From an uncultured Bacteroidales bacterium (lineage in GTDB: Bacteria; Bacteroidota; Bacteroidia; Bacteroidales; F082): DNA of 64,000 bases. The DNA lies in contig ONFF01000012.1 in NCBI GenBank assembly GCA_900317055.1, forward strand, positions 1 to 64,000, in the 5' to 3' direction. Every line of letters starts with the position of its first letter. The first letter of the stretch is position 1. Positions 1 through 64,000 of this stretch are shown piece after piece. A program made the position numbers and the translations under genes. Below the pieces are notes generated by a model that was given only the letters and a program-made list of their open reading frames with translations, ran no database searches and was not told the DNA's origin.

Positions 1-106
1 CTTCACAGTGAACCAACTGTCGAAGGGGCAATCGAAGTTGGTAGTCACATTAGCGGCTTTGATTGCAGTGCCGTTGTCAGAGGTCTTGTACCAAACCTCC
101 GTGGCC
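1..106. repeat. Direct repeat, copy 1 (106 bp, identical to 611-716)
   Basis: Bases 1-106 are identical to 611-716, 610 bp apart. They encode the same segment of the duplicated domain in the secreted protein. Identity stops exactly where 29 bases are missing in the promoter-proximal copy. Confidence 0.85.
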
Positions 107-610
107 CATTCGCTTCCGCTGCCGTTGAAGATGTGGAGAACGTTGTTGTAGGCATCCTTGCCATTAGGAATGTACATATCGAAGCCGAGTGTGTAGGTAC
201 CGCTTGTGGCATCACTCAAAAGAAGAACCTGGTCGTTGCCATAGGTAAGATGACCGCACTTGGTGCCTTCGAAAGAAGCGACAACTCCATCTTCGGCACC
301 ACCAGGAGCGTTGCTCCAAGTGGTCCACCAATCGTGACCGGCAGCAATGGCTTCAGCAGCAATCTTGTTGCCCTCGGTGTACTCCTCAAAGTCATCTTCA
401 AGAACCACCTCAAGGTTCATAACCGGCTGCACATCGAGATTGTCGATATAGTAGTCGGAAACAGCAGCACTGGTCGGGGGATAGAAGTCCATGGCACCGA
501 GTTGACGGGTGCCAGCGGCACCTTCAGCTTGAAGGCTGAATTGCCAAGTGTAGATTTCGACATCATCCACATAGAAAGTTGCCTCGTCATTGTCAAGGTC
601 AACCACATAC

Positions 611-716
611 TTCACAGTGAACCAACTGTCGAAGGGGCAATCGAAGTTGGTAGTCACATTAGCGGCTTTGATTGCAGTGCCGTTGTCAGAGGTCTTGTAC
701 CAAACTGAAGATATGG
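611..716. repeat. Direct repeat, copy 2 (106 bp, identical to 1-106)
   Basis: Second copy of the 106-bp exact direct repeat. Its right edge (716/717) is the site of the 29-base deletion and frameshift relative to copy 1. Confidence 0.85.
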
Positions 717-1095
717 AGGATGTTGTTGTAGGCATCCTTGCCATTGGGGATGTACATGTCAAAACTGAGTTCCCAAGTACCAGTAGTGACATTACCAAGA
801 TCAAGCACCTGGTCGTTACCATAGGTGAAGTGAGCGGCCATAGAGTTCTGTTCGGCGAAAACACCGTCTTCGGCACCGCCAGGAGCATTGCTCCAAGTGG
901 TCCAAGGATCGCCATAGGTCTGAGCAATCTTAGCGCCGGCAACGCCGTCGTTAAAATCATAGCTCATCTGTGCAAAAGCATTGCCAAAAGCAAAGGCAAT
1001 CATCGCAATGAGTAAAGATACTTTTTTCATTTTTTTGAAATTTTAGTTAGTATTAAGTGAGTTGATTTGATTAAATGATTCTCAAAAATGCGCTG

Positions 1096-1103
1096 CAAAT
1101 ATA
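1096..1103 (-). promoter_or_regulatory. Bacteroidota -7 element TATATTTG
   Basis: On the minus strand TATATTTG matches the Bacteroidota -7 consensus TAnnTTTG and lies about 65 bp before the start at 1030. Only a weak -33 match (CTTG) is seen upstream. Confidence 0.45.
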
Positions 1104-1143
1104 ACCATTTTTTGTTTGCTGCAAGAGGGAGGGGGATTTTTTT

Positions 1144-1173
1144 AGTTGTTCAGTTGGGAGTTGTTCAGTTGGA
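1144..1173. repeat. Two tandem 15-bp units
   Basis: AGTTGTTCAGTTGGR occurs twice in tandem in the gap between the PIN toxin gene and the secreted repeat protein. It is non-coding and of unknown role. Confidence 0.6.
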
Positions 1174-1224
1174 AGTTTTGAGTGAAGAGTTCAATGTTTC
1201 CCTGCGAGGAATGGAACAAAGCAA

Positions 1225-1638
1225 TTAAGGAAAATGTCGTTGAATAAAATCGGCAGGAGTCATCACCTCTATCGAAGCAAAACCATAATCCTTTATGTTC
1301 CTGGTTAATAAGTAATCAGCATTGGCATATACTGCCGAGAAATACTGCAACGCATCCTCAAAATCTCGAGCCTTCAACACAAGCGCCTCGTCAACTGCCT
1401 CTTCTCCAACTGGTACAATTGTGAACACTGGACGAAAAACCGAGATGGTTTCATAAAACTTGTCAATAGTGAAGTCTTTTCGGGTAATATACTTGATATT
1501 GGCAATACTCAAATCAGAAATCAAAAGTTCCAATTTTCCGTCCACAGCAAGGTCGAAAACCTTAAGCGAATCGGCAAGAAATCTTTCACGCCTACAAAGC
1601 AAATCAAGAAAGATATTCGTATCTATAAAAACTCTCAT
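1225..1638 (-). CDS. PIN-domain toxin, VapC-like ribonuclease
   Basis: About 137 residues, the usual PIN length. The N terminus MRVFIDTNIFLDLL carries the first conserved acidic residue (Asp6). The later segments RDFEDALQYFSA and ADYLLTRNIKDY match the second and third acidic clusters of PIN nucleases, which bind metal and cleave RNA. I prefer the ATG at 1638; an in-frame ATG at 1650 would add four residues and overlap the upstream antitoxin stop (1641-1643). The small gene immediately upstream is the expected antitoxin, so the pair reads as a type II toxin-antitoxin module. The RNA target cannot be inferred. Confidence 0.85.
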   Translation of the reverse strand: MRVFIDTNIFLDLLCRRERFLADSLKVFDLAVDGKLELLISDLSIANIKYITRKDFTIDKFYETISVFRPVFTIVPVGEEAVDEALVLKARDFEDALQYFSAVYANADYLLTRNIKDYGFASIEVMTPADFIQRHFP

Positions 1639-1640
1639 GG

Positions 1641-1895
1641 CTATTGGCATGCATATTTTTCGGTTAGATAGTCTTCTTTTTCCTGTTTCCAGTCGTCAGA
1701 GTCACTTTTTTCGAATACGCCTATCATTTCCCGGATTTTTGCTTTCTGCTCGGCACGCTTCTTTGCCTGCAAAGTTTCCTCGTCATGGTATATGGCGGAT
1801 ATGGCATCGAGAATTCGTTTCCACAGGGAAGCATTAGTTTTGTCGAATTGCTGAAGCAGTTGCATTGTATCAGTTTGTAATTCTACTGCAGTCAT
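1641..1895 (-). CDS. Putative antitoxin of the PIN toxin
   Basis: An 84-residue, charged, mostly helical protein (MTAVELQTDTMQLL at the start, KYACQ at the end). The ATG at 1895 is chosen because the open frame further upstream runs through a likely promoter region. The stop touches the start region of the PIN toxin, the typical arrangement in which the antitoxin is translated first. The N-terminal part may be the DNA-binding or dimer segment and the Lys/Glu-rich C-terminal half may wrap the toxin. This role rests on position and size; I see no named antitoxin motif. Confidence 0.65.
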   Translation of the reverse strand: MTAVELQTDTMQLLQQFDKTNASLWKRILDAISAIYHDEETLQAKKRAEQKAKIREMIGVFEKSDSDDWKQEKEDYLTEKYACQ

Positions 1896-1973
1896 GGTTG
1901 TTTTCTTTTTCGGTGCAAAGATAAACAAAAATAATACAAGGCGCAACCTGAAGAGGATTTTTAGTGAATCCCA

Positions 1974-2744
1974 CTATTGCTCCTTCGCCTCTTTCCAATA
2001 GGCAATCATCTCCTCGAGAGTGAGGTGCTGCACGCCCTTGCCTTGTTCGCGGGCTTTCTGTTCAACATGAGCGAAACGCTCACGGAACTTCTTGTTGGTC
2101 TTTTCGAGGGCATCGTCGGGATTTACACCAATATAGATGCCGTATGCCGCCAAAGCGAAGAGCAGGTCGCCGTATTCCTCCTCGATACGCTCCGTGTTGT
2201 CGGGTTTTTGAAGCTCGGCAAAAAGCTCGGCCTTCTCCTCCTCCACCTTCTGCCAAGCCTGTTCAGCATCGGGCCAACGGAAACCCACACCTGCAGTTTT
2301 TTGGTGCATACGATAAGCCTTCAACAACGAAGGCAAGCCTTCAGGCACGCCACCTAACACACTGCGGTTGTGCTCGCGCTCCAACTTGATCTTCTCCCAG
2401 TTCTGCTCCACCTGCTCGGCGTTCTCAACATGCTCATTGCCAAAGATATGCGGATGACGCACAATCATCTTGTCGCAGATGCCATTAAGCACATCGGCAA
2501 TATCAAAGGCACCTTGCTCCTGCCCTATCTTGGCATAAAAGACGAGATGCAGCATGAGGTCGCCGAGTTCCTTCTTTACCTCGTTGAGGTCGTCGTTGAG
2601 GATGGCTTGGCTGAGTTCGTAGGTCTCCTCGATGGTGAGATGGCGCAGGCTTTGAATGGTTTGGGTGCTGTCCCAAGGGCAGCCCGCACGAACTGCATCC
2701 ATGATATCCAATAGTCGCTTGAAAGCGGATAATCTTTCGTCCAT
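1974..2744 (-). CDS. mazG: MazG nucleoside triphosphate pyrophosphohydrolase
   Basis: About 256 residues, normal for full-length MazG. It hydrolyses NTPs to NMP and pyrophosphate as house-cleaning and can influence (p)ppGpp levels. The N-terminal motif AGCPWDSTQTIQSLRHLTIE, with EETYEL and KKELGDLMLH following, is diagnostic of the all-alpha NTP pyrophosphatase fold. A second half-domain repeats the pattern (KVEEEKAELFAEL, EEEYGDLLFAL). The start at 2744 (MDERLSAF) gives the normal MazG beginning; the longer ORF from 2774 adds residues with no family support. It is transcribed divergently from the PagL-like gene. Confidence 0.95.
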   Translation of the reverse strand: MDERLSAFKRLLDIMDAVRAGCPWDSTQTIQSLRHLTIEETYELSQAILNDDLNEVKKELGDLMLHLVFYAKIGQEQGAFDIADVLNGICDKMIVRHPHIFGNEHVENAEQVEQNWEKIKLEREHNRSVLGGVPEGLPSLLKAYRMHQKTAGVGFRWPDAEQAWQKVEEEKAELFAELQKPDNTERIEEEYGDLLFALAAYGIYIGVNPDDALEKTNKKFRERFAHVEQKAREQGKGVQHLTLEEMIAYWKEAKEQ

Positions 2745-2928
2745 ATCAATAAAAGTTTGATGCAAAAATAACACTTTGTCTTTTGGGATTGCCCAAGGGC
2801 AAGAAATCTTTCAAAAATCAATATTAAAATCATTTAAAATCAACAATTTATAACTATTTAGTATTTGAAGATTTTCAACGATTTTGGACAGATTTCTTGC
2901 GAAGCAATCCCCATAATTTCCTTTTTCG

Positions 2929-2936
2929 TACCTTTG
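2929..2936 (+). promoter_or_regulatory. -7 element TACCTTTG upstream of the PagL-like gene
   Basis: TACCTTTG fits TAnnTTTG and sits 8 bp before the chosen ATG at 2945, so the leader would be very short. No well-spaced -33 TTTG is seen. Its position argues against the longer ORF starting at 2897. Confidence 0.5.
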
Positions 2937-2944
2937 CAGCCCCA

Positions 2945-4141
2945 ATGGAAAGACAAAAACGCCATATCCTTTTCGTGCTGCTTACCTTATTATTAATAGG
3001 AAAGGCGACGAATGCACAATTGAGCCACCGCAACTATGAGATTGAGGCGCGGATGCACTATGGTTACATGTATTTCCAAAACGACCAATACCATTCAGCC
3101 TTAGGTCGTTACAGCCGACATACGCCCGCCTACGAGTTCTCGTTGCACCGCAACACCTACGGTGAAAACCGTTGGGAAGTGCTTCACAACTACCCTTCCA
3201 TTGGGTTTACCTTCTACTATTCGGGCTTTGGCAACGACGAAATCTCTGCCGAATTGGGCAAGGTGTTCGCCCTCTACCCTTTCATCAACTTTCCCATCAT
3301 CCCTGGCGAGAACAGCAGGCTGACCTTCAAACTGGGTGTAGGCGTGTCGTATCTCACCAACAAGTTTGACCCGAAAGAGAATTTCCACAATTACGCCATT
3401 GGCTCGCATGTGAACGCCGCCATCAACCTGTCATTCGAATATCGCCAACGCATCATCGACCGACTGCATTGGGTAACCTCGGCAGGCTTGACCCATTTCT
3501 CGAACGGAGCCACACGCTCGCCCAACATGGGTATCAACATTTTAAGTGTGGCCAGCGGATTGTCATGGTATTTGGCTCCGCCTAAAGCACACATTGACAA
3601 GAGACTACGCACCAAAAACTACCTCTTCGAGTTCGATGGCAAGCGACATTTCGTCACCGATTACCAATACACTCTCGGGGTCAAGGACATGAGCCAACAA
3701 TACGGCACACACCAATACTTCTTTGTCCACAACCCTGCCGCCAACTTCATGTTCCAAATCACCGAACGCGACCGTCTCGGTCTCGGCCTCGAATTGGTCT
3801 ACGACTATTCCGACAAGATTACCAAGCCCGACTGGGATATTTACCTGAAACCCGGCTTCCTGCTCGCCTACGAGATGATGCTCGACCGTGTCAGCTTTAT
3901 GTTCAATGTCGGGTTACGCAACAATGTACCGCTCAATTCACCCACATTCGGAATGCTGTTTTACCAGAAAGTCGCGGCACGATATTATTTCAACGACAAC
4001 CTGTTTGCCACGCTTGCTTTCACCACTTACGACATCAAGGCCGATTTCATCAGTTTCGGCATAGGCTATCACATCCAGCACAAATACTACTTACCACGTT
4101 ATGAAAAGAAACACCGTCGCAATCCTATTTTTCCTCGTTAG
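2945..4141 (+). CDS. PagL-like acyloxyacyl hydrolase (lipid A deacylase family), long form
   Basis: About 398 residues starting MERQKRHILFVLL, with a signal peptide ending near TNAQ. The segment GLTHFSNGATRSPNMGIN carries the His-x-Ser plus Asn signature of PagL, the outer-membrane esterase that removes the 3-O-acyl chain of lipid A. The protein is about twice the size of Pseudomonas PagL: a C-terminal half (from roughly residue 215) has further beta strands (QYTLGVKDMSQQYG, LGLGLELVYDYSD) and may complete a larger barrel. The start is chosen because a -7 promoter element precedes it. Its end overlaps the next lipoprotein gene by 41 bp, suggesting translational coupling. Substrate is inferred from family. 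Confidence 0.75.
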   Translation: MERQKRHILFVLLTLLLIGKATNAQLSHRNYEIEARMHYGYMYFQNDQYHSALGRYSRHTPAYEFSLHRNTYGENRWEVLHNYPSIGFTFYYSGFGNDEISAELGKVFALYPFINFPIIPGENSRLTFKLGVGVSYLTNKFDPKENFHNYAIGSHVNAAINLSFEYRQRIIDRLHWVTSAGLTHFSNGATRSPNMGINILSVASGLSWYLAPPKAHIDKRLRTKNYLFEFDGKRHFVTDYQYTLGVKDMSQQYGTHQYFFVHNPAANFMFQITERDRLGLGLELVYDYSDKITKPDWDIYLKPGFLLAYEMMLDRVSFMFNVGLRNNVPLNSPTFGMLFYQKVAARYYFNDNLFATLAFTTYDIKADFISFGIGYHIQHKYYLPRYEKKHRRNPIFPR

Positions 4142-4925
4142 TCTGATGGTAGCATCGTGCAGCAAGGTCGATACCCTGTTCAGCAATGGCGAGCCCATCA
4201 CCGAACAGCGTGAATTGGGTCATCGTTTCGTCGCCATTTCGATGTACAACAATGTGAATGTCAAGCTGGTACACGATAGCCATCCACACATGGAACTGAC
4301 CTGTCCGAAGAACCTAATCGAGAAAATCACCACTGAATTTGACGGCGACACTTTGTACATCAAGAACGAGAATGACTACAACTGGCTGCGCAGTTACGAC
4401 TATAGTATTGACCTGACCGTATATTACGACAGCTTGCGCCTGATCAATTTTGCCTCAGTTGGCGACCTGCGCTGTTCCGACTCCATCAAGGGAATGTTTG
4501 AGAAGAGCATTGACACGATTGGGATGAGCATCGACACAACCGAGACAAGCATCGACACCATTTGGGATATCGAAACCTCTTGGATACAAAGTTTCAACCT
4601 GAACATCAACGAAGGTTGCGGTGACATTGACCTCACTCTAGACTGCGACGTGGTGAAAAGCAACTTCGGCAACGGAACTTCATTCGTGACATTAAAAGGC
4701 CTTGCAGAATACACCGAGATTATCATGAGAAGCTATGGGGTGATCCACGCCGAAAACCTCAACTCCAACTTCGTCAGGGTGCAGTCGCATTCCACCAATG
4801 ATGCCTATGTTTGGGCTCGAACCAAGCTCACAGTATGGCTCTATAGCATTGGAAACGTGTATTATAAGGGTAATCCCCAGGTCGTCGAAGACTGCCCTAG
4901 CGAAGGTCGAGTTTTCAGATTATAA
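4101..4925 (+). CDS. GIN-domain (DUF2807-like) lipoprotein
   Basis: 274 residues. A lipoprotein signal ends at VASCSKVD (lipobox Cys20). The body is a repetitive beta-helix-like domain (RFVAISMYNNVNVKLVHD, then LINFASVGDLRCSD) typical of the putative auto-transporter adhesin head GIN domain common in Bacteroidota. Unusually, residues around 132-155 hold a threefold SIDT repeat (SIDTIGM, SIDTTET, SIDTIWD) encoded by near-identical 21-base units. The start overlaps the PagL-like gene by 41 bp, so the two are probably co-translated. It is likely anchored in the outer membrane; its function is unknown. Confidence 0.75.
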   Translation: MKRNTVAILFFLVSLMVASCSKVDTLFSNGEPITEQRELGHRFVAISMYNNVNVKLVHDSHPHMELTCPKNLIEKITTEFDGDTLYIKNENDYNWLRSYDYSIDLTVYYDSLRLINFASVGDLRCSDSIKGMFEKSIDTIGMSIDTTETSIDTIWDIETSWIQSFNLNINEGCGDIDLTLDCDVVKSNFGNGTSFVTLKGLAEYTEIIMRSYGVIHAENLNSNFVRVQSHSTNDAYVWARTKLTVWLYSIGNVYYKGNPQVVEDCPSEGRVFRL

Positions 4926-5028
4926 AACCAAAAAATAATCATGAGAAAAATGAATTTTGGTATGAAATTTGTATATTATTTGACGAATAACTATACCTAT
5001 TAGACAAACAAATAAACCATTCAATACA

Positions 5029-6306
5029 ATGAAAGCGTTAAGATTCATTCCCATCATTGCCTTAATGGCCTTCTTCGGCTGCTCGGCAAATCGCCAGACA
5101 GCCAAAGACGACACCTACTATTCGCCTTACGGCAATACTGGTGGCCAGATGACCAGAGGTAACGGCTCATATGTGAGCCCCAGTATCAGCAGCAACTCGG
5201 AATATGACTATCAGGCCTATTATTCCGACAGCAAAAATTACGTCAACAATGCCGACCCCGTTTACCAGACCACGGAGACGGTGACCGACACCAACGGCGT
5301 GGTGTACACCACCACAGAGACATATTACGATGCCGACTTTGCCACTCGTATTAAGCGTTTCGGCACACAGGCATCTTCAACGAGAGACTATTATGACGAT
5401 TACTACACATACGATGGCGGCGGCAGCACCTATGTCTATGTGAACAGTTACGATCCCTTCTATTGGGACTACTATCCGACCTATTATTACGGATGGAGCT
5501 ACCGCCCCTATTGGAGCAACTACTGGAGCTGGAACTGGTATTGGGGCTATCCCTACTACTACAGCTATTACTGGGGCTGGGATCCATACTGGGCTTACGG
5601 TTGGGGCTACCACAACCACTACTGGCATCACCCGCATCACCACCACTATCATGGGGATTGGGATCATGGCGGAGGCCATCACAATAACGGAATCGGCGGC
5701 AACAGTCTAAGCAGCTATGTGGCCAGTGTCAGACACGGCAACTCCACTGGCTCGATGAGCCACGCCTTGCCCAGCAACGGCCGCAGCGGAAGCATCTCGA
5801 CCCGTCCCCAAGCATCGGCCGGTTCATCCTTGGCTCGCATAGGTAGCAGTTCAAGCAGCATGAGTCGTCCTACAATGAGCGGCAGGCCCACCGTAGGCAG
5901 CAGTTCCTCTCCTCAACGCCCTGCCAAGAAGGAAGTTGCCCGCCCTGGCAGCCAAAGCGGTGAACGCCAAAACTACACCTCACCCAACAATAGCCGTCCT
6001 TCACGCTCCAGCTCAGAATATGTGCGTCCGTCGAACTCATCTTCATCACGTCCTTCCTCATCTGACTCGAGCAGAAGAAGCTCCAGCAGCAGCAGTTATA
6101 ACAGAAGCAGCAGCTCAAGCAGCTCTTACAACAGAAGCAGTGCCTCTCCTTCGAGAAGCTCATCTTCAAGCTCAAGCCGTAGTTCAGGCAGCAGTTACAG
6201 TAGTGGAAGCCGTGGTTCGAGCTCAAGCTCTTCAAGCCACAGCTCAAGTTCAAGTAGCCACAGCTCTGGCGGAAGCCGTGGAGGCTCAGGCGGTGGAAGA
6301 AGATAA
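5029..6306 (+). CDS. Tyr/Trp/His- and Ser-rich low-complexity lipoprotein
   Basis: 425 residues with a lipobox at FFGCSANR. Composition changes in blocks. Residues about 25-110 are Tyr/Thr rich. About 120-200 hold dense Tyr/Trp strings (YWSNYWSWNWYWGY). About 195-222 are His/Gly rich (HHPHHHHYHGDWDHGGGHH). From about 265 to the end the protein is mainly Ser with Arg and Gly. It is predicted to be disordered and surface exposed. The His cluster could bind metal and the Ser tail could be modified; both are guesses. The alternate frames are also open because of the biased composition, but this frame has the lipoprotein signal and begins after a clear intergenic gap. No family recognised. Confidence 0.7.
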   Translation: MKALRFIPIIALMAFFGCSANRQTAKDDTYYSPYGNTGGQMTRGNGSYVSPSISSNSEYDYQAYYSDSKNYVNNADPVYQTTETVTDTNGVVYTTTETYYDADFATRIKRFGTQASSTRDYYDDYYTYDGGGSTYVYVNSYDPFYWDYYPTYYYGWSYRPYWSNYWSWNWYWGYPYYYSYYWGWDPYWAYGWGYHNHYWHHPHHHHYHGDWDHGGGHHNNGIGGNSLSSYVASVRHGNSTGSMSHALPSNGRSGSISTRPQASAGSSLARIGSSSSSMSRPTMSGRPTVGSSSSPQRPAKKEVARPGSQSGERQNYTSPNNSRPSRSSSEYVRPSNSSSSRPSSSDSSRRSSSSSSYNRSSSSSSSYNRSSASPSRSSSSSSSRSSGSSYSSGSRGSSSSSSSHSSSSSSHSSGGSRGGSGGGRR

Positions 6307-6332
6307 TTTGCTCCCCGCAAGTGAGATTTGAC

Positions 6333-6378
6333 AAAAAAGACTACCTTTGCAGACCGAAACGCAAGGTAGTCTTTTTTT
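6333..6378 (+). terminator. Hairpin terminator overlapping a -7 promoter motif
   Basis: Arms 6333-6350 and 6361-6378 (about 17 pairs with one bulge) end in a run of seven T. The left arm itself contains TACCTTTG (6342-6349), a match to the -7 consensus for the following gene at 6391. Termination of the Ser-rich gene and initiation of the next gene may therefore share the same bases. Confidence 0.75.
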
Positions 6379-6390
6379 ATCCTTTCGACC

Positions 6391-7842
6391 ATGAAGAAGA
6401 CACTCACAACAGCCATAGCATTATTATCCATCATAGTTGCATTCGCGCAGGGCGCTGACGATGCTTGCCACTTTTCCCAAACCTTCTATCAAGGCACGGC
6501 AAAAGCCCTAGGCATGAGCAACGCAATGGGTGCAGTAGGTGGCGACATGACCTCCATTTGCATCAACCCAGCTGGGATGGGCATCTACCGCAGCAACGAG
6601 TTCACCACCACCCTCAGCCTTATGGATAACTTCCAGCAGTCCACCTATTACGGGACAAGCAACGGAGCCAACAAGATGCGCCTGTCCATTCCCAACATTG
6701 GCTATGTCAACACCAAGCAAAGAAGCAACTTCCGCCCGCTGCGATCCACACAATTCGGCATCGGGCTCACCCGCACCAACGACTACAACATACACACTTT
6801 GAGCAAGGGCATCAACCCTACCAGTTCTAAGATTGACTCTTATTTAGCCCAAATTGATGGCTACTCCCAATTTGAGCTTAAAGACGCCTTCCCATACGAC
6901 ATCTATCCAGCCTGGAGCACTTATCTCATCGACCTTTACGAAGACGAAATCGGTCCGTATTACAGCAGTCCTGTTCCTCAAGGCAACATCTGGCAAGGCG
7001 AAGAGAACGACTTCAAGGGGCGTTCGGAAGAATGGACCTTTGCTGGCAGCGCCAATTATTTCGACCAACTCTTCATTGGCATAAGTGTGAACTTGGCTCA
7101 TGTCAAAAGGGAGGGCACAAAGAACTTCACGGAAAGCCAAGTTGAAGGTTCCAACACGGAGTTTAACCAATGGAACCACAAGGAAGACCTCAGCAGCAAC
7201 GCTTTGGGGGGCAATCTGAAAGTAGGGTTTCTCTATCATGTCACGCCTTGGCTCCGTCTTGGAGCGGCCTTCCACTCCCCTACATTATACAATTTTGATG
7301 AGACTTGGCAAACCGAGACAGAATCACAGATTCTCAGCATCACCCGAAAATACATCAGCCCTGAGTCGCATTACGAATACACCTTCATCAAGCCTTTGAA
7401 ATGGGTGGGCAGTATGGCCTTCATCGTTGGACAGCAAGGCATCATCAGCCTTGACGCGGAATACACTAACTATGGTGCGGCGCGTTTCAAGGCCGATGAC
7501 TACGACTACAGCAGCGTCAACGAAGACATCAAAGGCACCTATGGAAAAACCTTCAACTTCCGTTTGGGCTGCGAATGGGCATTAGGCAACTCTTATCTGA
7601 GATTGGGCACGGCCTATTACGGCAGTCCCTTCGGTCTGGGCGAAACGGGCGGCAGCATCAAGAAAGCCTCATGCGGCATTAGTGTGCCTGTTTCCTTCGA
7701 CACCACCTTCGATTTCGCTTACGAATTGACTTACGGGCAATCCTTCCATATCCTTTATGATGCCGGAGAGCTCGGCATAGAGCCCGTCACGCAAAAGCAA
7801 TTCAGGAACCTTGTGGCCGCCACGCTCAAGGTAAAATTCTAA
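6391..7842 (+). CDS. OmpP1/FadL-like outer membrane beta-barrel protein
   Basis: 483 residues with a signal peptide ending near AFAQG. The segment AKALGMSNAMGAVGGDMTSI followed by NPAGMGIYRSNEF is the hallmark N terminus of the FadL/OmpP1/TodX transporter family (compare the NPA hatch motif). Many amphipathic strands follow and the chain ends in an aromatic residue (LKVKF), as expected for Bam-assembled barrels. FadL relatives pass hydrophobic molecules through the outer membrane; in Bacteroidota the substrate is generally unknown. A terminator/promoter hairpin precedes it, so it is probably monocistronic. Confidence 0.8.
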   Translation: MKKTLTTAIALLSIIVAFAQGADDACHFSQTFYQGTAKALGMSNAMGAVGGDMTSICINPAGMGIYRSNEFTTTLSLMDNFQQSTYYGTSNGANKMRLSIPNIGYVNTKQRSNFRPLRSTQFGIGLTRTNDYNIHTLSKGINPTSSKIDSYLAQIDGYSQFELKDAFPYDIYPAWSTYLIDLYEDEIGPYYSSPVPQGNIWQGEENDFKGRSEEWTFAGSANYFDQLFIGISVNLAHVKREGTKNFTESQVEGSNTEFNQWNHKEDLSSNALGGNLKVGFLYHVTPWLRLGAAFHSPTLYNFDETWQTETESQILSITRKYISPESHYEYTFIKPLKWVGSMAFIVGQQGIISLDAEYTNYGAARFKADDYDYSSVNEDIKGTYGKTFNFRLGCEWALGNSYLRLGTAYYGSPFGLGETGGSIKKASCGISVPVSFDTTFDFAYELTYGQSFHILYDAGELGIEPVTQKQFRNLVAATLKVKF

Positions 7843-7873
7843 CTTCTGGATTGTTACGTAAACGAATAAATCC

Positions 7874-9805
7874 TCACTCCTTTAAAATCCTTCCCGTCTT
7901 AATCTGACCATTGGAAAGATTTGCTTTTACGACATATATGCCTGAAGGCAAACCCGACAGGTCAATGGTGGCCTTTTCTGATACAAAAATGGAATTGCCC
8001 AAAAGATCGAATACTTCCACAAACCGAACCTCTGGCGAGTCAATATGAATCAAACTTTTTGTAGGATTAGGATAAAAAAGCATTTCTGTTGTTGCTTCAT
8101 CAAGGTTGTCATATAACCTGAAATATGCCTTCAAATCACAGTCTTTTTTCACCTCTAACGTATAAGTTGGATTGCTTGAAACGAAAAAACCGTTGTTTTT
8201 CCATATGTAAAACTCGGCATTTTCTTTGGGAACGGCATGAACGATGGCGACATTGCCATTGTCGCACGACGGCTCTTGAAGAATTACAACGGTTCCAAGG
8301 CTTTCATCTGTTGAAGTCGCATAAAAAGTGTAGATAAAATCTTCATTATAATTGGTAAATGCATTCCATCCTGCCGTATTTTGGTAGGATTCGACTGAAC
8401 CGCAAGAAACCCAAATGGGAATATCAGTAGGAATGAAAGCGAAAATGCCATCGGCACTGGCTTGTGGCGCATTAAAAGGTTTTGCGATAATGGCCGACAA
8501 ATTGGAGACATTGTATAACGCAAGAGCTTCAATGGATTGCAAAAATGAGCCGATGGTCAATGTGTCGCCGAAACCGCTACAATCATAAAAAGTCCCATCT
8601 CTCAAAACGGTCAATTGTTCGGAAATCGTCAGCGAGCCGTTAAAACCGGAACAACGTGAAAAAGCACTATAACCCATGGTTCTCACAGAATTGGGTATTG
8701 TCAGGGAGCCAGTAAAGCCACTGCACCATGTGAACGCCATGTTTCCAATGGAGTTCAACGATTTCCCAAGTGTCAAAGTGCCATCAAACCCTCCACATTC
8801 CAAAAAAGCATAATCGCCGATTTGGGTAACCACATCAGGAATGACCAACGAACCGTTGAGCCCATGACAGAACGCGAAAGCCATCTCTCCGATGAACTCC
8901 AAAGAATCAGGTAGGATTAAATTGCCGATGAATGGGCAAGCATTAAACGCATGGTCGTCGATGGTTCTCAAAGTTAAAGGTAATTCGGGCACTTCTGTCA
9001 ATGTGGACATTGAAGCAAAAGCATAAGAACCTATACCTCTGATGTCATCGGGGATTTCCGTGTTTTTGCAAGCGGCCAGTATAGTCTTGTCGTTTTTCGT
9101 TATGAGGGCGTTCGTCTCCGAATAATACTTGGGGTTGTCAGGATCGACAATGATAGCGTCCAAATTGTGACAATAAGAGAAAACGCAAGGGCCGATGGAA
9201 TCAACCGATGCAGGTATATAAAGTGTTCCCGTAAGCCCTGTGCAACTCCAAAAAGCACGGTTTTCGATGGTTTGCAGAGATGAAGGAAAAGTAAGCGAAA
9301 CAAGTCCCGAGCAGTCGCTGAATGCGTGACTTTCGATAACTTGCAATGCCGATGGAAATATTATTTCTGTAAGGCCAGAGCAATCAGAAAAAGTAGAATG
9401 CCCAAGGATTTCCATTGCATCGGGAAGCACAAGTTGGGTAAAACCACTGCAATTCGAAAAAGCGAGAGTACCTATCGTTTTCACTGTGCTCGGAATAATC
9501 AAGGTGCCTGTCAGATTAGCGCAACCCCGAAAAGTGTTATTGTCGATGGCTGTTACGGTATAGGTTTGCCCCTCATACATAACCGTTTCAGGCAAAATGA
9601 TTTCGCCTTGGGGCTCTTCAAAGCCCTGATAAGGGTCGTTAAGACCTCCTGGATAAGTCAGTCTTACCTCATGGTCGGTGTCGTAAATAATTTTGTAGTA
9701 TAGCATTTGCCCTGTTTCGCAGACAGCGGAAAAATCATAATAATCTCGTCCTAAACTATGGAACGACAAGATGATCAATGATGCAATTAGGAATATTTTT
9801 TTCAT
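7874..9805 (-). CDS. BspA-type leucine-rich repeat surface protein with T9SS sorting domain
   Basis: 643 residues with a signal peptide at the N terminus (MKKIFLIASLIILSFHSLG). From about residue 75 to 420 it is built of BspA-like (LRR_5) repeats of about 23 residues with the pattern IGxxAFxxCSGLTxxLxLPxSL. A segment with Cys and aromatic residues follows (about 450-560). The end has the type IX secretion sorting signature FYPNPTKSLIHID, LPSGIYVVKANL and TGRILKE. Expected to be secreted across the outer membrane and attached at the cell surface; BspA relatives bind host proteins or other cells. It converges on the FadL-like gene with only 31 bp between the ends. Confidence 0.92.
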   Translation of the reverse strand: MKKIFLIASLIILSFHSLGRDYYDFSAVCETGQMLYYKIIYDTDHEVRLTYPGGLNDPYQGFEEPQGEIILPETVMYEGQTYTVTAIDNNTFRGCANLTGTLIIPSTVKTIGTLAFSNCSGFTQLVLPDAMEILGHSTFSDCSGLTEIIFPSALQVIESHAFSDCSGLVSLTFPSSLQTIENRAFWSCTGLTGTLYIPASVDSIGPCVFSYCHNLDAIIVDPDNPKYYSETNALITKNDKTILAACKNTEIPDDIRGIGSYAFASMSTLTEVPELPLTLRTIDDHAFNACPFIGNLILPDSLEFIGEMAFAFCHGLNGSLVIPDVVTQIGDYAFLECGGFDGTLTLGKSLNSIGNMAFTWCSGFTGSLTIPNSVRTMGYSAFSRCSGFNGSLTISEQLTVLRDGTFYDCSGFGDTLTIGSFLQSIEALALYNVSNLSAIIAKPFNAPQASADGIFAFIPTDIPIWVSCGSVESYQNTAGWNAFTNYNEDFIYTFYATSTDESLGTVVILQEPSCDNGNVAIVHAVPKENAEFYIWKNNGFFVSSNPTYTLEVKKDCDLKAYFRLYDNLDEATTEMLFYPNPTKSLIHIDSPEVRFVEVFDLLGNSIFVSEKATIDLSGLPSGIYVVKANLSNGQIKTGRILKE

Positions 9806-9818
9806 CTTTCTTGTTGTT

Positions 9819-10328
9819 CTATGATTTTTTCTCTTTCCTAAACGAATAGAACTTGTTCGTCAGATAGCTGAACGTCACGCAGATGATGGAGATGATGATG
9901 TAGGAGACGGTCGGCCAAATGTGCAGCACTTCGACGAAGAGTTTCAGGCCGAAGTAGTTAATGAGAATGTTGACGACAGTGACAAGGAAATACCTGACAA
10001 TCTGCGTCCTGCCTTTCAGCGTAGAGCCCGAAAAGCTGATGTGTCGCGCCATCCAGAAACCCGTGAGGAAGGTGATGGGGAACTTGAACACAAAAGCCGC
10101 GATATGGGGCGTGAAGGCAATGAAGCCGAGGTCGAACACCTGTCCGCGGAAGACGAAATGGTAGAAAACATAATACAGCACCCACTCCAAAACAAGGTTC
10201 ATACCACCGCAGGCCGCATAGCGGAACAGCTCGAGGCTTATCACCTTGCGGAAAGGAGGATAGAAGAAGTCGATGAACTTTGTCAAAGTGCGTTCCATCC
10301 AGAATTCTATGTTATTGAGGGCTGACAT
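9819..10328 (-). CDS. GtrA-family membrane protein
   Basis: About 169 residues with four predicted membrane helices; ELFRYAACGGMNLVLEWVLY and the terminal FSYLTNKFYSFRK match the GtrA/DPMS family. GtrA-like proteins are implicated in moving polyprenyl-linked sugars across the membrane. The start MSALNNIE (10328) is chosen over 10358 because a TATTTTTG-like element lies just upstream; an ATG at 10301 is also possible. It follows mevalonate kinase by 20 bp in the same direction. Co-occurrence with isoprenoid genes is consistent with a polyprenyl-phosphate link but does not prove it. Confidence 0.85.
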   Translation of the reverse strand: MSALNNIEFWMERTLTKFIDFFYPPFRKVISLELFRYAACGGMNLVLEWVLYYVFYHFVFRGQVFDLGFIAFTPHIAAFVFKFPITFLTGFWMARHISFSGSTLKGRTQIVRYFLVTVVNILINYFGLKLFVEVLHIWPTVSYIIISIICVTFSYLTNKFYSFRKEKKS

Positions 10329-10348
10329 TGGGCTGCAAAAATAAAAAT

Positions 10349-11287
10349 TTACAACCAAATAACATCAAAGCCGCCTCCCATAGATTCCCGCTCCCCCTGC
10401 ATACCCTCGTTGGAATGACATGGGAGGCTGAGCAATTCATTAGCTTTCTCAACGTCATCCGTGAAGCCCAATACATAGCCGCCACCACCAGAACCAGAGA
10501 TTTTCACTCCGAAATGGAAGTCGTAGTCGGCAGTGAAAAGGTCGAGCGTGTTGTCAGTGATCATCGGGCGGAGGAATTCCAATTGGCCTTTGGTAAGCTG
10601 CTTCAACGACTTGAAAAACAGATTTGTATCACCCTGAATCATCGAATCAATGCAAGAGGTCACGCGAGGCACATACTCACTTTGGAAACGACTCAAAAAC
10701 GCGGCATCCTCGCGCTGTTGCTTGAAATGGTCGACTAAAGGCTTGGTATTGCTCTTTATATTAGTGTCAATCAGACAAATACGAATGTCTTTTTTCAAAA
10801 ACTCATCCGAAAGCAACTGCACACCTGCAGGCGTGATTTTGAACGGCTTGCCCATATAACATTGCAGTGGATCGATGCCCGAACTGCTACCATGGAAATA
10901 GCTTTCCATCTTGCCGAACAGCGTTTTCAACTGCAGCAAATCGTCAGTCTTTTGCTTGGCATAGCCATCATAAACGGCAGCCACTAATGTCCCAGAGCTG
11001 CCAAGACCATAACCCGAAGGCACATTGGACTCCAAAAAGAGATTGTAACGCAAATCATGATTAAAACGCTGCAAATCAATAATATCTTTCACATCTTCCA
11101 AAGTCGAAAGATAATCTGCAAACCGTTTGAGACTGGCATTGGAAGCCGCTCCCCCATTGGCATCCAAATGGGAGGCGAAACGCCACTGGGCCGAAAACTT
11201 GGTCAAAGGAATCATCAAGGCGGTAGCATCGAAAATCATTGAATACTCGCCGAAAAGAATGACCTTGCTATAATAACGCTCTTTCAT
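10349..11287 (-). CDS. mvk: Mevalonate kinase (GHMP kinase)
   Basis: About 312 residues. It phosphorylates mevalonate to 5-phosphomevalonate in the cytoplasm. The GHMP ATP-binding motif is PSGYGLGSSGTLVAAVYDGY and the C-terminal glycine motif is KISGSGGGGYVLGF; FGEYSMIFDATALMIPL matches the start of mevalonate kinases. The ATG at 11287 overlaps the stop of mvaD (TGATG), giving tight translational coupling; the longer reading from 11290 would use GTG. With mvaD upstream the assignment as a mevalonate-pathway enzyme is strong, although a phosphomevalonate kinase role cannot be excluded from motifs alone. Confidence 0.85.
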   Translation of the reverse strand: MKERYYSKVILFGEYSMIFDATALMIPLTKFSAQWRFASHLDANGGAASNASLKRFADYLSTLEDVKDIIDLQRFNHDLRYNLFLESNVPSGYGLGSSGTLVAAVYDGYAKQKTDDLLQLKTLFGKMESYFHGSSSGIDPLQCYMGKPFKITPAGVQLLSDEFLKKDIRICLIDTNIKSNTKPLVDHFKQQREDAAFLSRFQSEYVPRVTSCIDSMIQGDTNLFFKSLKQLTKGQLEFLRPMITDNTLDLFTADYDFHFGVKISGSGGGGYVLGFTDDVEKANELLSLPCHSNEGMQGERESMGGGFDVIWL

Positions 11288-12372
11288 CACTGTAGTTTTT
11301 TCGGTCCTTCACCCACATGGTCGATAATCCAACGGTCACGGTCACAATAATCCGCCAATACATTCTTGATGTAATCCTCCACTTTTTCAGCTTCACTTTC
11401 CGGATAAAGCAGGTGTACATTGGGGCCTGCATCCAAGGTGAAGCAGAGCGGGATTTTGGTTTCTTGGCGAAATTCCCGAATCTCGTTGATAAGATTCAGC
11501 GTATTGGGTTTCATCAAGATATAAGACGGGTTAGAGCACATCATCAAGGCATGAAGCTGTAAGGCTTCCGACTCAGTGATATTAATAAAGGTGTCCAAGT
11601 CGCCCGATTTCAAAGCGGAAAGCAGGTTCTTGATGTTCTCATTAGCTTGGGCATAACGCGCAGGAGCGTAGGGATTGCCTTCCATCAAGGCATGACCGGC
11701 ACGACTGGAAACGGATTTTTGTTCACCACTGACAATCAAAATGCTGTCGCGGTAGGTTTTGAAAACGGAATGAATGTCATCTGCCAACGAAACGGCATAT
11801 TCATCGGAACTATCTTTGTAACAGTCCGTTGCGCCCCAAAGTGCCATTTTTGGATACACTGAGCGTGCCGCACTGCCCGAGGCTAAACGCGAGAGGTAAG
11901 AAGCCTTGCATAAATCTAAGGACCCTGAGCCTGTCGAAGGGCCGACCAACTTGGATTCGATGTCAAGCAAACATATCACAAAAGCACTCATCGAGGAAGC
12001 CGAAGAAGCGATGCCAGAGGAATGGGGGAAAGTATTGCGGCTTTCCACCGTCAATGCCAACTGATTGATAAATGGAAAAAACGCTTGATAATCAAGCAGG
12101 AACTTCTCGATTTTGGCACCAAAGGCAGGGTTTTCCTTGCCCTCAAAGAAGAATCTGAAGTCAAGTCTATCGGCTTTTTCAAAACTGATGAATGTCTCGG
12201 AACAGCATTCCGATAAGGTAAAGCTAATTGACGGATTCTGAGGGTTTTGCTTCCCTTTCTTGCCCCAATACTTCACCAAAGCGATGTTCGACGGACTTTG
12301 CCAGCCCACCTTGCCTTGAAAGCCACTCGGCACCTCGCCTTTGAAGGCTTCGTTTAACCATTTGTTTTCCAT
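11287..12372 (-). CDS. mvaD: Diphosphomevalonate decarboxylase, with an in-frame REP-like insertion
   Basis: About 361 residues. It makes isopentenyl diphosphate from diphosphomevalonate. The signature SNIALVKYWGKKG near the N terminus, the SSGIASSASSMSAFV ATP-binding loop and RLASGSAARSVY are diagnostic. Between the helix ending ESKL and the segment LDLCKASYLSRL lies VGPSTGSGS, encoded by a REP-like repeat (11920-11947) that also occurs in tilS. The loop is at a tolerant, exposed place, so the enzyme is probably active. The ATG at 12372 is preferred to a GTG at 12378. First gene of mvaD-mvk-gtrA. Confidence 0.93.
   Translation of the reverse strand: MENKWLNEAFKGEVPSGFQGKVGWQSPSNIALVKYWGKKGKQNPQNPSISFTLSECCSETFISFEKADRLDFRFFFEGKENPAFGAKIEKFLLDYQAFFPFINQLALTVESRNTFPHSSGIASSASSMSAFVICLLDIESKLVGPSTGSGSLDLCKASYLSRLASGSAARSVYPKMALWGATDCYKDSSDEYAVSLADDIHSVFKTYRDSILIVSGEQKSVSSRAGHALMEGNPYAPARYAQANENIKNLLSALKSGDLDTFINITESEALQLHALMMCSNPSYILMKPNTLNLINEIREFRQETKIPLCFTLDAGPNVHLLYPESEAEKVEDYIKNVLADYCDRDRWIIDHVGEGPKKLQ
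11920..11947. repeat. REP-like element, copy A (inside mvaD)
   Basis: A 28-bp imperfect palindrome, GGACCCTGAGCCTGTCGAAG plus GGCCGACC. Read on the gene strand it adds VGPSTGSGS without a stop. Related copies are at 16004-16054, 55241-55267 and 59527-59554. Confidence 0.85.
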
Positions 12373-12408
12373 TTCCACTATGTTTTAGGCTGCGAAGATA
12401 AGGATTTA

Positions 12409-12439
12409 TTTGGAGTTTAATACCAAATCCCTATTTTTG
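12409..12439 (+). promoter_or_regulatory. Promoter of the ABC exporter gene
   Basis: A -33 TTTG (12409-12412) and a -7 TATTTTTG (12432-12439) are separated by 19 bp, a good fit to the Bacteroidota promoter. The ATG follows at 12466. The divergent mvaD promoter probably overlaps this region, with TATCTTCG on the other strand at 12393-12400. Confidence 0.75.
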
Positions 12440-12465
12440 CACCTTAATTATATATAGCATACTCT

Positions 12466-14262
12466 ATGAATCTATTTCAACTCTTCAAAAACGTCAGCCC
12501 TTTCGTAAAGCCTTACAAATGGCTGGTTTTCATAACTTTAATCTTAACCCTACTTGGTTCTCTGATGGCTCAGGTCAATGCCATTGTCCTCGATTGGACT
12601 GTCGATGAAGTGAACGGCCTTGTCACGGCGGGTGAGCGCTGGGGTCAACGGGCGGCACACATCGTCATCCTAATTTCGTCTGTGCTATTAGGCAAGGAAA
12701 TACTCTCGGCGGGCATCACATTCGCGCAAAACTATTTCGGAGAGCGGATGCGTATCTATGTCAGCCGCGACTTGGCCCAAAGCGTCATCGAGAAGGTGCT
12801 CACTTTCAAGATGGCTTTCTTCAACTCGGGCGACAACGCCACGGGTAAGCTCCAGGCCCGTATCGACCAAGGTGTCAGTTCGTTATCACGAACGGTGCAG
12901 AACTTCTTCATCGACCTATTGCCGCTGTTCACGAGCGCACTTTTGGCTTTGATATTGATGTTCGCTGCGAATGTCTATGTAGGACTGGTAGCTCTTGCCA
13001 TCGTGCCTATTTATTTCTGGATCACCTACCGTCAGGCTCGCAGACTGAAAGGCTGGCGTCGCGAAATGCGGTCGCACTTGGAGACCAAGAGCCAAGGCAT
13101 CAAGAACATCATCGACTCCATCAACGTCATCAAGAGCTTCAACCGCGAGCAGATTGAAGGTCAAAAACAACTTGATATACAAAATCAAGTGACTGAAAAC
13201 CAGATGAAAACCCGCAAAGTGGCGTTTTATTACAACGGTGTCAAAAGCTTTGTGAAACAAGTGGGCACAGTACTGGTCATCATCCTGACGGCATACCTTG
13301 TATTAATAGACTACCCCGGCATGACCATCGGTAAAATCATGTACCATGTGATGTTGTTCAGCAATGTCATCGCTCCTATCACACAATTACAACGCATCTT
13401 CGATGATGTGAACGACGCTTTGATTTATGCCGAGGGCTTCTTTGGTATCCTTGACGCAGAAGAGGAAGTGGAACCATCAGGCAGCTACAAGCCAGAAAAG
13501 ATCCACGGCAAGTTCGAAATGAAAGATGTCAATTTCACCTATCCCAATGGTAACCAAGCGCTTTTCGATGTGAACATGACCATCGAGCCGAACAAGATCA
13601 CAGCATTGGTGGGTCTCTCGGGTGCTGGCAAGAGCACCATTGTGAACCTCTTGGACAAGTTCTACGAGCCGCAGACGGGTATTATTACCCTTGACGGCGT
13701 CGACTTGCGCGAATACGACACGAAATTCCTGCGCGAGAACATCGGCCTCGTGTTGCAGAAGAACCACATTTTCGACGGCACTATCGAGGAGAACATCCTC
13801 TATGGAAATCCTAACGCCACCCATGAGGAGGTGGTGGAAGCCGCCAAGAAATCGTACATCTACGACCAAATCATGGAGTTACCGAAGCAGTTCGAGAACA
13901 AAGCCTCCGACCTCTCTGGCGGCCAGCAGCAGCGCATCGCCATCGCGCGCATGTTCCTCAAGAACCCGCCCATCATCTTCCTTGATGAACCTACTGCCAG
14001 CCTCGATGCCATTGCCACCGAGCAAATCAAGAACAGCCTTGATGCCATCAAGAAAGACCGCACCGTCATCATCATCTCCCACAGCATTTCGCAAATCATC
14101 GACAGCGAAATGGTTTACGCCCTCAAGACTGGCCATGTGGAAGAGTCGGGCGACCCAGACGAAATCTACAAGAAAGGCGGTATCTACAAGGACATTATTG
14201 ATGCTTCGGCACGCAGCCTAAATATTGAGAAAATCGCTCGAACAATTGAGGAAGGAAAATGA
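12466..14262 (+). CDS. ABC exporter, fused membrane and ATPase domains (MsbA-like)
   Basis: 598 residues, one half-transporter that would work as a homodimer in the inner membrane. Residues about 1-320 hold six membrane helices (type IV exporter fold). The ATPase domain has Walker A GLSGAGKST, the Q-loop region NIGLVLQKNHIFDGTI, the signature LSGGQQQRIAIARM, Walker B IIFLDEPTASLD and a His switch at IIISHSIS. Relatives export lipids (MsbA), peptides or drugs; the substrate is not evident. It has its own promoter and no partner gene. Confidence 0.9.
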   Translation: MNLFQLFKNVSPFVKPYKWLVFITLILTLLGSLMAQVNAIVLDWTVDEVNGLVTAGERWGQRAAHIVILISSVLLGKEILSAGITFAQNYFGERMRIYVSRDLAQSVIEKVLTFKMAFFNSGDNATGKLQARIDQGVSSLSRTVQNFFIDLLPLFTSALLALILMFAANVYVGLVALAIVPIYFWITYRQARRLKGWRREMRSHLETKSQGIKNIIDSINVIKSFNREQIEGQKQLDIQNQVTENQMKTRKVAFYYNGVKSFVKQVGTVLVIILTAYLVLIDYPGMTIGKIMYHVMLFSNVIAPITQLQRIFDDVNDALIYAEGFFGILDAEEEVEPSGSYKPEKIHGKFEMKDVNFTYPNGNQALFDVNMTIEPNKITALVGLSGAGKSTIVNLLDKFYEPQTGIITLDGVDLREYDTKFLRENIGLVLQKNHIFDGTIEENILYGNPNATHEEVVEAAKKSYIYDQIMELPKQFENKASDLSGGQQQRIAIARMFLKNPPIIFLDEPTASLDAIATEQIKNSLDAIKKDRTVIIISHSISQIIDSEMVYALKTGHVEESGDPDEIYKKGGIYKDIIDASARSLNIEKIARTIEEGK

Positions 14263-14343
14263 TAGGAGACAAGTTATACACACTTTGAAAAATGTTATAA
14301 TTTTGTGGCGAAATATAAATTTAATAGTTAAAAACAAAGTATC

Positions 14344-15180
14344 ATGAAGAAACTCATTTATGCAGCGATGCTCCTGCTTGGTGTGAGCATGATGGTTTCT
14401 TGCGGCAATGGCCAAGGCAAGACAGAAAACAAAGAAACAGTGGATACCGAAAACCAAGTACAACAAGCGACCCCATCGGTGGAAGAAGAGGCTGAGCCTG
14501 CCGACACTCGCCCCCATGTGTATGCCAATGCCTTTGACGGTTTTGTGAACATTCGTGAAGCTGCCCAAGCCAAGGCACCCATACTCGGAGTGTTCCGCAA
14601 TGGTCCCGAAGGTGCTGCCGTTTTAGGCACCGAAGGCGAATGGACCCAGGTTGACTGTAACGGCATTGTGGGCTATGTGTTGTCAAAGTATGTGCAAGAC
14701 ACGCCTACAGTGGCCTATATCGGAACGGCTACCCTTGATGATATCGCAGGTTTGTATTATTCTCCTGGAGGATACGGCATGTATCTATGGTATGATGGCA
14801 CTTGGGAAAGTGGTTATAACGATCCTGTAAACAATGGCATATACATATTGCAAAACAATGAAGTGAAACTTATACCAGCAGGATATGTTGATATTAATAC
14901 GTTTGAATGGATCGATTATGATGATGCTACAAGTGAATCCAAAAGTGAGATTCTTCCCATCGACCTTGCCCATCATAAACTTGGCGATTGGAAAAGGCAG
15001 CCCTTCATTACGAAACAAGAAATAGAAAAATGGATAAAAGAGAACAGAGAAGAGTTTTCATACGAAATACAAGAACATGGAGAAAAGTGGTTTAAAGATA
15101 ATGCACTTAATTTTATGCGAGAGGGCGGGGGATCTTTTAATCCTATGACTAAAGAAGAGTTTAAAAGAAAAGGGCATTGA
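14344..15180 (+). CDS. SH3-domain lipoprotein
   Basis: 278 residues. The lipobox is at MMVSCGNGQ, followed by a Glu/Thr-rich linker to about residue 55. A bacterial SH3 module occupies about 58-118 (FVNIREAAQAKAPILGVFR and VDCNGIVGYVLSKYV). The C-terminal 150 residues form an unassigned domain with DIAGLYYSPGGYGMYLWYD. Bacterial SH3 domains often bind peptidoglycan, and the next gene, overlapping by a TTGA junction, encodes an M15-type peptidase, so both probably act at the cell wall. A TAATTTTG element (14298-14305) lies upstream. Base composition becomes AT-rich in the last third, unlike the start. Confidence 0.8.
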   Translation: MKKLIYAAMLLLGVSMMVSCGNGQGKTENKETVDTENQVQQATPSVEEEAEPADTRPHVYANAFDGFVNIREAAQAKAPILGVFRNGPEGAAVLGTEGEWTQVDCNGIVGYVLSKYVQDTPTVAYIGTATLDDIAGLYYSPGGYGMYLWYDGTWESGYNDPVNNGIYILQNNEVKLIPAGYVDINTFEWIDYDDATSESKSEILPIDLAHHKLGDWKRQPFITKQEIEKWIKENREEFSYEIQEHGEKWFKDNALNFMREGGGSFNPMTKEEFKRKGH

Positions 15181-15869
15181 GTCTTAATTTAAAAACAAAG
15201 CTTTTGAAAAACTATCATAGGCTGCTAATAGCGGCATTTTGCTTTTTCTTTATACCTCAGTGTGTTATCTCTCAAACTAATGACACGCTGAGGTATAAAG
15301 CTTATTTGTTCATCTCTCAACCAATTCCCAAGTCGGTGAAAGTCAGGATGCAAGGCAAGTCAATGCCCGACACTGCCCGGATTTCTTTCGACCAGCTACG
15401 CTACCTCACACTACCTTATTATGGTTTTGACGGTCAAATCAAACAAGGTGAAATGGTCTGTAACAAAGCCATATCCCACGACCTACTTTGCATTTTTAGG
15501 GCTTTTTTCTCAAGAGCATATCCCATCAACAGTATCCGCTTGGTGGACGATTTCGGTGCAGATGACGAGACCTCCATGCAGGCCAACAACACCTCCTGCT
15601 TCAACTACCGCACTATAGCGGGAACAAATGTGCTTTCGCGACACGCTTTCGGTATGGCTGTCGACATCAACCCTTTGCAGAACCCTTGCGTCAAAGGTTC
15701 CCGCATCCAACCGAAAACGGCAACGGAATATGTGGATAGAGACAAGGACTTTCCTCACAAAATTGACGAAGACGACTTCTGCAATGAGGTTTTCTCTTCT
15801 TTTGGCTTCTCATGGGGCGGCGACTGGCGCAACTCGAAAGACTATCAACACTTCGAGAAACGGAGATAA
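15177..15869 (+). CDS. M15-family D-Ala-D-Ala carboxypeptidase / L-Ala-D-Glu endopeptidase-like
   Basis: 230 residues. The zinc-site motif SRHAFGMAVDINP and the C-terminal DYQHFE are those of peptidase M15 (VanY/M15_4), which trims peptidoglycan stem peptides. An N-terminal hydrophobic stretch (LLIAAFCFFFIPQCVIS) is a signal peptide, so it acts in the periplasm. There is no ATG before the signal; the likely start is TTG at 15177 (TTGA overlap with the lipoprotein stop) or TTG at 15204. Translational coupling to the SH3 lipoprotein is likely. Confidence 0.85.
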   Translation: MSLNLKTKLLKNYHRLLIAAFCFFFIPQCVISQTNDTLRYKAYLFISQPIPKSVKVRMQGKSMPDTARISFDQLRYLTLPYYGFDGQIKQGEMVCNKAISHDLLCIFRAFFSRAYPINSIRLVDDFGADDETSMQANNTSCFNYRTIAGTNVLSRHAFGMAVDINPLQNPCVKGSRIQPKTATEYVDRDKDFPHKIDEDDFCNEVFSSFGFSWGGDWRNSKDYQHFEKRR

Positions 15870-16003
15870 GTCTTTTTGACCGAATTTTTATCCCATTTTT
15901 CTCAACCAATCCAAATTTTTACTATTTTAGCCGATTCTTTTGAAAAGGGGATTACAAAACCCCGATTCAAGTCTGTCGGATTGAATTCCGCCAGAACCTT
16001 AGC

Positions 16004-16054
16004 GGACTCTGAGCCTGTGGTTGCTAAGCACAGCCCAAATATCGAAGGGCCGCC
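16004..16054. repeat. REP-like element, copy C, split by an internal segment
   Basis: GGACTCTGAGCCTGT at 16004-16018 and TCGAAGGGCCGCC at 16042-16054 are the two halves of the element seen in mvaD and tilS. About 23 unrelated bases sit between them. It lies in the 221-bp gap before gatE, which otherwise shows no gene. Confidence 0.6.
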
Positions 16055-16090
16055 ATTTTGAAACTTGAAATCAACAATTAAATAACTGAT

Positions 16091-18037
16091 ATGAGCACCA
16101 ACTTTGACCCACGCGCCAACTACGAGCTGACCAAGCAACAAGCCGGCTATGTCGAGCGCAAGAAAGCCACACAGGAAGACTATGACCGCATAGGCTTCAT
16201 GTCGGGACTGGAAGTGCACCAGCAAATCAAGACCAAGGAGAAGCTGTTTTGCCACTGCCCCGCTGGACAATTCAACAAGTTTGAGGACTATGATGCCGAA
16301 CTGATTCGTCACATGCGCCCAACTCTTTCAGAATTGGGCGAATACGATGGCACCGCCTTGATGGAGTTCAAGACGAAGAAGGAAATCGTCTATCGCATCA
16401 AGAACGGCACCGCCTGCACCTACGACATCGACGACACCCCTCCGTTCCCCATCAACCGCGAGGCACTGCACAACGCCATCATCATCGCCCTGCGTTCGAA
16501 CCTGAACATCGTGGGCGAAGTACATATCACCCGTAAACAATATCTCGACGGCTCCATCCCGACGGGCTTCCAACGTACCGCCATCGTGGGCGTGGAAGGC
16601 CTGCTCAAGCTGCCGAAGAAGGACATCCGTCTCATCCAGCTGAGCATCGAGGAAGACGCCTGCCGCGAGATTAGCGACATCGGCCACCGCCGTATCTATC
16701 AGACCGACCGCCTTGGCGTGCCGTTGATCGAGACCGTCACCTACCCCGACTGCAAGAACCCCGACGAGCTGCGCGAGACCTGCGAATACATCCGTTTCCT
16801 CGGCCGCAGCACGGGTCTGGTACGCACAGGCATGGGCGCAGGCCGTCAGGATGTCAACGTGAGCTGCACGGGTGGCACCCGCATCGAGTTGAAGGGTGTG
16901 CAACACGCCAAGTGGATTCCCGAGTTGTCGCATAATGAGTGCTTCCGCCAGTGGTCGCTGGTGCAATTGCAAGAGCGCCTCAACCGTGAGGTCGGCAAGG
17001 AAGGCTGGAAAGTGGAAGTGGCTGATGTGTCGTTCCCGACCGACTACCTGCCCATCCTCGACAACAAAGCCAAGGGTGGCGCCTTGAAACTCGTCAAGTT
17101 GCCGAAGTTCCGTGGTGTGTTGTCGCATTTCACCCAACCCGGCAAGATGTTCGCCGACGAAATCGCCGACCGCCTGAAGGTCATCGCCTGCCTCGAGCGA
17201 CCCAACATGCTCCACGACGAGATGCTGGAACCCGTGCTGACCCATTCGCAATGGCACAAGCTGGCCAAGCGTGTCCATGCCACCGATGAGGATGCCCTCA
17301 TCCTCGTGTGGGGTCCGCAGAACGACATGCCCACCGCCATCGAGACCATCGAAGAACGTTGCCTCATGGCCTTTGATGGCGTTCCGAAGGAGACCCGTAA
17401 AGCCGTCTGCAACGGCATCACCATCTTCGAACGTGTGCTGCCTGGTGCCGACCGTATGTACCCCGACACCGACTCGGCTCCCATCCCGCTCGACCCGGCT
17501 TTCATCAAGGCCCTGCGTGCCGAGATGCCTACCGAGATCATTGACCGTTACTACAAACTCAAGGAGTGGAACGTGCCGGAGGACTGCTTCCGTTACATCT
17601 TCGCGAAGAACTGGTACCCCGCCATGGCCGAAGTCGTCGAGAAACTCGGCGTGGATGGCCGCACCGTGGGCCGCTTCGTCGGTATGAGACTCAAGCACCT
17701 GCTGGGCAAGAACGCAGCTTCGAAGTTCAACGGCGAGACCTTGTACAAGCTCTTCGCTTTCCTGAAGGAGCAAGGTTTGGACTATCGTTTGGCTTGGAAC
17801 ATGGCTCCTTCATTGGTCGAAGACGCTTCGTTGCCGATGCAACAGGTGCTCGACAAGATGGGCTTCAAGCGTTACGCTAAGGACGACCTGCTCACCAAGC
17901 TCGACAACCTCTGCGCCGGCTTCGCGCCGAAGAAGAAATCCTGCACCGACCTCGACCGCCAGAACTGGATCATGGGTCAGATGAAGGAAGCGATGGGCAA
18001 CATCGAAATGAAAGAATTGGCTAACAACATCAAATAA
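16091..18037 (+). CDS. gatE: Glu-tRNA(Gln) amidotransferase subunit E
   Basis: 648 residues, the length of archaeal GatE. With GatD it converts Glu-tRNA(Gln) to Gln-tRNA(Gln); GatE binds the tRNA and activates the glutamyl group. The N-terminal cradle begins IGFMSGLEVHQQIKTKEKLF and includes LDGSIPTGFQRTAIVG. KLPKKDIRLIQLSIEEDACR and RTGMGAGRQDVNVS are typical of GatB/GatE. The segment around 325-450 (FRGVLSHFTQPGKMFADEI) matches the AspRS-like insert that distinguishes GatE from GatB. A YqeY-like tail ends the protein. gatD follows after 8 bp. GatDE is classically archaeal, so its presence in a Bacteroidota-like chromosome is notable. Confidence 0.93.
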   Translation: MSTNFDPRANYELTKQQAGYVERKKATQEDYDRIGFMSGLEVHQQIKTKEKLFCHCPAGQFNKFEDYDAELIRHMRPTLSELGEYDGTALMEFKTKKEIVYRIKNGTACTYDIDDTPPFPINREALHNAIIIALRSNLNIVGEVHITRKQYLDGSIPTGFQRTAIVGVEGLLKLPKKDIRLIQLSIEEDACREISDIGHRRIYQTDRLGVPLIETVTYPDCKNPDELRETCEYIRFLGRSTGLVRTGMGAGRQDVNVSCTGGTRIELKGVQHAKWIPELSHNECFRQWSLVQLQERLNREVGKEGWKVEVADVSFPTDYLPILDNKAKGGALKLVKLPKFRGVLSHFTQPGKMFADEIADRLKVIACLERPNMLHDEMLEPVLTHSQWHKLAKRVHATDEDALILVWGPQNDMPTAIETIEERCLMAFDGVPKETRKAVCNGITIFERVLPGADRMYPDTDSAPIPLDPAFIKALRAEMPTEIIDRYYKLKEWNVPEDCFRYIFAKNWYPAMAEVVEKLGVDGRTVGRFVGMRLKHLLGKNAASKFNGETLYKLFAFLKEQGLDYRLAWNMAPSLVEDASLPMQQVLDKMGFKRYAKDDLLTKLDNLCAGFAPKKKSCTDLDRQNWIMGQMKEAMGNIEMKELANNIK

Positions 18038-18045
18038 AGAAGAAA

Positions 18046-19434
18046 ATGGCTGAAGATTTTTTCCAAGGATATTGGGGTGCCTCGCTTGAGGTGCTCAAGA
18101 AATACAACTGCCGCGTGTGGAGTCAGGCCGAGTGCCAGACCACGGGTGGCCTCTTCAAAGGCACAATCCTGCCTCGCGCCGCCTTCCAGGACGACCAGCA
18201 TATCGTGATGAAGGTGAACACGGGCTATAACATCGGTGTCGACATCAGCACCATCACGGGCATGGTCGAGACCGACTACAAGAAAGCCAACTACCACATC
18301 CCGGAGAAAGAATTTCCTTATACCGAAGGACTTCCGCATGTGAAACTGCTAGGCACGGGTGGCACCATCGCCTCGCGTCTGGACTACCGTACGGGTGCTG
18401 TGATCCCCGCCTTCTCGCCTGGTGAGTTGTATGGTGCCGTGCCGGAGCTGGCCGACATCTGCAACCTCGACACCGAGAAGGTGTTCGCCGTGTTCTCCGA
18501 GAACATGTCGCCCAAGGAATACATCGCCCTGGCCAAGAAGATTGGCGAGGAGATCCAAAACGGCATCGACGGCATCGTCATCGGCCACGGCACTGACACC
18601 TTGGCCCACACTGCCGCTGCTTTGACCTTCATGTGCCAGAACCTGCCTGTGCCGATTGTCTTGGTCGGCTCGCAGCGTTCATCGGACCGTCCGTCATCGG
18701 ACGCCGCCTTGAACCTGATGCATGCTATGACGGCTGCCGGTCACGGTGATGTGGCCGAGGTGATGGTCTGCATGTTTGGTCCCACCTCCGATGAGTACGG
18801 TTTCCTGCACCGTGGCACTCGTGTGCGTAAGATGCACTCGAGCTATCGCAGCACCTTCCGCACCATCGGTGATACTCCCGTTGCTACCGTCGACCGCAAG
18901 CGTGGCGTGGTGCCGATCAAGGAGGTCTACAACCACCGCCGCAACGACCGCGATGTGAAGATCATCCCGACCTTCGACGACCGCGTGGCCATCCTCTACT
19001 ACTATCCTGGCATGAAGCCCGATGTGCTTGATGCACTGGTCGACAACGGCTATCAAGGCATCGTGTGGGACGGCACGGGCTTGGGTCATGTCAACCGTGG
19101 CATGTTCGATGCCATCCAGCGTGCCACCGACAAGGGCGTGCATCAGTACATGACCGTGCAGACCATCTGGGGTTATGCCCACATGTTCGTCTATGACACC
19201 GGTCGTGACCTGATGGATAGAGGCATCATCCCCGCTGGCAACATGCTCGCCGAGACCGCCTACATCAAGTTGGGCTGGGCTTTGGGCCAAACGCACGACC
19301 GCGAAGAGGTGAAGAACATCATGCTCACTCCAGTCAACAGCGAAATCACCCCGAGAGAGCCTTACAACGGTTACTTGGTCTACCAAGGCGGAGTGCCCGA
19401 GGTGGAGGAGTTTATCCGTAAGGTGCATAAATAA
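18046..19434 (+). CDS. gatD: Glu-tRNA(Gln) amidotransferase subunit D (asparaginase-type)
   Basis: 462 residues. An N-terminal beta-barrel domain (about 1-95) precedes an L-asparaginase-like domain that releases ammonia from Gln or Asn for GatE. Catalytic motifs are LLGTGGTIASRLDYR (first Thr), IGHGTDTLAHTAAAL (second Thr with Asp) and RGTRVRKMHSSYRSTF (Lys). The N-terminal barrel and the pairing with gatE separate it from ordinary asparaginases. It lies 8 bp after gatE, probably in one transcript. GC-rich codon use matches gatE and the methylmalonyl decarboxylase genes, so it appears ameliorated rather than freshly acquired. Confidence 0.93.
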   Translation: MAEDFFQGYWGASLEVLKKYNCRVWSQAECQTTGGLFKGTILPRAAFQDDQHIVMKVNTGYNIGVDISTITGMVETDYKKANYHIPEKEFPYTEGLPHVKLLGTGGTIASRLDYRTGAVIPAFSPGELYGAVPELADICNLDTEKVFAVFSENMSPKEYIALAKKIGEEIQNGIDGIVIGHGTDTLAHTAAALTFMCQNLPVPIVLVGSQRSSDRPSSDAALNLMHAMTAAGHGDVAEVMVCMFGPTSDEYGFLHRGTRVRKMHSSYRSTFRTIGDTPVATVDRKRGVVPIKEVYNHRRNDRDVKIIPTFDDRVAILYYYPGMKPDVLDALVDNGYQGIVWDGTGLGHVNRGMFDAIQRATDKGVHQYMTVQTIWGYAHMFVYDTGRDLMDRGIIPAGNMLAETAYIKLGWALGQTHDREEVKNIMLTPVNSEITPREPYNGYLVYQGGVPEVEEFIRKVHK

Positions 19435-19493
19435 TATAAGGTGTCGACAATTCCAGCATTTGCTACTCATAATAAATAAATTATAATTAAACC

Positions 19494-21236
19494 ATGCCAT
19501 TTTCTGACTTTAAAACCCTGAAACGTCTGTTGAAATCAGACTTGAGTGCTCTGCCAGTGGTAAAAGTGTCTCTGTTAGGTGATACAGCAACGCAGTTTCT
19601 CGCTACAGCCATTCGAGGAACTGGTGTGGAGCGAGGTTATCATATTGACCTCTACGAGGCAGAATACGACCAAGTGGAAAGACAACTGCTTGACCCAACG
19701 AGTGAATTCTATGAGTTCAATGCAGACTTCATTATATTGTTTCAAAGTACGCACAAACTTGGCGAAAACCATGCGATGCTCAGCTCGGAACAACAGACCA
19801 CCTTGGCTGAGGACAGACTCAACTTCGTGGCCTCAGTATGTTCCAATCCTGCCCTCGAAGGCAAAAAGATCATCTATTTCAACTATCCTGAGATAGACGA
19901 TGCCGTGTTTGGAAGCTATGCCAACCATGTGCCACAATCGCTGACGTGGCAAGTGAGACGGCTGAATTGCGGACTGATGGATTTGACGCAACAGTACCCG
20001 AACCTCTTTATTTGCGATATTGCAGCGCTGCAAAACAAGTTGGGACGCGATGCCATGTTTGCCGCTAATGTTTACACCAGCACAGAGATGGTGTTGAGCA
20101 TGGATGTATTGCCTAATGTTGCGAGCCGAGTGATGGACATCATTTGTGCCGTAAAGGGGCAATTCAAGAAATGCCTCATTTTGGACCTTGACAACACGGT
20201 ATGGGGTGGCGTGATAGGCGACGATGGACTTGAAGGCATCCAGCTAGGTCATGGACTAGGCATTGGCAAGGCTTTCACTGAGTTCCAGATGTGGGTCAAG
20301 AAGCTCAAGCAGCGTGGCATTATCATTTGCGTAGCCTCGAAGAACAATGAAGAGACAGCAAAGGAACCTTTCGAAAAACACCCTGATATGGTGCTCAAGC
20401 TGGACGACATAGCTGTATTCCAAGCCAATTGGGAGACCAAAGTCGATAACATCCGTACCATTCAAAGCATTTTGAACATAAGTTTTGATAGCATGGTGTT
20501 CTTGGATGACAACCCATTCGAACGGAATATTGTACGCGAGAACATCAAAGGCATCACCGTACCCGAGTTACCCGAAGACCCTGCTGATTACTTGGAATAC
20601 CTGTATGGGCTGAATCTATTTGAAACTGCCAGCTACAGTTCTGCCGACAAAGACCGCACGAAGCAATATCAGGTAGAGGCTCAACGCGTGTCGCTGAGCA
20701 AGACTTTCACCAATGAGGCAGACTTTCTCAAGTCGTTGGACATGGTTTCTGTCGTTAGCGGTTTCACCAAATTCAACACACCCCGTGTCGCACAACTTAC
20801 CCAAAGGAGCAACCAGTTTAATTTGCGTACTGTCCGTTACACCGATGCCGACATCGAATCATTCGCATCGGATGCAGAAGTGATAGACTTGAGCTTCACC
20901 TTACAGGACAAGTTTGGCGACAATGGCTTGATCGCTGTCATCATCATGAAGCCGCAGGACAAAGAGACACTCTTTGTGGATACTTGGTTGATGAGCTGTA
21001 GGGTATTGAAACGTGGCGTTGAGAATTTCACTTTGAACACCATGGTGGAGATTGCCAAGTCAAAGGGATACAAGCGAATCATAGGAGAATACCTGCCAAC
21101 GCCTAAGAATGGCATGGTGGCGTTGCATTATCCAGAACTTGGTTTCACGCCGATAGAGGGTAGCCCAACTGCCCAATGGGTACTCGATTTGGAGAACTAT
21201 CAGCCCCGCGAGTGTTTTATTGTTGCCAATGAATAA
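19494..21236 (+). CDS. FkbH-like HAD-IIIC family protein
   Basis: 580 residues. The central HAD domain begins LILDLDNTVWGGVIGDDG (about residue 227) and continues with GIIICVASKNNEE and MVFLDDNPFERNIV, the FkbH/HAD-IIIC signatures. Residues 1-220 form an SGNH-like or other alpha/beta N-terminal domain often found with FkbH. The C-terminal 140 residues look GNAT-like (TLNTMVEIAKSKGYKRIIGE). Known FkbH proteins take 1,3-bisphosphoglycerate and place a glyceryl unit on an acyl carrier protein. Here an ACP gene lies 2.2 kb downstream in the same run, so a glyceryl-ACP product is a reasonable inference, unproven. First gene of the acylation locus. Confidence 0.85.
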   Translation: MPFSDFKTLKRLLKSDLSALPVVKVSLLGDTATQFLATAIRGTGVERGYHIDLYEAEYDQVERQLLDPTSEFYEFNADFIILFQSTHKLGENHAMLSSEQQTTLAEDRLNFVASVCSNPALEGKKIIYFNYPEIDDAVFGSYANHVPQSLTWQVRRLNCGLMDLTQQYPNLFICDIAALQNKLGRDAMFAANVYTSTEMVLSMDVLPNVASRVMDIICAVKGQFKKCLILDLDNTVWGGVIGDDGLEGIQLGHGLGIGKAFTEFQMWVKKLKQRGIIICVASKNNEETAKEPFEKHPDMVLKLDDIAVFQANWETKVDNIRTIQSILNISFDSMVFLDDNPFERNIVRENIKGITVPELPEDPADYLEYLYGLNLFETASYSSADKDRTKQYQVEAQRVSLSKTFTNEADFLKSLDMVSVVSGFTKFNTPRVAQLTQRSNQFNLRTVRYTDADIESFASDAEVIDLSFTLQDKFGDNGLIAVIIMKPQDKETLFVDTWLMSCRVLKRGVENFTLNTMVEIAKSKGYKRIIGEYLPTPKNGMVALHYPELGFTPIEGSPTAQWVLDLENYQPRECFIVANE

Positions 21237-21239
21237 GTT

Positions 21240-21662
21240 ATGACAATTGCCGAATTAGCAGAACAGACTGGAAAAATAGAGCACACTTATCAGGTGAGTC
21301 CTGAAGTCTACCACGCATTCCAATCATGCAGTGGCGACTTCAACCCGTTACACACCGATGTGGCTTTTGCCCAAAGCAAAGGCTTTAACGATTGTGTGAT
21401 GTACGGCAACATCTTGAATGCCTTTATCAGCCACTTTGTAGGGATGCTGCTTCCGACAAAAGAGGTGATGATTCAGAGCCAGGACATCAGTTTCCATAAG
21501 CCGGTGTTTCTGAATGACCAAATTGCCCTTGAGGCCACTGTAGATACCGTTTCCGAGGCTGTTGGGATCATCGAGTTTAAACTAAAATTCAGGCGCATAA
21601 GTGAAGGTGTAAAACCGGAACTTGTCGCCAAAGGCCATGTGCAGATAGGATTATTAAAATGA
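21240..21662 (+). CDS. MaoC-like hotdog-fold dehydratase/thioesterase
   Basis: 140 residues, one hotdog domain. The motif SGDFNPLHTDVAFAQSKGF contains the Asp-x4-His hydratase pair of R-hydratases (MaoC family), which act on acyl-CoA or acyl-ACP. It starts 3 bp after the FkbH-like stop and overlaps the transketolase gene by 4 bp (ATGA), so it is translationally coupled with both. In this setting it may dehydrate, or bind, the ACP-linked acyl group made by its neighbours; the substrate is unknown. Confidence 0.8.
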   Translation: MTIAELAEQTGKIEHTYQVSPEVYHAFQSCSGDFNPLHTDVAFAQSKGFNDCVMYGNILNAFISHFVGMLLPTKEVMIQSQDISFHKPVFLNDQIALEATVDTVSEAVGIIEFKLKFRRISEGVKPELVAKGHVQIGLLK

Positions 21663-22492
21663 TTGACAAAGAGTTAATAAATCAATTGGAGCAGCTTGCC
21701 AAAAAGATCCGGGTGGATATCATACGCACTGGATATTTGGCAGGCAAGAATGGTGCCCACTTTGGAGGTAGCCTCTCCCCTGTTGAGATATTGGCAGTGC
21801 TGTATTCCTGCTTTGTCTCTTTCGACAAAAACGATATGGAGCATCGTGACAGGGTTATCCTGAGCAAGGGTCACGCCGCTTTAGCACACTACTGCACTTT
21901 GTATGAATGTGGTATCATGACCAAAGCAGACCTCGACTCATTTGAACAGAACGGTAGTGATATAGTCGCTCATGCGAAACGAAACTTATCGAGAGGTTTG
22001 GATTTCTCTGGAGGCAGCCTAAGCCTTGGCACCTCATATTCCGTTGGCGTTGCCCATGCCTGCAAGCGCAAAGGTCTTGACAACCATATATATACCCTCA
22101 TCGGAGACGGTGAAATGAATGAAGGTCTGATCTGGGAAGCACTGATGTTTGCTGGACACAACCGTCTTGACAATCTCACCATCATTATAGACCACAATCA
22201 CCTTCAGGCTGATGGCACTATCGAGGAAGTGATGAACACCGCCCCGCTTGAAGACAAACTGAAAGCTTTTGGATTCGATGTTATTCAGGTAGATGGGCAT
22301 TCTGTGAGTGAGTTATACGAAGCTTTTAGTCAACAGCCAAATGGCCGTCCAATGGCCATCATAGCAGAAACAGTAAAGGGCAAAGGCGTTTCATTTATCG
22401 AAAACAAAGCCAAATGGCATCACAGCAGCCTAAACGAGGCCCGTTACCAGAAGGCGCTAAAAGATTTAGGAGAGGAGGTAGAGAATGGCTAA
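21659..22492 (+). CDS. Transketolase, N-terminal (ThDP-binding) subunit
   Basis: 277 residues, the size of stand-alone transketolase alpha subunits. The ThDP/Mg motif is GDGEMNEGLIWEALMFAGHN followed by LDNLTIIIDHN. Substrate-side residues appear in SKGHAALAHYC and GGSLSLGTSYSVG. With the next gene (overlap of 8 bp) it makes a heterodimeric transketolase that moves two-carbon ketol units. Split transketolases are sometimes recruited to special pathways. Here the setting between a MaoC-like gene and an ACP suggests it feeds the acylation locus rather than, or as well as, the pentose phosphate pathway. Confidence 0.9.
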   Translation: MIDKELINQLEQLAKKIRVDIIRTGYLAGKNGAHFGGSLSPVEILAVLYSCFVSFDKNDMEHRDRVILSKGHAALAHYCTLYECGIMTKADLDSFEQNGSDIVAHAKRNLSRGLDFSGGSLSLGTSYSVGVAHACKRKGLDNHIYTLIGDGEMNEGLIWEALMFAGHNRLDNLTIIIDHNHLQADGTIEEVMNTAPLEDKLKAFGFDVIQVDGHSVSELYEAFSQQPNGRPMAIIAETVKGKGVSFIENKAKWHHSSLNEARYQKALKDLGEEVENG

Positions 22493-23450
22493 TATGAATG
22501 TTCAACAATATGCTGGCTCCGGACAGGCAGCAGCCATATTTGGGATGTATTTGCCTGACCATATCGAGGAGTACCCCAATGTACAAGTGCTCTCCGCCGA
22601 TATGTCGGTAGCAGCCAGCCTTGACCGTTTTATTTATCAAAGCCCCGAAAAATTCACGGAATTAGGCATAGCCGAGCAAAACCTTGTGGGCATTTCTGCT
22701 GGCATGGCCTCAGAAGGCTATACATGTGTGGCTGTTGCCCAAGCCGCCTTCATTACTATGCGAGCCTACGAGATGGACCGCCAGTATTTAGGCTATATGC
22801 AAAACAAGGTTATCCTTGTCGGTTTGAATTCGGGCTTCTATCTCCAGTATTTTGGTAACACACACTACTGCATAGAAGACCTGGCCATCATGCGCCAGAT
22901 TCCTGGCATGACGGTTCTCTCCCCTGCCGATGCGGCTGAAGCCGTCATGGCCTTTGAGGCTGCCCTAAACTGCCCTGGTCCGGTTTACATCCGACTCACA
23001 GGGGGCTCGCAAGCTCCTACGGTTTATCATGAGACTTGCCCGTTTACCATTGGCAAAAACAATATTCTCCGTGAAAGTCAGGATGTCTGCCTTTTTACCA
23101 CAGGTGCTTGTACGGGCTACTCCGTCCAAGCCGTGGAAATCCTGTCTCAACAAGGCATAGAAACAAGGCTTGTGGATGTCCACACCTTGAAACCATTTGA
23201 CACCGAGTCTGTTAGAGAAGCCAAAAACTGCAAGTTGATAGTAACGGCTGAAGAGCACAACATAGTTGGCGGTCTTGGCACTACTATTGCAGACATCTTG
23301 GCTGAGGATGGAGGCTATCCACCACTCTTGAAATTGGGTGTCAAAGACCGTTTCTCCAAGCCTGGTGATTATGATTATGTGATGCATCAGCACAGGCTCT
23401 CGCCTAACCTGATTGCAGAAGACATTAAAAACAAATTACAATCATTATAA
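22485..23450 (+). CDS. Transketolase, C-terminal (pyrimidine-binding) subunit
   Basis: 321 residues. The catalytic Glu for ThDP activation is in FTELGIAEQNLVGISAGMAS. The domain continues with ADAAEAVMAFEAAL and a swivel domain (TRLVDVHTLKPFD, VTAEEHNIVGGLG). It completes the split transketolase together with the preceding gene. The start ATG at 22485 overlaps the upstream stop. The ACP gene follows after a 29-bp gap. Confidence 0.9.
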   Translation: MANMNVQQYAGSGQAAAIFGMYLPDHIEEYPNVQVLSADMSVAASLDRFIYQSPEKFTELGIAEQNLVGISAGMASEGYTCVAVAQAAFITMRAYEMDRQYLGYMQNKVILVGLNSGFYLQYFGNTHYCIEDLAIMRQIPGMTVLSPADAAEAVMAFEAALNCPGPVYIRLTGGSQAPTVYHETCPFTIGKNNILRESQDVCLFTTGACTGYSVQAVEILSQQGIETRLVDVHTLKPFDTESVREAKNCKLIVTAEEHNIVGGLGTTIADILAEDGGYPPLLKLGVKDRFSKPGDYDYVMHQHRLSPNLIAEDIKNKLQSL

Positions 23451-23479
23451 ATAATTAAGAATCAAAATATTAAATAGTT

Positions 23480-23722
23480 ATGGAAAGATCTGAAATTTAC
23501 GAAAAACTCAACGAAATCTTTTGTGATGTCCTGGACTTAGACGAAGTGCATCTCACTGATGCATCCGTTGCCGACGACATTGAGGAATGGGACTCCCTAA
23601 GTCATATCCAGTTGATTGTGGCTATTGAAAAAGCCTTTGGAATCAAATTCACTTCTCTTGAAATCATGAAGTGGAACAATGTGGGCGAGATGGTGAATTC
23701 AATCATTGCCAAAAAGCAATAA
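23480..23722 (+). CDS. Acyl carrier protein
   Basis: 80 residues. The phosphopantetheine site is Ser in EEWDSLSHIQLIVAIEKAFG, the DSL motif of carrier proteins, with helix II following. The acidic surface suits docking to partner enzymes. It lies between the transketolase pair and the first MBOAT gene (3-bp gap to 23726), the same gene logic as DltC next to DltB. It is therefore probably a dedicated carrier of the group transferred by the MBOATs rather than the fatty-acid ACP. Confidence 0.9.
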   Translation: MERSEIYEKLNEIFCDVLDLDEVHLTDASVADDIEEWDSLSHIQLIVAIEKAFGIKFTSLEIMKWNNVGEMVNSIIAKKQ

Positions 23723-23725
23723 TCG

Positions 23726-25195
23726 ATGGTTATCAACTCTTTTAGGTTCTTAGCCTTTTTTGCAGTAGTCTTCTTGGTTTATTTCCTACCGTGGATGCGA
23801 CAGCGTCACACACGGCAGAATTTATGGCTATTGCTTGCCAGCTATTTCTTCTATGGCTTTGTGGATTGGAAGATGCTTCCTATCCTATTGGCTATAACGG
23901 TGGCATTTTGGTTTTTGGGTGGATTCATTCGCAAGGCCATTGACCGCGGCAATGCAAAAGCTGCTTCACGCTTCACCACATTAGGTGTCGTGTTGGGCAT
24001 AGGGCTCTTGTTCTACTTCAAATACCTGAACTTCTTTGCTGGTTCTTTTGCCAAGCTTCTTAATGCCGTTGGGCTGCATGTCAGTTGGTCCACGCTGAAT
24101 ATTGTTCTTCCTGTTGGTGTGAGCTTTTTCACTTTCAAGCTTATCAGCTATGTGATTGAAATCCATCGTGAGAAGATACAGCCCAGCGAGAACTTCCTGG
24201 AGTTTGCCACTTACGTTGCCTTCTTCCCCACCATCATGGCTGGTCCTATCGACCGTCCCGGAAAGTTTCTTCCCCAGTTGCACCAAGCTCGCCAATTCAA
24301 CTACAACTTGGCCATGGACGGCTGCCAGCAGATACTTTGGGGTATCTTCACAAAGATGGTCATTGCCGACAGTATAGCAGTTATTACGCATGGCGCTTGG
24401 TCACTTTATCCTGAAAAAACCTCTTGGTACCTGATTTATGCCGCCTTATTGTCGCCGATACAAGTCTACGCCGATTTTGACGGCTATTCCAACATGGCCA
24501 TTGGCGTGGGCAAGATTTTGGGTTTCAACATCACCAAGAACTTTGACCATCCTCTATTAGCGCGTAATGTGTCGGAATACTGGCGTCGTTGGCACATCTC
24601 CCTAACTGGTTGGATCACGGACTATGTGTTCATGCCGCTCAATGTCAGATTCCGCAATTGGGGTAATTTGGGTATTTTCCTTGCCATCAGTATCAATCTT
24701 GTGGTGATTGGCATGTGGCACGGGGCCAATTGGACCTATGTATTGTTCGGAGTATACCACAGTCTGCTTTTCTTGCCTCTCATACTCAGTGGAAAGTTTG
24801 GGAAGAACAAAAAACTCAAACCAGGCCGATGGGGTTGCATACAGTTTAAAGACTTATTGGGGATGATTGGGACCCATTTCCTGATGGCTTTTGGTCATAT
24901 TATCATCTTTTCTGCAGGAGTGCCGTCTATTATCCGACTTTTCTCTTGTATGATTAAGGGAGACTGGTCTTTCGTCAATCCTTTCTCATTGCTTTCGTGG
25001 TATTCCATCTTAGCTATTGTGGTACTGTTGGTCCTGGAATGGTTTACCAGAAACAAAGAATTTGCCATACAACGCGAGTCTAAAGATTACACGAACAAGA
25101 CCTTTAGGATCGTTTTCCTCGACATGTTACTGGCTTTGGCCATTGTAATATTTAGTGCTAGTGCTAACGCAGAGTTTGTTTATTTCCAATTCTAA
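23726..25195 (+). CDS. MBOAT O-acyltransferase 1 (AlgI/DltB-like)
   Basis: 489 residues with about ten or more membrane helices. The signature regions are SEYWRRWHISLTGWITDYVF and the invariant His of GMWHGANWTYVLFG. It moves an acyl group from a cytoplasmic donor through the membrane to a periplasmic partner. Clearly the most divergent of the four MBOATs here (MPLNVRFRNWG where the others have IPLGGSRVSKA). It sits next to the ACP gene and ends YFQF like the others; the membrane-anchored SGNH-like gene begins immediately after (25200). Confidence 0.92.
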   Translation: MVINSFRFLAFFAVVFLVYFLPWMRQRHTRQNLWLLLASYFFYGFVDWKMLPILLAITVAFWFLGGFIRKAIDRGNAKAASRFTTLGVVLGIGLLFYFKYLNFFAGSFAKLLNAVGLHVSWSTLNIVLPVGVSFFTFKLISYVIEIHREKIQPSENFLEFATYVAFFPTIMAGPIDRPGKFLPQLHQARQFNYNLAMDGCQQILWGIFTKMVIADSIAVITHGAWSLYPEKTSWYLIYAALLSPIQVYADFDGYSNMAIGVGKILGFNITKNFDHPLLARNVSEYWRRWHISLTGWITDYVFMPLNVRFRNWGNLGIFLAISINLVVIGMWHGANWTYVLFGVYHSLLFLPLILSGKFGKNKKLKPGRWGCIQFKDLLGMIGTHFLMAFGHIIIFSAGVPSIIRLFSCMIKGDWSFVNPFSLLSWYSILAIVVLLVLEWFTRNKEFAIQRESKDYTNKTFRIVFLDMLLALAIVIFSASANAEFVYFQF

Positions 25196-25199
25196 TTCA

Positions 25200-26141
25200 A
25201 TGTCTATGAAAAGGTTTTTAAAGCTTTTTTGTTTATTCTTGCTGTTTTTTATCTTGACGATTGGCTGTATCCGAATGACTTGGATTCTTTTAACCCCGTC
25301 TTTCATGGAAAGGAATGTCCTCGACAAGGATATCCATACAATCGTCTTAGGCGGATCCGTTGGAATGTCAGATTGGAATGATAGCATTATCCCAGGTTCG
25401 AAGAATCTCTGTGCTTCTGCAATGACTTTTGGCGGAGCGCTTAACAATCTGAAATGGGCAACTGAATATAACGAACATAAGCCTGATACTGTCATCCTCA
25501 CTGCTGGTTTGTTGTCGTTGGTCTATTTTTATGACGAAGTGGATATGCGTATGGTACTCTTAAATTGGTCAGAAGAAAAAAGAAATTTGCTGACCTATCC
25601 TGTTTTTTTTGATAACTATAAGCACCTTAAGGATTATTGGGAATACATACTTGTTTCTTTTCCTTATAAGTACTTTGATGCATACAAAGGCATTGAAGGA
25701 GGTTATGTTCCCGATGATGGTAATGAAATCAATAATCCCATTGCCTTAAATCATATCAACTTAGTAATTGAACGTGCAAAGGAATATGACGGTCAAGGCT
25801 TATTATCCGAAGAGTATCTTAAGACCCATTTCACATATCAGCTCAACAATCTTCGTAAGATAAAAGAGTATTGTGACGCCCATCAACAAACACTTATTAT
25901 TTTAAACACCCCATTGTACAAAATACAAGACATGGTGAGTGATAAAGGATATCGACAGTTGATATGTTCGGAGTTAGGAGATAGTACACTCGTTGCTGAA
26001 TACACCCGCTTCGAAGTCCCTGATTCAACCTACTATAGGGATTTGGAGCATTTAAATACCAAAGGAGCTTTGTATTTTGGCGAACATATTGTAAGAGATG
26101 GATTACAATTGCAGTATGCAATAGACTATTGCAAGAATTAG
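25200..26141 (+). CDS. Membrane-anchored SGNH-like protein 1 (MBOAT partner)
   Basis: About 313 residues (ATG at 25200 or 25206). One N-terminal membrane helix (FLKLFCLFLLFFILTIGCI) puts the rest in the periplasm. SGNH-like blocks are seen: IVLGGSVGMSDWN (block I, GGS) and DLEHLNTKGALYFG near the C terminus (Asp-x-x-His). This resembles DltD/AlgJ-type partners that take the acyl group from an MBOAT and pass it to a glycan. AT-rich relative to the MBOAT gene. Assigned by topology and context; sequence similarity to named families is weak. Confidence 0.65.
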   Translation: MSMKRFLKLFCLFLLFFILTIGCIRMTWILLTPSFMERNVLDKDIHTIVLGGSVGMSDWNDSIIPGSKNLCASAMTFGGALNNLKWATEYNEHKPDTVILTAGLLSLVYFYDEVDMRMVLLNWSEEKRNLLTYPVFFDNYKHLKDYWEYILVSFPYKYFDAYKGIEGGYVPDDGNEINNPIALNHINLVIERAKEYDGQGLLSEEYLKTHFTYQLNNLRKIKEYCDAHQQTLIILNTPLYKIQDMVSDKGYRQLICSELGDSTLVAEYTRFEVPDSTYYRDLEHLNTKGALYFGEHIVRDGLQLQYAIDYCKN

Positions 26142-26142
26142 T

Positions 26143-26174
26143 TTTGTATGATAACGGATTTTTGCCTATTTTTG
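26143..26174 (+). promoter_or_regulatory. Promoter before MBOAT 2
   Basis: A -33 TTTG (26143-26146) and a -7 TATTTTTG (26167-26174) are separated by exactly 20 bp, a strong Bacteroidota-type match. It would let the cassettes from 26229 onward be expressed apart from the FkbH-to-SGNH1 genes. Confidence 0.75.
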
Positions 26175-26228
26175 CAGCCGAATTCACTCGAAATCTTAAT
26201 AATAGATACAATTGTCAATTGTGAATAA

Positions 26229-27701
26229 ATGCTGTTCAACTCCATCCAATTCGCAATATTCCTGCCGATAGTCTTCCTGCTCTATTGGTTTGTCTTTGAC
26301 AGCTTTATCAAAAAGTCGAAGAACCAGTTGCGCTTGCAGAACGCTTTCGTGGTGATGGCCAGCTATGTTTTCTATGGCTGGTGGGACTGGCGTTTCCTCC
26401 TGCTCATTGCCTTCACCTCCTTCTGCTCGTGGGGCAGCGGGTTGCTGATAGCGAAAGCTGAGACCAGAAAAAAAGCCAAGACTTGGATGTGGCTGAACAT
26501 CGTCCTCAACCTCGGCATCCTGGCTCTCTTCAAGTACTACGACTTCTTCGCCTCCGAGTTCGCCGAACTATTCAATGTCTCCACGGTTGGCTTGTTGCTG
26601 AAAGTGATACTTCCCGTTGGCATCTCGTTTTACACCTTCCAAGCCCTATCCTACTCCATCGACATTTACCGAGGCAAGATTGAGCCGACCAAGGACATAG
26701 TGGCCTTCTTCGCCTTCATCTCATTCTTCCCCCAACTGGTGGCCGGACCTATCGAGAGAGCGACCAACCTTTTGCCGCAATTCCTGAAGAAGCGCGAATT
26801 CGATTACGACAACGCAATTGACGGCATGCGCCAGATATTGTGGGGCCTCTTCAAGAAAATCGTGGTGGCGGACAACTGCGCGGTGTTTGTCGACCATGTG
26901 TTCTCAAACTACACAAACGAAACCGGAAGCACTTTGCTTCTTGCCGCCATCTTCTTCACCTTCCAAATCTACGGCGACTTCTCGGGCTATAGCGACATCG
27001 CCATCGGAACGGCCAAACTGTTCGGCATCAAGCTGATGCGCAACTTCAATGTGCCATATTTCAGCAGGGACATCGCCGAATTCTGGCGCCGTTGGCACAT
27101 CTCGCTGACAACATGGTTCCGCGACTATGTGTACATCCCACTGGGTGGAAGCCGTGTATCCAAGGCAAAGGTCGTCAGAAACACTTTCATCATCTTCCTT
27201 GTGAGCGGCTTCTGGCATGGCGCCAACTGGACCTTCATCGCATGGGGAGCCTACCATGCTTTCCTGTTCCTGCCACTGATATTGACCGGCAAGAACCGCA
27301 AATACACCAACCAAGTGGCTGAAGGAAGACGGCTGCCAACATTAAAGGAAACAGGACAGATGCTTTTGACATTCTTCTTGGCGGTGATGGGGTGGATCAT
27401 CTTCAGAGCGGAAAGCATCGGACAGGCTTGGGAGTATGTTCGCGGAATGTTGCAATTCGGCACCTTGCGGGCATGTTATCGGTTCTTTACCTTGCCAGAA
27501 ATAAGACTAACAAGTTTGTTCGTTGTGATTATGCTAGTTATTGAGTGGTTGCAACGGGATAAACAACATGGATTTGAAGGGATAGAAAAATTGTATCTCC
27601 TTCATAATAAATATCTTAGACCTATATTATACGCTTTATTGTTGCTCTTGATGATGGTTTTCGGAGGGAAGCATGCATCCTTTATCTATTTTCAATTCTA
27701 A
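26229..27701 (+). CDS. MBOAT O-acyltransferase 2
   Basis: 490 residues. AEFWRRWHISLTTWFRDYVY and GFWHGANWTFIAWGAYHA are the MBOAT signatures including the catalytic His; GWIIFRAES is the conserved late motif. Residues 1 to about 400 are roughly nine-tenths identical by eye to MBOATs 3 and 4, whereas the last 85 or so residues (from about 27460) differ and are AT-rich. Preceded by a strong promoter and followed after 12 bp by an SGNH-like partner. Likely membrane acyl channel for a surface glycan. Confidence 0.92.
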   Translation: MLFNSIQFAIFLPIVFLLYWFVFDSFIKKSKNQLRLQNAFVVMASYVFYGWWDWRFLLLIAFTSFCSWGSGLLIAKAETRKKAKTWMWLNIVLNLGILALFKYYDFFASEFAELFNVSTVGLLLKVILPVGISFYTFQALSYSIDIYRGKIEPTKDIVAFFAFISFFPQLVAGPIERATNLLPQFLKKREFDYDNAIDGMRQILWGLFKKIVVADNCAVFVDHVFSNYTNETGSTLLLAAIFFTFQIYGDFSGYSDIAIGTAKLFGIKLMRNFNVPYFSRDIAEFWRRWHISLTTWFRDYVYIPLGGSRVSKAKVVRNTFIIFLVSGFWHGANWTFIAWGAYHAFLFLPLILTGKNRKYTNQVAEGRRLPTLKETGQMLLTFFLAVMGWIIFRAESIGQAWEYVRGMLQFGTLRACYRFFTLPEIRLTSLFVVIMLVIEWLQRDKQHGFEGIEKLYLLHNKYLRPILYALLLLLMMVFGGKHASFIYFQF

Positions 27702-27713
27702 AATGGAAATACT

Positions 27714-28622
27714 ATGAAACGGTTTCTTTGGGCTATTGTTATAGGAGGTATTGCTTTTTTTGTGTTATGTGGAGCTGTGGAGTTCTACCAATCACGAGTT
27801 GACAACAATTATTCCTACAAGTATTGGTATATGGAAAACCATCGTCATGAAGTGGTAACTTTGCTTCTGGGAGACTCATATATAGAGAATGCCATTAACC
27901 CAGGTTTGATGGGAAAAGGAACATTTAATTTGGCCAGGTCTTCCCGCTGGATTTATTATGACGACAAATTGCTGGAAAAGTATATTGCTGACATGCCCAA
28001 TTTAAAGCAGGTGATCTTGGGAATGGGCTATAAGCCCCCGTATTTTAAATCGTATCATTATCCTGAATCAGAAAGTAATGAGCCAGAAATGAATGAGCAT
28101 GAAAAGTATATGTACGAGAAATTCATGCATATTCGATATGATGACAATTCAAACCATTGGTTAGGACTGTATAGAGGCTATATTGACCCCGGCACACTGA
28201 TTGGCAATAATCTTTTATGTGATTCATTAGGCTATGAACGTGTCGATGGCCAGTCTGTTAATTGGCGATTGGAACACAATGTAGATTCAAATGTGTTTCA
28301 CCAAAAATATGCCAAAGAACAAGTAGCAGAATACACTGGCTATTTAAAAGACATGGCAAGATTGTGTCATCTTCATAAGGTTCGTTTTATAGTCATCACC
28401 CCCCCCTGCCATGATTCATACATTGTTAATGTCAGGCAGGAAGGTCTTGACATAATACATGGAATAATCGAGAATGTCCGTTCTGAGTATCCCATAGAAT
28501 ATATTGATTATTTGCAAGATGAAGAATATCGTGCTGATTCAATTTATCGTAATTGTTCCCACCTGAATTCCATAGGTGCCGATATATTCGCTCTGCGTGT
28601 GAAAAAAGATTTTGGTTTATAA
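27714..28622 (+). CDS. Membrane-anchored SGNH-like protein 2
   Basis: 302 residues with an N-terminal membrane helix (FLWAIVIGGIAFFVLCGAV). Block I is LLLGDSYIENAINP, a true GDS. The C-terminal block is NCSHLNSIGADIF, with Asn at the usual Asp position three residues before His. Little similarity to the other SGNH partners apart from these blocks. AT-rich. The stop overlaps or abuts the start area of MBOAT 3 (28624). Role as acceptor-side acyltransferase inferred from pairing. Confidence 0.65.
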   Translation: MKRFLWAIVIGGIAFFVLCGAVEFYQSRVDNNYSYKYWYMENHRHEVVTLLLGDSYIENAINPGLMGKGTFNLARSSRWIYYDDKLLEKYIADMPNLKQVILGMGYKPPYFKSYHYPESESNEPEMNEHEKYMYEKFMHIRYDDNSNHWLGLYRGYIDPGTLIGNNLLCDSLGYERVDGQSVNWRLEHNVDSNVFHQKYAKEQVAEYTGYLKDMARLCHLHKVRFIVITPPCHDSYIVNVRQEGLDIIHGIIENVRSEYPIEYIDYLQDEEYRADSIYRNCSHLNSIGADIFALRVKKDFGL

Positions 28623-28623
28623 T

Positions 28624-30075
28624 ATGCGTTTCAATTCCATCCAATTTGCAATATTTCTGCCAATAGTCTTCCTGCTCTATTGGTTTGTGTTCGACCGCTT
28701 CATCAGCAAATCGAAGTGGCAGTTGCGCTTACAAAACGCCTTCATTGTTGTGGTCAGCTATATTTTTTATGGCTGGTGGGACTGGCGATTCTTGCTACTC
28801 ATTGCCTTCACCTCGTTTTGTTCATGGGGTAGCGGGTTGCTCATAGGAAAAGCAAAAACCAAGAAAAAGGCCAAGACATGGATGTGGCTGAACATCGTCC
28901 TCAACCTGGGCATATTGGCTCTTTTCAAATACTACGACTTCTTTGCTACAGAGTTCGCCGAACTATTCAACCTCTCCACAGATGGTTTATTATTAAGGAT
29001 CATCCTCCCAGTAGGTATTTCGTTCTACACCTTCCAAGCCTTGAGTTATTCAATAGACATTAATAATGGCAAGATTGAGCCGACCAAGGACATTGTAGCC
29101 TTCTTTGCGTTTATATCGTTCTTTCCTCAATTGGTGGCTGGCCCCATCGAAAGGGCGACAAACTTGTTGCCGCAATTCCTAAAGAAGCGCAAGTTCGACT
29201 ACGACACCGCCATTGACGGCACGAGGCAAATACTTTGGGGTCTGTTCAAAAAAATTGTGGTGGCCGACAACTGCGCGACATTTGTCGATCAGGTGTTTTC
29301 TACTTACCCGGAACAAAGTGGAAGCACCCTGTTTCTTGCCGCTGTCTTATTCTCTTTCCAGATTTACGGTGACTTCTCGGGCTATTCCGACATCGCCATA
29401 GGTACAGCAAAACTGTTCGGAATCAAGTTGATGCGAAATTTCAATGTCCCATACTTCAGCCGTGACATCGCTGAGTTTTGGCGCAGATGGCATATCAGTC
29501 TGACGACCTGGTTTCGCGACTATGTCTACTTCCCCATGGGTGGTAGCCGCGTCTCAAAGGCCAAAATCGTAAGAAACACCTTCGTCATCTTCCTTGTGAG
29601 CGGATTTTGGCATGGTGCCAACTGGACCTATATCGCATGGGGAGCATATCATGCCATCCTTTTCCTACCATTGATACTCTTAGGGAAGAATCGAAAGTAC
29701 CGTAACATCGTGGCGGAGGACCGTTTCCTGCCTACCATTAAAGAATGCTTTCAGATGATGCTGACCTTCTTACTCGTCGTATTAGGCCGTGTTCTTTCCC
29801 GATCTAGAAGCATCGGTCAGGCTTGGGAGTATTTTTGCGGGATGTGCAATGAGAGTCTTTTCACCAAGCCTTTTTTGTATGCTGGCACGAAAAGGACAAT
29901 GCTGCTAATCGCAGTGATGCTTATTATTGAGTGGATTACAAGGCGAAAAGAGCATGCCTTACAATATGGCCCTAAAATTCCATCTTGGTTGGCTTGGATT
30001 TTTAGTGCGGCGATAGTATTGATTATTTTAGAGTACGGTGGCAATAGCCAGTCATTCATATATTTCCAGTTCTAA
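28624..30075 (+). CDS. MBOAT O-acyltransferase 3
   Basis: 483 residues from ATG 28624 (MRFNSIQFAIFLP); an upstream TTG at 28612 would overlap the previous gene and is not needed. The core is nearly the same as MBOATs 2 and 4, with WRRWHISLTTWFRDYVYFPM and GFWHGANWTYIAWG. The usual GWIIFRAES motif is replaced by GRVLSRSRS (29785-29811), a cluster of changes at a strongly conserved place, while downstream helices and the YFQF end are intact. It may therefore be impaired or altered. It uses IDINNGKIEP where the others have IxxYRGKIEP. Confidence 0.9.
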   Translation: MRFNSIQFAIFLPIVFLLYWFVFDRFISKSKWQLRLQNAFIVVVSYIFYGWWDWRFLLLIAFTSFCSWGSGLLIGKAKTKKKAKTWMWLNIVLNLGILALFKYYDFFATEFAELFNLSTDGLLLRIILPVGISFYTFQALSYSIDINNGKIEPTKDIVAFFAFISFFPQLVAGPIERATNLLPQFLKKRKFDYDTAIDGTRQILWGLFKKIVVADNCATFVDQVFSTYPEQSGSTLFLAAVLFSFQIYGDFSGYSDIAIGTAKLFGIKLMRNFNVPYFSRDIAEFWRRWHISLTTWFRDYVYFPMGGSRVSKAKIVRNTFVIFLVSGFWHGANWTYIAWGAYHAILFLPLILLGKNRKYRNIVAEDRFLPTIKECFQMMLTFLLVVLGRVLSRSRSIGQAWEYFCGMCNESLFTKPFLYAGTKRTMLLIAVMLIIEWITRRKEHALQYGPKIPSWLAWIFSAAIVLIILEYGGNSQSFIYFQF

Positions 30076-30077
30076 CG

Positions 30078-31082
30078 ATGAAAAGGTATTTAATCAAAAT
30101 ATTACTCTTTATTGGTCTTCCAATACTTGTTTTGTTGGCTGTGTATTACATTACCGATCCGTTTAAGACATTGCGTCCCTTTAGTTTACAATACTTTGAT
30201 GACACCAATCGGGACTATCTTTCAACGGAATTGTTTTTGCGGAACGATTCGGTGTATCACTACAATTCTTTCATTTTTGGAAGCTCCAGATGCTGTGGCT
30301 TCAATACATACCATTGGAAACATTACCTTCCGGAGGGGTCTAGGCAGTTTATGTTTCAAGCCTGGGGAGAAACCTTAACGGGCATTGAGCAGAAAATCGA
30401 TTACATAGACCATAATGGAAATGAAATCAAAAATGCATTAGTGTTGTTCGACATTCCTGGCACTTTTGCAAAAGAGCAATTACCGAAATCCGTTGTGAAA
30501 ATAAAGGATTATAAGTTTTCAGGACAATCAAAACTAGCCTATCACTCTAATCTGTTTTACCAATTTTCCCAAAAACCATCTAAATGGATTTCTTCTGTAA
30601 TACAGTTCAGTAGCCATACGACGAAAGAGTTCCCTGTTGATTCTGTCAGTAATGATTGGGGAACAAAAATGAAAAATATTGACATAAGCCGTCAACCTAA
30701 AAAAGATAGTCTGTCAAATTGCACTGCCAAATCCAAAACTATTTTTCTGAAACAGATTGAACATAAAACAGACGATGACATACTAGAAAGCGAGCCTTTG
30801 ATAAACGAAGAGTTTTATAAGCAATTGACTCATATCAAAGATGTTTTCGACAAACATCATACTGATTATAGAATTGTGATTTCACCTGCTTATTGTTATA
30901 CACATCCTACGATAAATGCTGATGATTTGACAATTCTTCAGGAAATATTTGGGAAAGACAAGGTGTTTAATTATTCGGGAAAGAATGATATGACAACAGA
31001 TTGCTATAGCTATTCAGATCCCAATCACTTTGGATTAAGCGTGGGATGGCATATCATTGAAGATATTTATAACAAACAATAA
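30078..31082 (+). CDS. Membrane-anchored SGNH-like protein 3
   Basis: 334 residues. N-terminal membrane helix (IKILLFIGLPILVLLAVYYI). Block I is FIFGSSRCCGFNTYHW (GSS) and the C-terminal block is YSDPNHFGLSVG with Asp-x-x-His, so the catalytic Ser and His/Asp appear complete. It starts 2 bp after MBOAT 3 and is markedly AT-rich. No clear similarity to the other three partners outside the blocks. Function inferred from pairing. Confidence 0.62.
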   Translation: MKRYLIKILLFIGLPILVLLAVYYITDPFKTLRPFSLQYFDDTNRDYLSTELFLRNDSVYHYNSFIFGSSRCCGFNTYHWKHYLPEGSRQFMFQAWGETLTGIEQKIDYIDHNGNEIKNALVLFDIPGTFAKEQLPKSVVKIKDYKFSGQSKLAYHSNLFYQFSQKPSKWISSVIQFSSHTTKEFPVDSVSNDWGTKMKNIDISRQPKKDSLSNCTAKSKTIFLKQIEHKTDDDILESEPLINEEFYKQLTHIKDVFDKHHTDYRIVISPAYCYTHPTINADDLTILQEIFGKDKVFNYSGKNDMTTDCYSYSDPNHFGLSVGWHIIEDIYNKQ

Positions 31083-31105
31083 CACAAAAACATCATTAGG
31101 CCTGT

Positions 31106-32554
31106 ATGCTCTTCAACTCCCTCCAATTCGCGATATTTCTGCCGATAGTCTTCCTGCTCTATTGGTTCGTTTTCGACCGCTTCATCAGCAAGTCGAAGTG
31201 GCAGTTGCGATTGCAAAACGCCTTCGTCGTGGTGGCAAGTTATGTGTTCTACGGTTGGTGGGACTGGCGTTTTTTGCTGTTGATTGCTTTTACCTCTTTC
31301 TGCTCGTGGGGCAGCGGAATACTCATCGGGAAGGCCGAATCGAAGAAAAAAGCCAAAACCTGGATGTGGATAAACATTGTGCTCAACCTTGGCATTCTGG
31401 CTCTTTTCAAGTACTACGACTTCTTCGTCTCAGAGTTTGCCGAGCTGTTCCATATCTCTACTGATGGCTTGTTGCTGAAAGTGATACTCCCAGTAGGCAT
31501 CTCCTTCTACACCTTTCAAGCCTTATCCTACTCAATTGATGTCTATCGGGGCAAGATTGAACCGACAAAGGACATCGTGGCTTTCTTCGCATTCATTTCG
31601 TTCTTCCCTCAACTGGTGGCCGGCCCTATCGAGCGCGCGACGAACCTCTTGCCGCAATTCCTGAAAAAGCGCGAATTCAATTACGACAACGCTGTTGACG
31701 GAATGCGACAGATACTTTGGGGCCTGTTCAAGAAGATTGTGGTGGCCGACAACTGCGCGGTGTATGTCGACCAGGTGTTCTCGACCTATACGGGGCAAAG
31801 TGGAAGCACTTTGCTCCTTGCAGCCATATTCTTCACTTTCCAGATTTACGGTGATTTCTCAGGCTATAGTGACATCGCAATAGGAACGGCAAAGCTGTTC
31901 GGTATCAAGCTTATGCGTAACTTCAATGTGCCGTATTTCAGCCGAGACATCGCAGAGTTTTGGCGCAGGTGGCACATCTCGCTCACGACATGGTTCCGCG
32001 ACTATGTCTACATCCCTTTGGGCGGAAGCCGTGTATCAAAGGCGAAGGTTGTCAGGAACACATTCATCATCTTCCTTGTGAGCGGCTTCTGGCATGGTGC
32101 CAATTGGACCTTCATCGCTTGGGGAGCATATCATGCCATCCTTTTCTTGCCGTTGATTTTGACTGGCAAGAACCGCAAATACACGAACCAAGTGGCTGAA
32201 GGAAGATGGCTGCCTTCGCTCAAAGAGGTTGGGCAAATGCTTCTGACTTTCTTCTTGGCGGTGATAGGGTGGATCATCTTCAGGGCAGAAACTATTGGAC
32301 AGACTTGGGAGTATATCTGCGGAATTTGTAATCGTAGTCTATTCACTATTCCGGCAGCGAAAGGTTTTTCCGCATTGGGGTTAAACATCCTTCTATTGAT
32401 TATTGTGGAATGGATTCAGCGCGACAAGTCGTTTATTTTGGATTTGTCCTCAATCAAAAAAGGCTATTTGAGGTGGACGGCTTATCTCGCCTTGTTGTTT
32501 GTCTTGTTTGCCTTTGGAGGTCATGCTACCAATTTCATTTATTTCCAATTCTGA
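31106..32554 (+). CDS. MBOAT O-acyltransferase 4
   Basis: 482 residues. Same core as MBOATs 2 and 3 (about 30 differences from MBOAT 2 in the first 400 residues by eye), with WRRWHISLTTWFRDYVYIPL, the His of GFWHGANWTFIAWG and an intact GWIIFRAET. The C-terminal 80 residues (from about 32310) are unique to this copy. Ends YFQF. SGNH-like partner 4 follows after 3 bp. Confidence 0.92.
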   Translation: MLFNSLQFAIFLPIVFLLYWFVFDRFISKSKWQLRLQNAFVVVASYVFYGWWDWRFLLLIAFTSFCSWGSGILIGKAESKKKAKTWMWINIVLNLGILALFKYYDFFVSEFAELFHISTDGLLLKVILPVGISFYTFQALSYSIDVYRGKIEPTKDIVAFFAFISFFPQLVAGPIERATNLLPQFLKKREFNYDNAVDGMRQILWGLFKKIVVADNCAVYVDQVFSTYTGQSGSTLLLAAIFFTFQIYGDFSGYSDIAIGTAKLFGIKLMRNFNVPYFSRDIAEFWRRWHISLTTWFRDYVYIPLGGSRVSKAKVVRNTFIIFLVSGFWHGANWTFIAWGAYHAILFLPLILTGKNRKYTNQVAEGRWLPSLKEVGQMLLTFFLAVIGWIIFRAETIGQTWEYICGICNRSLFTIPAAKGFSALGLNILLLIIVEWIQRDKSFILDLSSIKKGYLRWTAYLALLFVLFAFGGHATNFIYFQF

Positions 32555-32557
32555 GTT

Positions 32558-33511
32558 ATGCGTAAGTTCATTATTAAGTCTTTGTGTCTCGGATTGTTAG
32601 TTTTATCTTTTGCGATTGCATTAGACTATATGATAAGCATGGGACTTCGTCGGACTGATTGTTATAGGTATCAGGTATTTAATGATATTTTCAAAGACAA
32701 TTTGGACTATGATATGCTCTTTATGGGTAATTCGAGAAGCTTTATGCATTTCAACCCACGGATTATCGATTCCATTTGTCATGTTAATTCATACAATTTG
32801 GGATTGGGAGGCTATGCCATTAAAACACAAATATCTGAATATCATTGCTATAAAGCGCATAATGGAACTCCAAAAACAATCGTTCAACAAGTTGATTTTA
32901 TGACTCTGAACATGGAAGAAGACATCAGACACCAACACGATTCTGAACGCTTTTTCCCGACTGTTTATGATAAGACCATGCGCGGAGAATTGAAACAACT
33001 TGGTTACGGCTTTTGGGAATTGTACTGCCCGTTGTATAGGTACAATGGTTATCAAAAAGTAATCAAAGACGGTCTATTAGAGTATTTGGGAATAAAGCAT
33101 TATGTTGAAAAGCCTGCATATAAAGGCTATAGACCAAAAAAAGGATTATGGAATGGGAAAAACGTGGCTTCGATGGATTCAATTAACTCATTGATGAATG
33201 AAAAGGCGATCGCTTTGTTTGAAGGATACCTTGACGAGTGCAAAAATGATGGTGTATATGTGTTGCTGGTCAACTCCCCAGTTTATTCACAAACCACAAA
33301 AAAAGTGAAAGATTTGGATAAGCTAAACCACTATTTTGATAGCATTGCCCAAAAATATGGATTTAAGTATTTGAATTATACCGAAAACTACCCTTTGTGT
33401 GACGACACTTTGAATTTTTGCGTTTCGGTTCACATGAATTCAGTGGCAGCAGATAGGTTTTCAACAGATTTTGCGAACGATCTCATTTCTCTTGGTTTAA
33501 TATCCAAGTAA
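32558..33511 (+). CDS. Membrane-anchored SGNH-like protein 4
   Basis: 317 residues with an N-terminal helix (LCLGLLVLSFAIALDYMI). Block I is LFMGNSRSFMHFNP (GNS); the C-terminal block is CVSVHMNSVAADRF, where His is kept but the Asp three residues before is Val or Ser. Last gene of the acylation locus; the next gene has its own promoter. AT-rich like the other partners. Function inferred from pairing with MBOAT 4. Confidence 0.6.
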   Translation: MRKFIIKSLCLGLLVLSFAIALDYMISMGLRRTDCYRYQVFNDIFKDNLDYDMLFMGNSRSFMHFNPRIIDSICHVNSYNLGLGGYAIKTQISEYHCYKAHNGTPKTIVQQVDFMTLNMEEDIRHQHDSERFFPTVYDKTMRGELKQLGYGFWELYCPLYRYNGYQKVIKDGLLEYLGIKHYVEKPAYKGYRPKKGLWNGKNVASMDSINSLMNEKAIALFEGYLDECKNDGVYVLLVNSPVYSQTTKKVKDLDKLNHYFDSIAQKYGFKYLNYTENYPLCDDTLNFCVSVHMNSVAADRFSTDFANDLISLGLISK

Positions 33512-33581
33512 GTTTAATAGTAGTCTCGTTTCGCTGCTTTATTGACGACAAAAATTAATTAGGTCGAGGCCAAACATTTCC

Positions 33582-33613
33582 TTTGAAATCCCCAAAAAAA
33601 TGTCATACCTTTG
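33582..33613 (+). promoter_or_regulatory. Promoter of the methylmalonyl-CoA operon
   Basis: A -33 TTTG (33582-33585) and a -7 TACCTTTG (33606-33613) with 20 bp between them. The first ATG of the operon is at 33664, giving a leader of about 45 bases. Confidence 0.8.
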
Positions 33614-33663
33614 CACCGATTTAATAAATACGTATTTTTTAACAATAAATTATTCGAATAATT

Positions 33664-34080
33664 ATGCAACCTTCTCACATTGAACACATTGGAATCGCCG
33701 TCACAAGCTTGGACGAGTCCATTCCTTTCTTTGAAACGCTGCTTGGCACCAAGTGCTATGCCATCGAAGAAGTCGCCGACCAGAAAGTGAAGACCGCTTT
33801 CTTGCGCTGCGGCCAAACCAAAATCGAGCTTTTGGAGCCCACCAGCCCCGAAAGCACCATCGCTAAGTTCATCGAGAACAACAACGGTCGTGGTGGTATG
33901 CACCACATCGCTTTCGCCGTGGAGAACATCGAAGGTCACCTCGAAGAGGCCAAGGAACTGGGCATCCGCCTCATCGACCAAGCCCCGCGCGGCGGTGCCG
34001 AAGGCCTGAGCATCGCCTTCCTGCACCCGAAATCGACCTTTGGCGTGCTGACCGAACTGTGTGAAAACAAGAACAAATAA
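33664..34080 (+). CDS. mce: Methylmalonyl-CoA epimerase
   Basis: 138 residues, a glyoxalase-fold protein of normal length. It interconverts R- and S-methylmalonyl-CoA in the succinate-propionate route. [20 protein letters not shown] and [17 protein letters not shown] carry the metal-binding His residues, and FGVLTELCE holds the terminal Glu ligand. First gene of a five-gene set with the decarboxylase subunits and preceded by a good promoter, so the whole set likely converts methylmalonyl-CoA to propionyl-CoA while pumping sodium. Confidence 0.95.
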
Positions 34081-34094
34081 AAACACATATAACC

Positions 34095-35654
34095 ATGTTA
34101 ATTGAACAGAAAATCCAGGAATTGTTGGAGAAGCGCAACGAGGCCCGTCTCGGCGGTGGCCAGAAGCGCATCGACTCCCAACATGCCAAAGGTAAGATGA
34201 CGGCACGCGAGCGTATCGCCATCCTGCTCGACGAAGGCAGCTTCGAAGAGACTGACATGTTCGTGACCCATCGCACCGTCGATTTCGGTCTCGACAAGCA
34301 ACAGTACCTCGGCGACGGCGTCGTCACCGGTCACGGCACCATCGACGGCCGCGTCGTCTACGTCTACGCTCAAGACTTCACCGTGTTTGGTGGTGCCTTG
34401 AGTGAGACCATGTCCCTCAAGATCTGCAAGGTGATGGACCAAGCCATGAAAGTTGGCGCTCCCGTCATCGGTATCTGCGACTCGGGCGGTGCCCGTATTC
34501 AGGAAGGTTCCCGCTCCCTCGCCGGCTACGCCGAGATCTTCCAGCGTAACATCAACGCTTCGGGTGTAATCCCGCAGATTTCGGCCATCTTCGGCCCCTG
34601 CGCCGGCGGTGCCGTGTATTCTCCCGCACTCACTGACTTCATCATCATGACCAATGTGGGCAGCTACATGTTCCTCACTGGCCCGAAAGTCGTGAAGACC
34701 GTCATCGGCGAGGATGTCTCAACAGACGACCTCGGTGGTGCCCGCATCCACAGCCAGAAGTCGGGCGTGGCCCACTTCGCTGCCGAGACCGAGGAGGAAG
34801 GTCTTGCCATCATCCGCCGACTCATCTCCTTCATCCCGCAGAACAACATGGAGAATGCTCCGCTCGTGGAATGCAACGACCCCATCGACCGCATGGAGGA
34901 TGCCCTCAACCAAATCATCCCCGACAACCCGAACAAGCCTTACAACGTCGGCGACATCATCAACGCCATCGTCGACAACGGCGACTTCCTCGAGATCCAC
35001 AAGAACTACGCCAAGAACATCATCGTCGGCTTCGCCCGCTTCGATGGCATGTCGGTCGGTATCGTGGCCAACAACCCGGCTTTCTTCGCTGGTGTGTTGG
35101 ACTGCGATGCTTCGCGTAAGGGCGCCCGTTTCGTCCGTTTCTGCGACGCCTTCAACATCCCGATCGTGACCTTGGTCGATGTCCCCGGCTTCCTGCCTGG
35201 CACTGGCCAAGAATACAACGGTATCATCGTCCACGGCGCCAAGTTGCTCTATGCCTACGGTGAGTCCACCGTGCCGAAGGTCACCGTCACACTGCGTAAG
35301 TCCTATGGCGGTTCTCACCTCGTAATGGGCTGTAAGCAGCTGCGCAACGACGTCAACTACGCTTGGCCGACCGCCGAGATCGCCGTGATGGGTGCCAGCG
35401 GTGCCGTTGAGGTGCTCGATGGCAAGAAGATTGCCGAAATCGAGAATCCCGAAGAGCGCGCTGAGTTCGTTGCCAAGAAGGTGGATGAATATACCAAGAA
35501 GTTCGCCAACCCGTACGAGGCTGCCAAGTTCGGTTACATCGACGATGTGATCGAGCCGCGCAACACCCGTTTCCGTGTCATCCGTGCCCTGCGCACACTT
35601 GAGACGAAACGCCTCGCCAACCCCGAGAAGAAGCATTCGAACATCCCGCTGTAA
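34095..35654 (+). CDS. mmdA: Methylmalonyl-CoA decarboxylase / propionyl-CoA carboxyltransferase alpha subunit
   Basis: 519 residues. Carboxyltransferase of the biotin-dependent acyl-CoA family: it moves CO2 from methylmalonyl-CoA to biotin on the carrier subunit. Signatures are [20 protein letters not shown], the oxyanion-hole Gly motifs [11 protein letters not shown]-like (here [17 protein letters not shown]), [14 protein letters not shown] and, in the C-terminal half, [14 protein letters not shown] and [10 protein letters not shown]. Context with OadG-, OadB- and biotin-carrier-like genes makes a sodium-pumping decarboxylase more likely than a carboxylase. GC-rich, highly biased codon use suggests high expression. 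Confidence 0.93.
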
Positions 35655-35672
35655 CCGTAAATCCTTGAAACG

Positions 35673-36047
35673 ATGAACCTGTTACAAATATCATTACTGT
35701 TGGCTCACGAAGATTGGGTCTACACCAAAGGTTGGATTGTCACCATCGCTGGTTTCCTCATCGTCATCATCGCCCTCTTCGTCCTTTCGACCATCTTCCG
35801 TGGCGTGGCTGCCTATTTCAAGAAGCAGGATGCCAAAAAGAACGAGGTGAAGGAGATTAAGCCTGTGACGGTGAAGCCCACTAAAGTGGCTGAAGGCGAG
35901 ATTCCTGCCGAGGTGCAAGCCGCCATAGGTATGGCCCTGTACCTCTCGACCAACCTTCACGATAAAGAGAGCAATGTAATCACCATCGAAAGAAGAGTGA
36001 CTTCTTGGAACGACAAAAATTACGGAGTTAGACACTGGAAACGTTAA
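35673..36047 (+). CDS. OadG-family gamma/delta subunit of the sodium-pumping decarboxylase
   Basis: 124 residues. One N-terminal membrane helix (GWIVTIAGFLIVIIALFVLS) followed by a charged linker (KKQDAKKNEVKEIKPV) and a small C-terminal segment ending GVRHWKR. This is the usual build of OadG/MmdD subunits, which hold the carboxyltransferase and beta subunit together. It sits between mmdA (18-bp gap) and the biotin carrier gene (11-bp gap). Confidence 0.85.
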   Translation: MNLLQISLLLAHEDWVYTKGWIVTIAGFLIVIIALFVLSTIFRGVAAYFKKQDAKKNEVKEIKPVTVKPTKVAEGEIPAEVQAAIGMALYLSTNLHDKESNVITIERRVTSWNDKNYGVRHWKR

Positions 36048-36058
36048 ATTGAACAATC

Positions 36059-36499
36059 ATGAAAAAATTCAAATTCACCATTAGTGGTAAACCATACGAA
36101 GTAGAAGTCCAGAACATTGAGGGCAACATCGCCACAGTCAATGTGAATGGCACTGATTATCAAGTGGAGATGGAAGAGCAAGCCGCTCCGGTGATCGCTC
36201 CTGTGGCCCGTCCGGCCGCCAAGCCCGCCGCCAGCGCTCCTGCCCAGAGTGCCGCTCCGAAACCGGCCGCTGCCGCAGGTGGTGCCGGCTACAAGATGGC
36301 CGCTCCGCTTCCTGGAACCATCATGCAGATCTTCGTCAAGCAAGGCGACGCCGTGAAGAAGGGCGACAAGTTGCTCATGTACGAAGCCATGAAGATGGAA
36401 AACAACCTGCTGGCTGAGGCTGACGGTACCATCACCGCCATCAACTGCCGTCAGGGCGACAACGTGCTTCAAGGTGATACTTTAATCGTAATCGGATAA
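36059..36499 (+). CDS. mmdC: Biotin carboxyl carrier subunit of the decarboxylase
   Basis: 146 residues. N-terminal beta segment (MKKFKFTISGKPYEVEVQNI), an Ala/Pro-rich hinge (about 50-75) and a biotinyl domain with the acceptor Lys in YEAMKMENNLL. The Ala/Pro linker lets biotin swing between the carboxyltransferase and the membrane beta subunit. Four bases separate it from the beta subunit gene. Confidence 0.93.
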   Translation: MKKFKFTISGKPYEVEVQNIEGNIATVNVNGTDYQVEMEEQAAPVIAPVARPAAKPAASAPAQSAAPKPAAAAGGAGYKMAAPLPGTIMQIFVKQGDAVKKGDKLLMYEAMKMENNLLAEADGTITAINCRQGDNVLQGDTLIVIG

Positions 36500-36503
36500 G
36501 GTC

Positions 36504-38246
36504 ATGTTAGGCAAGAAAAGTACATATAGAAAGCCTGCGGTCATCCTCGGTTCATTAGTGCTCCTAATGTTGCTCAACCTCATGGTTGTCAACAACCCAT
36601 TGTTTGCAACTAGGGTTGCCGACTTGGGCAAAACCGAGCAAGTGAGTGAGATGACCCCAGAGGAAAGCAACGCCCAGCTGGCTGAGATGGCTGACGCGAT
36701 TGTCGCGGAACAGCAAAAGTCGGCCGAACTGGGTCAACAGATTGAAAACCTTAACCAACGCGTGACCACGCTGGAAGGTAAGAACGCCAAGCATCATGTG
36801 GCCGCCAAGGAAGAAGTCAAGGAAATGTCCACCAAAGACCGTCTGAAAGAAGGTCTGCGCAACTTCTGGCTGCTTACGGGTTTCCGCAACTGCAAGATTG
36901 GTAACATCATCATGATTTTGGTGGGTATCCTCTTCATCTTCCTGGCCATCCGCTTCGAGTTTGAACCTATGCTGCTTATCCCGATTGGCACGGGTATCAT
37001 TGTGGGTAACATTCCCTTCTTCCAGGGTTTCGGCGTCACCTTTGCCGATGCTATGGCCAATCTACAAGCGCTAGATCCAGCGACACTCAATTTCGATTTA
37101 GACACGGCTAAGGCCTTGTTGATAGCCGTCTTCGGCGACAACCCGGGCGACAAACACATGGTATTGAGCGAAGCCATCAAGTCGGTCGAGCATCTGAACA
37201 TGGCTGATTATGGCCTGGTCAATAACGACATCGAAAGCGTGAAAGGTTTGATGACGAGCGTGTTCCAAAGCGGCGAGCTGAACCTCCAGACCGGTCTTTA
37301 CCAGAAGGGCAGTGTGTTGAACTACCTGTACTTCGGTGTGACCTCGGGTGTGTATCCGCCCTTGATTTTCTTGGGTATCGGCGCCATGACCGACTTCTCG
37401 TCGCTCATCGCCAACCCGAAACTGATGATCCTCGGTGCCGCCGCCCAGTTGGGTGTGTTCATCACCTTCATTGGTGCCTTGTATCTCGGCTTCAACCTGC
37501 GTGAGGCTGGCGCTATCGGTATCATCGGTGGTGCCGACGGTCCTACCGCCATCTTCCTGTCTTCGCGTTTGGCCAACGGCATGAACGGCACGCGCAACCT
37601 CATTGGTCCCATCGCCATCGCAGCTTATTCCTATATGGCTTTGGTGCCCGTGATTCAGCCGCCTATCATCCGCTTGCTTACCACTAAAGAAGAACGCCTT
37701 ATCAAGATGGGTGCCCCTCGTATGGTTAACAAGACCGAAAAGATCATGTTCCCCATCGTCGGCCTCATCCTGACCACTTTCATCAGCCCCACCGCCCTGC
37801 CGCTGTTGGGTATGTTGTTCTTCGGTAATATCATCAAGGAATCAGGTGTGGTGAAGCGTTTGCAGAACACCGCCTCCAATCCTTTGATTGACATTGTCAC
37901 CATCGTTTTGGGTCTCACCGTGGGTGCCTCTACACAGGCCTCTGTGTTCCTGACCTCGAGCTCCATCAAGATCTTTGCCTTGGGTGCTGCCTCATTCTGC
38001 GTAGCCACCGCTGGCGGTCTGCTGGGTGCCAAGTTGATGAACCTCTTCCTGAAGGAGAAGATCAACCCGATGATTGGTGCCGCTGGCGTTTCGGCTGTGC
38101 CGGATAGCGCCCGCGTCGTCGAAGTGGAAGGTCAGAAGTACGACCCATCGAACCACCTGCTCATGCATGCCATGGCCCCGAATGTCTCCGGCGTTATCGG
38201 CTCGGCAGTCGCAGCTGGTGTGATGATGTCGTTCTTAATGATGTAA
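36504..38246 (+). CDS. mmdB: Sodium-translocating decarboxylase beta subunit with N-terminal extension
   Basis: 580 residues against a usual 375-435. The conserved core has SVLNYLYFGVTSGVYPPLIF, GAIGIIGGADGPTAIFLSS (the sodium-site loop) and ALVPVIQPPIIRLLTT. It decarboxylates carboxybiotin and exports sodium. Extra parts: residues 1-115 form a membrane helix (VILGSLVLLMLLNLMVV) plus a predicted coiled coil (EQQKSAELGQQIENLNQRV), and about 60-70 residues around 185-255 (LDPATLNFDLDTAKALLIAV) are inserted before the first sodium-site region. Last gene of the operon, followed by a strong terminator. Confidence 0.9.
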   Translation: MLGKKSTYRKPAVILGSLVLLMLLNLMVVNNPLFATRVADLGKTEQVSEMTPEESNAQLAEMADAIVAEQQKSAELGQQIENLNQRVTTLEGKNAKHHVAAKEEVKEMSTKDRLKEGLRNFWLLTGFRNCKIGNIIMILVGILFIFLAIRFEFEPMLLIPIGTGIIVGNIPFFQGFGVTFADAMANLQALDPATLNFDLDTAKALLIAVFGDNPGDKHMVLSEAIKSVEHLNMADYGLVNNDIESVKGLMTSVFQSGELNLQTGLYQKGSVLNYLYFGVTSGVYPPLIFLGIGAMTDFSSLIANPKLMILGAAAQLGVFITFIGALYLGFNLREAGAIGIIGGADGPTAIFLSSRLANGMNGTRNLIGPIAIAAYSYMALVPVIQPPIIRLLTTKEERLIKMGAPRMVNKTEKIMFPIVGLILTTFISPTALPLLGMLFFGNIIKESGVVKRLQNTASNPLIDIVTIVLGLTVGASTQASVFLTSSSIKIFALGAASFCVATAGGLLGAKLMNLFLKEKINPMIGAAGVSAVPDSARVVEVEGQKYDPSNHLLMHAMAPNVSGVIGSAVAAGVMMSFLMM

Positions 38247-38270
38247 TTACACCTATTAATATATTTAGGT

Positions 38271-38310
38271 AACAAAAATCCGCCCCAATGCTTCGGGGCG
38301 GATTTTTGTT
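38271..38310. terminator. Bidirectional rho-independent terminator
   Basis: A perfect 16-bp stem (38271-38286 with 38295-38310), 8-base loop, GC-rich core with A and T tracts on the two sides. It separates the converging decarboxylase operon and phosphotransferase gene. Confidence 0.92.
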
Positions 38311-39144
38311 TTACTGGAGAATATCCTTCAAACATGCCCTAAACTCGGGCATAGGTCGACAAGTGTCGCGCTCCACGATTAGAGTCTTGAGACCTGCGAA
38401 AGGACGGATCTTTGCTTCAATATCCTTGAGAGTATGTTCTCTACCGAAATAGTCGAATGCAAAACATTCCCAAAACCTGATGGATGTGGATTTGCCCATG
38501 TGGAAAGTCTCCTTGATGAAAGCCTCGTCGGAAAGCACACAGCAAAGATACACCATACCCACATCGAAAAGATGGTTGCCATAGCAGAAATCGCCAAGGT
38601 CGATGAAATACTGTTTACCATCAGCAAAGATGGCATTCGAAAACTGGAGGTCGCCGTGAATGGCAGTGTCCTCGTCGGGAACACTAGCAATGAATTGACT
38701 CAGCTTCTCCTTTTCCTCAGCCGTGAAGAAAAGGTTGTCGGCCAGCAAACTGAAGTAACGATTTTTCACATTTTCAAATTGTGAGATATCAATATGTGTG
38801 GCGTGCAGTTGCAGGCACATTTGGGCGAATTCCTCGGCATATTGTTTCACTTTCTCAGGATGGTCACCCGTTGCACGCGAATAGGAAGTCTTGTTGGGAA
38901 TGCGCTTGAAACGGATTCCATAACGGCCGTCCTCCGTCACCACATACTCGCCCAGCTCTGGTGTGGGGATGCCTAGGTCAAACACCTTGCGTGCAAGGAA
39001 CATTTCATCCAAAGGCTGTTGAATCTTGCCAGGAAAATAAAGTTTGAGCATCACAGAAGGGTCTGTCTTGTGGTCGTAGCTCTCGCCGTTGGCACCACCG
39101 CCCGAGAGAATATAGTCGTCAAGTGAGATCTTGATAGCTTCCAT
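38311..39144 (-). CDS. APH/choline-kinase-like phosphotransferase (TIGR02172-like)
   Basis: About 277 residues from ATG 39144 (MEAIKISLDDYILSGGG). Kinase-like motifs are AIHGDLQFSNAIF (catalytic loop with Asp) and YFIDLGDFCYGN (the metal-binding Asp of the DFG equivalent). It resembles the aminoglycoside phosphotransferase superfamily subgroup seen in Fibrobacter and Bacteroidota; the natural substrate is unknown and antibiotic resistance should not be assumed. The longer ORF start at 39222 would overlap the divergent gene and its promoter. Confidence 0.8.
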   Translation of the reverse strand: MEAIKISLDDYILSGGGANGESYDHKTDPSVMLKLYFPGKIQQPLDEMFLARKVFDLGIPTPELGEYVVTEDGRYGIRFKRIPNKTSYSRATGDHPEKVKQYAEEFAQMCLQLHATHIDISQFENVKNRYFSLLADNLFFTAEEKEKLSQFIASVPDEDTAIHGDLQFSNAIFADGKQYFIDLGDFCYGNHLFDVGMVYLCCVLSDEAFIKETFHMGKSTSIRFWECFAFDYFGREHTLKDIEAKIRPFAGLKTLIVERDTCRPMPEFRACLKDILQ

Positions 39145-39210
39145 AGATGAAATGTCTGGTCTTTGAAAAGGCAAAAATAGAAAAATACCTTGTCTTTCAT
39201 CAACTTTTTG

Positions 39211-39218
39211 TATTTTTG
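39211..39218 (+). promoter_or_regulatory. -7 element TATTTTTG before the RsbU-like gene
   Basis: TATTTTTG fits TAnnTTTG and lies 21 bp before the chosen ATG at 39240. It supports that start over an in-frame ATG at 39147. The -33 element is weak. Confidence 0.5.
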
Positions 39219-39239
39219 TCATTGATTAACCCCTCAAGT

Positions 39240-40274
39240 ATGGGCAAAAACTCTTTCGCGAACCGGCTAAGCTGGAGCATCATCGGCATTGTTTCCGTCA
39301 TATATTTGGCGGCATTGGTCATCATTGCAGTCATCTTTTATCAAATGATGACCGACGAAGCAACACAACTCTCCGAGGAGACTTTAGCCCATGCTTCACG
39401 AATGTACCTCAACCTGATTATCGTCGGGTTTATCGGTTTGGTAGTGATTTTTTTCGTTTGCAGACGCGTAATCCGCACCAAGACCCGACCTGTCACAGAG
39501 GAGCTACAAACCACCACGATAGCCAATGAACGGATGGAGTCGGAACTGAATGTGGCACGAAACATCCAGATGGGTATGCTGAACACAGATTTTCCTGCGC
39601 AACTCCATGCAATGTTGTGTCCCGCCAAGGAGGTTGGTGGCGACTTCTACGACTTTTCACTCAAGGACGACCAGATGTATTTCGCCATCGGCGATGTGTC
39701 AGGCAAAGGAGTGCCTGCCTCGCTGATGATGGCTCTCACCAGTGTTATCATGCGCTTTGTGGCTGGACTGGGGCTGCCCATCAACACCATGCTGGAGCGC
39801 ATCAACAACAGCGTATGCAAAGCCAATAGCCATGGTATGTTCGTCACCTTGTTTGTCGCCCGTATCGACTTAAAAACTGGACACATGGAATTTTGCAACG
39901 CTGGACATAACTCTATCGTCGTGGTTCCTCCCGACGAAAACCCATATTTTCTCAAGGCAAAGCCGAACCTCGCCATTGGTCTGTTAGGCGACTTCCATTA
40001 TGAAGGAGAGAGCCTCGAATTGAAACCAGGAACACGACTCATTGCCTATACTGATGGTGTTACCGAGGCGGAATCAGTTATTGAATCAGAGAACGAACAC
40101 TCTATACAACAGTATGGCAACGAGCGTTTGTTAGCCTGGGCGCACGACATCACCCAAAAAGGCCCAGTAGTGCAGGAAAAAGAAGTCGTCGAAAGCCTTT
40201 ATCAATCGGTGAAGGACTTCGCCAACGGCAATCCGCAAAATGACGATATTGCAATTATGAGTTTGAAGGTTTAG
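39240..40274 (+). CDS. RsbU/SpoIIE-type PP2C phosphatase with membrane helices
   Basis: About 344 residues from MGKNSFANRLSW. Two membrane helices (about 15-40 and 58-80) flank a short loop. A linker with VARNIQMGMLNTDFP leads into the PP2C-SIG domain, with EVGGDFYDF, GDVSGKGVPASLMMA, FCNAGHN and YTDGVTEAES metal-site motifs. Such enzymes dephosphorylate STAS antagonists to switch partners. It is the first gene of a run with the matching kinase and STAS protein downstream, so a membrane-proximal stress or state signal is probably sensed here. Confidence 0.92.
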   Translation: MGKNSFANRLSWSIIGIVSVIYLAALVIIAVIFYQMMTDEATQLSEETLAHASRMYLNLIIVGFIGLVVIFFVCRRVIRTKTRPVTEELQTTTIANERMESELNVARNIQMGMLNTDFPAQLHAMLCPAKEVGGDFYDFSLKDDQMYFAIGDVSGKGVPASLMMALTSVIMRFVAGLGLPINTMLERINNSVCKANSHGMFVTLFVARIDLKTGHMEFCNAGHNSIVVVPPDENPYFLKAKPNLAIGLLGDFHYEGESLELKPGTRLIAYTDGVTEAESVIESENEHSIQQYGNERLLAWAHDITQKGPVVQEKEVVESLYQSVKDFANGNPQNDDIAIMSLKV

Positions 40275-40277
40275 TTT

Positions 40278-40325
40278 AGAGTTTAGAGTATTTGTTAGTT
40301 TAGAGTTGAAAGTAATAAGTTGAAA
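40278..40325. repeat. Short GTTTAGAG-type repeats
   Basis: The 55-bp gap between the RsbU-like and RsbW-like genes holds several copies of GTTTAGAG/GTTGAAAG words. Non-coding, role unknown. Confidence 0.5.
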
Positions 40326-40329
40326 GACA

Positions 40330-40737
40330 ATGAAAAGAAGGTTTAATCCAATCAAAGACAAGAGCAGCGAAATCATCAATTACCTGATGGCATCGCCAGA
40401 CATGCCCGACGACGAGGCGTTACGCTTCAAGATTCAACTCTCCATCGAGGAAGTCGTTGACAATGTAGTCCATTATGCCTACGAAGGCGGCATCGGATGG
40501 CTCGAAGTGAGTACGCACCTCGACAGCAATTCGCTAATCCTTACCGTTGAGCTACGCGATGCGGGTGTGCCTTTCAACCCTTTGGAGCAATCCGAACCCG
40601 ACATCACGCTGTCAGCGGAAAACCGTGAGGTCGGTGGGCTGGGCATCTTCCTATGCAAGAAACTGATGGATAGCATCAGCTACCGCTATGAAAATGGAAA
40701 TAATGTACTGACAATGACAAAATTAATATGGAAGTAA
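40330..40737 (+). CDS. RsbW-like anti-sigma serine kinase (GHKL ATPase)
   Basis: 135 residues. The GHKL boxes are seen as QLSIEEVVDNVVHYAYEG (N box), VELRDAGVPFNP (G1) and GGLGIFLCKKLMD (G2). Proteins of this kind phosphorylate a STAS antagonist and bind a sigma factor or other target. The end overlaps the STAS gene by 10 bp. No sigma factor gene is adjacent, so its target may not be a sigma factor. Confidence 0.9.
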   Translation: MKRRFNPIKDKSSEIINYLMASPDMPDDEALRFKIQLSIEEVVDNVVHYAYEGGIGWLEVSTHLDSNSLILTVELRDAGVPFNPLEQSEPDITLSAENREVGGLGIFLCKKLMDSISYRYENGNNVLTMTKLIWK

Positions 40738-41030
40738 TCATAAACAAACAAGAAGGAAAGACTATGGTGGAGCTCAACGGCAGAATCGACACCACCAACG
40801 CCGACCAGTTCCAACAAGAAGTGAAACCCCTGATGGAGGGTAACCAAAGTGATATCGATATCGACTGTGCCGGTATGACCTATACTTCATCCCAAGGACT
40901 GCGAACTTTCCTGCTCCTGCAAAAAAGCGTGAATGCGCGTGGCGGAAAAATGGTGCTTCGCAACATGAATCCGATGGTGAAGGAAGTGTTTGACATTACC
41001 GGTTTTTCAAACATCATCACGATACTATGA
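40728..41030 (+). CDS. STAS-domain anti-sigma antagonist (RsbV-like)
   Basis: 100 residues. VELNGRIDTTNADQF begins the STAS fold, and DCAGMTYTSSQGLRTFLLLQ carries the serine loop (TSSQGLR) that the kinase phosphorylates. It is the expected substrate of both upstream proteins. Overlaps of 10 bp upstream and 4 bp downstream indicate coupled translation with the RelA/SpoT-domain gene. Confidence 0.92.
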   Translation: MEVIINKQEGKTMVELNGRIDTTNADQFQQEVKPLMEGNQSDIDIDCAGMTYTSSQGLRTFLLLQKSVNARGGKMVLRNMNPMVKEVFDITGFSNIITIL

Positions 41031-42109
41031 AGCTCGATATCCACAGTGAGATGATACTCGACGAGTATCGCGCCCAACTACCAATCTTTGAAAGGCTAAA
41101 AGACATCGTCAAGAAGCAGTTGCAGCGTTGCCTTGACGAAAACAACATCCTGGTCTCTGGTCTCGAAGCACGCATCAAGAATGAGAACAGCTTAGAAAGA
41201 AAACTTGCAATCAAAGGCTACAAATACCGTACGCTTGACGATATTACCGACATCCTCGGTGCTCGCATTATCACTTTCTATAGCGACGAGGTGGACCTTA
41301 TCTCAGCCTTAGTAGAGCGAATAATCGAGATTGACTGGAACAATTCTGTCGACAAGCGCAAAATGCTTGAGACCGACCGTTTCGGCTATATGTCGCTTCA
41401 TTACGTCTGCCGCCTCCCCAAGTCGGTTTACAACGACCCCACTACTCCCGAGTTAAATCAGATAAGATTCGAATTGCAGATGCGAAGCACCTTACAGCAT
41501 GTGTGGGCCAACATGTATCATGACATGGGTTACAAAAGCGATGTGGAAATTCCCATGGAATACCAGCGCAACATGAGTAGGTTGGCAGGAATATTGGAAC
41601 TCGCCGACGAGCAATTCAGCCTGATTCGTCGTGAAATCAACGACTACCGCCGCAATGTGCAGTCATTAGTGGCCTCTGGAAACTTCAACGAGGTGCCACT
41701 CAACGGCGACACCTTCCGCAGCTATCTCGAGCTGAAGCCATACCATAGACTGGCAGAGAAAATCGCGGCCATCAACCAAGCAGAGCTCTACGAGGATTCC
41801 TTAATGCCATACTATAATGTGTTATATCTGTTGGGCATGAAAACCATCGGCGATATTGAAAACATGCGCAACGAATATAGCGAAGGAGCTTATCAACTCG
41901 CACTGCTCCAACTGGCTGGCACCGGACTTGATATCGTGGCTTGCTCCGTAGCCTTGCAGAATCTGTGTATCGTTTCTGTCCTAAAGCAGGGCTTCGGCAA
42001 GGCCGGTTTGCTAAAGTTGTTCAATCTGGTCTACGGTGAAAGCAGCTACAATGCGCAAAGGGCCAAACGCGTCTTTGAACAAGCTCAAAAGATTAATCTG
42101 ATACAATGA
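41027..42109 (+). CDS. RelA/SpoT synthetase-domain protein
   Basis: 360 residues. Residues about 40-180 are a (p)ppGpp-synthetase-like domain: IKGYKYRTLDDITDILGARI, ETDRFGYMSLHYVCRLP, and FELQMRSTLQHVWANMYHDM. There is no HD domain in the same chain; that is the next gene, overlapping by 4 bp. The C-terminal half (about 190-360) is helical and unassigned. It is most like small alarmone synthetases but longer. Its place behind the partner-switch genes suggests that nucleotide signalling is controlled by, or is an output of, that switch (inference). Confidence 0.85.
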   Translation: MKLDIHSEMILDEYRAQLPIFERLKDIVKKQLQRCLDENNILVSGLEARIKNENSLERKLAIKGYKYRTLDDITDILGARIITFYSDEVDLISALVERIIEIDWNNSVDKRKMLETDRFGYMSLHYVCRLPKSVYNDPTTPELNQIRFELQMRSTLQHVWANMYHDMGYKSDVEIPMEYQRNMSRLAGILELADEQFSLIRREINDYRRNVQSLVASGNFNEVPLNGDTFRSYLELKPYHRLAEKIAAINQAELYEDSLMPYYNVLYLLGMKTIGDIENMRNEYSEGAYQLALLQLAGTGLDIVACSVALQNLCIVSVLKQGFGKAGLLKLFNLVYGESSYNAQRAKRVFEQAQKINLIQ

Positions 42110-42666
42110 ACAATCCACTTGACACCCATTTATTCGATAAAGCAGTCGTCTTTGCCACCCAAGCCCACGGCGGAACAGAACGTCGCGGGAAAGCCTACCC
42201 TTACATCATCCATCCCATGGAGGCAGTCAGCATTGTGGCTACCATCACCAATGACCCTGAGATGTTGGCTGCGGCCATACTACACGACACCGTTGAGGAT
42301 ACCGACGCGACCCTTGACCAAATTCGTGAGATTTTCAGTGAAAGAGTGGCTGACCTGGTTCAGCATGAAACCGCACCTTTAGATGACACCTTGACTTGGC
42401 GAGAGAAAAAAACACAGCAAATCAAGCAACTGGCAGAAGCACCATACGACAGCAAAGTGGTAGCATTGGGTGACAAACTCTCCAACATGCGTGGTATAGC
42501 ATGGGATTATCGCAAGGTCGGTGACAAAGTTTGGGAACTGTTCCATGCCCCTAACGGGAAAGACGACGTCGCATGGTATTACCGCTCCTTAGCCGATGCA
42601 CTATCGGAGCTCTCGGGAACCGCTGCCTATCAAGAATTCTCGAATTTAGTTAATGAAGTGTTTTAA
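42106..42666 (+). CDS. HD-domain hydrolase, Mesh1/SpoT-N-like
   Basis: 186 residues. AVVFATQAHGGTERRGKAYP and YIIHPMEAV, then ILHDTVEDTDATLDQI with the His-Asp metal motif, match the hydrolase domain of SpoT/Mesh1, which removes pyrophosphate from (p)ppGpp. Starts inside the synthetase-like gene stop (ATGA), so synthesis and breakdown activities would be made together. Last gene of the run. Confidence 0.88.
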   Translation: MNNPLDTHLFDKAVVFATQAHGGTERRGKAYPYIIHPMEAVSIVATITNDPEMLAAAILHDTVEDTDATLDQIREIFSERVADLVQHETAPLDDTLTWREKKTQQIKQLAEAPYDSKVVALGDKLSNMRGIAWDYRKVGDKVWELFHAPNGKDDVAWYYRSLADALSELSGTAAYQEFSNLVNEVF

Positions 42667-42753
42667 CCGAAGCATTATAATATCTGTTTTCGGCTAGTGC
42701 GATAGTGAGCATAGCTATTTTCAATGTAATCGGGCTATCAAGACGACTAATTG

Positions 42754-42790
42754 GAGTGCGAAAACACATTTTTTTCGTATTTTTGCACTC
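42754..42790. promoter_or_regulatory. Hairpin enclosing a -7 promoter element
   Basis: GAGTGCGAAAA (42754-42764) and TTTTTGCACTC (42780-42790) are inverted copies with one mismatch. TATTTTTG (42778-42785) lies within the right arm and would serve the gene at 42873. Could be an operator or an upstream terminator-like structure. Confidence 0.45.
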
Positions 42791-42872
42791 TAAAATTATG
42801 CGTCTTTACATTCGTTGAAATACGAGGAAAACCTAACAAAAATATTTTAAATCAAATCAAATTAATTCAATC

Positions 42873-43448
42873 ATGAAAAAAGTAGCATTATTTGTGGTGC
42901 TGTTCTCGATGATGACCATCAGCGCCAAAGCACAGTGGCTCAATTTTTCCGAAAACCAGAAACGTGCCGTCGTCGGCTTCCACACTGGTCTTGTGGGGTA
43001 TAATGGTGTCGACGACATTCCCAACAAAAGCCTTTCCGATTTGGGTGTAGGCGTCAGCCTCAACGTGTTAGGCGTGTATGCCGATTTCCTCTATGTCTCC
43101 CCCGACCATATGTATGACAGCCATGTTGTTCAAACCAATTGGGACGACCACGATGCCTTTGTCATCAATATAGGTTATCAAATCCCCATCTACCAAGACT
43201 ATGTGTTTATCACTCCTCTCATTGGTTGGAGCCGTGTATCCACCGGCATTACGGAAGGCAACAACATCGGCGTTGATCCTGAAAAACGGTCCATTTACCA
43301 CAAATATCACTCGACTTGGCGTCGCAATGATTTCAACTACGGTGGTATGCTTACCGTAGCTCCTTGCAAGTATTTCGAAATCAATGCAGCATTCACTGCT
43401 CATGCTGCCTATGCCGGCATTGCCTTCAACTTAGCCAATTTTAAATAA
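42873..43448 (+). CDS. Predicted secreted/outer membrane protein
   Basis: 191 residues with a signal peptide ending near SAKAQW. The remainder alternates polar and hydrophobic residues with segments such as VGVSLNVLGVYADFLYV and VINIGYQIPIYQDYVF, suggesting a small beta-barrel. No family recognised. 31 bp separates it from another barrel-like gene that shares the MKK...FAQ/KAQ style leader, so the three genes 42873-45314 probably form one transcript. Confidence 0.7.
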   Translation: MKKVALFVVLFSMMTISAKAQWLNFSENQKRAVVGFHTGLVGYNGVDDIPNKSLSDLGVGVSLNVLGVYADFLYVSPDHMYDSHVVQTNWDDHDAFVINIGYQIPIYQDYVFITPLIGWSRVSTGITEGNNIGVDPEKRSIYHKYHSTWRRNDFNYGGMLTVAPCKYFEINAAFTAHAAYAGIAFNLANFK

Positions 43449-43479
43449 TCCCGACATTTTAACCTAACATCTTTCTTCA

Positions 43480-44280
43480 ATGAAAAAAGCACCTTTGATT
43501 CTCTTGGTTTGTGTCATGATGGGCATCAGTGCATTTGCCCAGACCAGACCTAACAGAGCCTTATACCTGAACATGGGAGGTAGCTATGGTGTTGCCAGTT
43601 CATATGACAACGGCACGGTTCCCTTCTTCATTATGGGCTCTTCAAACATTCAAACCTCTGGCATCACCTACGGATGGAAGCGCTATGAGACAAATCTTGA
43701 GTTCCGCTCCATTAACACCACTTTGAAAAACCCCACTGGCACTTGCCTCGACTACGATGTCTATTATGACTTCCTCTATCGTGTCCACGACTCGGAGAGC
43801 GGCCGCTGGCACCAATGGGTTGGTGGCGATGTCGATGCCTTTATCGACATCCGTCAAATCCCCAGCCTGCAAAACGCATCGACCAATCTTTCGATGTTCG
43901 GCAATCTTGGCCTCGTTTGGAAAGCCGAATTCGACTTCGCCTACAACAAGGACAAGACACATAACTGGCTGACCGCCTATGGAAAAGTGAACCTGCCTTT
44001 GATTGGCGCGGCCAACCGTCCCGACTTCGCCTATGTGGGTGATGGTATAGGGGTGACTGAACCAATAGAGCTCCTCACTGCCCAGCACCACACCTTTGCC
44101 AAGTTCTTCCCTGGCTGCAACACCGATTTGGGTCTGCGCCTCAATTTCAAGAATGGCAACTGCATTGATTTCAACTATCGCTGGGACTTCATCACTACAG
44201 GCAAAAAGGACGTCTACAACTATGTCAACGCCCTTCATAGCTTCAACGCCACATTCATGTTCAACCTTTACAAACAATAA
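43480..44280 (+). CDS. Predicted outer membrane beta-barrel-like protein
   Basis: 266 residues with a signal peptide (ending ISAFAQT). Repeating amphipathic strands (LYLNMGGSYGVA, TSGITYGWKRYETNLEF, IDFNYRWDFITTG) suggest a porin-like or transport-associated barrel. It ends in FMFNLYKQ. I do not recognise the family. It lies 5 bp before the S41 protease gene, so it may be a partner or be functionally linked to it. Confidence 0.7.
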   Translation: MKKAPLILLVCVMMGISAFAQTRPNRALYLNMGGSYGVASSYDNGTVPFFIMGSSNIQTSGITYGWKRYETNLEFRSINTTLKNPTGTCLDYDVYYDFLYRVHDSESGRWHQWVGGDVDAFIDIRQIPSLQNASTNLSMFGNLGLVWKAEFDFAYNKDKTHNWLTAYGKVNLPLIGAANRPDFAYVGDGIGVTEPIELLTAQHHTFAKFFPGCNTDLGLRLNFKNGNCIDFNYRWDFITTGKKDVYNYVNALHSFNATFMFNLYKQ

Positions 44281-44285
44281 TCGCT

Positions 44286-45314
44286 ATGAAAAATATCCGT
44301 ACCATACTTTTCTGCCTTCTTGCACTGGCCTTTGCCTCTTGCGAGCGCATCGTTTCCGACAAGGACGCACCCGACAATCCAGTCAACGTTTTCGAATATC
44401 TTTGGAACAAAGTGGACACACAATATGCCTTCTTCGACATTAAGGGCGTCGATTGGGATTCCATTCATAAGGTCTATCGTTCTAAAGTGAATGATGAGAT
44501 GACCGATGATAGTTTGTTCAAAGTCTGCGCCGCCATGATCAACACTTTGAAGGACGGCCACACCAACCTTTGGAGTAGCTTCAATGTCTCACATAGTGAC
44601 TCCTTGTTCTATCTGATGATGGAAGGCGGCCAATTTGATGCCAATGTCGTGGCCACCAACTATCTGACGCCTTATGGTTACACCACCGGCAGTCTCTCCC
44701 ATAACTTCATCCGCAATGGTAAAGTGGGTTACATCCGTTATTCATCTTTCAGTAGCGATATCAGCGACCGCGACCTGTTGTTTGTACTAGATCGCTACAA
44801 GGACTGCAAAGGCTTGATTCTTGACCTGCGCGACAACGGCGGTGGCGCTTCGACCAATATGACCGCGCTACTCAGCATTTTCGACAATCACAAGCAAGAA
44901 CTGTTCAAGTCACAAATCAAGTCGGGTCCCAAGCATGATGAGTTCACCGACTACCGCACTATTTACGCTGCCGACAGCAGCCTGCTGGGCAACAAGCCTT
45001 ACACCAAGCCCGTAGCCGTGCTGATCGACCGTGGTTCTTACAGTGCCACTTCGTTCTTCGCGGTGGCCACCCAAGCCTACAACAATGTCAAGTTGTTTGG
45101 TGACTACACGGGTGGCGGTATGGGTATGCCCAACGGTGGTTCCCTCCCGAACGGTTGGGTCTATCGTTTCAGCATCACCCGCACCATCGCTCTCGACGGT
45201 GGCAATTATGAAAACGGTGTCCCACCCGATGTGCGCGTCCTCCTCGACCGCGATTTGGCTGCACAAGGCATCGACAACATCATCGAGACCGCTGCGGACT
45301 GGATTATGCAATAA
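44286..45314 (+). CDS. S41-family peptidase, lipoprotein
   Basis: 342 residues. Lipobox at AFASCERIV. S41 features: DGHTNLWSSF, VGYIRYSSFSSDISDRD, GLILDLRDNGGGASTN, the nucleophile Ser in DRGSYSATSFFAVA and the Lys/Gln region after it (FGDYTGGGMGMPNG). No PDZ domain is evident between, unlike CtpA. Expected to be an outer-membrane-anchored carboxyl-terminal-type protease acting in the periplasm or outside. Followed by a hairpin terminator. Confidence 0.88.
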   Translation: MKNIRTILFCLLALAFASCERIVSDKDAPDNPVNVFEYLWNKVDTQYAFFDIKGVDWDSIHKVYRSKVNDEMTDDSLFKVCAAMINTLKDGHTNLWSSFNVSHSDSLFYLMMEGGQFDANVVATNYLTPYGYTTGSLSHNFIRNGKVGYIRYSSFSSDISDRDLLFVLDRYKDCKGLILDLRDNGGGASTNMTALLSIFDNHKQELFKSQIKSGPKHDEFTDYRTIYAADSSLLGNKPYTKPVAVLIDRGSYSATSFFAVATQAYNNVKLFGDYTGGGMGMPNGGSLPNGWVYRFSITRTIALDGGNYENGVPPDVRVLLDRDLAAQGIDNIIETAADWIMQ

Positions 45315-45334
45315 CAAAAAACACCTAATACGAA

Positions 45335-45370
45335 AAAGGCTGCTCTTTCATCAAGAAGGAGCAGCCTTTG
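45335..45370. terminator. Bidirectional terminator hairpin
   Basis: AAAGGCTGCTC (45335-45345) and GAGCAGCCTTT (45360-45370) pair perfectly, with further pairing in the loop. It lies between the converging S41 protease and zinc-ribbon genes. Confidence 0.8.
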
Positions 45371-45391
45371 TTGTGATAGTCACAAACAGAA

Positions 45392-46324
45392 TCAAGCGTT
45401 GTATTGTGCGATGATGCCCTTGTCGACAAGGATACGACCGCAATATTCGCAAACGATGATCTTCTTGTGCGTGCAGATATCCAACTGGTGTTGAGGAGGA
45501 ATACGGTTGAAGCAACCACCACAAGCCTCGTCGAAAATACCAACGACAGCAAGGCCGTTGCGGGCATTCTTACGGATACGCTTGTAAGCAACCAACAAAC
45601 GGTCTTCCACCAACTTCTCGCAGTCGGCCGAACGCTGCAACAATTGTTCTTCTTCCTTCTCAGTGCCTTCCACAAGCGAATGCAACTCGTCTTTCTTCTC
45701 CTTCAGCGAAGCCTTAAGTTCAGTAAGACGCATTTGCGCATCAGCCACCTTCGTTGCCAAATCATTGTCCTTAGCCGTAATCTCCTTGATACGTTTCTCC
45801 GACAACTGATTGTCCAACTGTTGATATTCGATTTCTTTCGTTAAGGAATCATACTCACGGTTGTTGCGCACATTGTTCTGCTGTTCCTCATATTTCTTAA
45901 TCAGGGCCTCGGTCTCCTTAATCTTGATCTTGTAGTCCGAGATGTCCTTCTGATGCTTCTTGCTTTCGTCCTTGAAGTTGGTGATACGGGTCTCCAAGCC
46001 AGCGATTTCATCCTCAATATCCTGAATTTCCAAAGGCAGGTTGCCGCGATAAGCCCTGATTTCATCAATCTTGGAATCAACTTGCTGAAGGGTGTAAAGA
46101 GCAACCAGCTTTTGTTCCACACTCACTTCAACTGGGTCAACAGGTTTCGGAGCTTCTTGCTTCTCAACAGGAGCTTCCTCTGTTGAAGCAGCAACTTCCT
46201 CTTGCGCCTCAGCCTCAGTCTCGGCTTTTGTTGCTTTTTTCGCCGTCTTTTTTGTTTTCTTAACTTCTTCTGCCTCAGTAACTTCAGTCACTTCAGCACC
46301 TTCTATGTTTTCTTTCTTAGCCAT
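45392..46324 (-). CDS. Coiled-coil zinc-ribbon protein (zf-RING_7/PF02591-like)
   Basis: 310 residues. The first 70 are Lys/Glu/Ala rich and probably disordered. Residues about 75-235 form a long coiled coil (QQVDSKIDEIRAYRGNLPLE onward). The end holds four Cys in CGGCFNRI and CEYCGRIL, a zinc ribbon. This domain order is common in Bacteroidota and related to proteins thought to act with nucleic acids. It follows the Nif3-like gene by 7 bp, a frequent pairing in bacteria. Exact role unknown. Confidence 0.88.
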   Translation of the reverse strand: MAKKENIEGAEVTEVTEAEEVKKTKKTAKKATKAETEAEAQEEVAASTEEAPVEKQEAPKPVDPVEVSVEQKLVALYTLQQVDSKIDEIRAYRGNLPLEIQDIEDEIAGLETRITNFKDESKKHQKDISDYKIKIKETEALIKKYEEQQNNVRNNREYDSLTKEIEYQQLDNQLSEKRIKEITAKDNDLATKVADAQMRLTELKASLKEKKDELHSLVEGTEKEEEQLLQRSADCEKLVEDRLLVAYKRIRKNARNGLAVVGIFDEACGGCFNRIPPQHQLDICTHKKIIVCEYCGRILVDKGIIAQYNA

Positions 46325-46331
46325 ATTATGA

Positions 46332-47129
46332 TTACTTGTTTTTTACAAAATAGTGTACCGAATTCGTCTTCGTTTCGGCAATTTCGGCTGCAAAGGTAGG
46401 AAATTTTTTCCTAATCAGCTCATATATTAAGTCTTTCGTGAATTGTTCCGTCTCGAAATGTCCCCCGTCAACCAAGAGGATGTTGCCTTCGGGGACAAAG
46501 AAATCGTGGTATTTGATGTCGGCAGTGAGGTAGACATCGGCTTTTTGCCGTAAGGCATCGGGCATGAAAGGTGTGCCAGAGCCACCACAAAGTGCCACTT
46601 TCTGGATTTTTCTCCCCGTCAAGGCAGAATGGCGCAAGCATGGCGAATCGATGGTTTTTGCAACAAGCTCAAGAAAACCAATTTCTTCCATCGGAGTCTC
46701 AAACTCGCCAATCATACCTGCACCGCATAATTCAGGTTCCGATTCGGAGGGTTGAAGAAAATGCAAGTTTTTCAAGCCAAGGCGTTCGGCCAGCACTCGA
46801 CTCACACCCAAATAGCTGTTATCCAGATTGGTATGCATCGAAATCATAGCGATGTCGTGCTTGACGGCCTTCATTACGGCGCGTTCGATGTAAGTTTGCG
46901 GAGTAAGATGCTTCAAACCACGGAAAATAAGCGGGTGGTGACTGATGATGAGGTCACAATGTTTGGCAATGGCTTCATCCACGATTTCCTCAGTGATGTC
47001 CAAGCAAATCAAGGCTTTATGTGCTTCGGCATTGAGGTCGCCAACTTGAAGACCTGCATTGTCGTAACTCTCCTGCCATTGCAACGGCGCAATCTCAGTG
47101 ATGCAGTTCAAAATGTCTTTTACGGTCAT
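46332..47129 (-). CDS. Nif3-like dinuclear metal centre protein
   Basis: About 265 residues from MTVKDILNCI (47129); the longer ORF to 47357 runs antisense into lpxK and is rejected. DLIISHHPLIFRGL and the late DGGHFETEQF supply the His/Glu metal ligands of the NIF3/YbgI family; SMHTNLDN is also typical. YbgI-like proteins form hexameric toroids with two metals and may act as GTP-cyclohydrolase-like or nucleotide-related enzymes; the true function is unsettled. Co-transcribed with the zinc-ribbon gene and divergent from lpxK. Confidence 0.92.
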   Translation of the reverse strand: MTVKDILNCITEIAPLQWQESYDNAGLQVGDLNAEAHKALICLDITEEIVDEAIAKHCDLIISHHPLIFRGLKHLTPQTYIERAVMKAVKHDIAMISMHTNLDNSYLGVSRVLAERLGLKNLHFLQPSESEPELCGAGMIGEFETPMEEIGFLELVAKTIDSPCLRHSALTGRKIQKVALCGGSGTPFMPDALRQKADVYLTADIKYHDFFVPEGNILLVDGGHFETEQFTKDLIYELIRKKFPTFAAEIAETKTNSVHYFVKNK

Positions 47130-47167
47130 AAATTCAAAATTGAGGCTCAAAATTAGGAAAAAATGTC

Positions 47168-47175
47168 TAATTTTG
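47168..47175 (+). promoter_or_regulatory. -7 element TAATTTTG before lpxK
   Basis: TAATTTTG fits TAnnTTTG, 9 bp before the ATG at 47185, so the leader is very short. It supports the start at 47185 rather than 47098. Confidence 0.45.
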
Positions 47176-47184
47176 ACCCCTACA

Positions 47185-48222
47185 ATGAGAATTTTGCTGC
47201 TACCCATAGCGCTTTTGTACCATATCGTGCTCAGTATCAGGCACAAACTATATGATTGGCACATCTTGAAATCCAAGCGATTCGAGAAACCTGTGATTTG
47301 TGTGGGTAACCTCAACCTTGGCGGGACGGGTAAAACACCGCACACCGAATACCTCATCCGCCTTTTGAAGAACGATTACCGTGTGGCTACTTTAAGCCGT
47401 GGCTATGGTAGGAGAACCAAAGGTTTCAAGCTAGCAGAAACATCAAGCACTTATAATGATTTGGGCGACGAACCGTTGCTCTATTTCAAGAAATACCCGG
47501 GAATTCAAGTCGCGGTGGACGAAGATCGGGTGGATGGTGTGGCTCACCTGCTTTGGGAGCAGGGGGTCGAAGTCGTCCTCCTGGACGATGCCTTCCAACA
47601 TCGAAGCATAAGTGCGGGACTGAATATCCTTTTGACGGAATACCAGCGCCTTTACATGGATGATTACCTCTTCCCTGCCGGCACTTTACGCGATGTGAGA
47701 TCGGCGGCCAAGCGAGCCGACATCATCGTGATTAGCAAGGCTCCGAAAGATTTAAGTGAGCAAGAAAAGCAACAGATAACCGACAAATTAAACACTTCAA
47801 AGAATCAAAAAGTGTTTTTCTCCTACTTGGAGCATGCGGCTTTGCAACCTTTGAACGAAGCGGCAAAGGCATTTTCCCCTGAAGAAGCAGATGGTGCTTT
47901 TGCATTTTGTGGCATCGGCAACCCCAAGCCCTTTGTCGAAGAACTGAAAAAGCGCTATCATACCGTTGATTTTCTGCCTTTTGGAGACCATCATGCCTAT
48001 AAGGAAAACGACATGAAAGCCGTTCTCGATTGGTATGAAAAGCTTGACGGAGAAAAGAAAATCATTGTCACCACCGAAAAAGATGCTGCGCGATTGACAA
48101 ATTCTCCTTATCTTTGTCAGTTTGAACGCACTCCGCTATACGATTTGCCCGTCACGGTGCATTTCCATGAAGAAGAAAAGTTTAACGAAGAAATATTGAA
48201 ATATGTACGAGAGAATTCTTAA
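47185..48222 (+). CDS. lpxK: Tetraacyldisaccharide 4'-kinase (lipid A synthesis)
   Basis: About 345 residues from MRILLLPIALLYH. It phosphorylates the lipid A precursor at the inner membrane. The P-loop is VGNLNLGGTGKTPHTEYLI; DDAFQHRSI carries the catalytic Asp/His region; SRGYGRRTKGF is typical. The N-terminal hydrophobic helix associates with the membrane. It overlaps the purine nucleoside phosphorylase gene by 20 bp, and lpxH lies one gene further on, so lipid A genes are grouped here. Confidence 0.95.
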   Translation: MRILLLPIALLYHIVLSIRHKLYDWHILKSKRFEKPVICVGNLNLGGTGKTPHTEYLIRLLKNDYRVATLSRGYGRRTKGFKLAETSSTYNDLGDEPLLYFKKYPGIQVAVDEDRVDGVAHLLWEQGVEVVLLDDAFQHRSISAGLNILLTEYQRLYMDDYLFPAGTLRDVRSAAKRADIIVISKAPKDLSEQEKQQITDKLNTSKNQKVFFSYLEHAALQPLNEAAKAFSPEEADGAFAFCGIGNPKPFVEELKKRYHTVDFLPFGDHHAYKENDMKAVLDWYEKLDGEKKIIVTTEKDAARLTNSPYLCQFERTPLYDLPVTVHFHEEEKFNEEILKYVRENS

Positions 48223-49039
48223 CACCGTTGGTTACATTAAATTGAAAACCAACGATTTTCAACCTGAAGTCGGCATTGTGTTAGGCTCTGGTTTAGGCGG
48301 CTTGGCCAGTGGCATCACCGTTGAATATGCCATCCCCTATTCAGACATTCCGAACTTCCCTGTCTCCACAGTGAAAGGTCACCAGGGGCAACTGCTTTTT
48401 GGCACCATCGCTGGTCGCAAAGTCATTGCCATGCAAGGCCGTTTCCACTACTACGAAGGCTATCCGATGAGTGAGGTCGCCTTCCCCATCCGCATGATGA
48501 TGCAGTTGGGCATCCAATTCCTCATCCTCAGCAATGCTGCGGGCGGACTCAACCCGAACTTCCGCGTGGGTGATATCATGATCATCAACGACCACATTCA
48601 CGCCATGCCCAATCCTCTGATTGGTCCCCATGACGAGCGTTTCGGTGAGCGTTTCCCCGACATGAGCGAACCATACGACAAACGCCTCATCAAATTGGCA
48701 GATGAGATTGCCATGGAAAAAGGCATTTGGGTGCAACATGGTGTGTATTGTTCCACCTCAGGCCCGACTTATGAAACCCCTGCCGAGTGCCGTTATTTCC
48801 GCATCATTGGTGCCGACACCATTGGCATGTCGACCACACCCGAGGTCATCGTGGCAAGACAAGGCAACCTACCCGTCTTTGGTCTATCCATTGTTTCTGA
48901 CATGGGCAACATCTTTGGCGTGGATCACACCATCACCATCACGCATGAGGAAGTCATCAAGGCCGTGAATGCCGTGGAGCCGAAGCTCATCACCCTCATC
49001 ACCGAGCTCATCCGCCGCAGCGCCGAAATCAAGTTCTGA
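48203..49039 (+). CDS. punA: Purine nucleoside phosphorylase
   Basis: 278 residues, trimeric PNP type. GIVLGSGLGGLASGI is the phosphate loop; GRFHYYEGYPMSEV, LSNAAGGLNPNF and VYCSTSGPTYETPAE are family signatures. It splits purine nucleosides to base and ribose-1-phosphate. ATG 48203 overlaps the end of lpxK; its stop shares a base with the lpxH start (TGATGG), so all three are tightly linked. Confidence 0.93.
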   Translation: MYERILNTVGYIKLKTNDFQPEVGIVLGSGLGGLASGITVEYAIPYSDIPNFPVSTVKGHQGQLLFGTIAGRKVIAMQGRFHYYEGYPMSEVAFPIRMMMQLGIQFLILSNAAGGLNPNFRVGDIMIINDHIHAMPNPLIGPHDERFGERFPDMSEPYDKRLIKLADEIAMEKGIWVQHGVYCSTSGPTYETPAECRYFRIIGADTIGMSTTPEVIVARQGNLPVFGLSIVSDMGNIFGVDHTITITHEEVIKAVNAVEPKLITLITELIRRSAEIKF

Positions 49040-49791
49040 TGGCCGTTTATTTTGTCACCGACTTCCATTTGGGCATTCCCACGCTTGAGGACAGCCAAAA
49101 ACGCGAGCGTAAACTGTTGCGCTTCCTTGATGACATTCGTCCCAACTGCGAAGAGCTTTACCTGATGGGTGACTTGTTCGACTTTTGGTTCGAATACAAG
49201 ACGGTGATTCCCAAGGGCTTCGTAAGGCTGCAAGGCAAGTTGGCCGAATTCGTGGACAACTGCATCCCCGTTCACATGTTCATCGGCAACCATGATTTGT
49301 GGAGTTTCGGCTATTTGCATGATGAACTAGGACTTGAGATGCACCGTGAGCCTGTCGTCAAGACCATCAAAGGCAAGAAATTCTTTTTGGTCCACGGCGA
49401 TGGCAGAGGGCCAGGAGACAAAGGCTACAAGTTCTTGAAAAAGGTGTTTGAGTGCAAGTTCAACCAATGGCTGTTCCGCTGGTTGCATCCTGATTTGGGC
49501 ATCGGTATGGCTTTGAAATGGTCGCATAATCATCGCTTGAAAAAGCTTAAGAACGAGGTAGATCGAGGCTATTACGATGACATCCCTAACACCCGCCTCT
49601 ACCAATACGCTCAAGAGCAGGCACAACTTGACCCTACCATCGATTTCTTCGTCTTCGGCCACCAGCATAAACCCATGCAATACAAGTCAGGCGAACATGC
49701 CTTGACCACTGTCGTTGGCAATTGGATTTATGATTTCACCTATGCGGTGTTTGACGGCGAGACGGTGGAGTTGAAAAATTTTGAATCTTAA
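49039..49791 (+). CDS. lpxH: UDP-2,3-diacylglucosamine diphosphatase (LpxH-like)
   Basis: 250 residues, a metallophosphoesterase with FVTDFHLGIP, YLMGDLFDFWFEY, FIGNHDLWSF, LVHGDGRG and FGHQHKPMQY. It makes lipid X in lipid A synthesis; proximity to lpxK supports this assignment over other phosphoesterases. The stop codon lies inside the first of three 14-bp tandem units. Confidence 0.88.
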   Translation: MAVYFVTDFHLGIPTLEDSQKRERKLLRFLDDIRPNCEELYLMGDLFDFWFEYKTVIPKGFVRLQGKLAEFVDNCIPVHMFIGNHDLWSFGYLHDELGLEMHREPVVKTIKGKKFFLVHGDGRGPGDKGYKFLKKVFECKFNQWLFRWLHPDLGIGMALKWSHNHRLKKLKNEVDRGYYDDIPNTRLYQYAQEQAQLDPTIDFFVFGHQHKPMQYKSGEHALTTVVGNWIYDFTYAVFDGETVELKNFES

Positions 49792-49817
49792 ATTTTGAAT
49801 CTTAAATTTTGAATCTT
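49776..49817. repeat. Three tandem 14-bp units at the end of lpxH
   Basis: AAATTTTGAATCTT is present three times in a row; the first copy encodes the last residues (NFES) and the stop of lpxH spans the join to the second. Confidence 0.9.
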
Positions 49818-49831
49818 AAATACTTACGATT

Positions 49832-51208
49832 ATGCAAATCACCAAAAATTACATCGAAGCCAACAAGGACCGTTTCCTCGAGGAACTCTTTGGCTTAATC
49901 AGAATCCCTTCCATTAGTTCAGAATCAGCCCACAAGCCGGATATGATTCGCTGTGCCGAATACTGGCGCGATGCCATCCTGGCCGCCGGTGCCGACAAGG
50001 CTGAGGTGATGCCCACTGAGGGCAATCCCATCGTCTACGGTGAGAAAATCATCGACCCGAAATTGCCCACCGTCTTGGTTTACGGCCACTACGATGTGAT
50101 GCCCGTCGACCCCATCGACCTATGGCACACCGACCCGTTTGAACCTGTCATCAAGGACGGCAAGATCTGGGCTAGAGGCGCCGACGACGACAAAGGCCAG
50201 TCGTTCATGCACGCCAAGGCCTTTGAGACCATGGTGAAGACCAACACCCTCCCCTGTAATGTGAAGTTTATGCTCGAAGGCGAAGAGGAAATTGGCTCGG
50301 GCAGCCTCTCGAAGTGGGTCGTGGATTACAAAGACCTTGTCAAAGCCGATGTCATCCTCGTTTCCGACACCTCGATGATCGGCCCCGATGTGCCGAGCAT
50401 CACAACTGGTTTGCGCGGTCTCGCCTACTGGGAGATTGAAGTCACTGGCCCCAACGCCGACCTCCACTCCGGCCTCTTCGGCGGCAGCGTGGCCAACCCG
50501 CTCAACACCCTATGCGAGATGATCGCCAAGTGCATGGATGAGAACAACCACATCACCATCCCGCACTTCTACGACGATGTCATCGAATGCTCCGCCCGCG
50601 AACGCGAGCTGCTCAACATGGCACCTTACAACGAGGAAAACTACAAGAACAGCCTCGGTGTGAAAGCCCTGCGCGGGGAAAAAGGCTACACTAAAATAGA
50701 GCGCGTCGGCATCCGTCCCACCTTCGACCTCTGCGGTATGTGGGGTGGCTACACAGGCGAAGGTGCCAAGACCGTGCTGCCTTCGAAGGCATACGCCAAA
50801 CTCTCCTGCCGCCTTGTGCCCGACCAAAACAACGAAAAGATTGCCGTTTTGGTGAAGGACTATCTGGAGAAGAACGCTCCCGACTATGTCACCGTGAAGG
50901 TCACACCGCTGCATGGCGGACAAGCCTACGGCTGCCCTGTTGACCTGCCAGCTTACAAGGCCGCCGAAGCTGCCTATATGGACACTTACGGCAAGCAGCC
51001 CATCCCGATGCGCTCGGGCGGCTCGATTCCGATTATTGCCAGATTCGAGGAAGTGTTGGGCATCAAGTCCATCCTCATGGGCTTCGGTCTCGGCGAAGAC
51101 GCCATCCACTCGCCCAACGAGAACTACCGCCTCGACCACTTCTACAAAGGCATCGAGACCATCATCGCCTTCTATCAGCATTTTGCCAAGGGCGGAGAGA
51201 TAGCATAA
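49832..51208 (+). CDS. M20-family dipeptidase
   Basis: 458 residues. Metal-site motifs are YGHYDVMPVDP (His with Asp), GADDDKGQSF (bridging Asp), FMLEGEEEIGSGSL (Glu-Glu) and a late His in DAIHSPNENYR. A dimerisation domain sits at about 190-350. It likely hydrolyses peptides or a related amide substrate in the cytoplasm; no signal peptide is seen. Preceded by the 14-bp repeats and followed by a terminator. Confidence 0.92.
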   Translation: MQITKNYIEANKDRFLEELFGLIRIPSISSESAHKPDMIRCAEYWRDAILAAGADKAEVMPTEGNPIVYGEKIIDPKLPTVLVYGHYDVMPVDPIDLWHTDPFEPVIKDGKIWARGADDDKGQSFMHAKAFETMVKTNTLPCNVKFMLEGEEEIGSGSLSKWVVDYKDLVKADVILVSDTSMIGPDVPSITTGLRGLAYWEIEVTGPNADLHSGLFGGSVANPLNTLCEMIAKCMDENNHITIPHFYDDVIECSARERELLNMAPYNEENYKNSLGVKALRGEKGYTKIERVGIRPTFDLCGMWGGYTGEGAKTVLPSKAYAKLSCRLVPDQNNEKIAVLVKDYLEKNAPDYVTVKVTPLHGGQAYGCPVDLPAYKAAEAAYMDTYGKQPIPMRSGGSIPIIARFEEVLGIKSILMGFGLGEDAIHSPNENYRLDHFYKGIETIIAFYQHFAKGGEIA

Positions 51209-51230
51209 GCACTTGCAACACAACAAAATG

Positions 51231-51262
51231 AAAAAGGAAGAGTCAGTTGGCTCTTCCTTTTG
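51231..51262. terminator. Bidirectional terminator hairpin
   Basis: AAAAAGGAAGAG (51231-51242) pairs with CTCTTCCTTTTG (51251-51262), followed by further T. It separates the converging dipeptidase and Ntn-hydrolase genes. Confidence 0.85.
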
Positions 51263-51266
51263 TTTT

Positions 51267-52487
51267 TCATTCAACTCCGAACTTGCTTTTGTATTGTTCT
51301 GTGATAAAGTCATCCACCCAATCGTAATAGGCTTCCATCGCTTTTGGTTCTTTGGCTTTCCGTAGTGATGCCACGGCTTCTTCGCCATGACGCATCACAT
51401 CCTCTTCGACAAGCAACAATTGCTGCAGAACACCTGTCCCCTTTTTGTTAATCAATGGAGCAAGGTTGCCGTAAAAAGCCGTATTGTTACCCTTTTTCAA
51501 AGTGAAAACACGCGACTTTAGCTGCAAGCCCATCTCACAAAGACGAGAATGGCCAGTGCCGTCATTCGAAACAAGTGTTGGCAGTTTTCCTGAAGGCAAT
51601 AATGCCAAAGGCATTGCTATGGTGGTCAAAGGCCAACCCATGATAGTCCAACTGATGGTGTTCAACGGTGATTCGTCAGGTCTAACACCTTGCACCAACA
51701 CCACAGAAGCCGTAGAGTAACGTGTAATATAGTCATGGAACGAGACATAACATGTATCCGTCTCTGTCTCAGGCATCATATCATACATGTCGAGTTGAGT
51801 CACACCGTGTTTCAAATAACGCGAGATGTGAGTGATCAAATAATCATGCTCAAGATGCCCTTCTTTGCATGCTTCTGCCATGAATGCGGTAATGGCTTGG
51901 TAACGTTCCACCCCTTGGTCCAACTTATGGTTGCCTGTTGTGCCGAAATTGGTTCGCATCAGATAGCCGTCAGGTGCCACTGAAGGGTCGTTCACATCGA
52001 ACTTCACATAATTATAGTTGCCCGTCTCATAATAGGCGCAACCGCCCTTGGCATCCAACACAGCGAAATTGGAGTTGATGTCCATAGGTTTCTTAACCGT
52101 ATCGAGCAGCCGCTCAAAATCCTCCAATGAGGCACAGAGTTCCAAGGCTTTACGGATGAAAATGCCATCACCATCGGTGTCGCCTCCGTCACCATTCAAG
52201 TTATAGGCCGCTGTGTTGATGATACCGAATCCAGCTTCATTGTGGCCACCCCAAACATCGACAGGTGTTGTATCTTCCGCATTCACCAAGCCAAGATAGC
52301 GGTAGCGCTGGCCTTGCACCACCATCATCATATTGTGCACCTTCCCCGAGTCGCGGTGCTTGAAAATCATAGGGCGACCATCTTTGGTGACACGGCCAGA
52401 AACAATGACCGAGGTGCAGGCCATCATTGGCTGCACCTCGGTCATCATAACTGCCAGCACCACAAGGGAGATCAATATCTTCTTCAT
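51267..52487 (-). CDS. Exported Ntn-hydrolase of the C45/choloylglycine hydrolase type
   Basis: 406 residues. A signal sequence ends just before MACTSVIVSG, so cleavage would expose Cys24 as the N-terminal nucleophile, the rule in this superfamily. Further landmarks are MIFKHRDSGK, GHNEAGFGIINTAAYN and SNFAVLDAKGGCAYYETGN. Relatives cleave amide bonds in bile salts, penicillin V, acyl-peptides or isopenicillin; the substrate here is unknown. It lies 14 bp after dsbD, in the same direction, so they may be co-transcribed. Confidence 0.8.
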   Translation of the reverse strand: MKKILISLVVLAVMMTEVQPMMACTSVIVSGRVTKDGRPMIFKHRDSGKVHNMMMVVQGQRYRYLGLVNAEDTTPVDVWGGHNEAGFGIINTAAYNLNGDGGDTDGDGIFIRKALELCASLEDFERLLDTVKKPMDINSNFAVLDAKGGCAYYETGNYNYVKFDVNDPSVAPDGYLMRTNFGTTGNHKLDQGVERYQAITAFMAEACKEGHLEHDYLITHISRYLKHGVTQLDMYDMMPETETDTCYVSFHDYITRYSTASVVLVQGVRPDESPLNTISWTIMGWPLTTIAMPLALLPSGKLPTLVSNDGTGHSRLCEMGLQLKSRVFTLKKGNNTAFYGNLAPLINKKGTGVLQQLLLVEEDVMRHGEEAVASLRKAKEPKAMEAYYDWVDDFITEQYKSKFGVE

Positions 52488-52500
52488 GGCTGGTATGTTT

Positions 52501-54549
52501 TTAATCTATTACATGCTGATAATAAGTCCCTTCTTGGAAGTTCTTAATGCCATCCTTCAAGAAAGCCACAAAAGCGTCCTTGTCTAAATCGTAGGCACGA
52601 GGCTTCATCAGCAAGTTGCCGTTGTGGTCCATCAGGCAGTAGTACGGTTGGGCGTTGGTGCCGAATTTCGAGATTTGGAAATCGGCATACTTGCGGCCGA
52701 TGGTCTTCTTCTCCTTACCATCGTAGGTTGAAGTGTACCATTCGTTCTCTGGCAATGAAGTCTTGTCATCGACATACAAGGCGCAGATGACAAAGTCGTT
52801 GCGCAGCATGTCTTTCACACGCGGGTCGCTCCACACATTGGCCTCCATTTCACGGCAGTTCACACAGCCGTGGCCCGTGAAGTCGATGAAAATCGGCTTG
52901 TTCGTTGCTTTTGCGGCGGCCAAGGCTTGGTCATAATCGAAATAACCTTTCAGGTTATGGGCCAGATGGAAGAGGTCGGCATATTTCACTTCCTCATCAA
53001 AGGTTGCCACAGCTTGGGCTTCGCCTTGGGGTGCCACAGCCATGTTTGCCATCTTAGCATCCACATACTCTATTACCTTTTCGCTGTTTTCCTCAATGAT
53101 TCTGTTGAGGTCAAAGTCGAGAGTCTGCTTGGGTGGCAGATAACCCGAGAGGGCCTTCAAAGGTGCACCCCACATGCCGGGAATCATATAAATAACGAAG
53201 ACAAAGTCGATAATGATGAGCACCAAACGGAACACGCCCAATTCCTTGACTTCCTTTTCGCCCTTGAAACGAAGCTTTCCGAGGAGGTAGAGACCCAACA
53301 AGGCGAAGCACACAATCCAGATGCCAAGATAAACCTCACGGTCGAGCAGGTGCCAGTGGTAGGTTTGGTCAGCCACGCTGAGGAACTTAAAGCCCAGGGC
53401 GACTTCGATGAAGCCCAGCACCACCTTCACCGAGTTGAGCCAGCCGCCGCTCTTAGGCAGACGCTGCAACAGGTTCGGGAAGAAGGCAAACAAGGCAAAC
53501 GGAAGAGCAAAGGCAACTGCGAATGCGAACATCGTTACAATGGGAGCCCAGAACTCGCCCGAGGTCGACTTGATAAGCACCGTACCCACAATGGGACCCG
53601 TGCAGGCGAATGACACCAAAACCAATGTCAAGGCCATGAAGAAGATACCGCCAAGGTTCTTGGTGTTTTGCTTGCTGTCGCTCTTGTTCACCATATTGCT
53701 GCCCAGCGTGATTTCGAAGGCACCGAAGAACGAGGCCGCAAAAATCATGAATACCAAGAAGAAGATGATGTTCGGCAGCCAGTGCGTTGCCAGCCAGTTG
53801 AAGATGTCGGCGGTAACGCTGTTGCCGCCCACAAGCCAAGTCACCAAGATGATAATGGCAATGGGCAGGGTGTAGAGCAACACGATGAAAAGGAAATACA
53901 TAAAGGCCTTGAAACGACCTTGTGCCTTGCTCTCGCCCTCGCCGTGCATAAAGAATGACACGGTCATAGGAATCATCGGGAACACGCATGGTGTGAGCAG
54001 GGCGGCGAAGCCCCACAAAATAGCTTCAAGAATCATGCTCCAGATGTTGGACTTCGTTCCCGCATTGGTCTCAGGCTCAGCGGCTTCAATTACTCCGTAC
54101 TGAAGGTCAACATCTTCCGTTAGTGAGACGCACTGCCCATCCTTGCAGGCTTGGTAATTGATCTCACCCGTGATGGGAAAACTGCCGTCCTTCAGTTTGC
54201 GGAATGTCTGGGCAAACTGCGCCGTGCCAGCAAACTGCTTGTATTCCACTTCAAAGATGTCGTCATAAAACATCGGCACATCGGTAAGGTCACGAGCCTC
54301 GCCTACCGCCTCAAAAAACTCCGAGGTCTTGATGTCGAACACCGTAGGAAGCGGTCCCAGAGCGGGCATCGTAGTGGAATAGATGTGATACTCGGGATCG
54401 ATAGTGGCAGTGGCCACAATGTCAAATTCAGTTTCGTTAAGGTCTTGAATAGCAATCGACCATTTGACAGGTTCGATAATCTGTGCACGCACCTGCATTG
54501 GCATAACAGCAATAAAGGCCAACAGCAGGCTAAAGAAAAGTCGTTTCAT
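52501..54549 (-). CDS. dsbD: Thiol:disulfide interchange protein DsbD
   Basis: About 682 residues from MKRLFFSLLLAF. A signal peptide precedes the N-terminal DsbD-alpha-like domain (about 25-165). Eight membrane helices follow (about 190-480) with the conserved LTPCVFPMIPMTV and SFACTGPIVG cysteines. The C-terminal thioredoxin-like domain has FTGHGCVNCREMEANVW. It carries electrons from cytoplasmic thioredoxin to the periplasm. The start at 54603 is not needed. Confidence 0.95.
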   Translation of the reverse strand: MKRLFFSLLLAFIAVMPMQVRAQIIEPVKWSIAIQDLNETEFDIVATATIDPEYHIYSTTMPALGPLPTVFDIKTSEFFEAVGEARDLTDVPMFYDDIFEVEYKQFAGTAQFAQTFRKLKDGSFPITGEINYQACKDGQCVSLTEDVDLQYGVIEAAEPETNAGTKSNIWSMILEAILWGFAALLTPCVFPMIPMTVSFFMHGEGESKAQGRFKAFMYFLFIVLLYTLPIAIIILVTWLVGGNSVTADIFNWLATHWLPNIIFFLVFMIFAASFFGAFEITLGSNMVNKSDSKQNTKNLGGIFFMALTLVLVSFACTGPIVGTVLIKSTSGEFWAPIVTMFAFAVAFALPFALFAFFPNLLQRLPKSGGWLNSVKVVLGFIEVALGFKFLSVADQTYHWHLLDREVYLGIWIVCFALLGLYLLGKLRFKGEKEVKELGVFRLVLIIIDFVFVIYMIPGMWGAPLKALSGYLPPKQTLDFDLNRIIEENSEKVIEYVDAKMANMAVAPQGEAQAVATFDEEVKYADLFHLAHNLKGYFDYDQALAAAKATNKPIFIDFTGHGCVNCREMEANVWSDPRVKDMLRNDFVICALYVDDKTSLPENEWYTSTYDGKEKKTIGRKYADFQISKFGTNAQPYYCLMDHNGNLLMKPRAYDLDKDAFVAFLKDGIKNFQEGTYYQHVID

Positions 54550-54673
54550 AAGTGATTTAGAATTAGTTTGCAAACAATGATACTTAATATATTCAAGGTG
54601 CAAAAATAAGAAGATTTACAACACAATCGAGAAAAAACATAATTTTACCAACAAAGAACAAAAAAGGTCGTTC

Positions 54674-56038
54674 TCAATGACAACCTAATCTGCATTCAAA
54701 AACGGTCTTTGTGTCGTTTACAATCTTGAAACGGTCATCGATTCGGTAGCCCACCACCCAAAGGATTTCGCCATCAGCGGAAACCAAGAGCCAAACATTT
54801 TGTTTTTGGTATTCCGTAAACTTCTGATCCACAAAGAAATCGCTCAACAGTTTGGAGCCTTTCATTCCCAAAGGATGAAAACGGTCGCCGTGACACCAAT
54901 GGCGCAAAATCAAAGGGAACTGGATTTTGTCGGCATCCAATTGAGCCACTTCGGATGACTTGTCGATGATGAAATCGGCAGTTTTCTCCAATTCGGAGAA
55001 ACGAAGATGTACAGGCGAAAGGATTTCCTCCTCCCCTATTTGAATTAGGATTTCATCATCTGTTTTCTCGTTTATTTCAGAGAGTTGCAAGTCATCCCTA
55101 CCGATTACCACGCAATGTGTTGGTGAACAGTATTGGTTCCCGATGCCAGTTCCGATGGCTTCGTGGATGAAATGACATTGGTCGGTGTTGAAACCATATT
55201 GGCGCAACCATTCAAAAAGCAATTGGAAAGTAGAAGCCAAGGTCCCTGAGCCTGTCGAAGGGCCGACAGCACTAGGTGATATTGCAGAATAAGGCAACCG
55301 CTGAATCTCACCCTCTCGTTCCACAATCTGCGCCAGCTTCTCTTTCAATAACGACCTATAAAGCTCATTTTCAGCAGAAAGATGTTCCAAAGACTTATAC
55401 AGACCTTGCCGCGCCTTTGGTTGCAGTTCATCGAAAACGGGCAATAACTGGTTGCGGATTCTGTTGCGCAGGTATACCGACTCCACATTGGTATGATCTT
55501 CCCGCCAAACGATATGATTCTCAACAGCATACTTTCGGATTTGCTCTCGCGAAGCCCACAACAATGGACGAATAACAACGCCATTTTGTGGCTTCATGCC
55601 TTTCAGTCCGTTGAGACCTGCGCCGCGCAACAGGTTGATGAAGAAAGTCTCGGCTTGGTCGTCAGCATGGTGAGCTACAGCGATTTTATCATAACCTAAC
55701 TGCTGCCTCAATTGCTCAAACCAGGCATAACGCAAGTCTCGGGCTGCCATCTCAATGGAGATACCGTATTTTGCAGCATATTTCTCGGTTTCAAAATGCT
55801 TTACAAAGCACTGTATTCCACGATTTTCCGCAAACTTGCGTACAAACCAATCATCACCATCCGACTCATGGCCGCGCAAATGGAAATTGCAATGCGCTGC
55901 GACAAATTCCACCTTGGCTTTCAGCAACAAATCCGCCAAAACCATGGAGTCGATGCCGCCGCTGAGGGCCAGAATGACTTTGTCGCCTTCGGCAAGAAGG
56001 TTATACCTATTAATATATGCTTGGAACTGGTCAATCAT
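54674..56038 (-). CDS. tilS: tRNA(Ile)-lysidine synthase with a REP-like in-frame insertion
   Basis: 454 residues. It modifies C34 of the minor tRNA-Ile to lysidine. The PP-loop is LALSGGIDSMVLADLL; VAAHCNFHLRGHESDGDDWF and KIAVAHHADDQAETFFINLLRG are family signatures; a TilS C-terminal domain follows. Between residues about 255 and 270 the sequence AVGPSTGSGTLAS comes from the REP-like repeat at 55241-55267, in a linker region, so activity is probably retained. This essential gene shows that the insertion must be tolerated. Confidence 0.95.
   Translation of the reverse strand: MIDQFQAYINRYNLLAEGDKVILALSGGIDSMVLADLLLKAKVEFVAAHCNFHLRGHESDGDDWFVRKFAENRGIQCFVKHFETEKYAAKYGISIEMAARDLRYAWFEQLRQQLGYDKIAVAHHADDQAETFFINLLRGAGLNGLKGMKPQNGVVIRPLLWASREQIRKYAVENHIVWREDHTNVESVYLRNRIRNQLLPVFDELQPKARQGLYKSLEHLSAENELYRSLLKEKLAQIVEREGEIQRLPYSAISPSAVGPSTGSGTLASTFQLLFEWLRQYGFNTDQCHFIHEAIGTGIGNQYCSPTHCVVIGRDDLQLSEINEKTDDEILIQIGEEEILSPVHLRFSELEKTADFIIDKSSEVAQLDADKIQFPLILRHWCHGDRFHPLGMKGSKLLSDFFVDQKFTEYQKQNVWLLVSADGEILWVVGYRIDDRFKIVNDTKTVFECRLGCH
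55241..55267. repeat. REP-like element, copy B (inside tilS)
   Basis: GGTCCCTGAGCCTGTCGAAG plus GGCCGAC. In the tilS frame it gives VGPSTGSGT. Same orientation relative to the gene, and the same reading frame, as copy A in mvaD. Confidence 0.88.
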
Positions 56039-56040
56039 TG

Positions 56041-57492
56041 TCAGTGCTTTACCACAAATTTTGCTATACCTTTTCCGTCCACCTGAACGAAATACAAACC
56101 ATCGGGATACCGATTTGTATTGACCCTTACTTGTTGACTATCAGACACAATAGCGTCCACCAACTGACCCAAGCTGTTGTAAACTTGAATCAAGCCATTA
56201 ACCTCAATGTTCACAATACCATCAGCTGGATTGGGGTAAATCGCACAACCTTCTTGCTGATTATCAAAGACATCCGAATAGCATTGATGCACTTCTATGC
56301 CCAAAGGCTCAAAAGCGTCAATGATGGTTTGCAAATCATAGATATAAAAGCCCGAATGACCTCCGTCAAGTACGATTTGTCTGTCTGGTGCAATCAAGAA
56401 ATAATGCGGAGAATAGGAGAAATGAAACAAATCCACAAACCTCTGAACGCCTCCTTCCAGGCCTACCGTAGGATATTCGACACCAAACTCCTCGCACCAT
56501 CGGAAACACAACTCCTCGGGGTCGGTGGTCACTTCCATGTAGAATATGTCTTCATTGTTGCATCCGTATCGATAATAGGATTCCACAATGTATGGCATCA
56601 CTTCACGGCACGAAATGCAAGTGAATCCGAAGAAATCAACGAAAACGAACTGACCTCGATCAAGAATATCGAACAAATGGATTTCGTTGCCATGACAATC
56701 AACCAACTCGAAATCCAAGGCTTCAGGACCAACACAAATCGTATCGGAATTGTTCTCAGAGCCATCTTCACAGCGCGAAACCACATAGTAACAGTTCTCC
56801 TCCGTCGGATGATATGTAACTTTTTCTATGTTTGACTCAACCGTATTGGCCTCAAAATGAAAAGCCTCTTCCGCATAATTCCGCGAAAACACATGATAAT
56901 ACTCGGCACCTTCAACGCTCTCCCACTCGAGATCCAATTGTGATGCTGAAAGATGAGCCGTCAAGTTGCTTGGTGCCTCACACTGACCAAAACTGCAATC
57001 GCTTGGCACGATGCCCAAATCCGAAAAGACCCCCTCAAAATGATAGACTATCGGCTCCTGAAATATCTGATGGTCAGGCAAAAACAAAAGAAACTGGTTG
57101 TTCCCATAGTCGTAGATGCAATCAGGATATAGGGCATAAAACGAGGCACTTCCTCCATCCATGCCAATCACGGGAAACTCAATATGATGTTCTTCGGACC
57201 AACTTTGGCACTGCGCATCATCGGAATGGGTCAACAATTCCATAAAAAACACATCCCTGCCATTGCAGCCATACTGATGGTACAAATTGTTCATGGTCAA
57301 AGTCTGCCCATAACCGCTAAAATCATTCTGAAAGTGAACCAAGACATATTGCCCACCGTCGAGCAACTCAAACAGATTGTACGCTACGCCATTGCAATCC
57401 GTAAAGGTAAAATCCTCAACTTCAGGCGGACACTCGGCCTTCAACTGCCAACCCAATGCTAGAAATACCAATACAAACAACGCCTTTTTCAT
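56041..57492 (-). CDS. Secreted protein with two thioredoxin-like domains and a T9SS tail
   Basis: About 483 residues from MKKALFVLVFLALGWQLKA (signal peptide). Two related halves each begin with a VEDFTFTDCNGVAYNLFELL / LDFELVDCHGNEIHLFDIL motif. The first (about 20-175) lacks a CxxC; the second (about 255-400) has FTCISCREVMPYI, a TlpA-like redox pair. A fibronectin-III-like segment (about 175-250) lies between. The end has IYPNPADGIVNIEVNG and PDGLYFVQVDG, the type IX sorting signature. A probable cell-surface redox or peroxiredoxin-like protein. The stop is 2 bp before the tilS start. Confidence 0.85.
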   Translation of the reverse strand: MKKALFVLVFLALGWQLKAECPPEVEDFTFTDCNGVAYNLFELLDGGQYVLVHFQNDFSGYGQTLTMNNLYHQYGCNGRDVFFMELLTHSDDAQCQSWSEEHHIEFPVIGMDGGSASFYALYPDCIYDYGNNQFLLFLPDHQIFQEPIVYHFEGVFSDLGIVPSDCSFGQCEAPSNLTAHLSASQLDLEWESVEGAEYYHVFSRNYAEEAFHFEANTVESNIEKVTYHPTEENCYYVVSRCEDGSENNSDTICVGPEALDFELVDCHGNEIHLFDILDRGQFVFVDFFGFTCISCREVMPYIVESYYRYGCNNEDIFYMEVTTDPEELCFRWCEEFGVEYPTVGLEGGVQRFVDLFHFSYSPHYFLIAPDRQIVLDGGHSGFYIYDLQTIIDAFEPLGIEVHQCYSDVFDNQQEGCAIYPNPADGIVNIEVNGLIQVYNSLGQLVDAIVSDSQQVRVNTNRYPDGLYFVQVDGKGIAKFVVKH

Positions 57493-57546
57493 GTTCAGAT
57501 AGTATGGATTGCAAAAGTACAAAAACCTCACAATCCGAAAAATAAA

Positions 57547-58113
57547 TCATTTCTTTTTCTTCACCGAAAAACCGAAGCCGCCGATTTTCTCGCCGAGACC
57601 GTAATACTTGCCGTGGGAATAGGCCAAAGGCTTGGCGTGGTTCAACTGGAAAGCACCCGTGCCTTTGTCGATGAGCTTTTCTTCCGCATTGACGGCCACC
57701 ACCTCAGCGATGAACATATCGTGAGAGCCTAATTCCTTCACCTCCACCACCTTGCACTCGATGCTCAACGGCGATTCGGCAATCAAAGGGGCTTTCACGA
57801 TTTGTGCTGGCTCAGTGTGCAGGTGCATCTGCTTGAACTTGTTGTAGTCGCGACCTGAGCGCACACCACACCAGTCCGTGGCAGCGGCCAGTTCCTCCGT
57901 CGTCAGATTGATGACAAACTCCTTGTTTTTCATGATGAGTTCGTGCGAGTGGCGCTCCTTGCGGACGGAGATGTAGCACATGGGCGGGTCGGAGCAAATC
58001 GTTCCCGTCCAGCCAATGGTGATGATATTGTAGTTTTCCTCGCAGTCGCCGCATGTGACCATCACGGCGGGCAAGGGATAAATCAGGGTTCCAGGTTTGA
58101 AGGGGATTTTCAT
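57547..58113 (-). CDS. Flavin reductase-like (FMN-binding) protein
   Basis: 188 residues. PAVMVTCGDCEENYNIITIG and PPMCYISVRKERHSHELIM, then FVINLTTEEL, match the flavin reductase-like split-barrel family that binds FMN. Bacteroidota have several such proteins, probably as NAD(P)H-linked reductases or flavin sensors. The start shares a base with the upstream stop (TAATG). Confidence 0.88.
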   Translation of the reverse strand: MKIPFKPGTLIYPLPAVMVTCGDCEENYNIITIGWTGTICSDPPMCYISVRKERHSHELIMKNKEFVINLTTEELAAATDWCGVRSGRDYNKFKQMHLHTEPAQIVKAPLIAESPLSIECKVVEVKELGSHDMFIAEVVAVNAEEKLIDKGTGAFQLNHAKPLAYSHGKYYGLGEKIGGFGFSVKKKK

Positions 58114-58658
58114 TATAATATGCTCTTGAATTGAATTTTCTGTTGCTTAGCCCACCTTTCAAACTCCCATTCGAAATCATCAAACACATTAAGATCGTCA
58201 CAACGAAAAGACATCACAGGCCATGTCTCTAAACGATAATTCTTACCTTTTTTTGTTCTAATTGTTAGTATTCCCAACCAACGTCGATAAAATTTCATAT
58301 TTTCCCATTCCACAATTCGTTTTTCGGGCACCAAAACAGACTTTGATATTTTAGTTTGTTCCAATCCCTCATTAGTTATCTTAAGATTGACTGTCGTCCC
58401 CGTTGCTGCTATTATTTTATCAATCAAAAAGAAACCAAAAAGCATAATAGGCAAATATACTAACAGACCCACTATCTTATTATGTAATTCCCAACGCCTA
58501 AGAATTAAAATGGTTAGAGTCAAAGACAATAAGAGCATGGTCAAAAACACCACAACTTGTACCAAGCGTGAGTATCGCTTCATAACAAATCCGTCAGGAT
58601 ATTCTTTCGCAATCCGTTCGTCTCTTGTCAAATGCTGTTTCTTTTTCTTCTTTGCCAT
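58113..58658 (-). CDS. Small membrane protein of unknown function
   Basis: About 181 residues from MAKKKKKQHLTRDE. Two membrane helices (VVFLTMLLLSLTLTILIL and IVGLLVYLPIMLFGFFLI) are followed by a PH-like soluble part (LEQTKISKSVLVPEKRIVEW). No family recognised. Overlaps the flavin reductase start by one base. AT-rich, more so than its neighbours. Confidence 0.6.
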   Translation of the reverse strand: MAKKKKKQHLTRDERIAKEYPDGFVMKRYSRLVQVVVFLTMLLLSLTLTILILRRWELHNKIVGLLVYLPIMLFGFFLIDKIIAATGTTVNLKITNEGLEQTKISKSVLVPEKRIVEWENMKFYRRWLGILTIRTKKGKNYRLETWPVMSFRCDDLNVFDDFEWEFERWAKQQKIQFKSIL

Positions 58659-58741
58659 CTTAGTAATAGTATTCAAGTGCAAAAATAATGGTTTCCCCTA
58701 TCATCTTGTGGAGAATACAACATTGCTGGAGATAGAATTTC

Positions 58742-59125
58742 TTATATCGAATTGATGAAATATCTCACTGCTTCAAGCAACGGGTCAAGGTCTTGACGAA
58801 TAGTCAGCAGCACCACTTCACCATCAATGTCAAAATAACCATGTGCGATGTGGTTGCGGATTCCTATTACATCCTCCCATGGAATCTCTGAACGTTCCTT
58901 AAGCAACTCACCTTCTGTAATCCCATCTATTTGATGGATGCCCTCGCCTATTGCTTCAATCAACATGCAACTGGCTGCAAGCTTTTGCATTCCATCGGGT
59001 GACAAATAATAATCCTCAGCCGTCTCGATATTAGCATTCCAATTCTTGAGCTGCTCAATGGCGTTCTCAATTTGTTGAAAAATGCCTATTACTCTATCCC
59101 GATTATTTGATGACGTAAATTCCAT
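58742..59125 (-). CDS. hepT: HepT-like toxin (DUF86 ribonuclease)
   Basis: 127 residues, helical. The end has RNHIAHGYFDIDGEV, the R-x4-H-x-Y motif of HEPN-family RNases. Overlaps the upstream nucleotidyltransferase gene by 23 bp, the standard HepT/MntA type VII module in which the antitoxin modifies the toxin on a Tyr next to this motif. Confidence 0.92.
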   Translation of the reverse strand: MEFTSSNNRDRVIGIFQQIENAIEQLKNWNANIETAEDYYLSPDGMQKLAASCMLIEAIGEGIHQIDGITEGELLKERSEIPWEDVIGIRNHIAHGYFDIDGEVVLLTIRQDLDPLLEAVRYFINSI

Positions 59126-59399
59126 CTTTATTGATCTCTTGTAATAAATAAGGATTCATGTGTTGGTGCATTCTCACCACATCCACTGGACAACCCAAAA
59201 GACGCTCAAGGAAACGTTTCAATCGAACCATCAAATAGGCTTGAGGTTCCATTTCCACGCACACATCAACATCGCTTCCTTCAATCTGTTCATCTCGCGA
59301 CACAGACCCAAACAAGCGAAGCGAGCGGATTCCGAAGTTTTTCCTCAACTCATCCTCTTGATTTTCAATCAATTCAATATATTCTTTTTTTGTCTTCAT
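59103..59399 (-). CDS. mntA: MntA-like nucleotidyltransferase antitoxin
   Basis: About 98 residues from MKTKKEYIELIENQ. The minimal nucleotidyltransferase motif is LFGSVSRDEQIEGSDVDVCV (G-S with D-x-D). In characterised pairs MntA adds AMP to HepT Tyr and silences it. It is the first gene of the pair; ATG 59399 is chosen because the family begins here. Confidence 0.92.
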   Translation of the reverse strand: MKTKKEYIELIENQEDELRKNFGIRSLRLFGSVSRDEQIEGSDVDVCVEMEPQAYLMVRLKRFLERLLGCPVDVVRMHQHMNPYLLQEINKDGIYVIK

Positions 59400-59455
59400 A
59401 TTGCAAAAGTAATCAATTTCCTTAAAACGCAACATGTTTGACAATCAGAAAATGA

Positions 59456-59485
59456 AAAAATCCCGCCCAAACGAGCGGGATTTTT
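59456..59485. terminator. Bidirectional terminator hairpin
   Basis: AAAAATCCCGC (59456-59466) and GCGGGATTTTT (59475-59485) form an 11-bp stem with an 8-base loop. Lies downstream of korB (minus strand) and before the MntA/HepT pair. Confidence 0.85.
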
Positions 59486-59526
59486 CAGTTTTTAAAGTCG
59501 GCCAGTCGAGGCTTGATATTTCTATC

Positions 59527-59554
59527 GGTCGGCCCTTCGACGCGCTCAAGGACC
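59527..59554. repeat. REP-like element, copy D, opposite orientation
   Basis: GGTCGGCCCTTCGACGCGCT plus CAAGGACC is a diverged inverse of copies A and B (CGCGCTCAAG where those read CAGGCTCAGG). Sits just after korB, next to the terminator. Confidence 0.75.
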
Positions 59555-59559
59555 TTAGC

Positions 59560-60591
59560 TTAATCAATCGTCCAAGTCGAACCGCTGTTGAGCAGGTCGT
59601 CCATGCAGTGGATCTTCGAGTTGGCCTTTTCGTTTTCGATGACTTGGTCAAGGCTGTCGTTGAAGGTCGGGGCTTTCACGTCGCGGATGACGCCGATGGC
59701 GACGGGGAAATGAGGCGGCATCATGTGTGCCAGCATCATGTGGATACCCGTGTCCTCGGTGGTCTTGTCGTGGACGAGAATGTCCTTCTCGGTGATGCCG
59801 TTCTCGCCAATCTTCACCACTTCAAGTTGGTTGCCGTTCAGGCGGATACCCTTGTCGCGGTTCTTACCGAAGATGAGCGGCTGGCCGTGGACGCACTTCA
59901 CCTGCATGTCGTCGCGGACATCCTTGCCGGTGATGTTTTCGTGCACGCCGTTGGAGAAGATCATGCAGTTTTGCAGGACCTCGGTCACGGCGATGCCATC
60001 GTGCTTGTACGACTCCCAGAAGATTTCACTCAGCTCCTTGGGGTTGATATCCACGCCACGGGCAAAGAAGGTAGCCTTGGCACCAATGGCGAGTTCGCCA
60101 GGATTGAACGGATCCTCGTAGGTACCTTGCGGCGAAGTCTTGGTCTTCGTGCCACGGAAGGTGCAGGGCGAGAACTGACCCTTGGTCATACCGTAGATAC
60201 GGTTGTTGAACAGAATCAGGTTGATGTCGATGTTACGACGGCAGGCATGGATAAAGTGGTTGCCACCGATGGCGGTGCAGTCGCCGTCGCCGGTGATCAT
60301 CCACACGCTGAGGTTCGGGTTGGCCAGCTTCACGCCAGTGGCGGCAGCGGCAGCACGACCGTGGATGCTATGGAAACCATAGGTATTCATGTAGTAAGGG
60401 AAGCGCGAGGAGCATCCGATGCCAGAAACGACAACGATGTCTTCCTTCTTCTTACCCAACTTCGGGAAAATGTCTTGAACGGCCTTCAAGATGGCGTGGT
60501 CACCACAACCGGGGCACCATTTCACCACCTGATCGCTTGCAAAATCCTCTTTGGTCAGCATGACCTCTTGTTCGATATTCTGATTTTCCAT
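59560..60591 (-). CDS. korB: 2-oxoacid:ferredoxin oxidoreductase beta subunit
   Basis: 343 residues. ThDP-binding subunit: WCPGCGDHAILKAVQDIFP has the 4Fe-4S ligands, GIGCSSRFPYYMNTYGFHSI and TGDGDCTAIGGNHFIHACRR carry the ThDP/Mg motif, and NNRIYGMTKGQFSP follows. With KorA it forms acyl-CoA from 2-oxoacids, reducing ferredoxin. The 2-oxoglutarate type is the best guess from sequence; other 2-oxoacids are possible. Seven bp separate it from korA. Confidence 0.93.
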   Translation of the reverse strand: MENQNIEQEVMLTKEDFASDQVVKWCPGCGDHAILKAVQDIFPKLGKKKEDIVVVSGIGCSSRFPYYMNTYGFHSIHGRAAAAATGVKLANPNLSVWMITGDGDCTAIGGNHFIHACRRNIDINLILFNNRIYGMTKGQFSPCTFRGTKTKTSPQGTYEDPFNPGELAIGAKATFFARGVDINPKELSEIFWESYKHDGIAVTEVLQNCMIFSNGVHENITGKDVRDDMQVKCVHGQPLIFGKNRDKGIRLNGNQLEVVKIGENGITEKDILVHDKTTEDTGIHMMLAHMMPPHFPVAIGVIRDVKAPTFNDSLDQVIENEKANSKIHCMDDLLNSGSTWTID

Positions 60592-60598
60592 AGTCGTA

Positions 60599-62440
60599 TT
60601 ATTTTAAAAGGTCGTTAAACTTAGCTTCAAGCTCACCGATGGTGAACGGCAGGCCCATCACCTTATTGAATTGCTCGCACTTGTATTCCGGGAAGTTCAT
60701 GCGCAGGTACTTGGCAAACTGACCGCGGTTGATTTCGCAGACCACGATCTTCTTGTGACCTTTCAGCACTTCCTCGGTGTTGCGCGGCAGCGGCATGATG
60801 TAGTCGAAATGGGCGTGAGCGATGCTCTTGCCTTCTTCCATCAGACCCTCGACGGCGGTGCGGACAGTACCGTAGGTGCCACCCCAGCTCACCACGAGGA
60901 GGTCAGCGTTCTTGTCGCCGTAGATTTCCTGCAGCGGGATGTCGTTGGCCACGCGGTTGATCTTCTCCTCACGGAGTTCGGTCATGATCTGGTGGTTCTC
61001 AGGATTGGTGGACAGGTTACCCTTGCCGTTTTCCTTTTCCAGACCGCCGACGCGGTGACGCAGGCCAGGCGTGCCCGGGATAGCCCATTCGCGGCGGAGC
61101 CATTTCTCATCGCGGCGATAAGGCATATAGTCCGGGTCGTTGGCTTTGGCCAGCGGAGGCGTGATGCTCGGCAGGTCGGCCATCTTAGGGATGCGGAACA
61201 CCTCGGAGCCGTTACCCAGCGAACCATCGCTAAGCATGATGACAGGCGTCATGTGCTCCATGGCGATACGGGCGGCTTCGTAAGCGGTGTAGAAGCAACC
61301 GGCAGAGCTGCGGGCAGCGATGACCACGAGCGGAGCGTCGCCGTTACGGCCGTAGAGGGCCTGCATCAGGTCGCTCTGTTCCATCTTGGTCGGCAGACCC
61401 GTGGAGGGACCGCCACGCTGCACATCGATGATGACCAGCGGAAGCTCGGTCATCACGGCGAGACCCATGGCTTCGCTCTTCAACGAGAGGCCGGGGCCGG
61501 AAGTCGTCGTCACGGCCATGCAGCCAGTGTAGGCAGCGCCGATCGACGACATGATGCCGGCGATTTCGTCTTCAGCCTGGTAGGCCTTGACGTTGAGGTT
61601 CTTGTATTTCGTCAACTCGGCAAGGATGTCGGTGGCGGGAGTGATGGGGTACGAACCGAGGAAGAGCGGGCGGCCCGACTTCTCGGAGGCGGCCATCAGA
61701 CCCCAAGCAGCGGCGGTGTTGCCGGTGATGTTGCGGTACTTGCCCTTTTCGAGGTCAGCGGCTTCCACACGATAGGTATTCGTGAAGAGTTCCCAAGTGT
61801 CGGCATAGTGATAACCGGCGTCGAGGACGGTACGGTTAGCCTTGATCACTTGGTCCTTGCCTTTGAACTTGGTCTCAAAATACTTGTAAACGGTGTCGAG
61901 TTCACGGTTGAACAGGTACATCACGATACCGAGGGCAAACATATTCTTCGATTTCAGCATCGACTTGTTGTCCATGCCGAAGTCCTTCAGGGCCTCTTTA
62001 GTGAGTTCCGAGATAGGAGCCTTCACCACTTGGTAGTCGGCCAAGGTGCCATCGACAGTCGGGTCGTCGGCATAACCGGCCTTCTCCAATGCCTTGTCAG
62101 TCACTGAGTCGGAGTCGAAGATAATGATGGTTCCAGGACGGAGCCAGCGCATGTTAGCCTTGATGGAGGCGGGGTTCATGGCCACGAGGACATCGCAGAG
62201 GTCGCCAGTGGTGTGAACGGGTTTGTGTCCAAAGTGCACTTGGAAGCCAGAGACGCCTGCCACGGTGCCTTGCGGTGGGCGGATTTCAGCCGGATAGTCC
62301 GGGAAGGTGGCGAAATCGTTTCCGGCAAATGCTGTTGAATCCGAAAAAAGATTTCCGGTAAGTTGCATACCATCGCCCGAGTCGCCCGAAAAACGGATGA
62401 CGACATGTTCAAGGGCTACAACCTTACTTTTTGCTGTCAT
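60599..62440 (-). CDS. korA: 2-oxoacid:ferredoxin oxidoreductase alpha subunit (gamma-alpha fusion)
   Basis: 613 residues. The N-terminal part (about 1-190) is the gamma domain (IRFSGDSGDGMQLTGNLF, TFPDYPAEIRPPQGT). The alpha part begins GNTAAAWGLMAASEKSGRPL and includes YPITPATDILAEL and TTTSGPGLSLKSEAMGLAV. The C terminus is the CoA-facing domain II region. This gamma-alpha fusion with a beta partner is the common KorAB form. Promoter at 62581-62613 leaves a leader of about 140 bases. Confidence 0.93.
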   Translation of the reverse strand: MTAKSKVVALEHVVIRFSGDSGDGMQLTGNLFSDSTAFAGNDFATFPDYPAEIRPPQGTVAGVSGFQVHFGHKPVHTTGDLCDVLVAMNPASIKANMRWLRPGTIIIFDSDSVTDKALEKAGYADDPTVDGTLADYQVVKAPISELTKEALKDFGMDNKSMLKSKNMFALGIVMYLFNRELDTVYKYFETKFKGKDQVIKANRTVLDAGYHYADTWELFTNTYRVEAADLEKGKYRNITGNTAAAWGLMAASEKSGRPLFLGSYPITPATDILAELTKYKNLNVKAYQAEDEIAGIMSSIGAAYTGCMAVTTTSGPGLSLKSEAMGLAVMTELPLVIIDVQRGGPSTGLPTKMEQSDLMQALYGRNGDAPLVVIAARSSAGCFYTAYEAARIAMEHMTPVIMLSDGSLGNGSEVFRIPKMADLPSITPPLAKANDPDYMPYRRDEKWLRREWAIPGTPGLRHRVGGLEKENGKGNLSTNPENHQIMTELREEKINRVANDIPLQEIYGDKNADLLVVSWGGTYGTVRTAVEGLMEEGKSIAHAHFDYIMPLPRNTEEVLKGHKKIVVCEINRGQFAKYLRMNFPEYKCEQFNKVMGLPFTIGELEAKFNDLLK

Positions 62441-62493
62441 GATTATTGAATTAAGTTATTACTTTTACTTGATTGGTACTTAACTACTTATTT

Positions 62494-62564
62494 GACTTCT
62501 GGACTTCGGGACTATGAGACGAGGGTCTTTTCCAATCCCGTAGTCTCGCAGTCACGCAGTCTCG
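62494..62564. repeat. 8-bp periodic GACT-type words in the korA leader
   Basis: GACTTCTG, GACTTCGG, GACTATGA and GACGAGGG run head to tail at 62494-62525; TAGTCTCG, CAGTCACG and CAGTCTCG run at 62541-62564 and carry GACT on the other strand. A spacer of 15 bp lies between the two blocks. Confidence 0.6.
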
Positions 62565-62580
62565 TGTCTTATTTTCGGTG

Positions 62581-62613
62581 CAAAATTAAGCAATAATAAG
62601 GTGCAAAACCAAA
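62581..62613 (-). promoter_or_regulatory. Promoter of korAB
   Basis: On the minus strand TTTG (62610-62613) and TAATTTTG (62581-62588) are 21 bp apart, a good Bacteroidota-type promoter. The first codon is at 62440. Confidence 0.72.
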
Positions 62614-62743
62614 GAAAAACGCTTTTTATTTTCCTATTTATAAGTAAATTCGCACTATGTTAAATATCAGCGTCTTAACCATTATTGTTATTTAGACTGA
62701 ATAAAAATTTCGTTTTGGGGCATATTGGAATGAAAGTTGTTAG

Positions 62744-62751
62744 TATTTTTG
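62744..62751 (+). promoter_or_regulatory. -7 element TATTTTTG before the ferredoxin gene
   Basis: TATTTTTG lies 40 bp before the ATG at 62792. No -33 at the preferred distance; TTGG at 62725-62728 is nearest. Confidence 0.5.
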
Positions 62752-62785
62752 CGGCTCGAAAACTCAAAACAAACCTTAAAATTAA

Positions 62786-62959
<174 letters not shown>

Positions 62960-62991
62960 TTGAAAAAAATGAAACTGCATTAAAAGTAAGG

Positions 62992-63020
62992 AAAAGCCTG
63001 CCAAAAACAGGCTTTTTTTT
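62992..63020 (+). terminator. Terminator of the ferredoxin gene
   Basis: AAAAGCCTG (62992-63000) pairs with CAGGCTTTT (63008-63016), followed by T8. Typical intrinsic terminator. Confidence 0.85.
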
Positions 63021-63061
63021 AATTTTTTTGTCAGTTTTTTAAAGTTTGGCAAACTATTTGC

Positions 63062-63069
63062 TATCTTTG
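63062..63069 (+). promoter_or_regulatory. -7 element TATCTTTG before the last lipoprotein gene
   Basis: TATCTTTG lies 64 bp before the ATG at 63134 and fits TAnnTTTG. No good -33 at 19-21 bp. Confidence 0.5.
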
Positions 63070-63133
63070 CCTCGTTCTTTGAAAGAAACAAACTTAAACA
63101 AATAACCTAATTATTAACTAAAATCATTAAGAA

Positions 63134-64000
63134 ATGAAAAAATTAGCATTGGCACTTGTGTGCTTCGCCAGCGTTGCTTTCTTTGCAAGCTGCACAAAGA
63201 CAGTGGAACATCCGGAACCTTCGATCGCCGTTAAGACGGGTGAGCTTTTCATCACCGGTAGCGTTGATCAACCTACAGTCATTGATTTAGACGACGAAAA
63301 TGCCATCAGTTACAAGTATGGTTTCCATGTTGAATCCAATACTGAAACCAAGAAAGAACTGAAGAGCTTGGTGATCACCACGGATGTGACTTATTTTGAA
63401 GAAGATGGTCAAGAGCAAGAAATCTATTACGACACCATCGACCTCACTGGTAAAACTTCCTATGATTTCGAAGAGTATCTTTTCGAACAAGAAAGAAATG
63501 AAATCCTCGTTATGGAAGGCACAATCAAGGCTTTAGTGACTGACGTTGACAACCAAACCAACATCGCCACCGTCGCTTTCAGATGCAAAGTGGAAGATAC
63601 TCCCGAACCGCTAATCGGCCGCACCATTGAATGGATCCGCAAGGGTGCCAACCTCCAAGGTAACACCGAATCGGAAATGGCTGCCATGGGCTTGAAATGG
63701 ACTATCAGCTACAAAGATGTGTTCGCCACCATCGAGCCTTTGAACGAAGATGTTGTCATGTACTTGTGCAACGGCGATGACTTTGATGACATTGAATTCG
63801 TAAGCCAAAAATACGAATACTTCGCTAACTTGGCTGAAAACGAAGAGCCCATTGAAAAATATCGTAACATCAAAACCGAATATGGCGCAGAATACAACGA
63901 CATGTTGGCCGTTGTCTATGGTGAGGAGTATTACCTGATTCTCATCGAAGACGCTGAAATTGAGACTGGTTCTTATGGCACTCAAATCACCATCAATGGT
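63134..64000 (+). CDS. Lipoprotein of unknown function, 3' part beyond the window
   Basis: At least 289 residues; the frame is open to base 64000. It begins MKKLALALVCFASVAFFASC with a lipobox (FASC, Cys20), then a charged, beta-rich body with ITGSVDQPTVIDLDDENA and VEDTPEPLIGRTIEWIRKGA. The early half resembles calycin-like or Ig-like Bacteroidota surface lipoproteins, and the second begins IGRTIEW, often seen as a repeated unit start in such proteins, but I cannot name the family. Own promoter. Confidence 0.75.
   Translation, partial: MKKLALALVCFASVAFFASCTKTVEHPEPSIAVKTGELFITGSVDQPTVIDLDDENAISYKYGFHVESNTETKKELKSLVITTDVTYFEEDGQEQEIYYDTIDLTGKTSYDFEEYLFEQERNEILVMEGTIKALVTDVDNQTNIATVAFRCKVEDTPEPLIGRTIEWIRKGANLQGNTESEMAAMGLKWTISYKDVFATIEPLNEDVVMYLCNGDDFDDIEFVSQKYEYFANLAENEEPIEKYRNIKTEYGAEYNDMLAVVYGEEYYLILIEDAEIETGSYGTQITING

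Follow-up and report, generated by a model that had tools for sequence, protein, structure and literature searches.

A putative surface acylation locus with an FkbH-like protein, a carrier protein and a split transketolase-like enzyme at a variable site of a Bacteroidales genome

The analysed window, 64,000 nucleotides of a contig from an uncultured Bacteroidales bacterium (ONFF01000012.1), contains a block of 13 forward-strand genes at positions 19494–33511. A sequence-only reading of this DNA had described FkbH, MaoC, two-gene transketolase (TK) and acyl carrier protein (ACP) genes together with four MBOAT/SGNH-like pairs, all on one strand, and this gene set is confirmed. The gatE/gatD and methylmalonyl-CoA epimerase genes are the borders of a variable site and lie outside the acylation system.

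16091–19434, + strand: gatE and gatD, archaeal-type Glu-tRNA(Gln) amidotransferase (Pfam/NCBIfam); left border of the variable site
19494–21236, + strand: FkbH-like HAD protein with FkbH_N (PF21211, 285 bits) and HAD-IIIC FkbH (TIGR01686, 288.1 bits) domains
21240–21662, + strand: MaoC-like dehydratase (PF01575; Asp33/His38 kept)
21659–22492, + strand: N-terminal half of a split transketolase-like ThDP enzyme (PF00456)
22485–23450, + strand: C-terminal half of the same enzyme (PF02779/PF02780)
23480–23722, + strand: ACP with a WDSL site (PF00550)
23726–25195, + strand: MBOAT 1, FVYFQF end, ACP-linked clade (PF03062, tree, motif)
25200–26141 (open frame from 25155), + strand: SGNH-like partner 1, N-terminal helix, GGSV ... 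DLEHLN (invariant Gly, Ser and His; weak structural model)
26229–27701, + strand: MBOAT 2, FIYFQF end, carrier-less clade (Pfam, tree, motif)
27714–28622, + strand: SGNH-like partner 2 (conserved residues)
28612–30075, + strand: MBOAT 3, FIYFQF end, carrier-less clade (tree, motif); this pair is missing from sister locus L220
30078–31082, + strand: SGNH-like partner 3 (conserved residues)
31106–32554, + strand: MBOAT 4, FIYFQF end, carrier-less clade (tree, motif); matches solved DltB
32558–33511, + strand: SGNH-like partner 4 (SGNH fold in the predicted model)
33664–34080, + strand: methylmalonyl-CoA epimerase (TIGR03081, 155.8 bits, over the cut-off); right border of the variable site

All frames in the window are open. 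Rfam and tRNA scans of the whole window returned no hits, and scans for promoter-like and terminator-like motifs gave 41 and 10 matches (27.9 and 13.0 expected, respectively), numbers that carry no useful signal.

The FkbH-like protein scores about twice the curated TIGR01686 cut-off of 146.65 bits, is related to PDB 3slr, and retains the DLDNT motif, with D231, D233 and T235 invariant in 20 aligned orthologs including the locus protein; its sequence predicts a glyceryl-ACP synthase. In the MaoC-like protein residues D33, N35, P36, L37 and H38 are invariant (n = 7), and Asp33 and His38 presumably have the catalytic role that they have in R-hydratases. ACP residues W37, D38 and S39 are likewise invariant (n = 18), and the ACP gene, recognised as a PP-binding match, ends 3 bp before the start of MBOAT 1.

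Relatives were collected from species genomes by a FkbH scan in which the best 80 of 591 confirmed stretches were used and one (L182) was dropped with no FkbH frame picked, leaving 79 loci, so that the frequencies hold for close orthologs. Counts are within 6 kb on either strand unless stated; gene calls are the longest non-overlapping frames, a procedure that may overlook genes that are short or overlapped, and ACP counts include a tblastn supplement. An ACP is present in 75 of the 79 loci and an MBOAT in 60; restricting the count to the FkbH strand gives 55 MBOAT frames and, before tblastn is added, 56 ACP frames; some of the 19 loci lacking an MBOAT are short contigs. According to record titles, mostly of metagenome bins, these relatives belong to the Bacteroidota and several other phyla, and they carry interchangeable tailoring enzymes: MaoC, short-chain dehydrogenase/reductase (SDR), TK, VOC or methyltransferase genes lie near FkbH and ACP in the window or its relatives.

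MaoC occurs in 27 of the 79 loci, 19 of them with an SDR of the main clade, two with another SDR, five with a TK, and one (L178) with neither. MaoC accompanies the TK in all five of its loci (hypergeometric P = 0.0036, with phylogeny left out of account), and a main-clade SDR and a TK never occur together in the 79; L159 has a main-clade SDR and no called MaoC. The gene order at L115 and L117 is FkbH-MaoC-SDR-ACP-MBOAT, compared with FkbH-MaoC-TKN-TKC-ACP-MBOAT here, with FkbH 80–81% identical to theirs and MaoC 72–74% identical to those of L115, L117 and L118. By sequence and order the locus thus resembles these two, with the TK in the place of an acyl-ACP-reductase-like SDR. The combination of FkbH, TK, ACP and MBOAT, which the sequence-only reading proposed to seek in other genomes, is recurrent: FkbH, MaoC, TK and ACP are found in five named loci of the 79 and in L043, with an MBOAT within 6 kb in five of these six. 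The sixth, in Hoylesella marshii (L122), is ordered FkbH-MaoC-TKN-TKC-SDR-ACP (its TKN was missed by frame calling and found by tblastn), followed by an AT3 membrane acyltransferase in place of an MBOAT, a polysaccharide flippase-type protein and a glycosyltransferase. At L043 and L122 the TK pair is accompanied by its own SDR of another clade, which this locus does not have.

The carrier, MBOAT and SGNH plan of a Dlt-like system is upheld, but the idea that one ACP supplies four transfer cassettes is not. Among MBOAT frames of at least 430 residues, WHG is present in 97 of 97 and a C-terminal FxYxxF in 93, including all four in the locus. Gly, Ser and His are invariant in 35 SGNH partners, with Ser and His in all four locus partners; an SGNH fold is predicted by model for partner 4, whose model matches DltD, and the weak model of partner 1 had no Foldseek match at E ≤ 0.001. 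In a quick MBOAT tree (same length limit; L041, L042 and L045 omitted, being taken as the same contigs as L121, L123 and L131), MBOAT 1 falls in a clade of 44 rows that are ACP- or FkbH-linked, with all 13 carrier-less rows outside (SH-aLRT 100), a contrast sampled from one genus since every carrier-less row comes from the genus of this bacterium. MBOATs 2–4 fall in a clade of 15 rows, 11 of them from loci of that genus that have no carrier, and this grouping leaves four pairs on one ACP unsupported.

Many of these carrier-less relatives sit at the same variable gatD-epimerase site. GatD is 96–100% identical in 34 other genomes of the genus (G500, with a 55-residue GatD fragment, was left out), the downstream genes differ between them, and at empty sites the epimerase directly follows gatD. 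MBOAT frames without FkbH are found at 10 of the 34 sites, and the sister genome G535 (locus L220) has the same locus without MBOAT/SGNH pair 3. Pairs 2–4 are therefore probably separate acylation pairs gathered at this site, for which we infer acyl-CoA donors. It is unlikely that a single ACP-bound donor is common to all four pairs, with acceptors that differ, as the sequence-only reading supposed. The head-to-tail arrangement on one strand is consistent with that scheme, as are the identities of MBOATs 2–4 (78–84%) and of their SGNH partners (20–25%), which fit a constant transfer step and a variable acceptor, and a second MBOAT from the parent group of MBOATs 2–4 is present in FkbH loci L144, L145, L146, L150, L157 and L193; the tree and the distribution at gatD sites, including the absence of pair 3 from G535, argue against it. 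MBOATs 2–4 could still use the ACP in trans, which counts against the explanation preferred below.

The N-terminal TK half has as its best PDB match a split TK (6yak) and keeps the equivalents of H26, H66, H100, D155, N185 and H261 (E. coli TktA numbering), and the C-terminal half keeps those of E411 and H473; all of these except H100 we take to bind or activate ThDP. The equivalents of R358, S385, H461, D469 and R520 are replaced by A, A, N, F and G, the first three and the last presumably being phosphosugar-binding residues and D469 an acceptor residue. Residue table and tree together show H461, D469 and R520 lost in all 12 TKs of the clade of the locus enzyme, whereas both H461 and R520 are present in 30 of 30 other split TKs. 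An ordinary housekeeping TK was considered and rejected, the genome having a second split TK (C12), which differs at these residues, and a one-piece TK (C32), and so was a chance neighbour, the TK recurring with FkbH, MaoC and ACP in six other loci. Of the five named TK loci, four lie on contigs binned from metagenomes and assigned to distant phyla; their TKs branch separately and have Glu at the H100 position, so they may perform other chemistry.

Loss of the phosphosugar-binding residues weakens the earlier proposal that the TK simply supplies a C2 hydroxyacyl group. One form of that proposal, that the pair loads glycolyl from a ketose onto the ACP in the manner of NapB/NapD and NapC, making the ester a glycolyl and FkbH a second donor or auxiliary, finds a precedent in a two-component TK and ACP handling a C2 unit, described in the part of the source available (PMC7570522). 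The retained ThDP residues, and the H100 equivalent kept in the branch of this locus, also agree with it. Nevertheless it is improbable: it leaves FkbH and MaoC without a role, though MaoC is kept at all five TK loci of the 79. NapD carries a lipoyl domain, for which neither TK half has a Pfam match (E ≤ 0.001).

No better placed is the possibility that the TK makes a branched or extended sugar of the acceptor glycan, the acyl group coming from FkbH, MaoC and ACP only. Nucleotide sugars are branched by some ThDP carboligases (YerE, AviB1/B2), L122 lies among polysaccharide genes, and at L206 an FdtA-type protein (347 bits) is encoded two genes before SDR-TK genes. This seems equally doubtful, however, as nucleotide-sugar and glycosyltransferase genes are absent among the 13 locus genes, the TK occupies the SDR position, and TKs of the clade that lack FkbH still lie near an ACP (within 1 kb in three of five loci, L202, L203 and L206; ~3.6 kb off in L205; L204 is cut by a contig end). 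The sequence-only reading tied TK and ACP to the MBOATs, and this holds in part: L202, L203 and L205 have both with no MBOAT in view, but there AMP-ligases and LuxE/LuxC are present and FkbH is not. AMP-ligases also lie beside the TK in L206, and LuxE/LuxC in L204. The setting of these FkbH-less loci would be better explained by an aldehyde acceptor, the kind seen with azinomycin AziC5/C6, than by a keto thioester.

A full-length FkbH at ≥97% identity is found in only three of 99 genomes of the genus, this one counted, and G516 has only a shortened frame, but a view of the variable site as a store of surface genes that are silent or in decay is very hard to reconcile with the open frames, the kept catalytic residues, FkbH conserved at 97–98% in G463 and G535, and an ACP at 100% and TK halves at 97–99% in G535.

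The core of FkbH, MaoC, the TK pair, ACP, MBOAT 1 and SGNH 1 probably serves one purpose, to supply a small hydroxyacyl group and attach it as an ester to a glycan outside the cytoplasm. It appears that, by means of this cassette of a gut-type bacterium, a small acid derived from sugar is assembled on the carrier protein, crosses the membrane and ends on sugars of the cell surface. From what is known of its family, FkbH would take glycerate from 1,3-bisphosphoglycerate and load it on the ACP; every step past this loading is reached by analogy or inference. That the acyl group is glyceryl-derived is likely. MaoC may remove water from glyceryl-ACP to give the enol of pyruvyl-ACP, which is plausible at somewhat less than even chances, and it could instead act on another acyl-ACP, which counts against this scheme. 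In most MaoC-bearing relatives the SDR would reduce pyruvyl-ACP to lactyl-ACP, an idea taken from the bryostatin BryA loading module. The split ThDP enzyme, in the SDR's place, would meet the same ACP-bound intermediate; its action on an ACP-bound acyl group is close to an even call, and the simplest reaction, addition of a C2 unit to the keto group, is speculative. MBOAT 1 would then draw the acyl group from the ACP, hold it outside on the tyrosine of its own FVYFQF end, and transfer it, by way of the SGNH 1 serine, to the glycan, a relay that analogy with PatA/PatB and Dlt makes very likely. The fullest version, in which the TK is a new ThDP carboligase placing a C2 unit on pyruvyl-ACP, the resulting branched C5 hydroxyacid is esterified to surface glycan by the carrier-fed MBOAT/SGNH pair, and FkbH-ACP loci with membrane acyltransferases form a modular family, is a long shot.

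Several described systems share parts of this plan. The Dlt system (DltA, DltC, DltB, DltX, DltD) likewise has a carrier protein, an MBOAT and a membrane-anchored SGNH protein, and MBOAT 4 and the SGNH 4 model match DltB and DltD. Here, however, FkbH stands in for the DltA ligase (an AMP-binding match, the mark of a DltA-type AMP-forming ligase, is absent from all 13 genes), the shuttle motif is fused to the MBOAT instead of residing in DltX, and the locus MBOATs fall outside the DltB equivalog (TIGR04091, 169–174 bits; cut-off 375). PatA/PatB and other MBOAT-SGNH O-acetylation pairs share the C-terminal FxYxxF, the WHG histidine and the SGNH partner; an acyl-Tyr shuttle is shown for PatA/PatB, and pathways other than Dlt have no DltC-like carrier protein in the available portion of that account (PMC12148441). 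The present locus differs in its predicted dedicated ACP and loading enzyme. Glyceryl-ACP pathways of polyketides and tetronates also pair FkbH with a stand-alone ACP, as far as the available text of PMC7489565 goes, but here the ACP is beside a membrane acyltransferase and no polyketide synthase gene is among the 13.

Literature on FkbH with MBOAT led to suomilide and aeruginosin gene clusters, in which FkbH-loaded, O-methylated glycerate and an MBOAT occur together; there the glycerate enters a peptide, the proposed acylation target of the suomilide MBOAT is a sugar or ring of that product, and the sections available describe no ACP-to-MBOAT-to-SGNH line (PMC13122637, PMC10143770). NapB/NapC/NapD (naphthyridinomycin) and azinomycin AziC5/C6 are two-gene TKs whose substrates are intermediates of secondary metabolism, an ACP being present in the Nap case, in the accessible parts of both sources (PMC7570522, PMC9570651), and differ from the locus TK, which lacks the lipoyl domain and the phosphosugar residues and is found with FkbH and MaoC. 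Literature searches found no description of FkbH with transketolase, ACP and glycolyl; FkbH with lactyl, glyceryl and dehydratase; FkbH with bryostatin and lactate; FkbH with O-antigen and ACP; MBOAT with SGNH, ACP and glycan; or transketolase with ACP, two-carbon unit and hydroxyethyl.

In the described MBOAT/SGNH systems that were found, the group transferred is either acetyl, donated by CoA, or D-alanine, donated by DltC. With a recurrent line that draws on its own ACP, loaded by FkbH, small sugar acids would join the groups that bacteria can display at their surface. Exchangeable tailoring genes would allow the identity of the acyl group to be predicted from gene content, and the gatD-epimerase site is a possible handle on surface variation within one genus. 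A ThDP enzyme clade without a phosphosugar pocket, sited with ACPs, points to possible further carboligation chemistry. If the fullest version is true, a modular family would write glyceryl, lactyl, O-methylglyceryl and C5 acids on bacterial surfaces.

The sequence-only reading had described a set of FkbH, MaoC, split transketolase, ACP and four MBOAT/SGNH-like pairs on a single strand, and this set is present in full, with gatD on its left and the methylmalonyl-CoA epimerase gene on its right. The window includes:

16091–19434: archaeal-type GatD and GatE in a Bacteroidales genome (GatD, TIGR02153, 497 bits, above cut-off; GatE, TIGR00134, 380 bits, above cut-off, and NF003107, 433 bits, below the cut-off of 456)
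19494–33511, + strand: FkbH, MaoC, the N- and C-terminal halves (TKN, TKC) of a split transketolase-like ThDP enzyme (TK), ACP, and MBOAT/SGNH-like pairs 1–4
38311–39222, − strand: an APH-family phosphotransferase adjoining decarboxylase genes

The four MBOATs conserve the WHG histidine, and their C-terminal motif is FVYFQF or FIYFQF. A Pfam search with their SGNH-like partners gave no match, and in an alignment of these four and 31 counterparts of related loci (n = 35) only one Gly, one Ser and one His are invariant. Partner 4 has an SGNH fold in its predicted model; partner 1 gave a weak model. Among the named-species loci, an MBOAT frame is closely followed by a frame of more than 230 residues in 54 instances; iterated searches seeded by partners 4 and 2 collect 48 and 46 of these following frames, and partners 1 and 3 as single seeds collect none of the 54. 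MBOATs 2–4 are 78–84% identical to one another and their partners 20–25%, which would fit constant transfer with a variable acceptor. The 3.53 Mb genome has 10 MBOAT genes, and a possible second ACP-MBOAT-SGNH run lies elsewhere in it (L208, G000:C25:160000–176000, at 5233–8860), comprising a weak, 25-bit match to ACP, a frame of 332 residues, an MBOAT 58% identical to MBOAT 4 and an SGNH-like protein.

FkbH orthologs matching at E≤1e-60 occur in 27 of 393 genomes of the order, the window's included. Outside the window, the 20 top-ranking loci, which come from 19 genomes, include MaoC six times and the TK pair once (L043, 55 and 57% identical). The named-species scan took the best 80 of 591 loci, and in the 79 yielding an FkbH frame the genes within 6 kb on either strand include ACP (75), MBOAT (60), SDR (29), MaoC (27), VOC (21), methyltransferase (12) and TK (5); counting only frames on FkbH's own strand in these 79, ACP is found in 56 and MBOAT in 55. 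The five TK-bearing loci are:

L122, Hoylesella marshii
L133, Treponema bin
L183, Desulfovibrio bin
L184, Verrucomicrobiota bin
L192, Clostridia bin

The combination of FkbH, TK, ACP and MBOAT recurs in relatives, with an MBOAT within 6 kb in four of these five. The exception, L122 (9950–18384), has the order FkbH-MaoC-TKN-TKC-SDR-ACP, and after the ACP come an acyltransferase of the AT3 family (PF01757, 73 bits, cut-off 31), a polysaccharide flippase-type protein (PF13440) and a glycosyltransferase of family 2. In this named species the neighbourhood links the TK-type donor genes with surface polysaccharide, and it suggests that another family (AT3) can take over the membrane step. Six further FkbH-ACP loci (L146, L148, L149, L157, L164, L177) encode a methyltransferase-like protein of 300 residues together with a small VOC protein, with an MBOAT near five of them; these perhaps make O-methylglyceryl groups, as proposed for suomilide, or epimerised acyl groups.

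TK and SDR appear as exchangeable modules. The SDR tree has distinct clades, the main one accompanying MaoC and another TK. Among the best 80 of 591 loci, 27 contain MaoC, with the main SDR in 19, a Clostridium-type SDR in two, TK in five and neither in one (L178); none has main SDR and TK together, and a single locus (L159) has the main SDR without a called MaoC. The window's MaoC is 72–74% identical to those of L115, from a Bacteroidaceae bin, and of the Prevotella bins L117 and L118; L115 and L117 are ordered FkbH-MaoC-SDR-ACP-MBOAT, and TKN-TKC occupies the SDR position in the window. In a tree with few supported forks, the MaoCs that come from TK loci fall into more than one group. Because TK and SDR exchange beside MaoC at one gene position, we infer that they share one substrate, the MaoC product.

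A tree was built from 43 TK C-halves, with a long-branch warning from the program. In it, the window's TK and those of L122 and L043 cluster with L202–L206, five TKs from the order that lack an FkbH neighbour, and four TKs from distant phyla form the next branch (12-row clade, support 98/92). H461, D469 and R520 (E. coli TktA numbering) are missing from all 12, which keep E411 and H473, while 30 other split TKs (29 family matches plus the one at C12 in the window's genome) retain H461 and R520 without exception and D469 in 27. The four distant-phyla TKs have Glu for H100, and two of them Asn for D155; we take the roles of all these residues to be those assigned from transketolase structures. 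The FkbH-less TKs are accompanied by an SDR (four of five; L204 is ended by a contig end), an ACP (at most 1 kb away in L202, L203 and L206, ~3.6 kb in L205), an AMP-ligase by Pfam (L202, L203, L205, L206) and LuxE/LuxC (L202–L205); in L206 an FdtA-type protein and a run of ACP, MBOAT and SGNH genes are also present. L202 also encodes a KASIII-type protein (Pfam) beside its SDR, split TK without the phosphosugar residues, ACP, AMP-ligase and LuxE/LuxC. Aldehyde and C2 chemistry is possible in these clusters. Two-gene TKs are described for secondary-metabolite intermediates in two systems, the NapB/NapD homologues DinU/DinS, with an ACP (PMC7570522), and AziC5/C6, with an aldehyde (PMC9570651).

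The gap at 19434–33664 is a variable site of the genus, holding MBOAT/SGNH pairs, other genes or nothing. GatD is at least 93% identical in 36 of 60 genus genomes including the window's (one a fragment; many remaining genomes are incomplete), and the 34 genomes other than the window's with GatD of at least 96% were compared from gatD onward. The epimerase or next gene follows directly in eight (L083, L087, L088, L092, L096, L099, L102, L106), MBOAT frames without FkbH are present in ten (L090, L093, L095, L098, L100, L103, L104, L105, L107, L109; fragments in L105), one has FkbH (L082, ended by a contig end), and the remaining 15 carry different genes, a different gene order or a contig end. 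By eye, several empty sites have a hairpin with a T-run 3′ of gatD, and none was seen in the window. G+C is 0.41–0.47 across the locus (2-kb bins) versus 0.57 in the gatE bin and 0.56 after the locus; other window bins fall to 0.43, so G+C alone says little.

FkbH matches at E≤1e-60 occur in 8 of 99 genus genomes: full-length at 97% or more in the window, G463 and G535, 78% over part in G516, and 35–40% in four. G535 holds the whole locus except pair 3:

Identity of G535 proteins to the window
FkbH 97%, MaoC 98%, TKN 99%, TKC 97%, ACP 100%
MBOAT 1 97%, SGNH 1 84%; pair 2 89/86%; pair 4 95/88%

Together with the gatD site contents, this argues that the site is variable and that pair 3 was gained or lost as a unit. 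G516 has a lone shortened FkbH frame (L221, 79% over 260 residues), with no ACP or MBOAT match in 17 kb, and this is likely a remnant.

The gene set, motifs, clades, module exchange and TK residue loss are established at the level of sequence. FkbH proteins load glycerate, and here FkbH would load it onto the ACP; MaoC would act on the ACP-bound acyl group, with the TK reaction following. The group would then pass from MBOAT to Tyr to Ser of the SGNH protein, a relay described in PMC12148441, and the final ester would be placed on a surface glycan. MBOAT 1 is the best candidate recipient: in a quick-method tree of 97 MBOATs (SH-aLRT only) it falls in a 44-row group (ACP-adjacent 15, ACP-near 18, FkbH-locus 10, MBOAT 1) that contains none of the 13 carrier-less rows, all from the window's genus. 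MBOATs 2–4 lie in a 15-row group with 11 carrier-less rows and one ACP-near row (L100, whose ACP-like frame is on the opposite strand), and pairs 2–4 would use acyl-CoA donors. In their 22-row parent group are one L057 MBOAT and, from some FkbH loci of Chryseobacterium, Flavobacterium and Winogradskyella, the second MBOAT, so MBOATs of this type may also use the ACP.

Dlt systems have a separate DltX and a DltA ligase, whereas the window pairs a carrier protein with an MBOAT of fused shuttle motif; Pat/Alg types, according to PMC12148441, have no DltC-like carrier, unlike the window. A literature search covering few subscription journals found no described system in which FkbH supplies an MBOAT/SGNH line. 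Closest is the suomilide cluster, which has both an FkbH domain and an MBOAT, described as acting on different parts of a peptide (PMC13122637, PMC10143770). We regard the locus as a variant form of MBOAT/SGNH envelope acylation, possibly with a new enzyme inside it.
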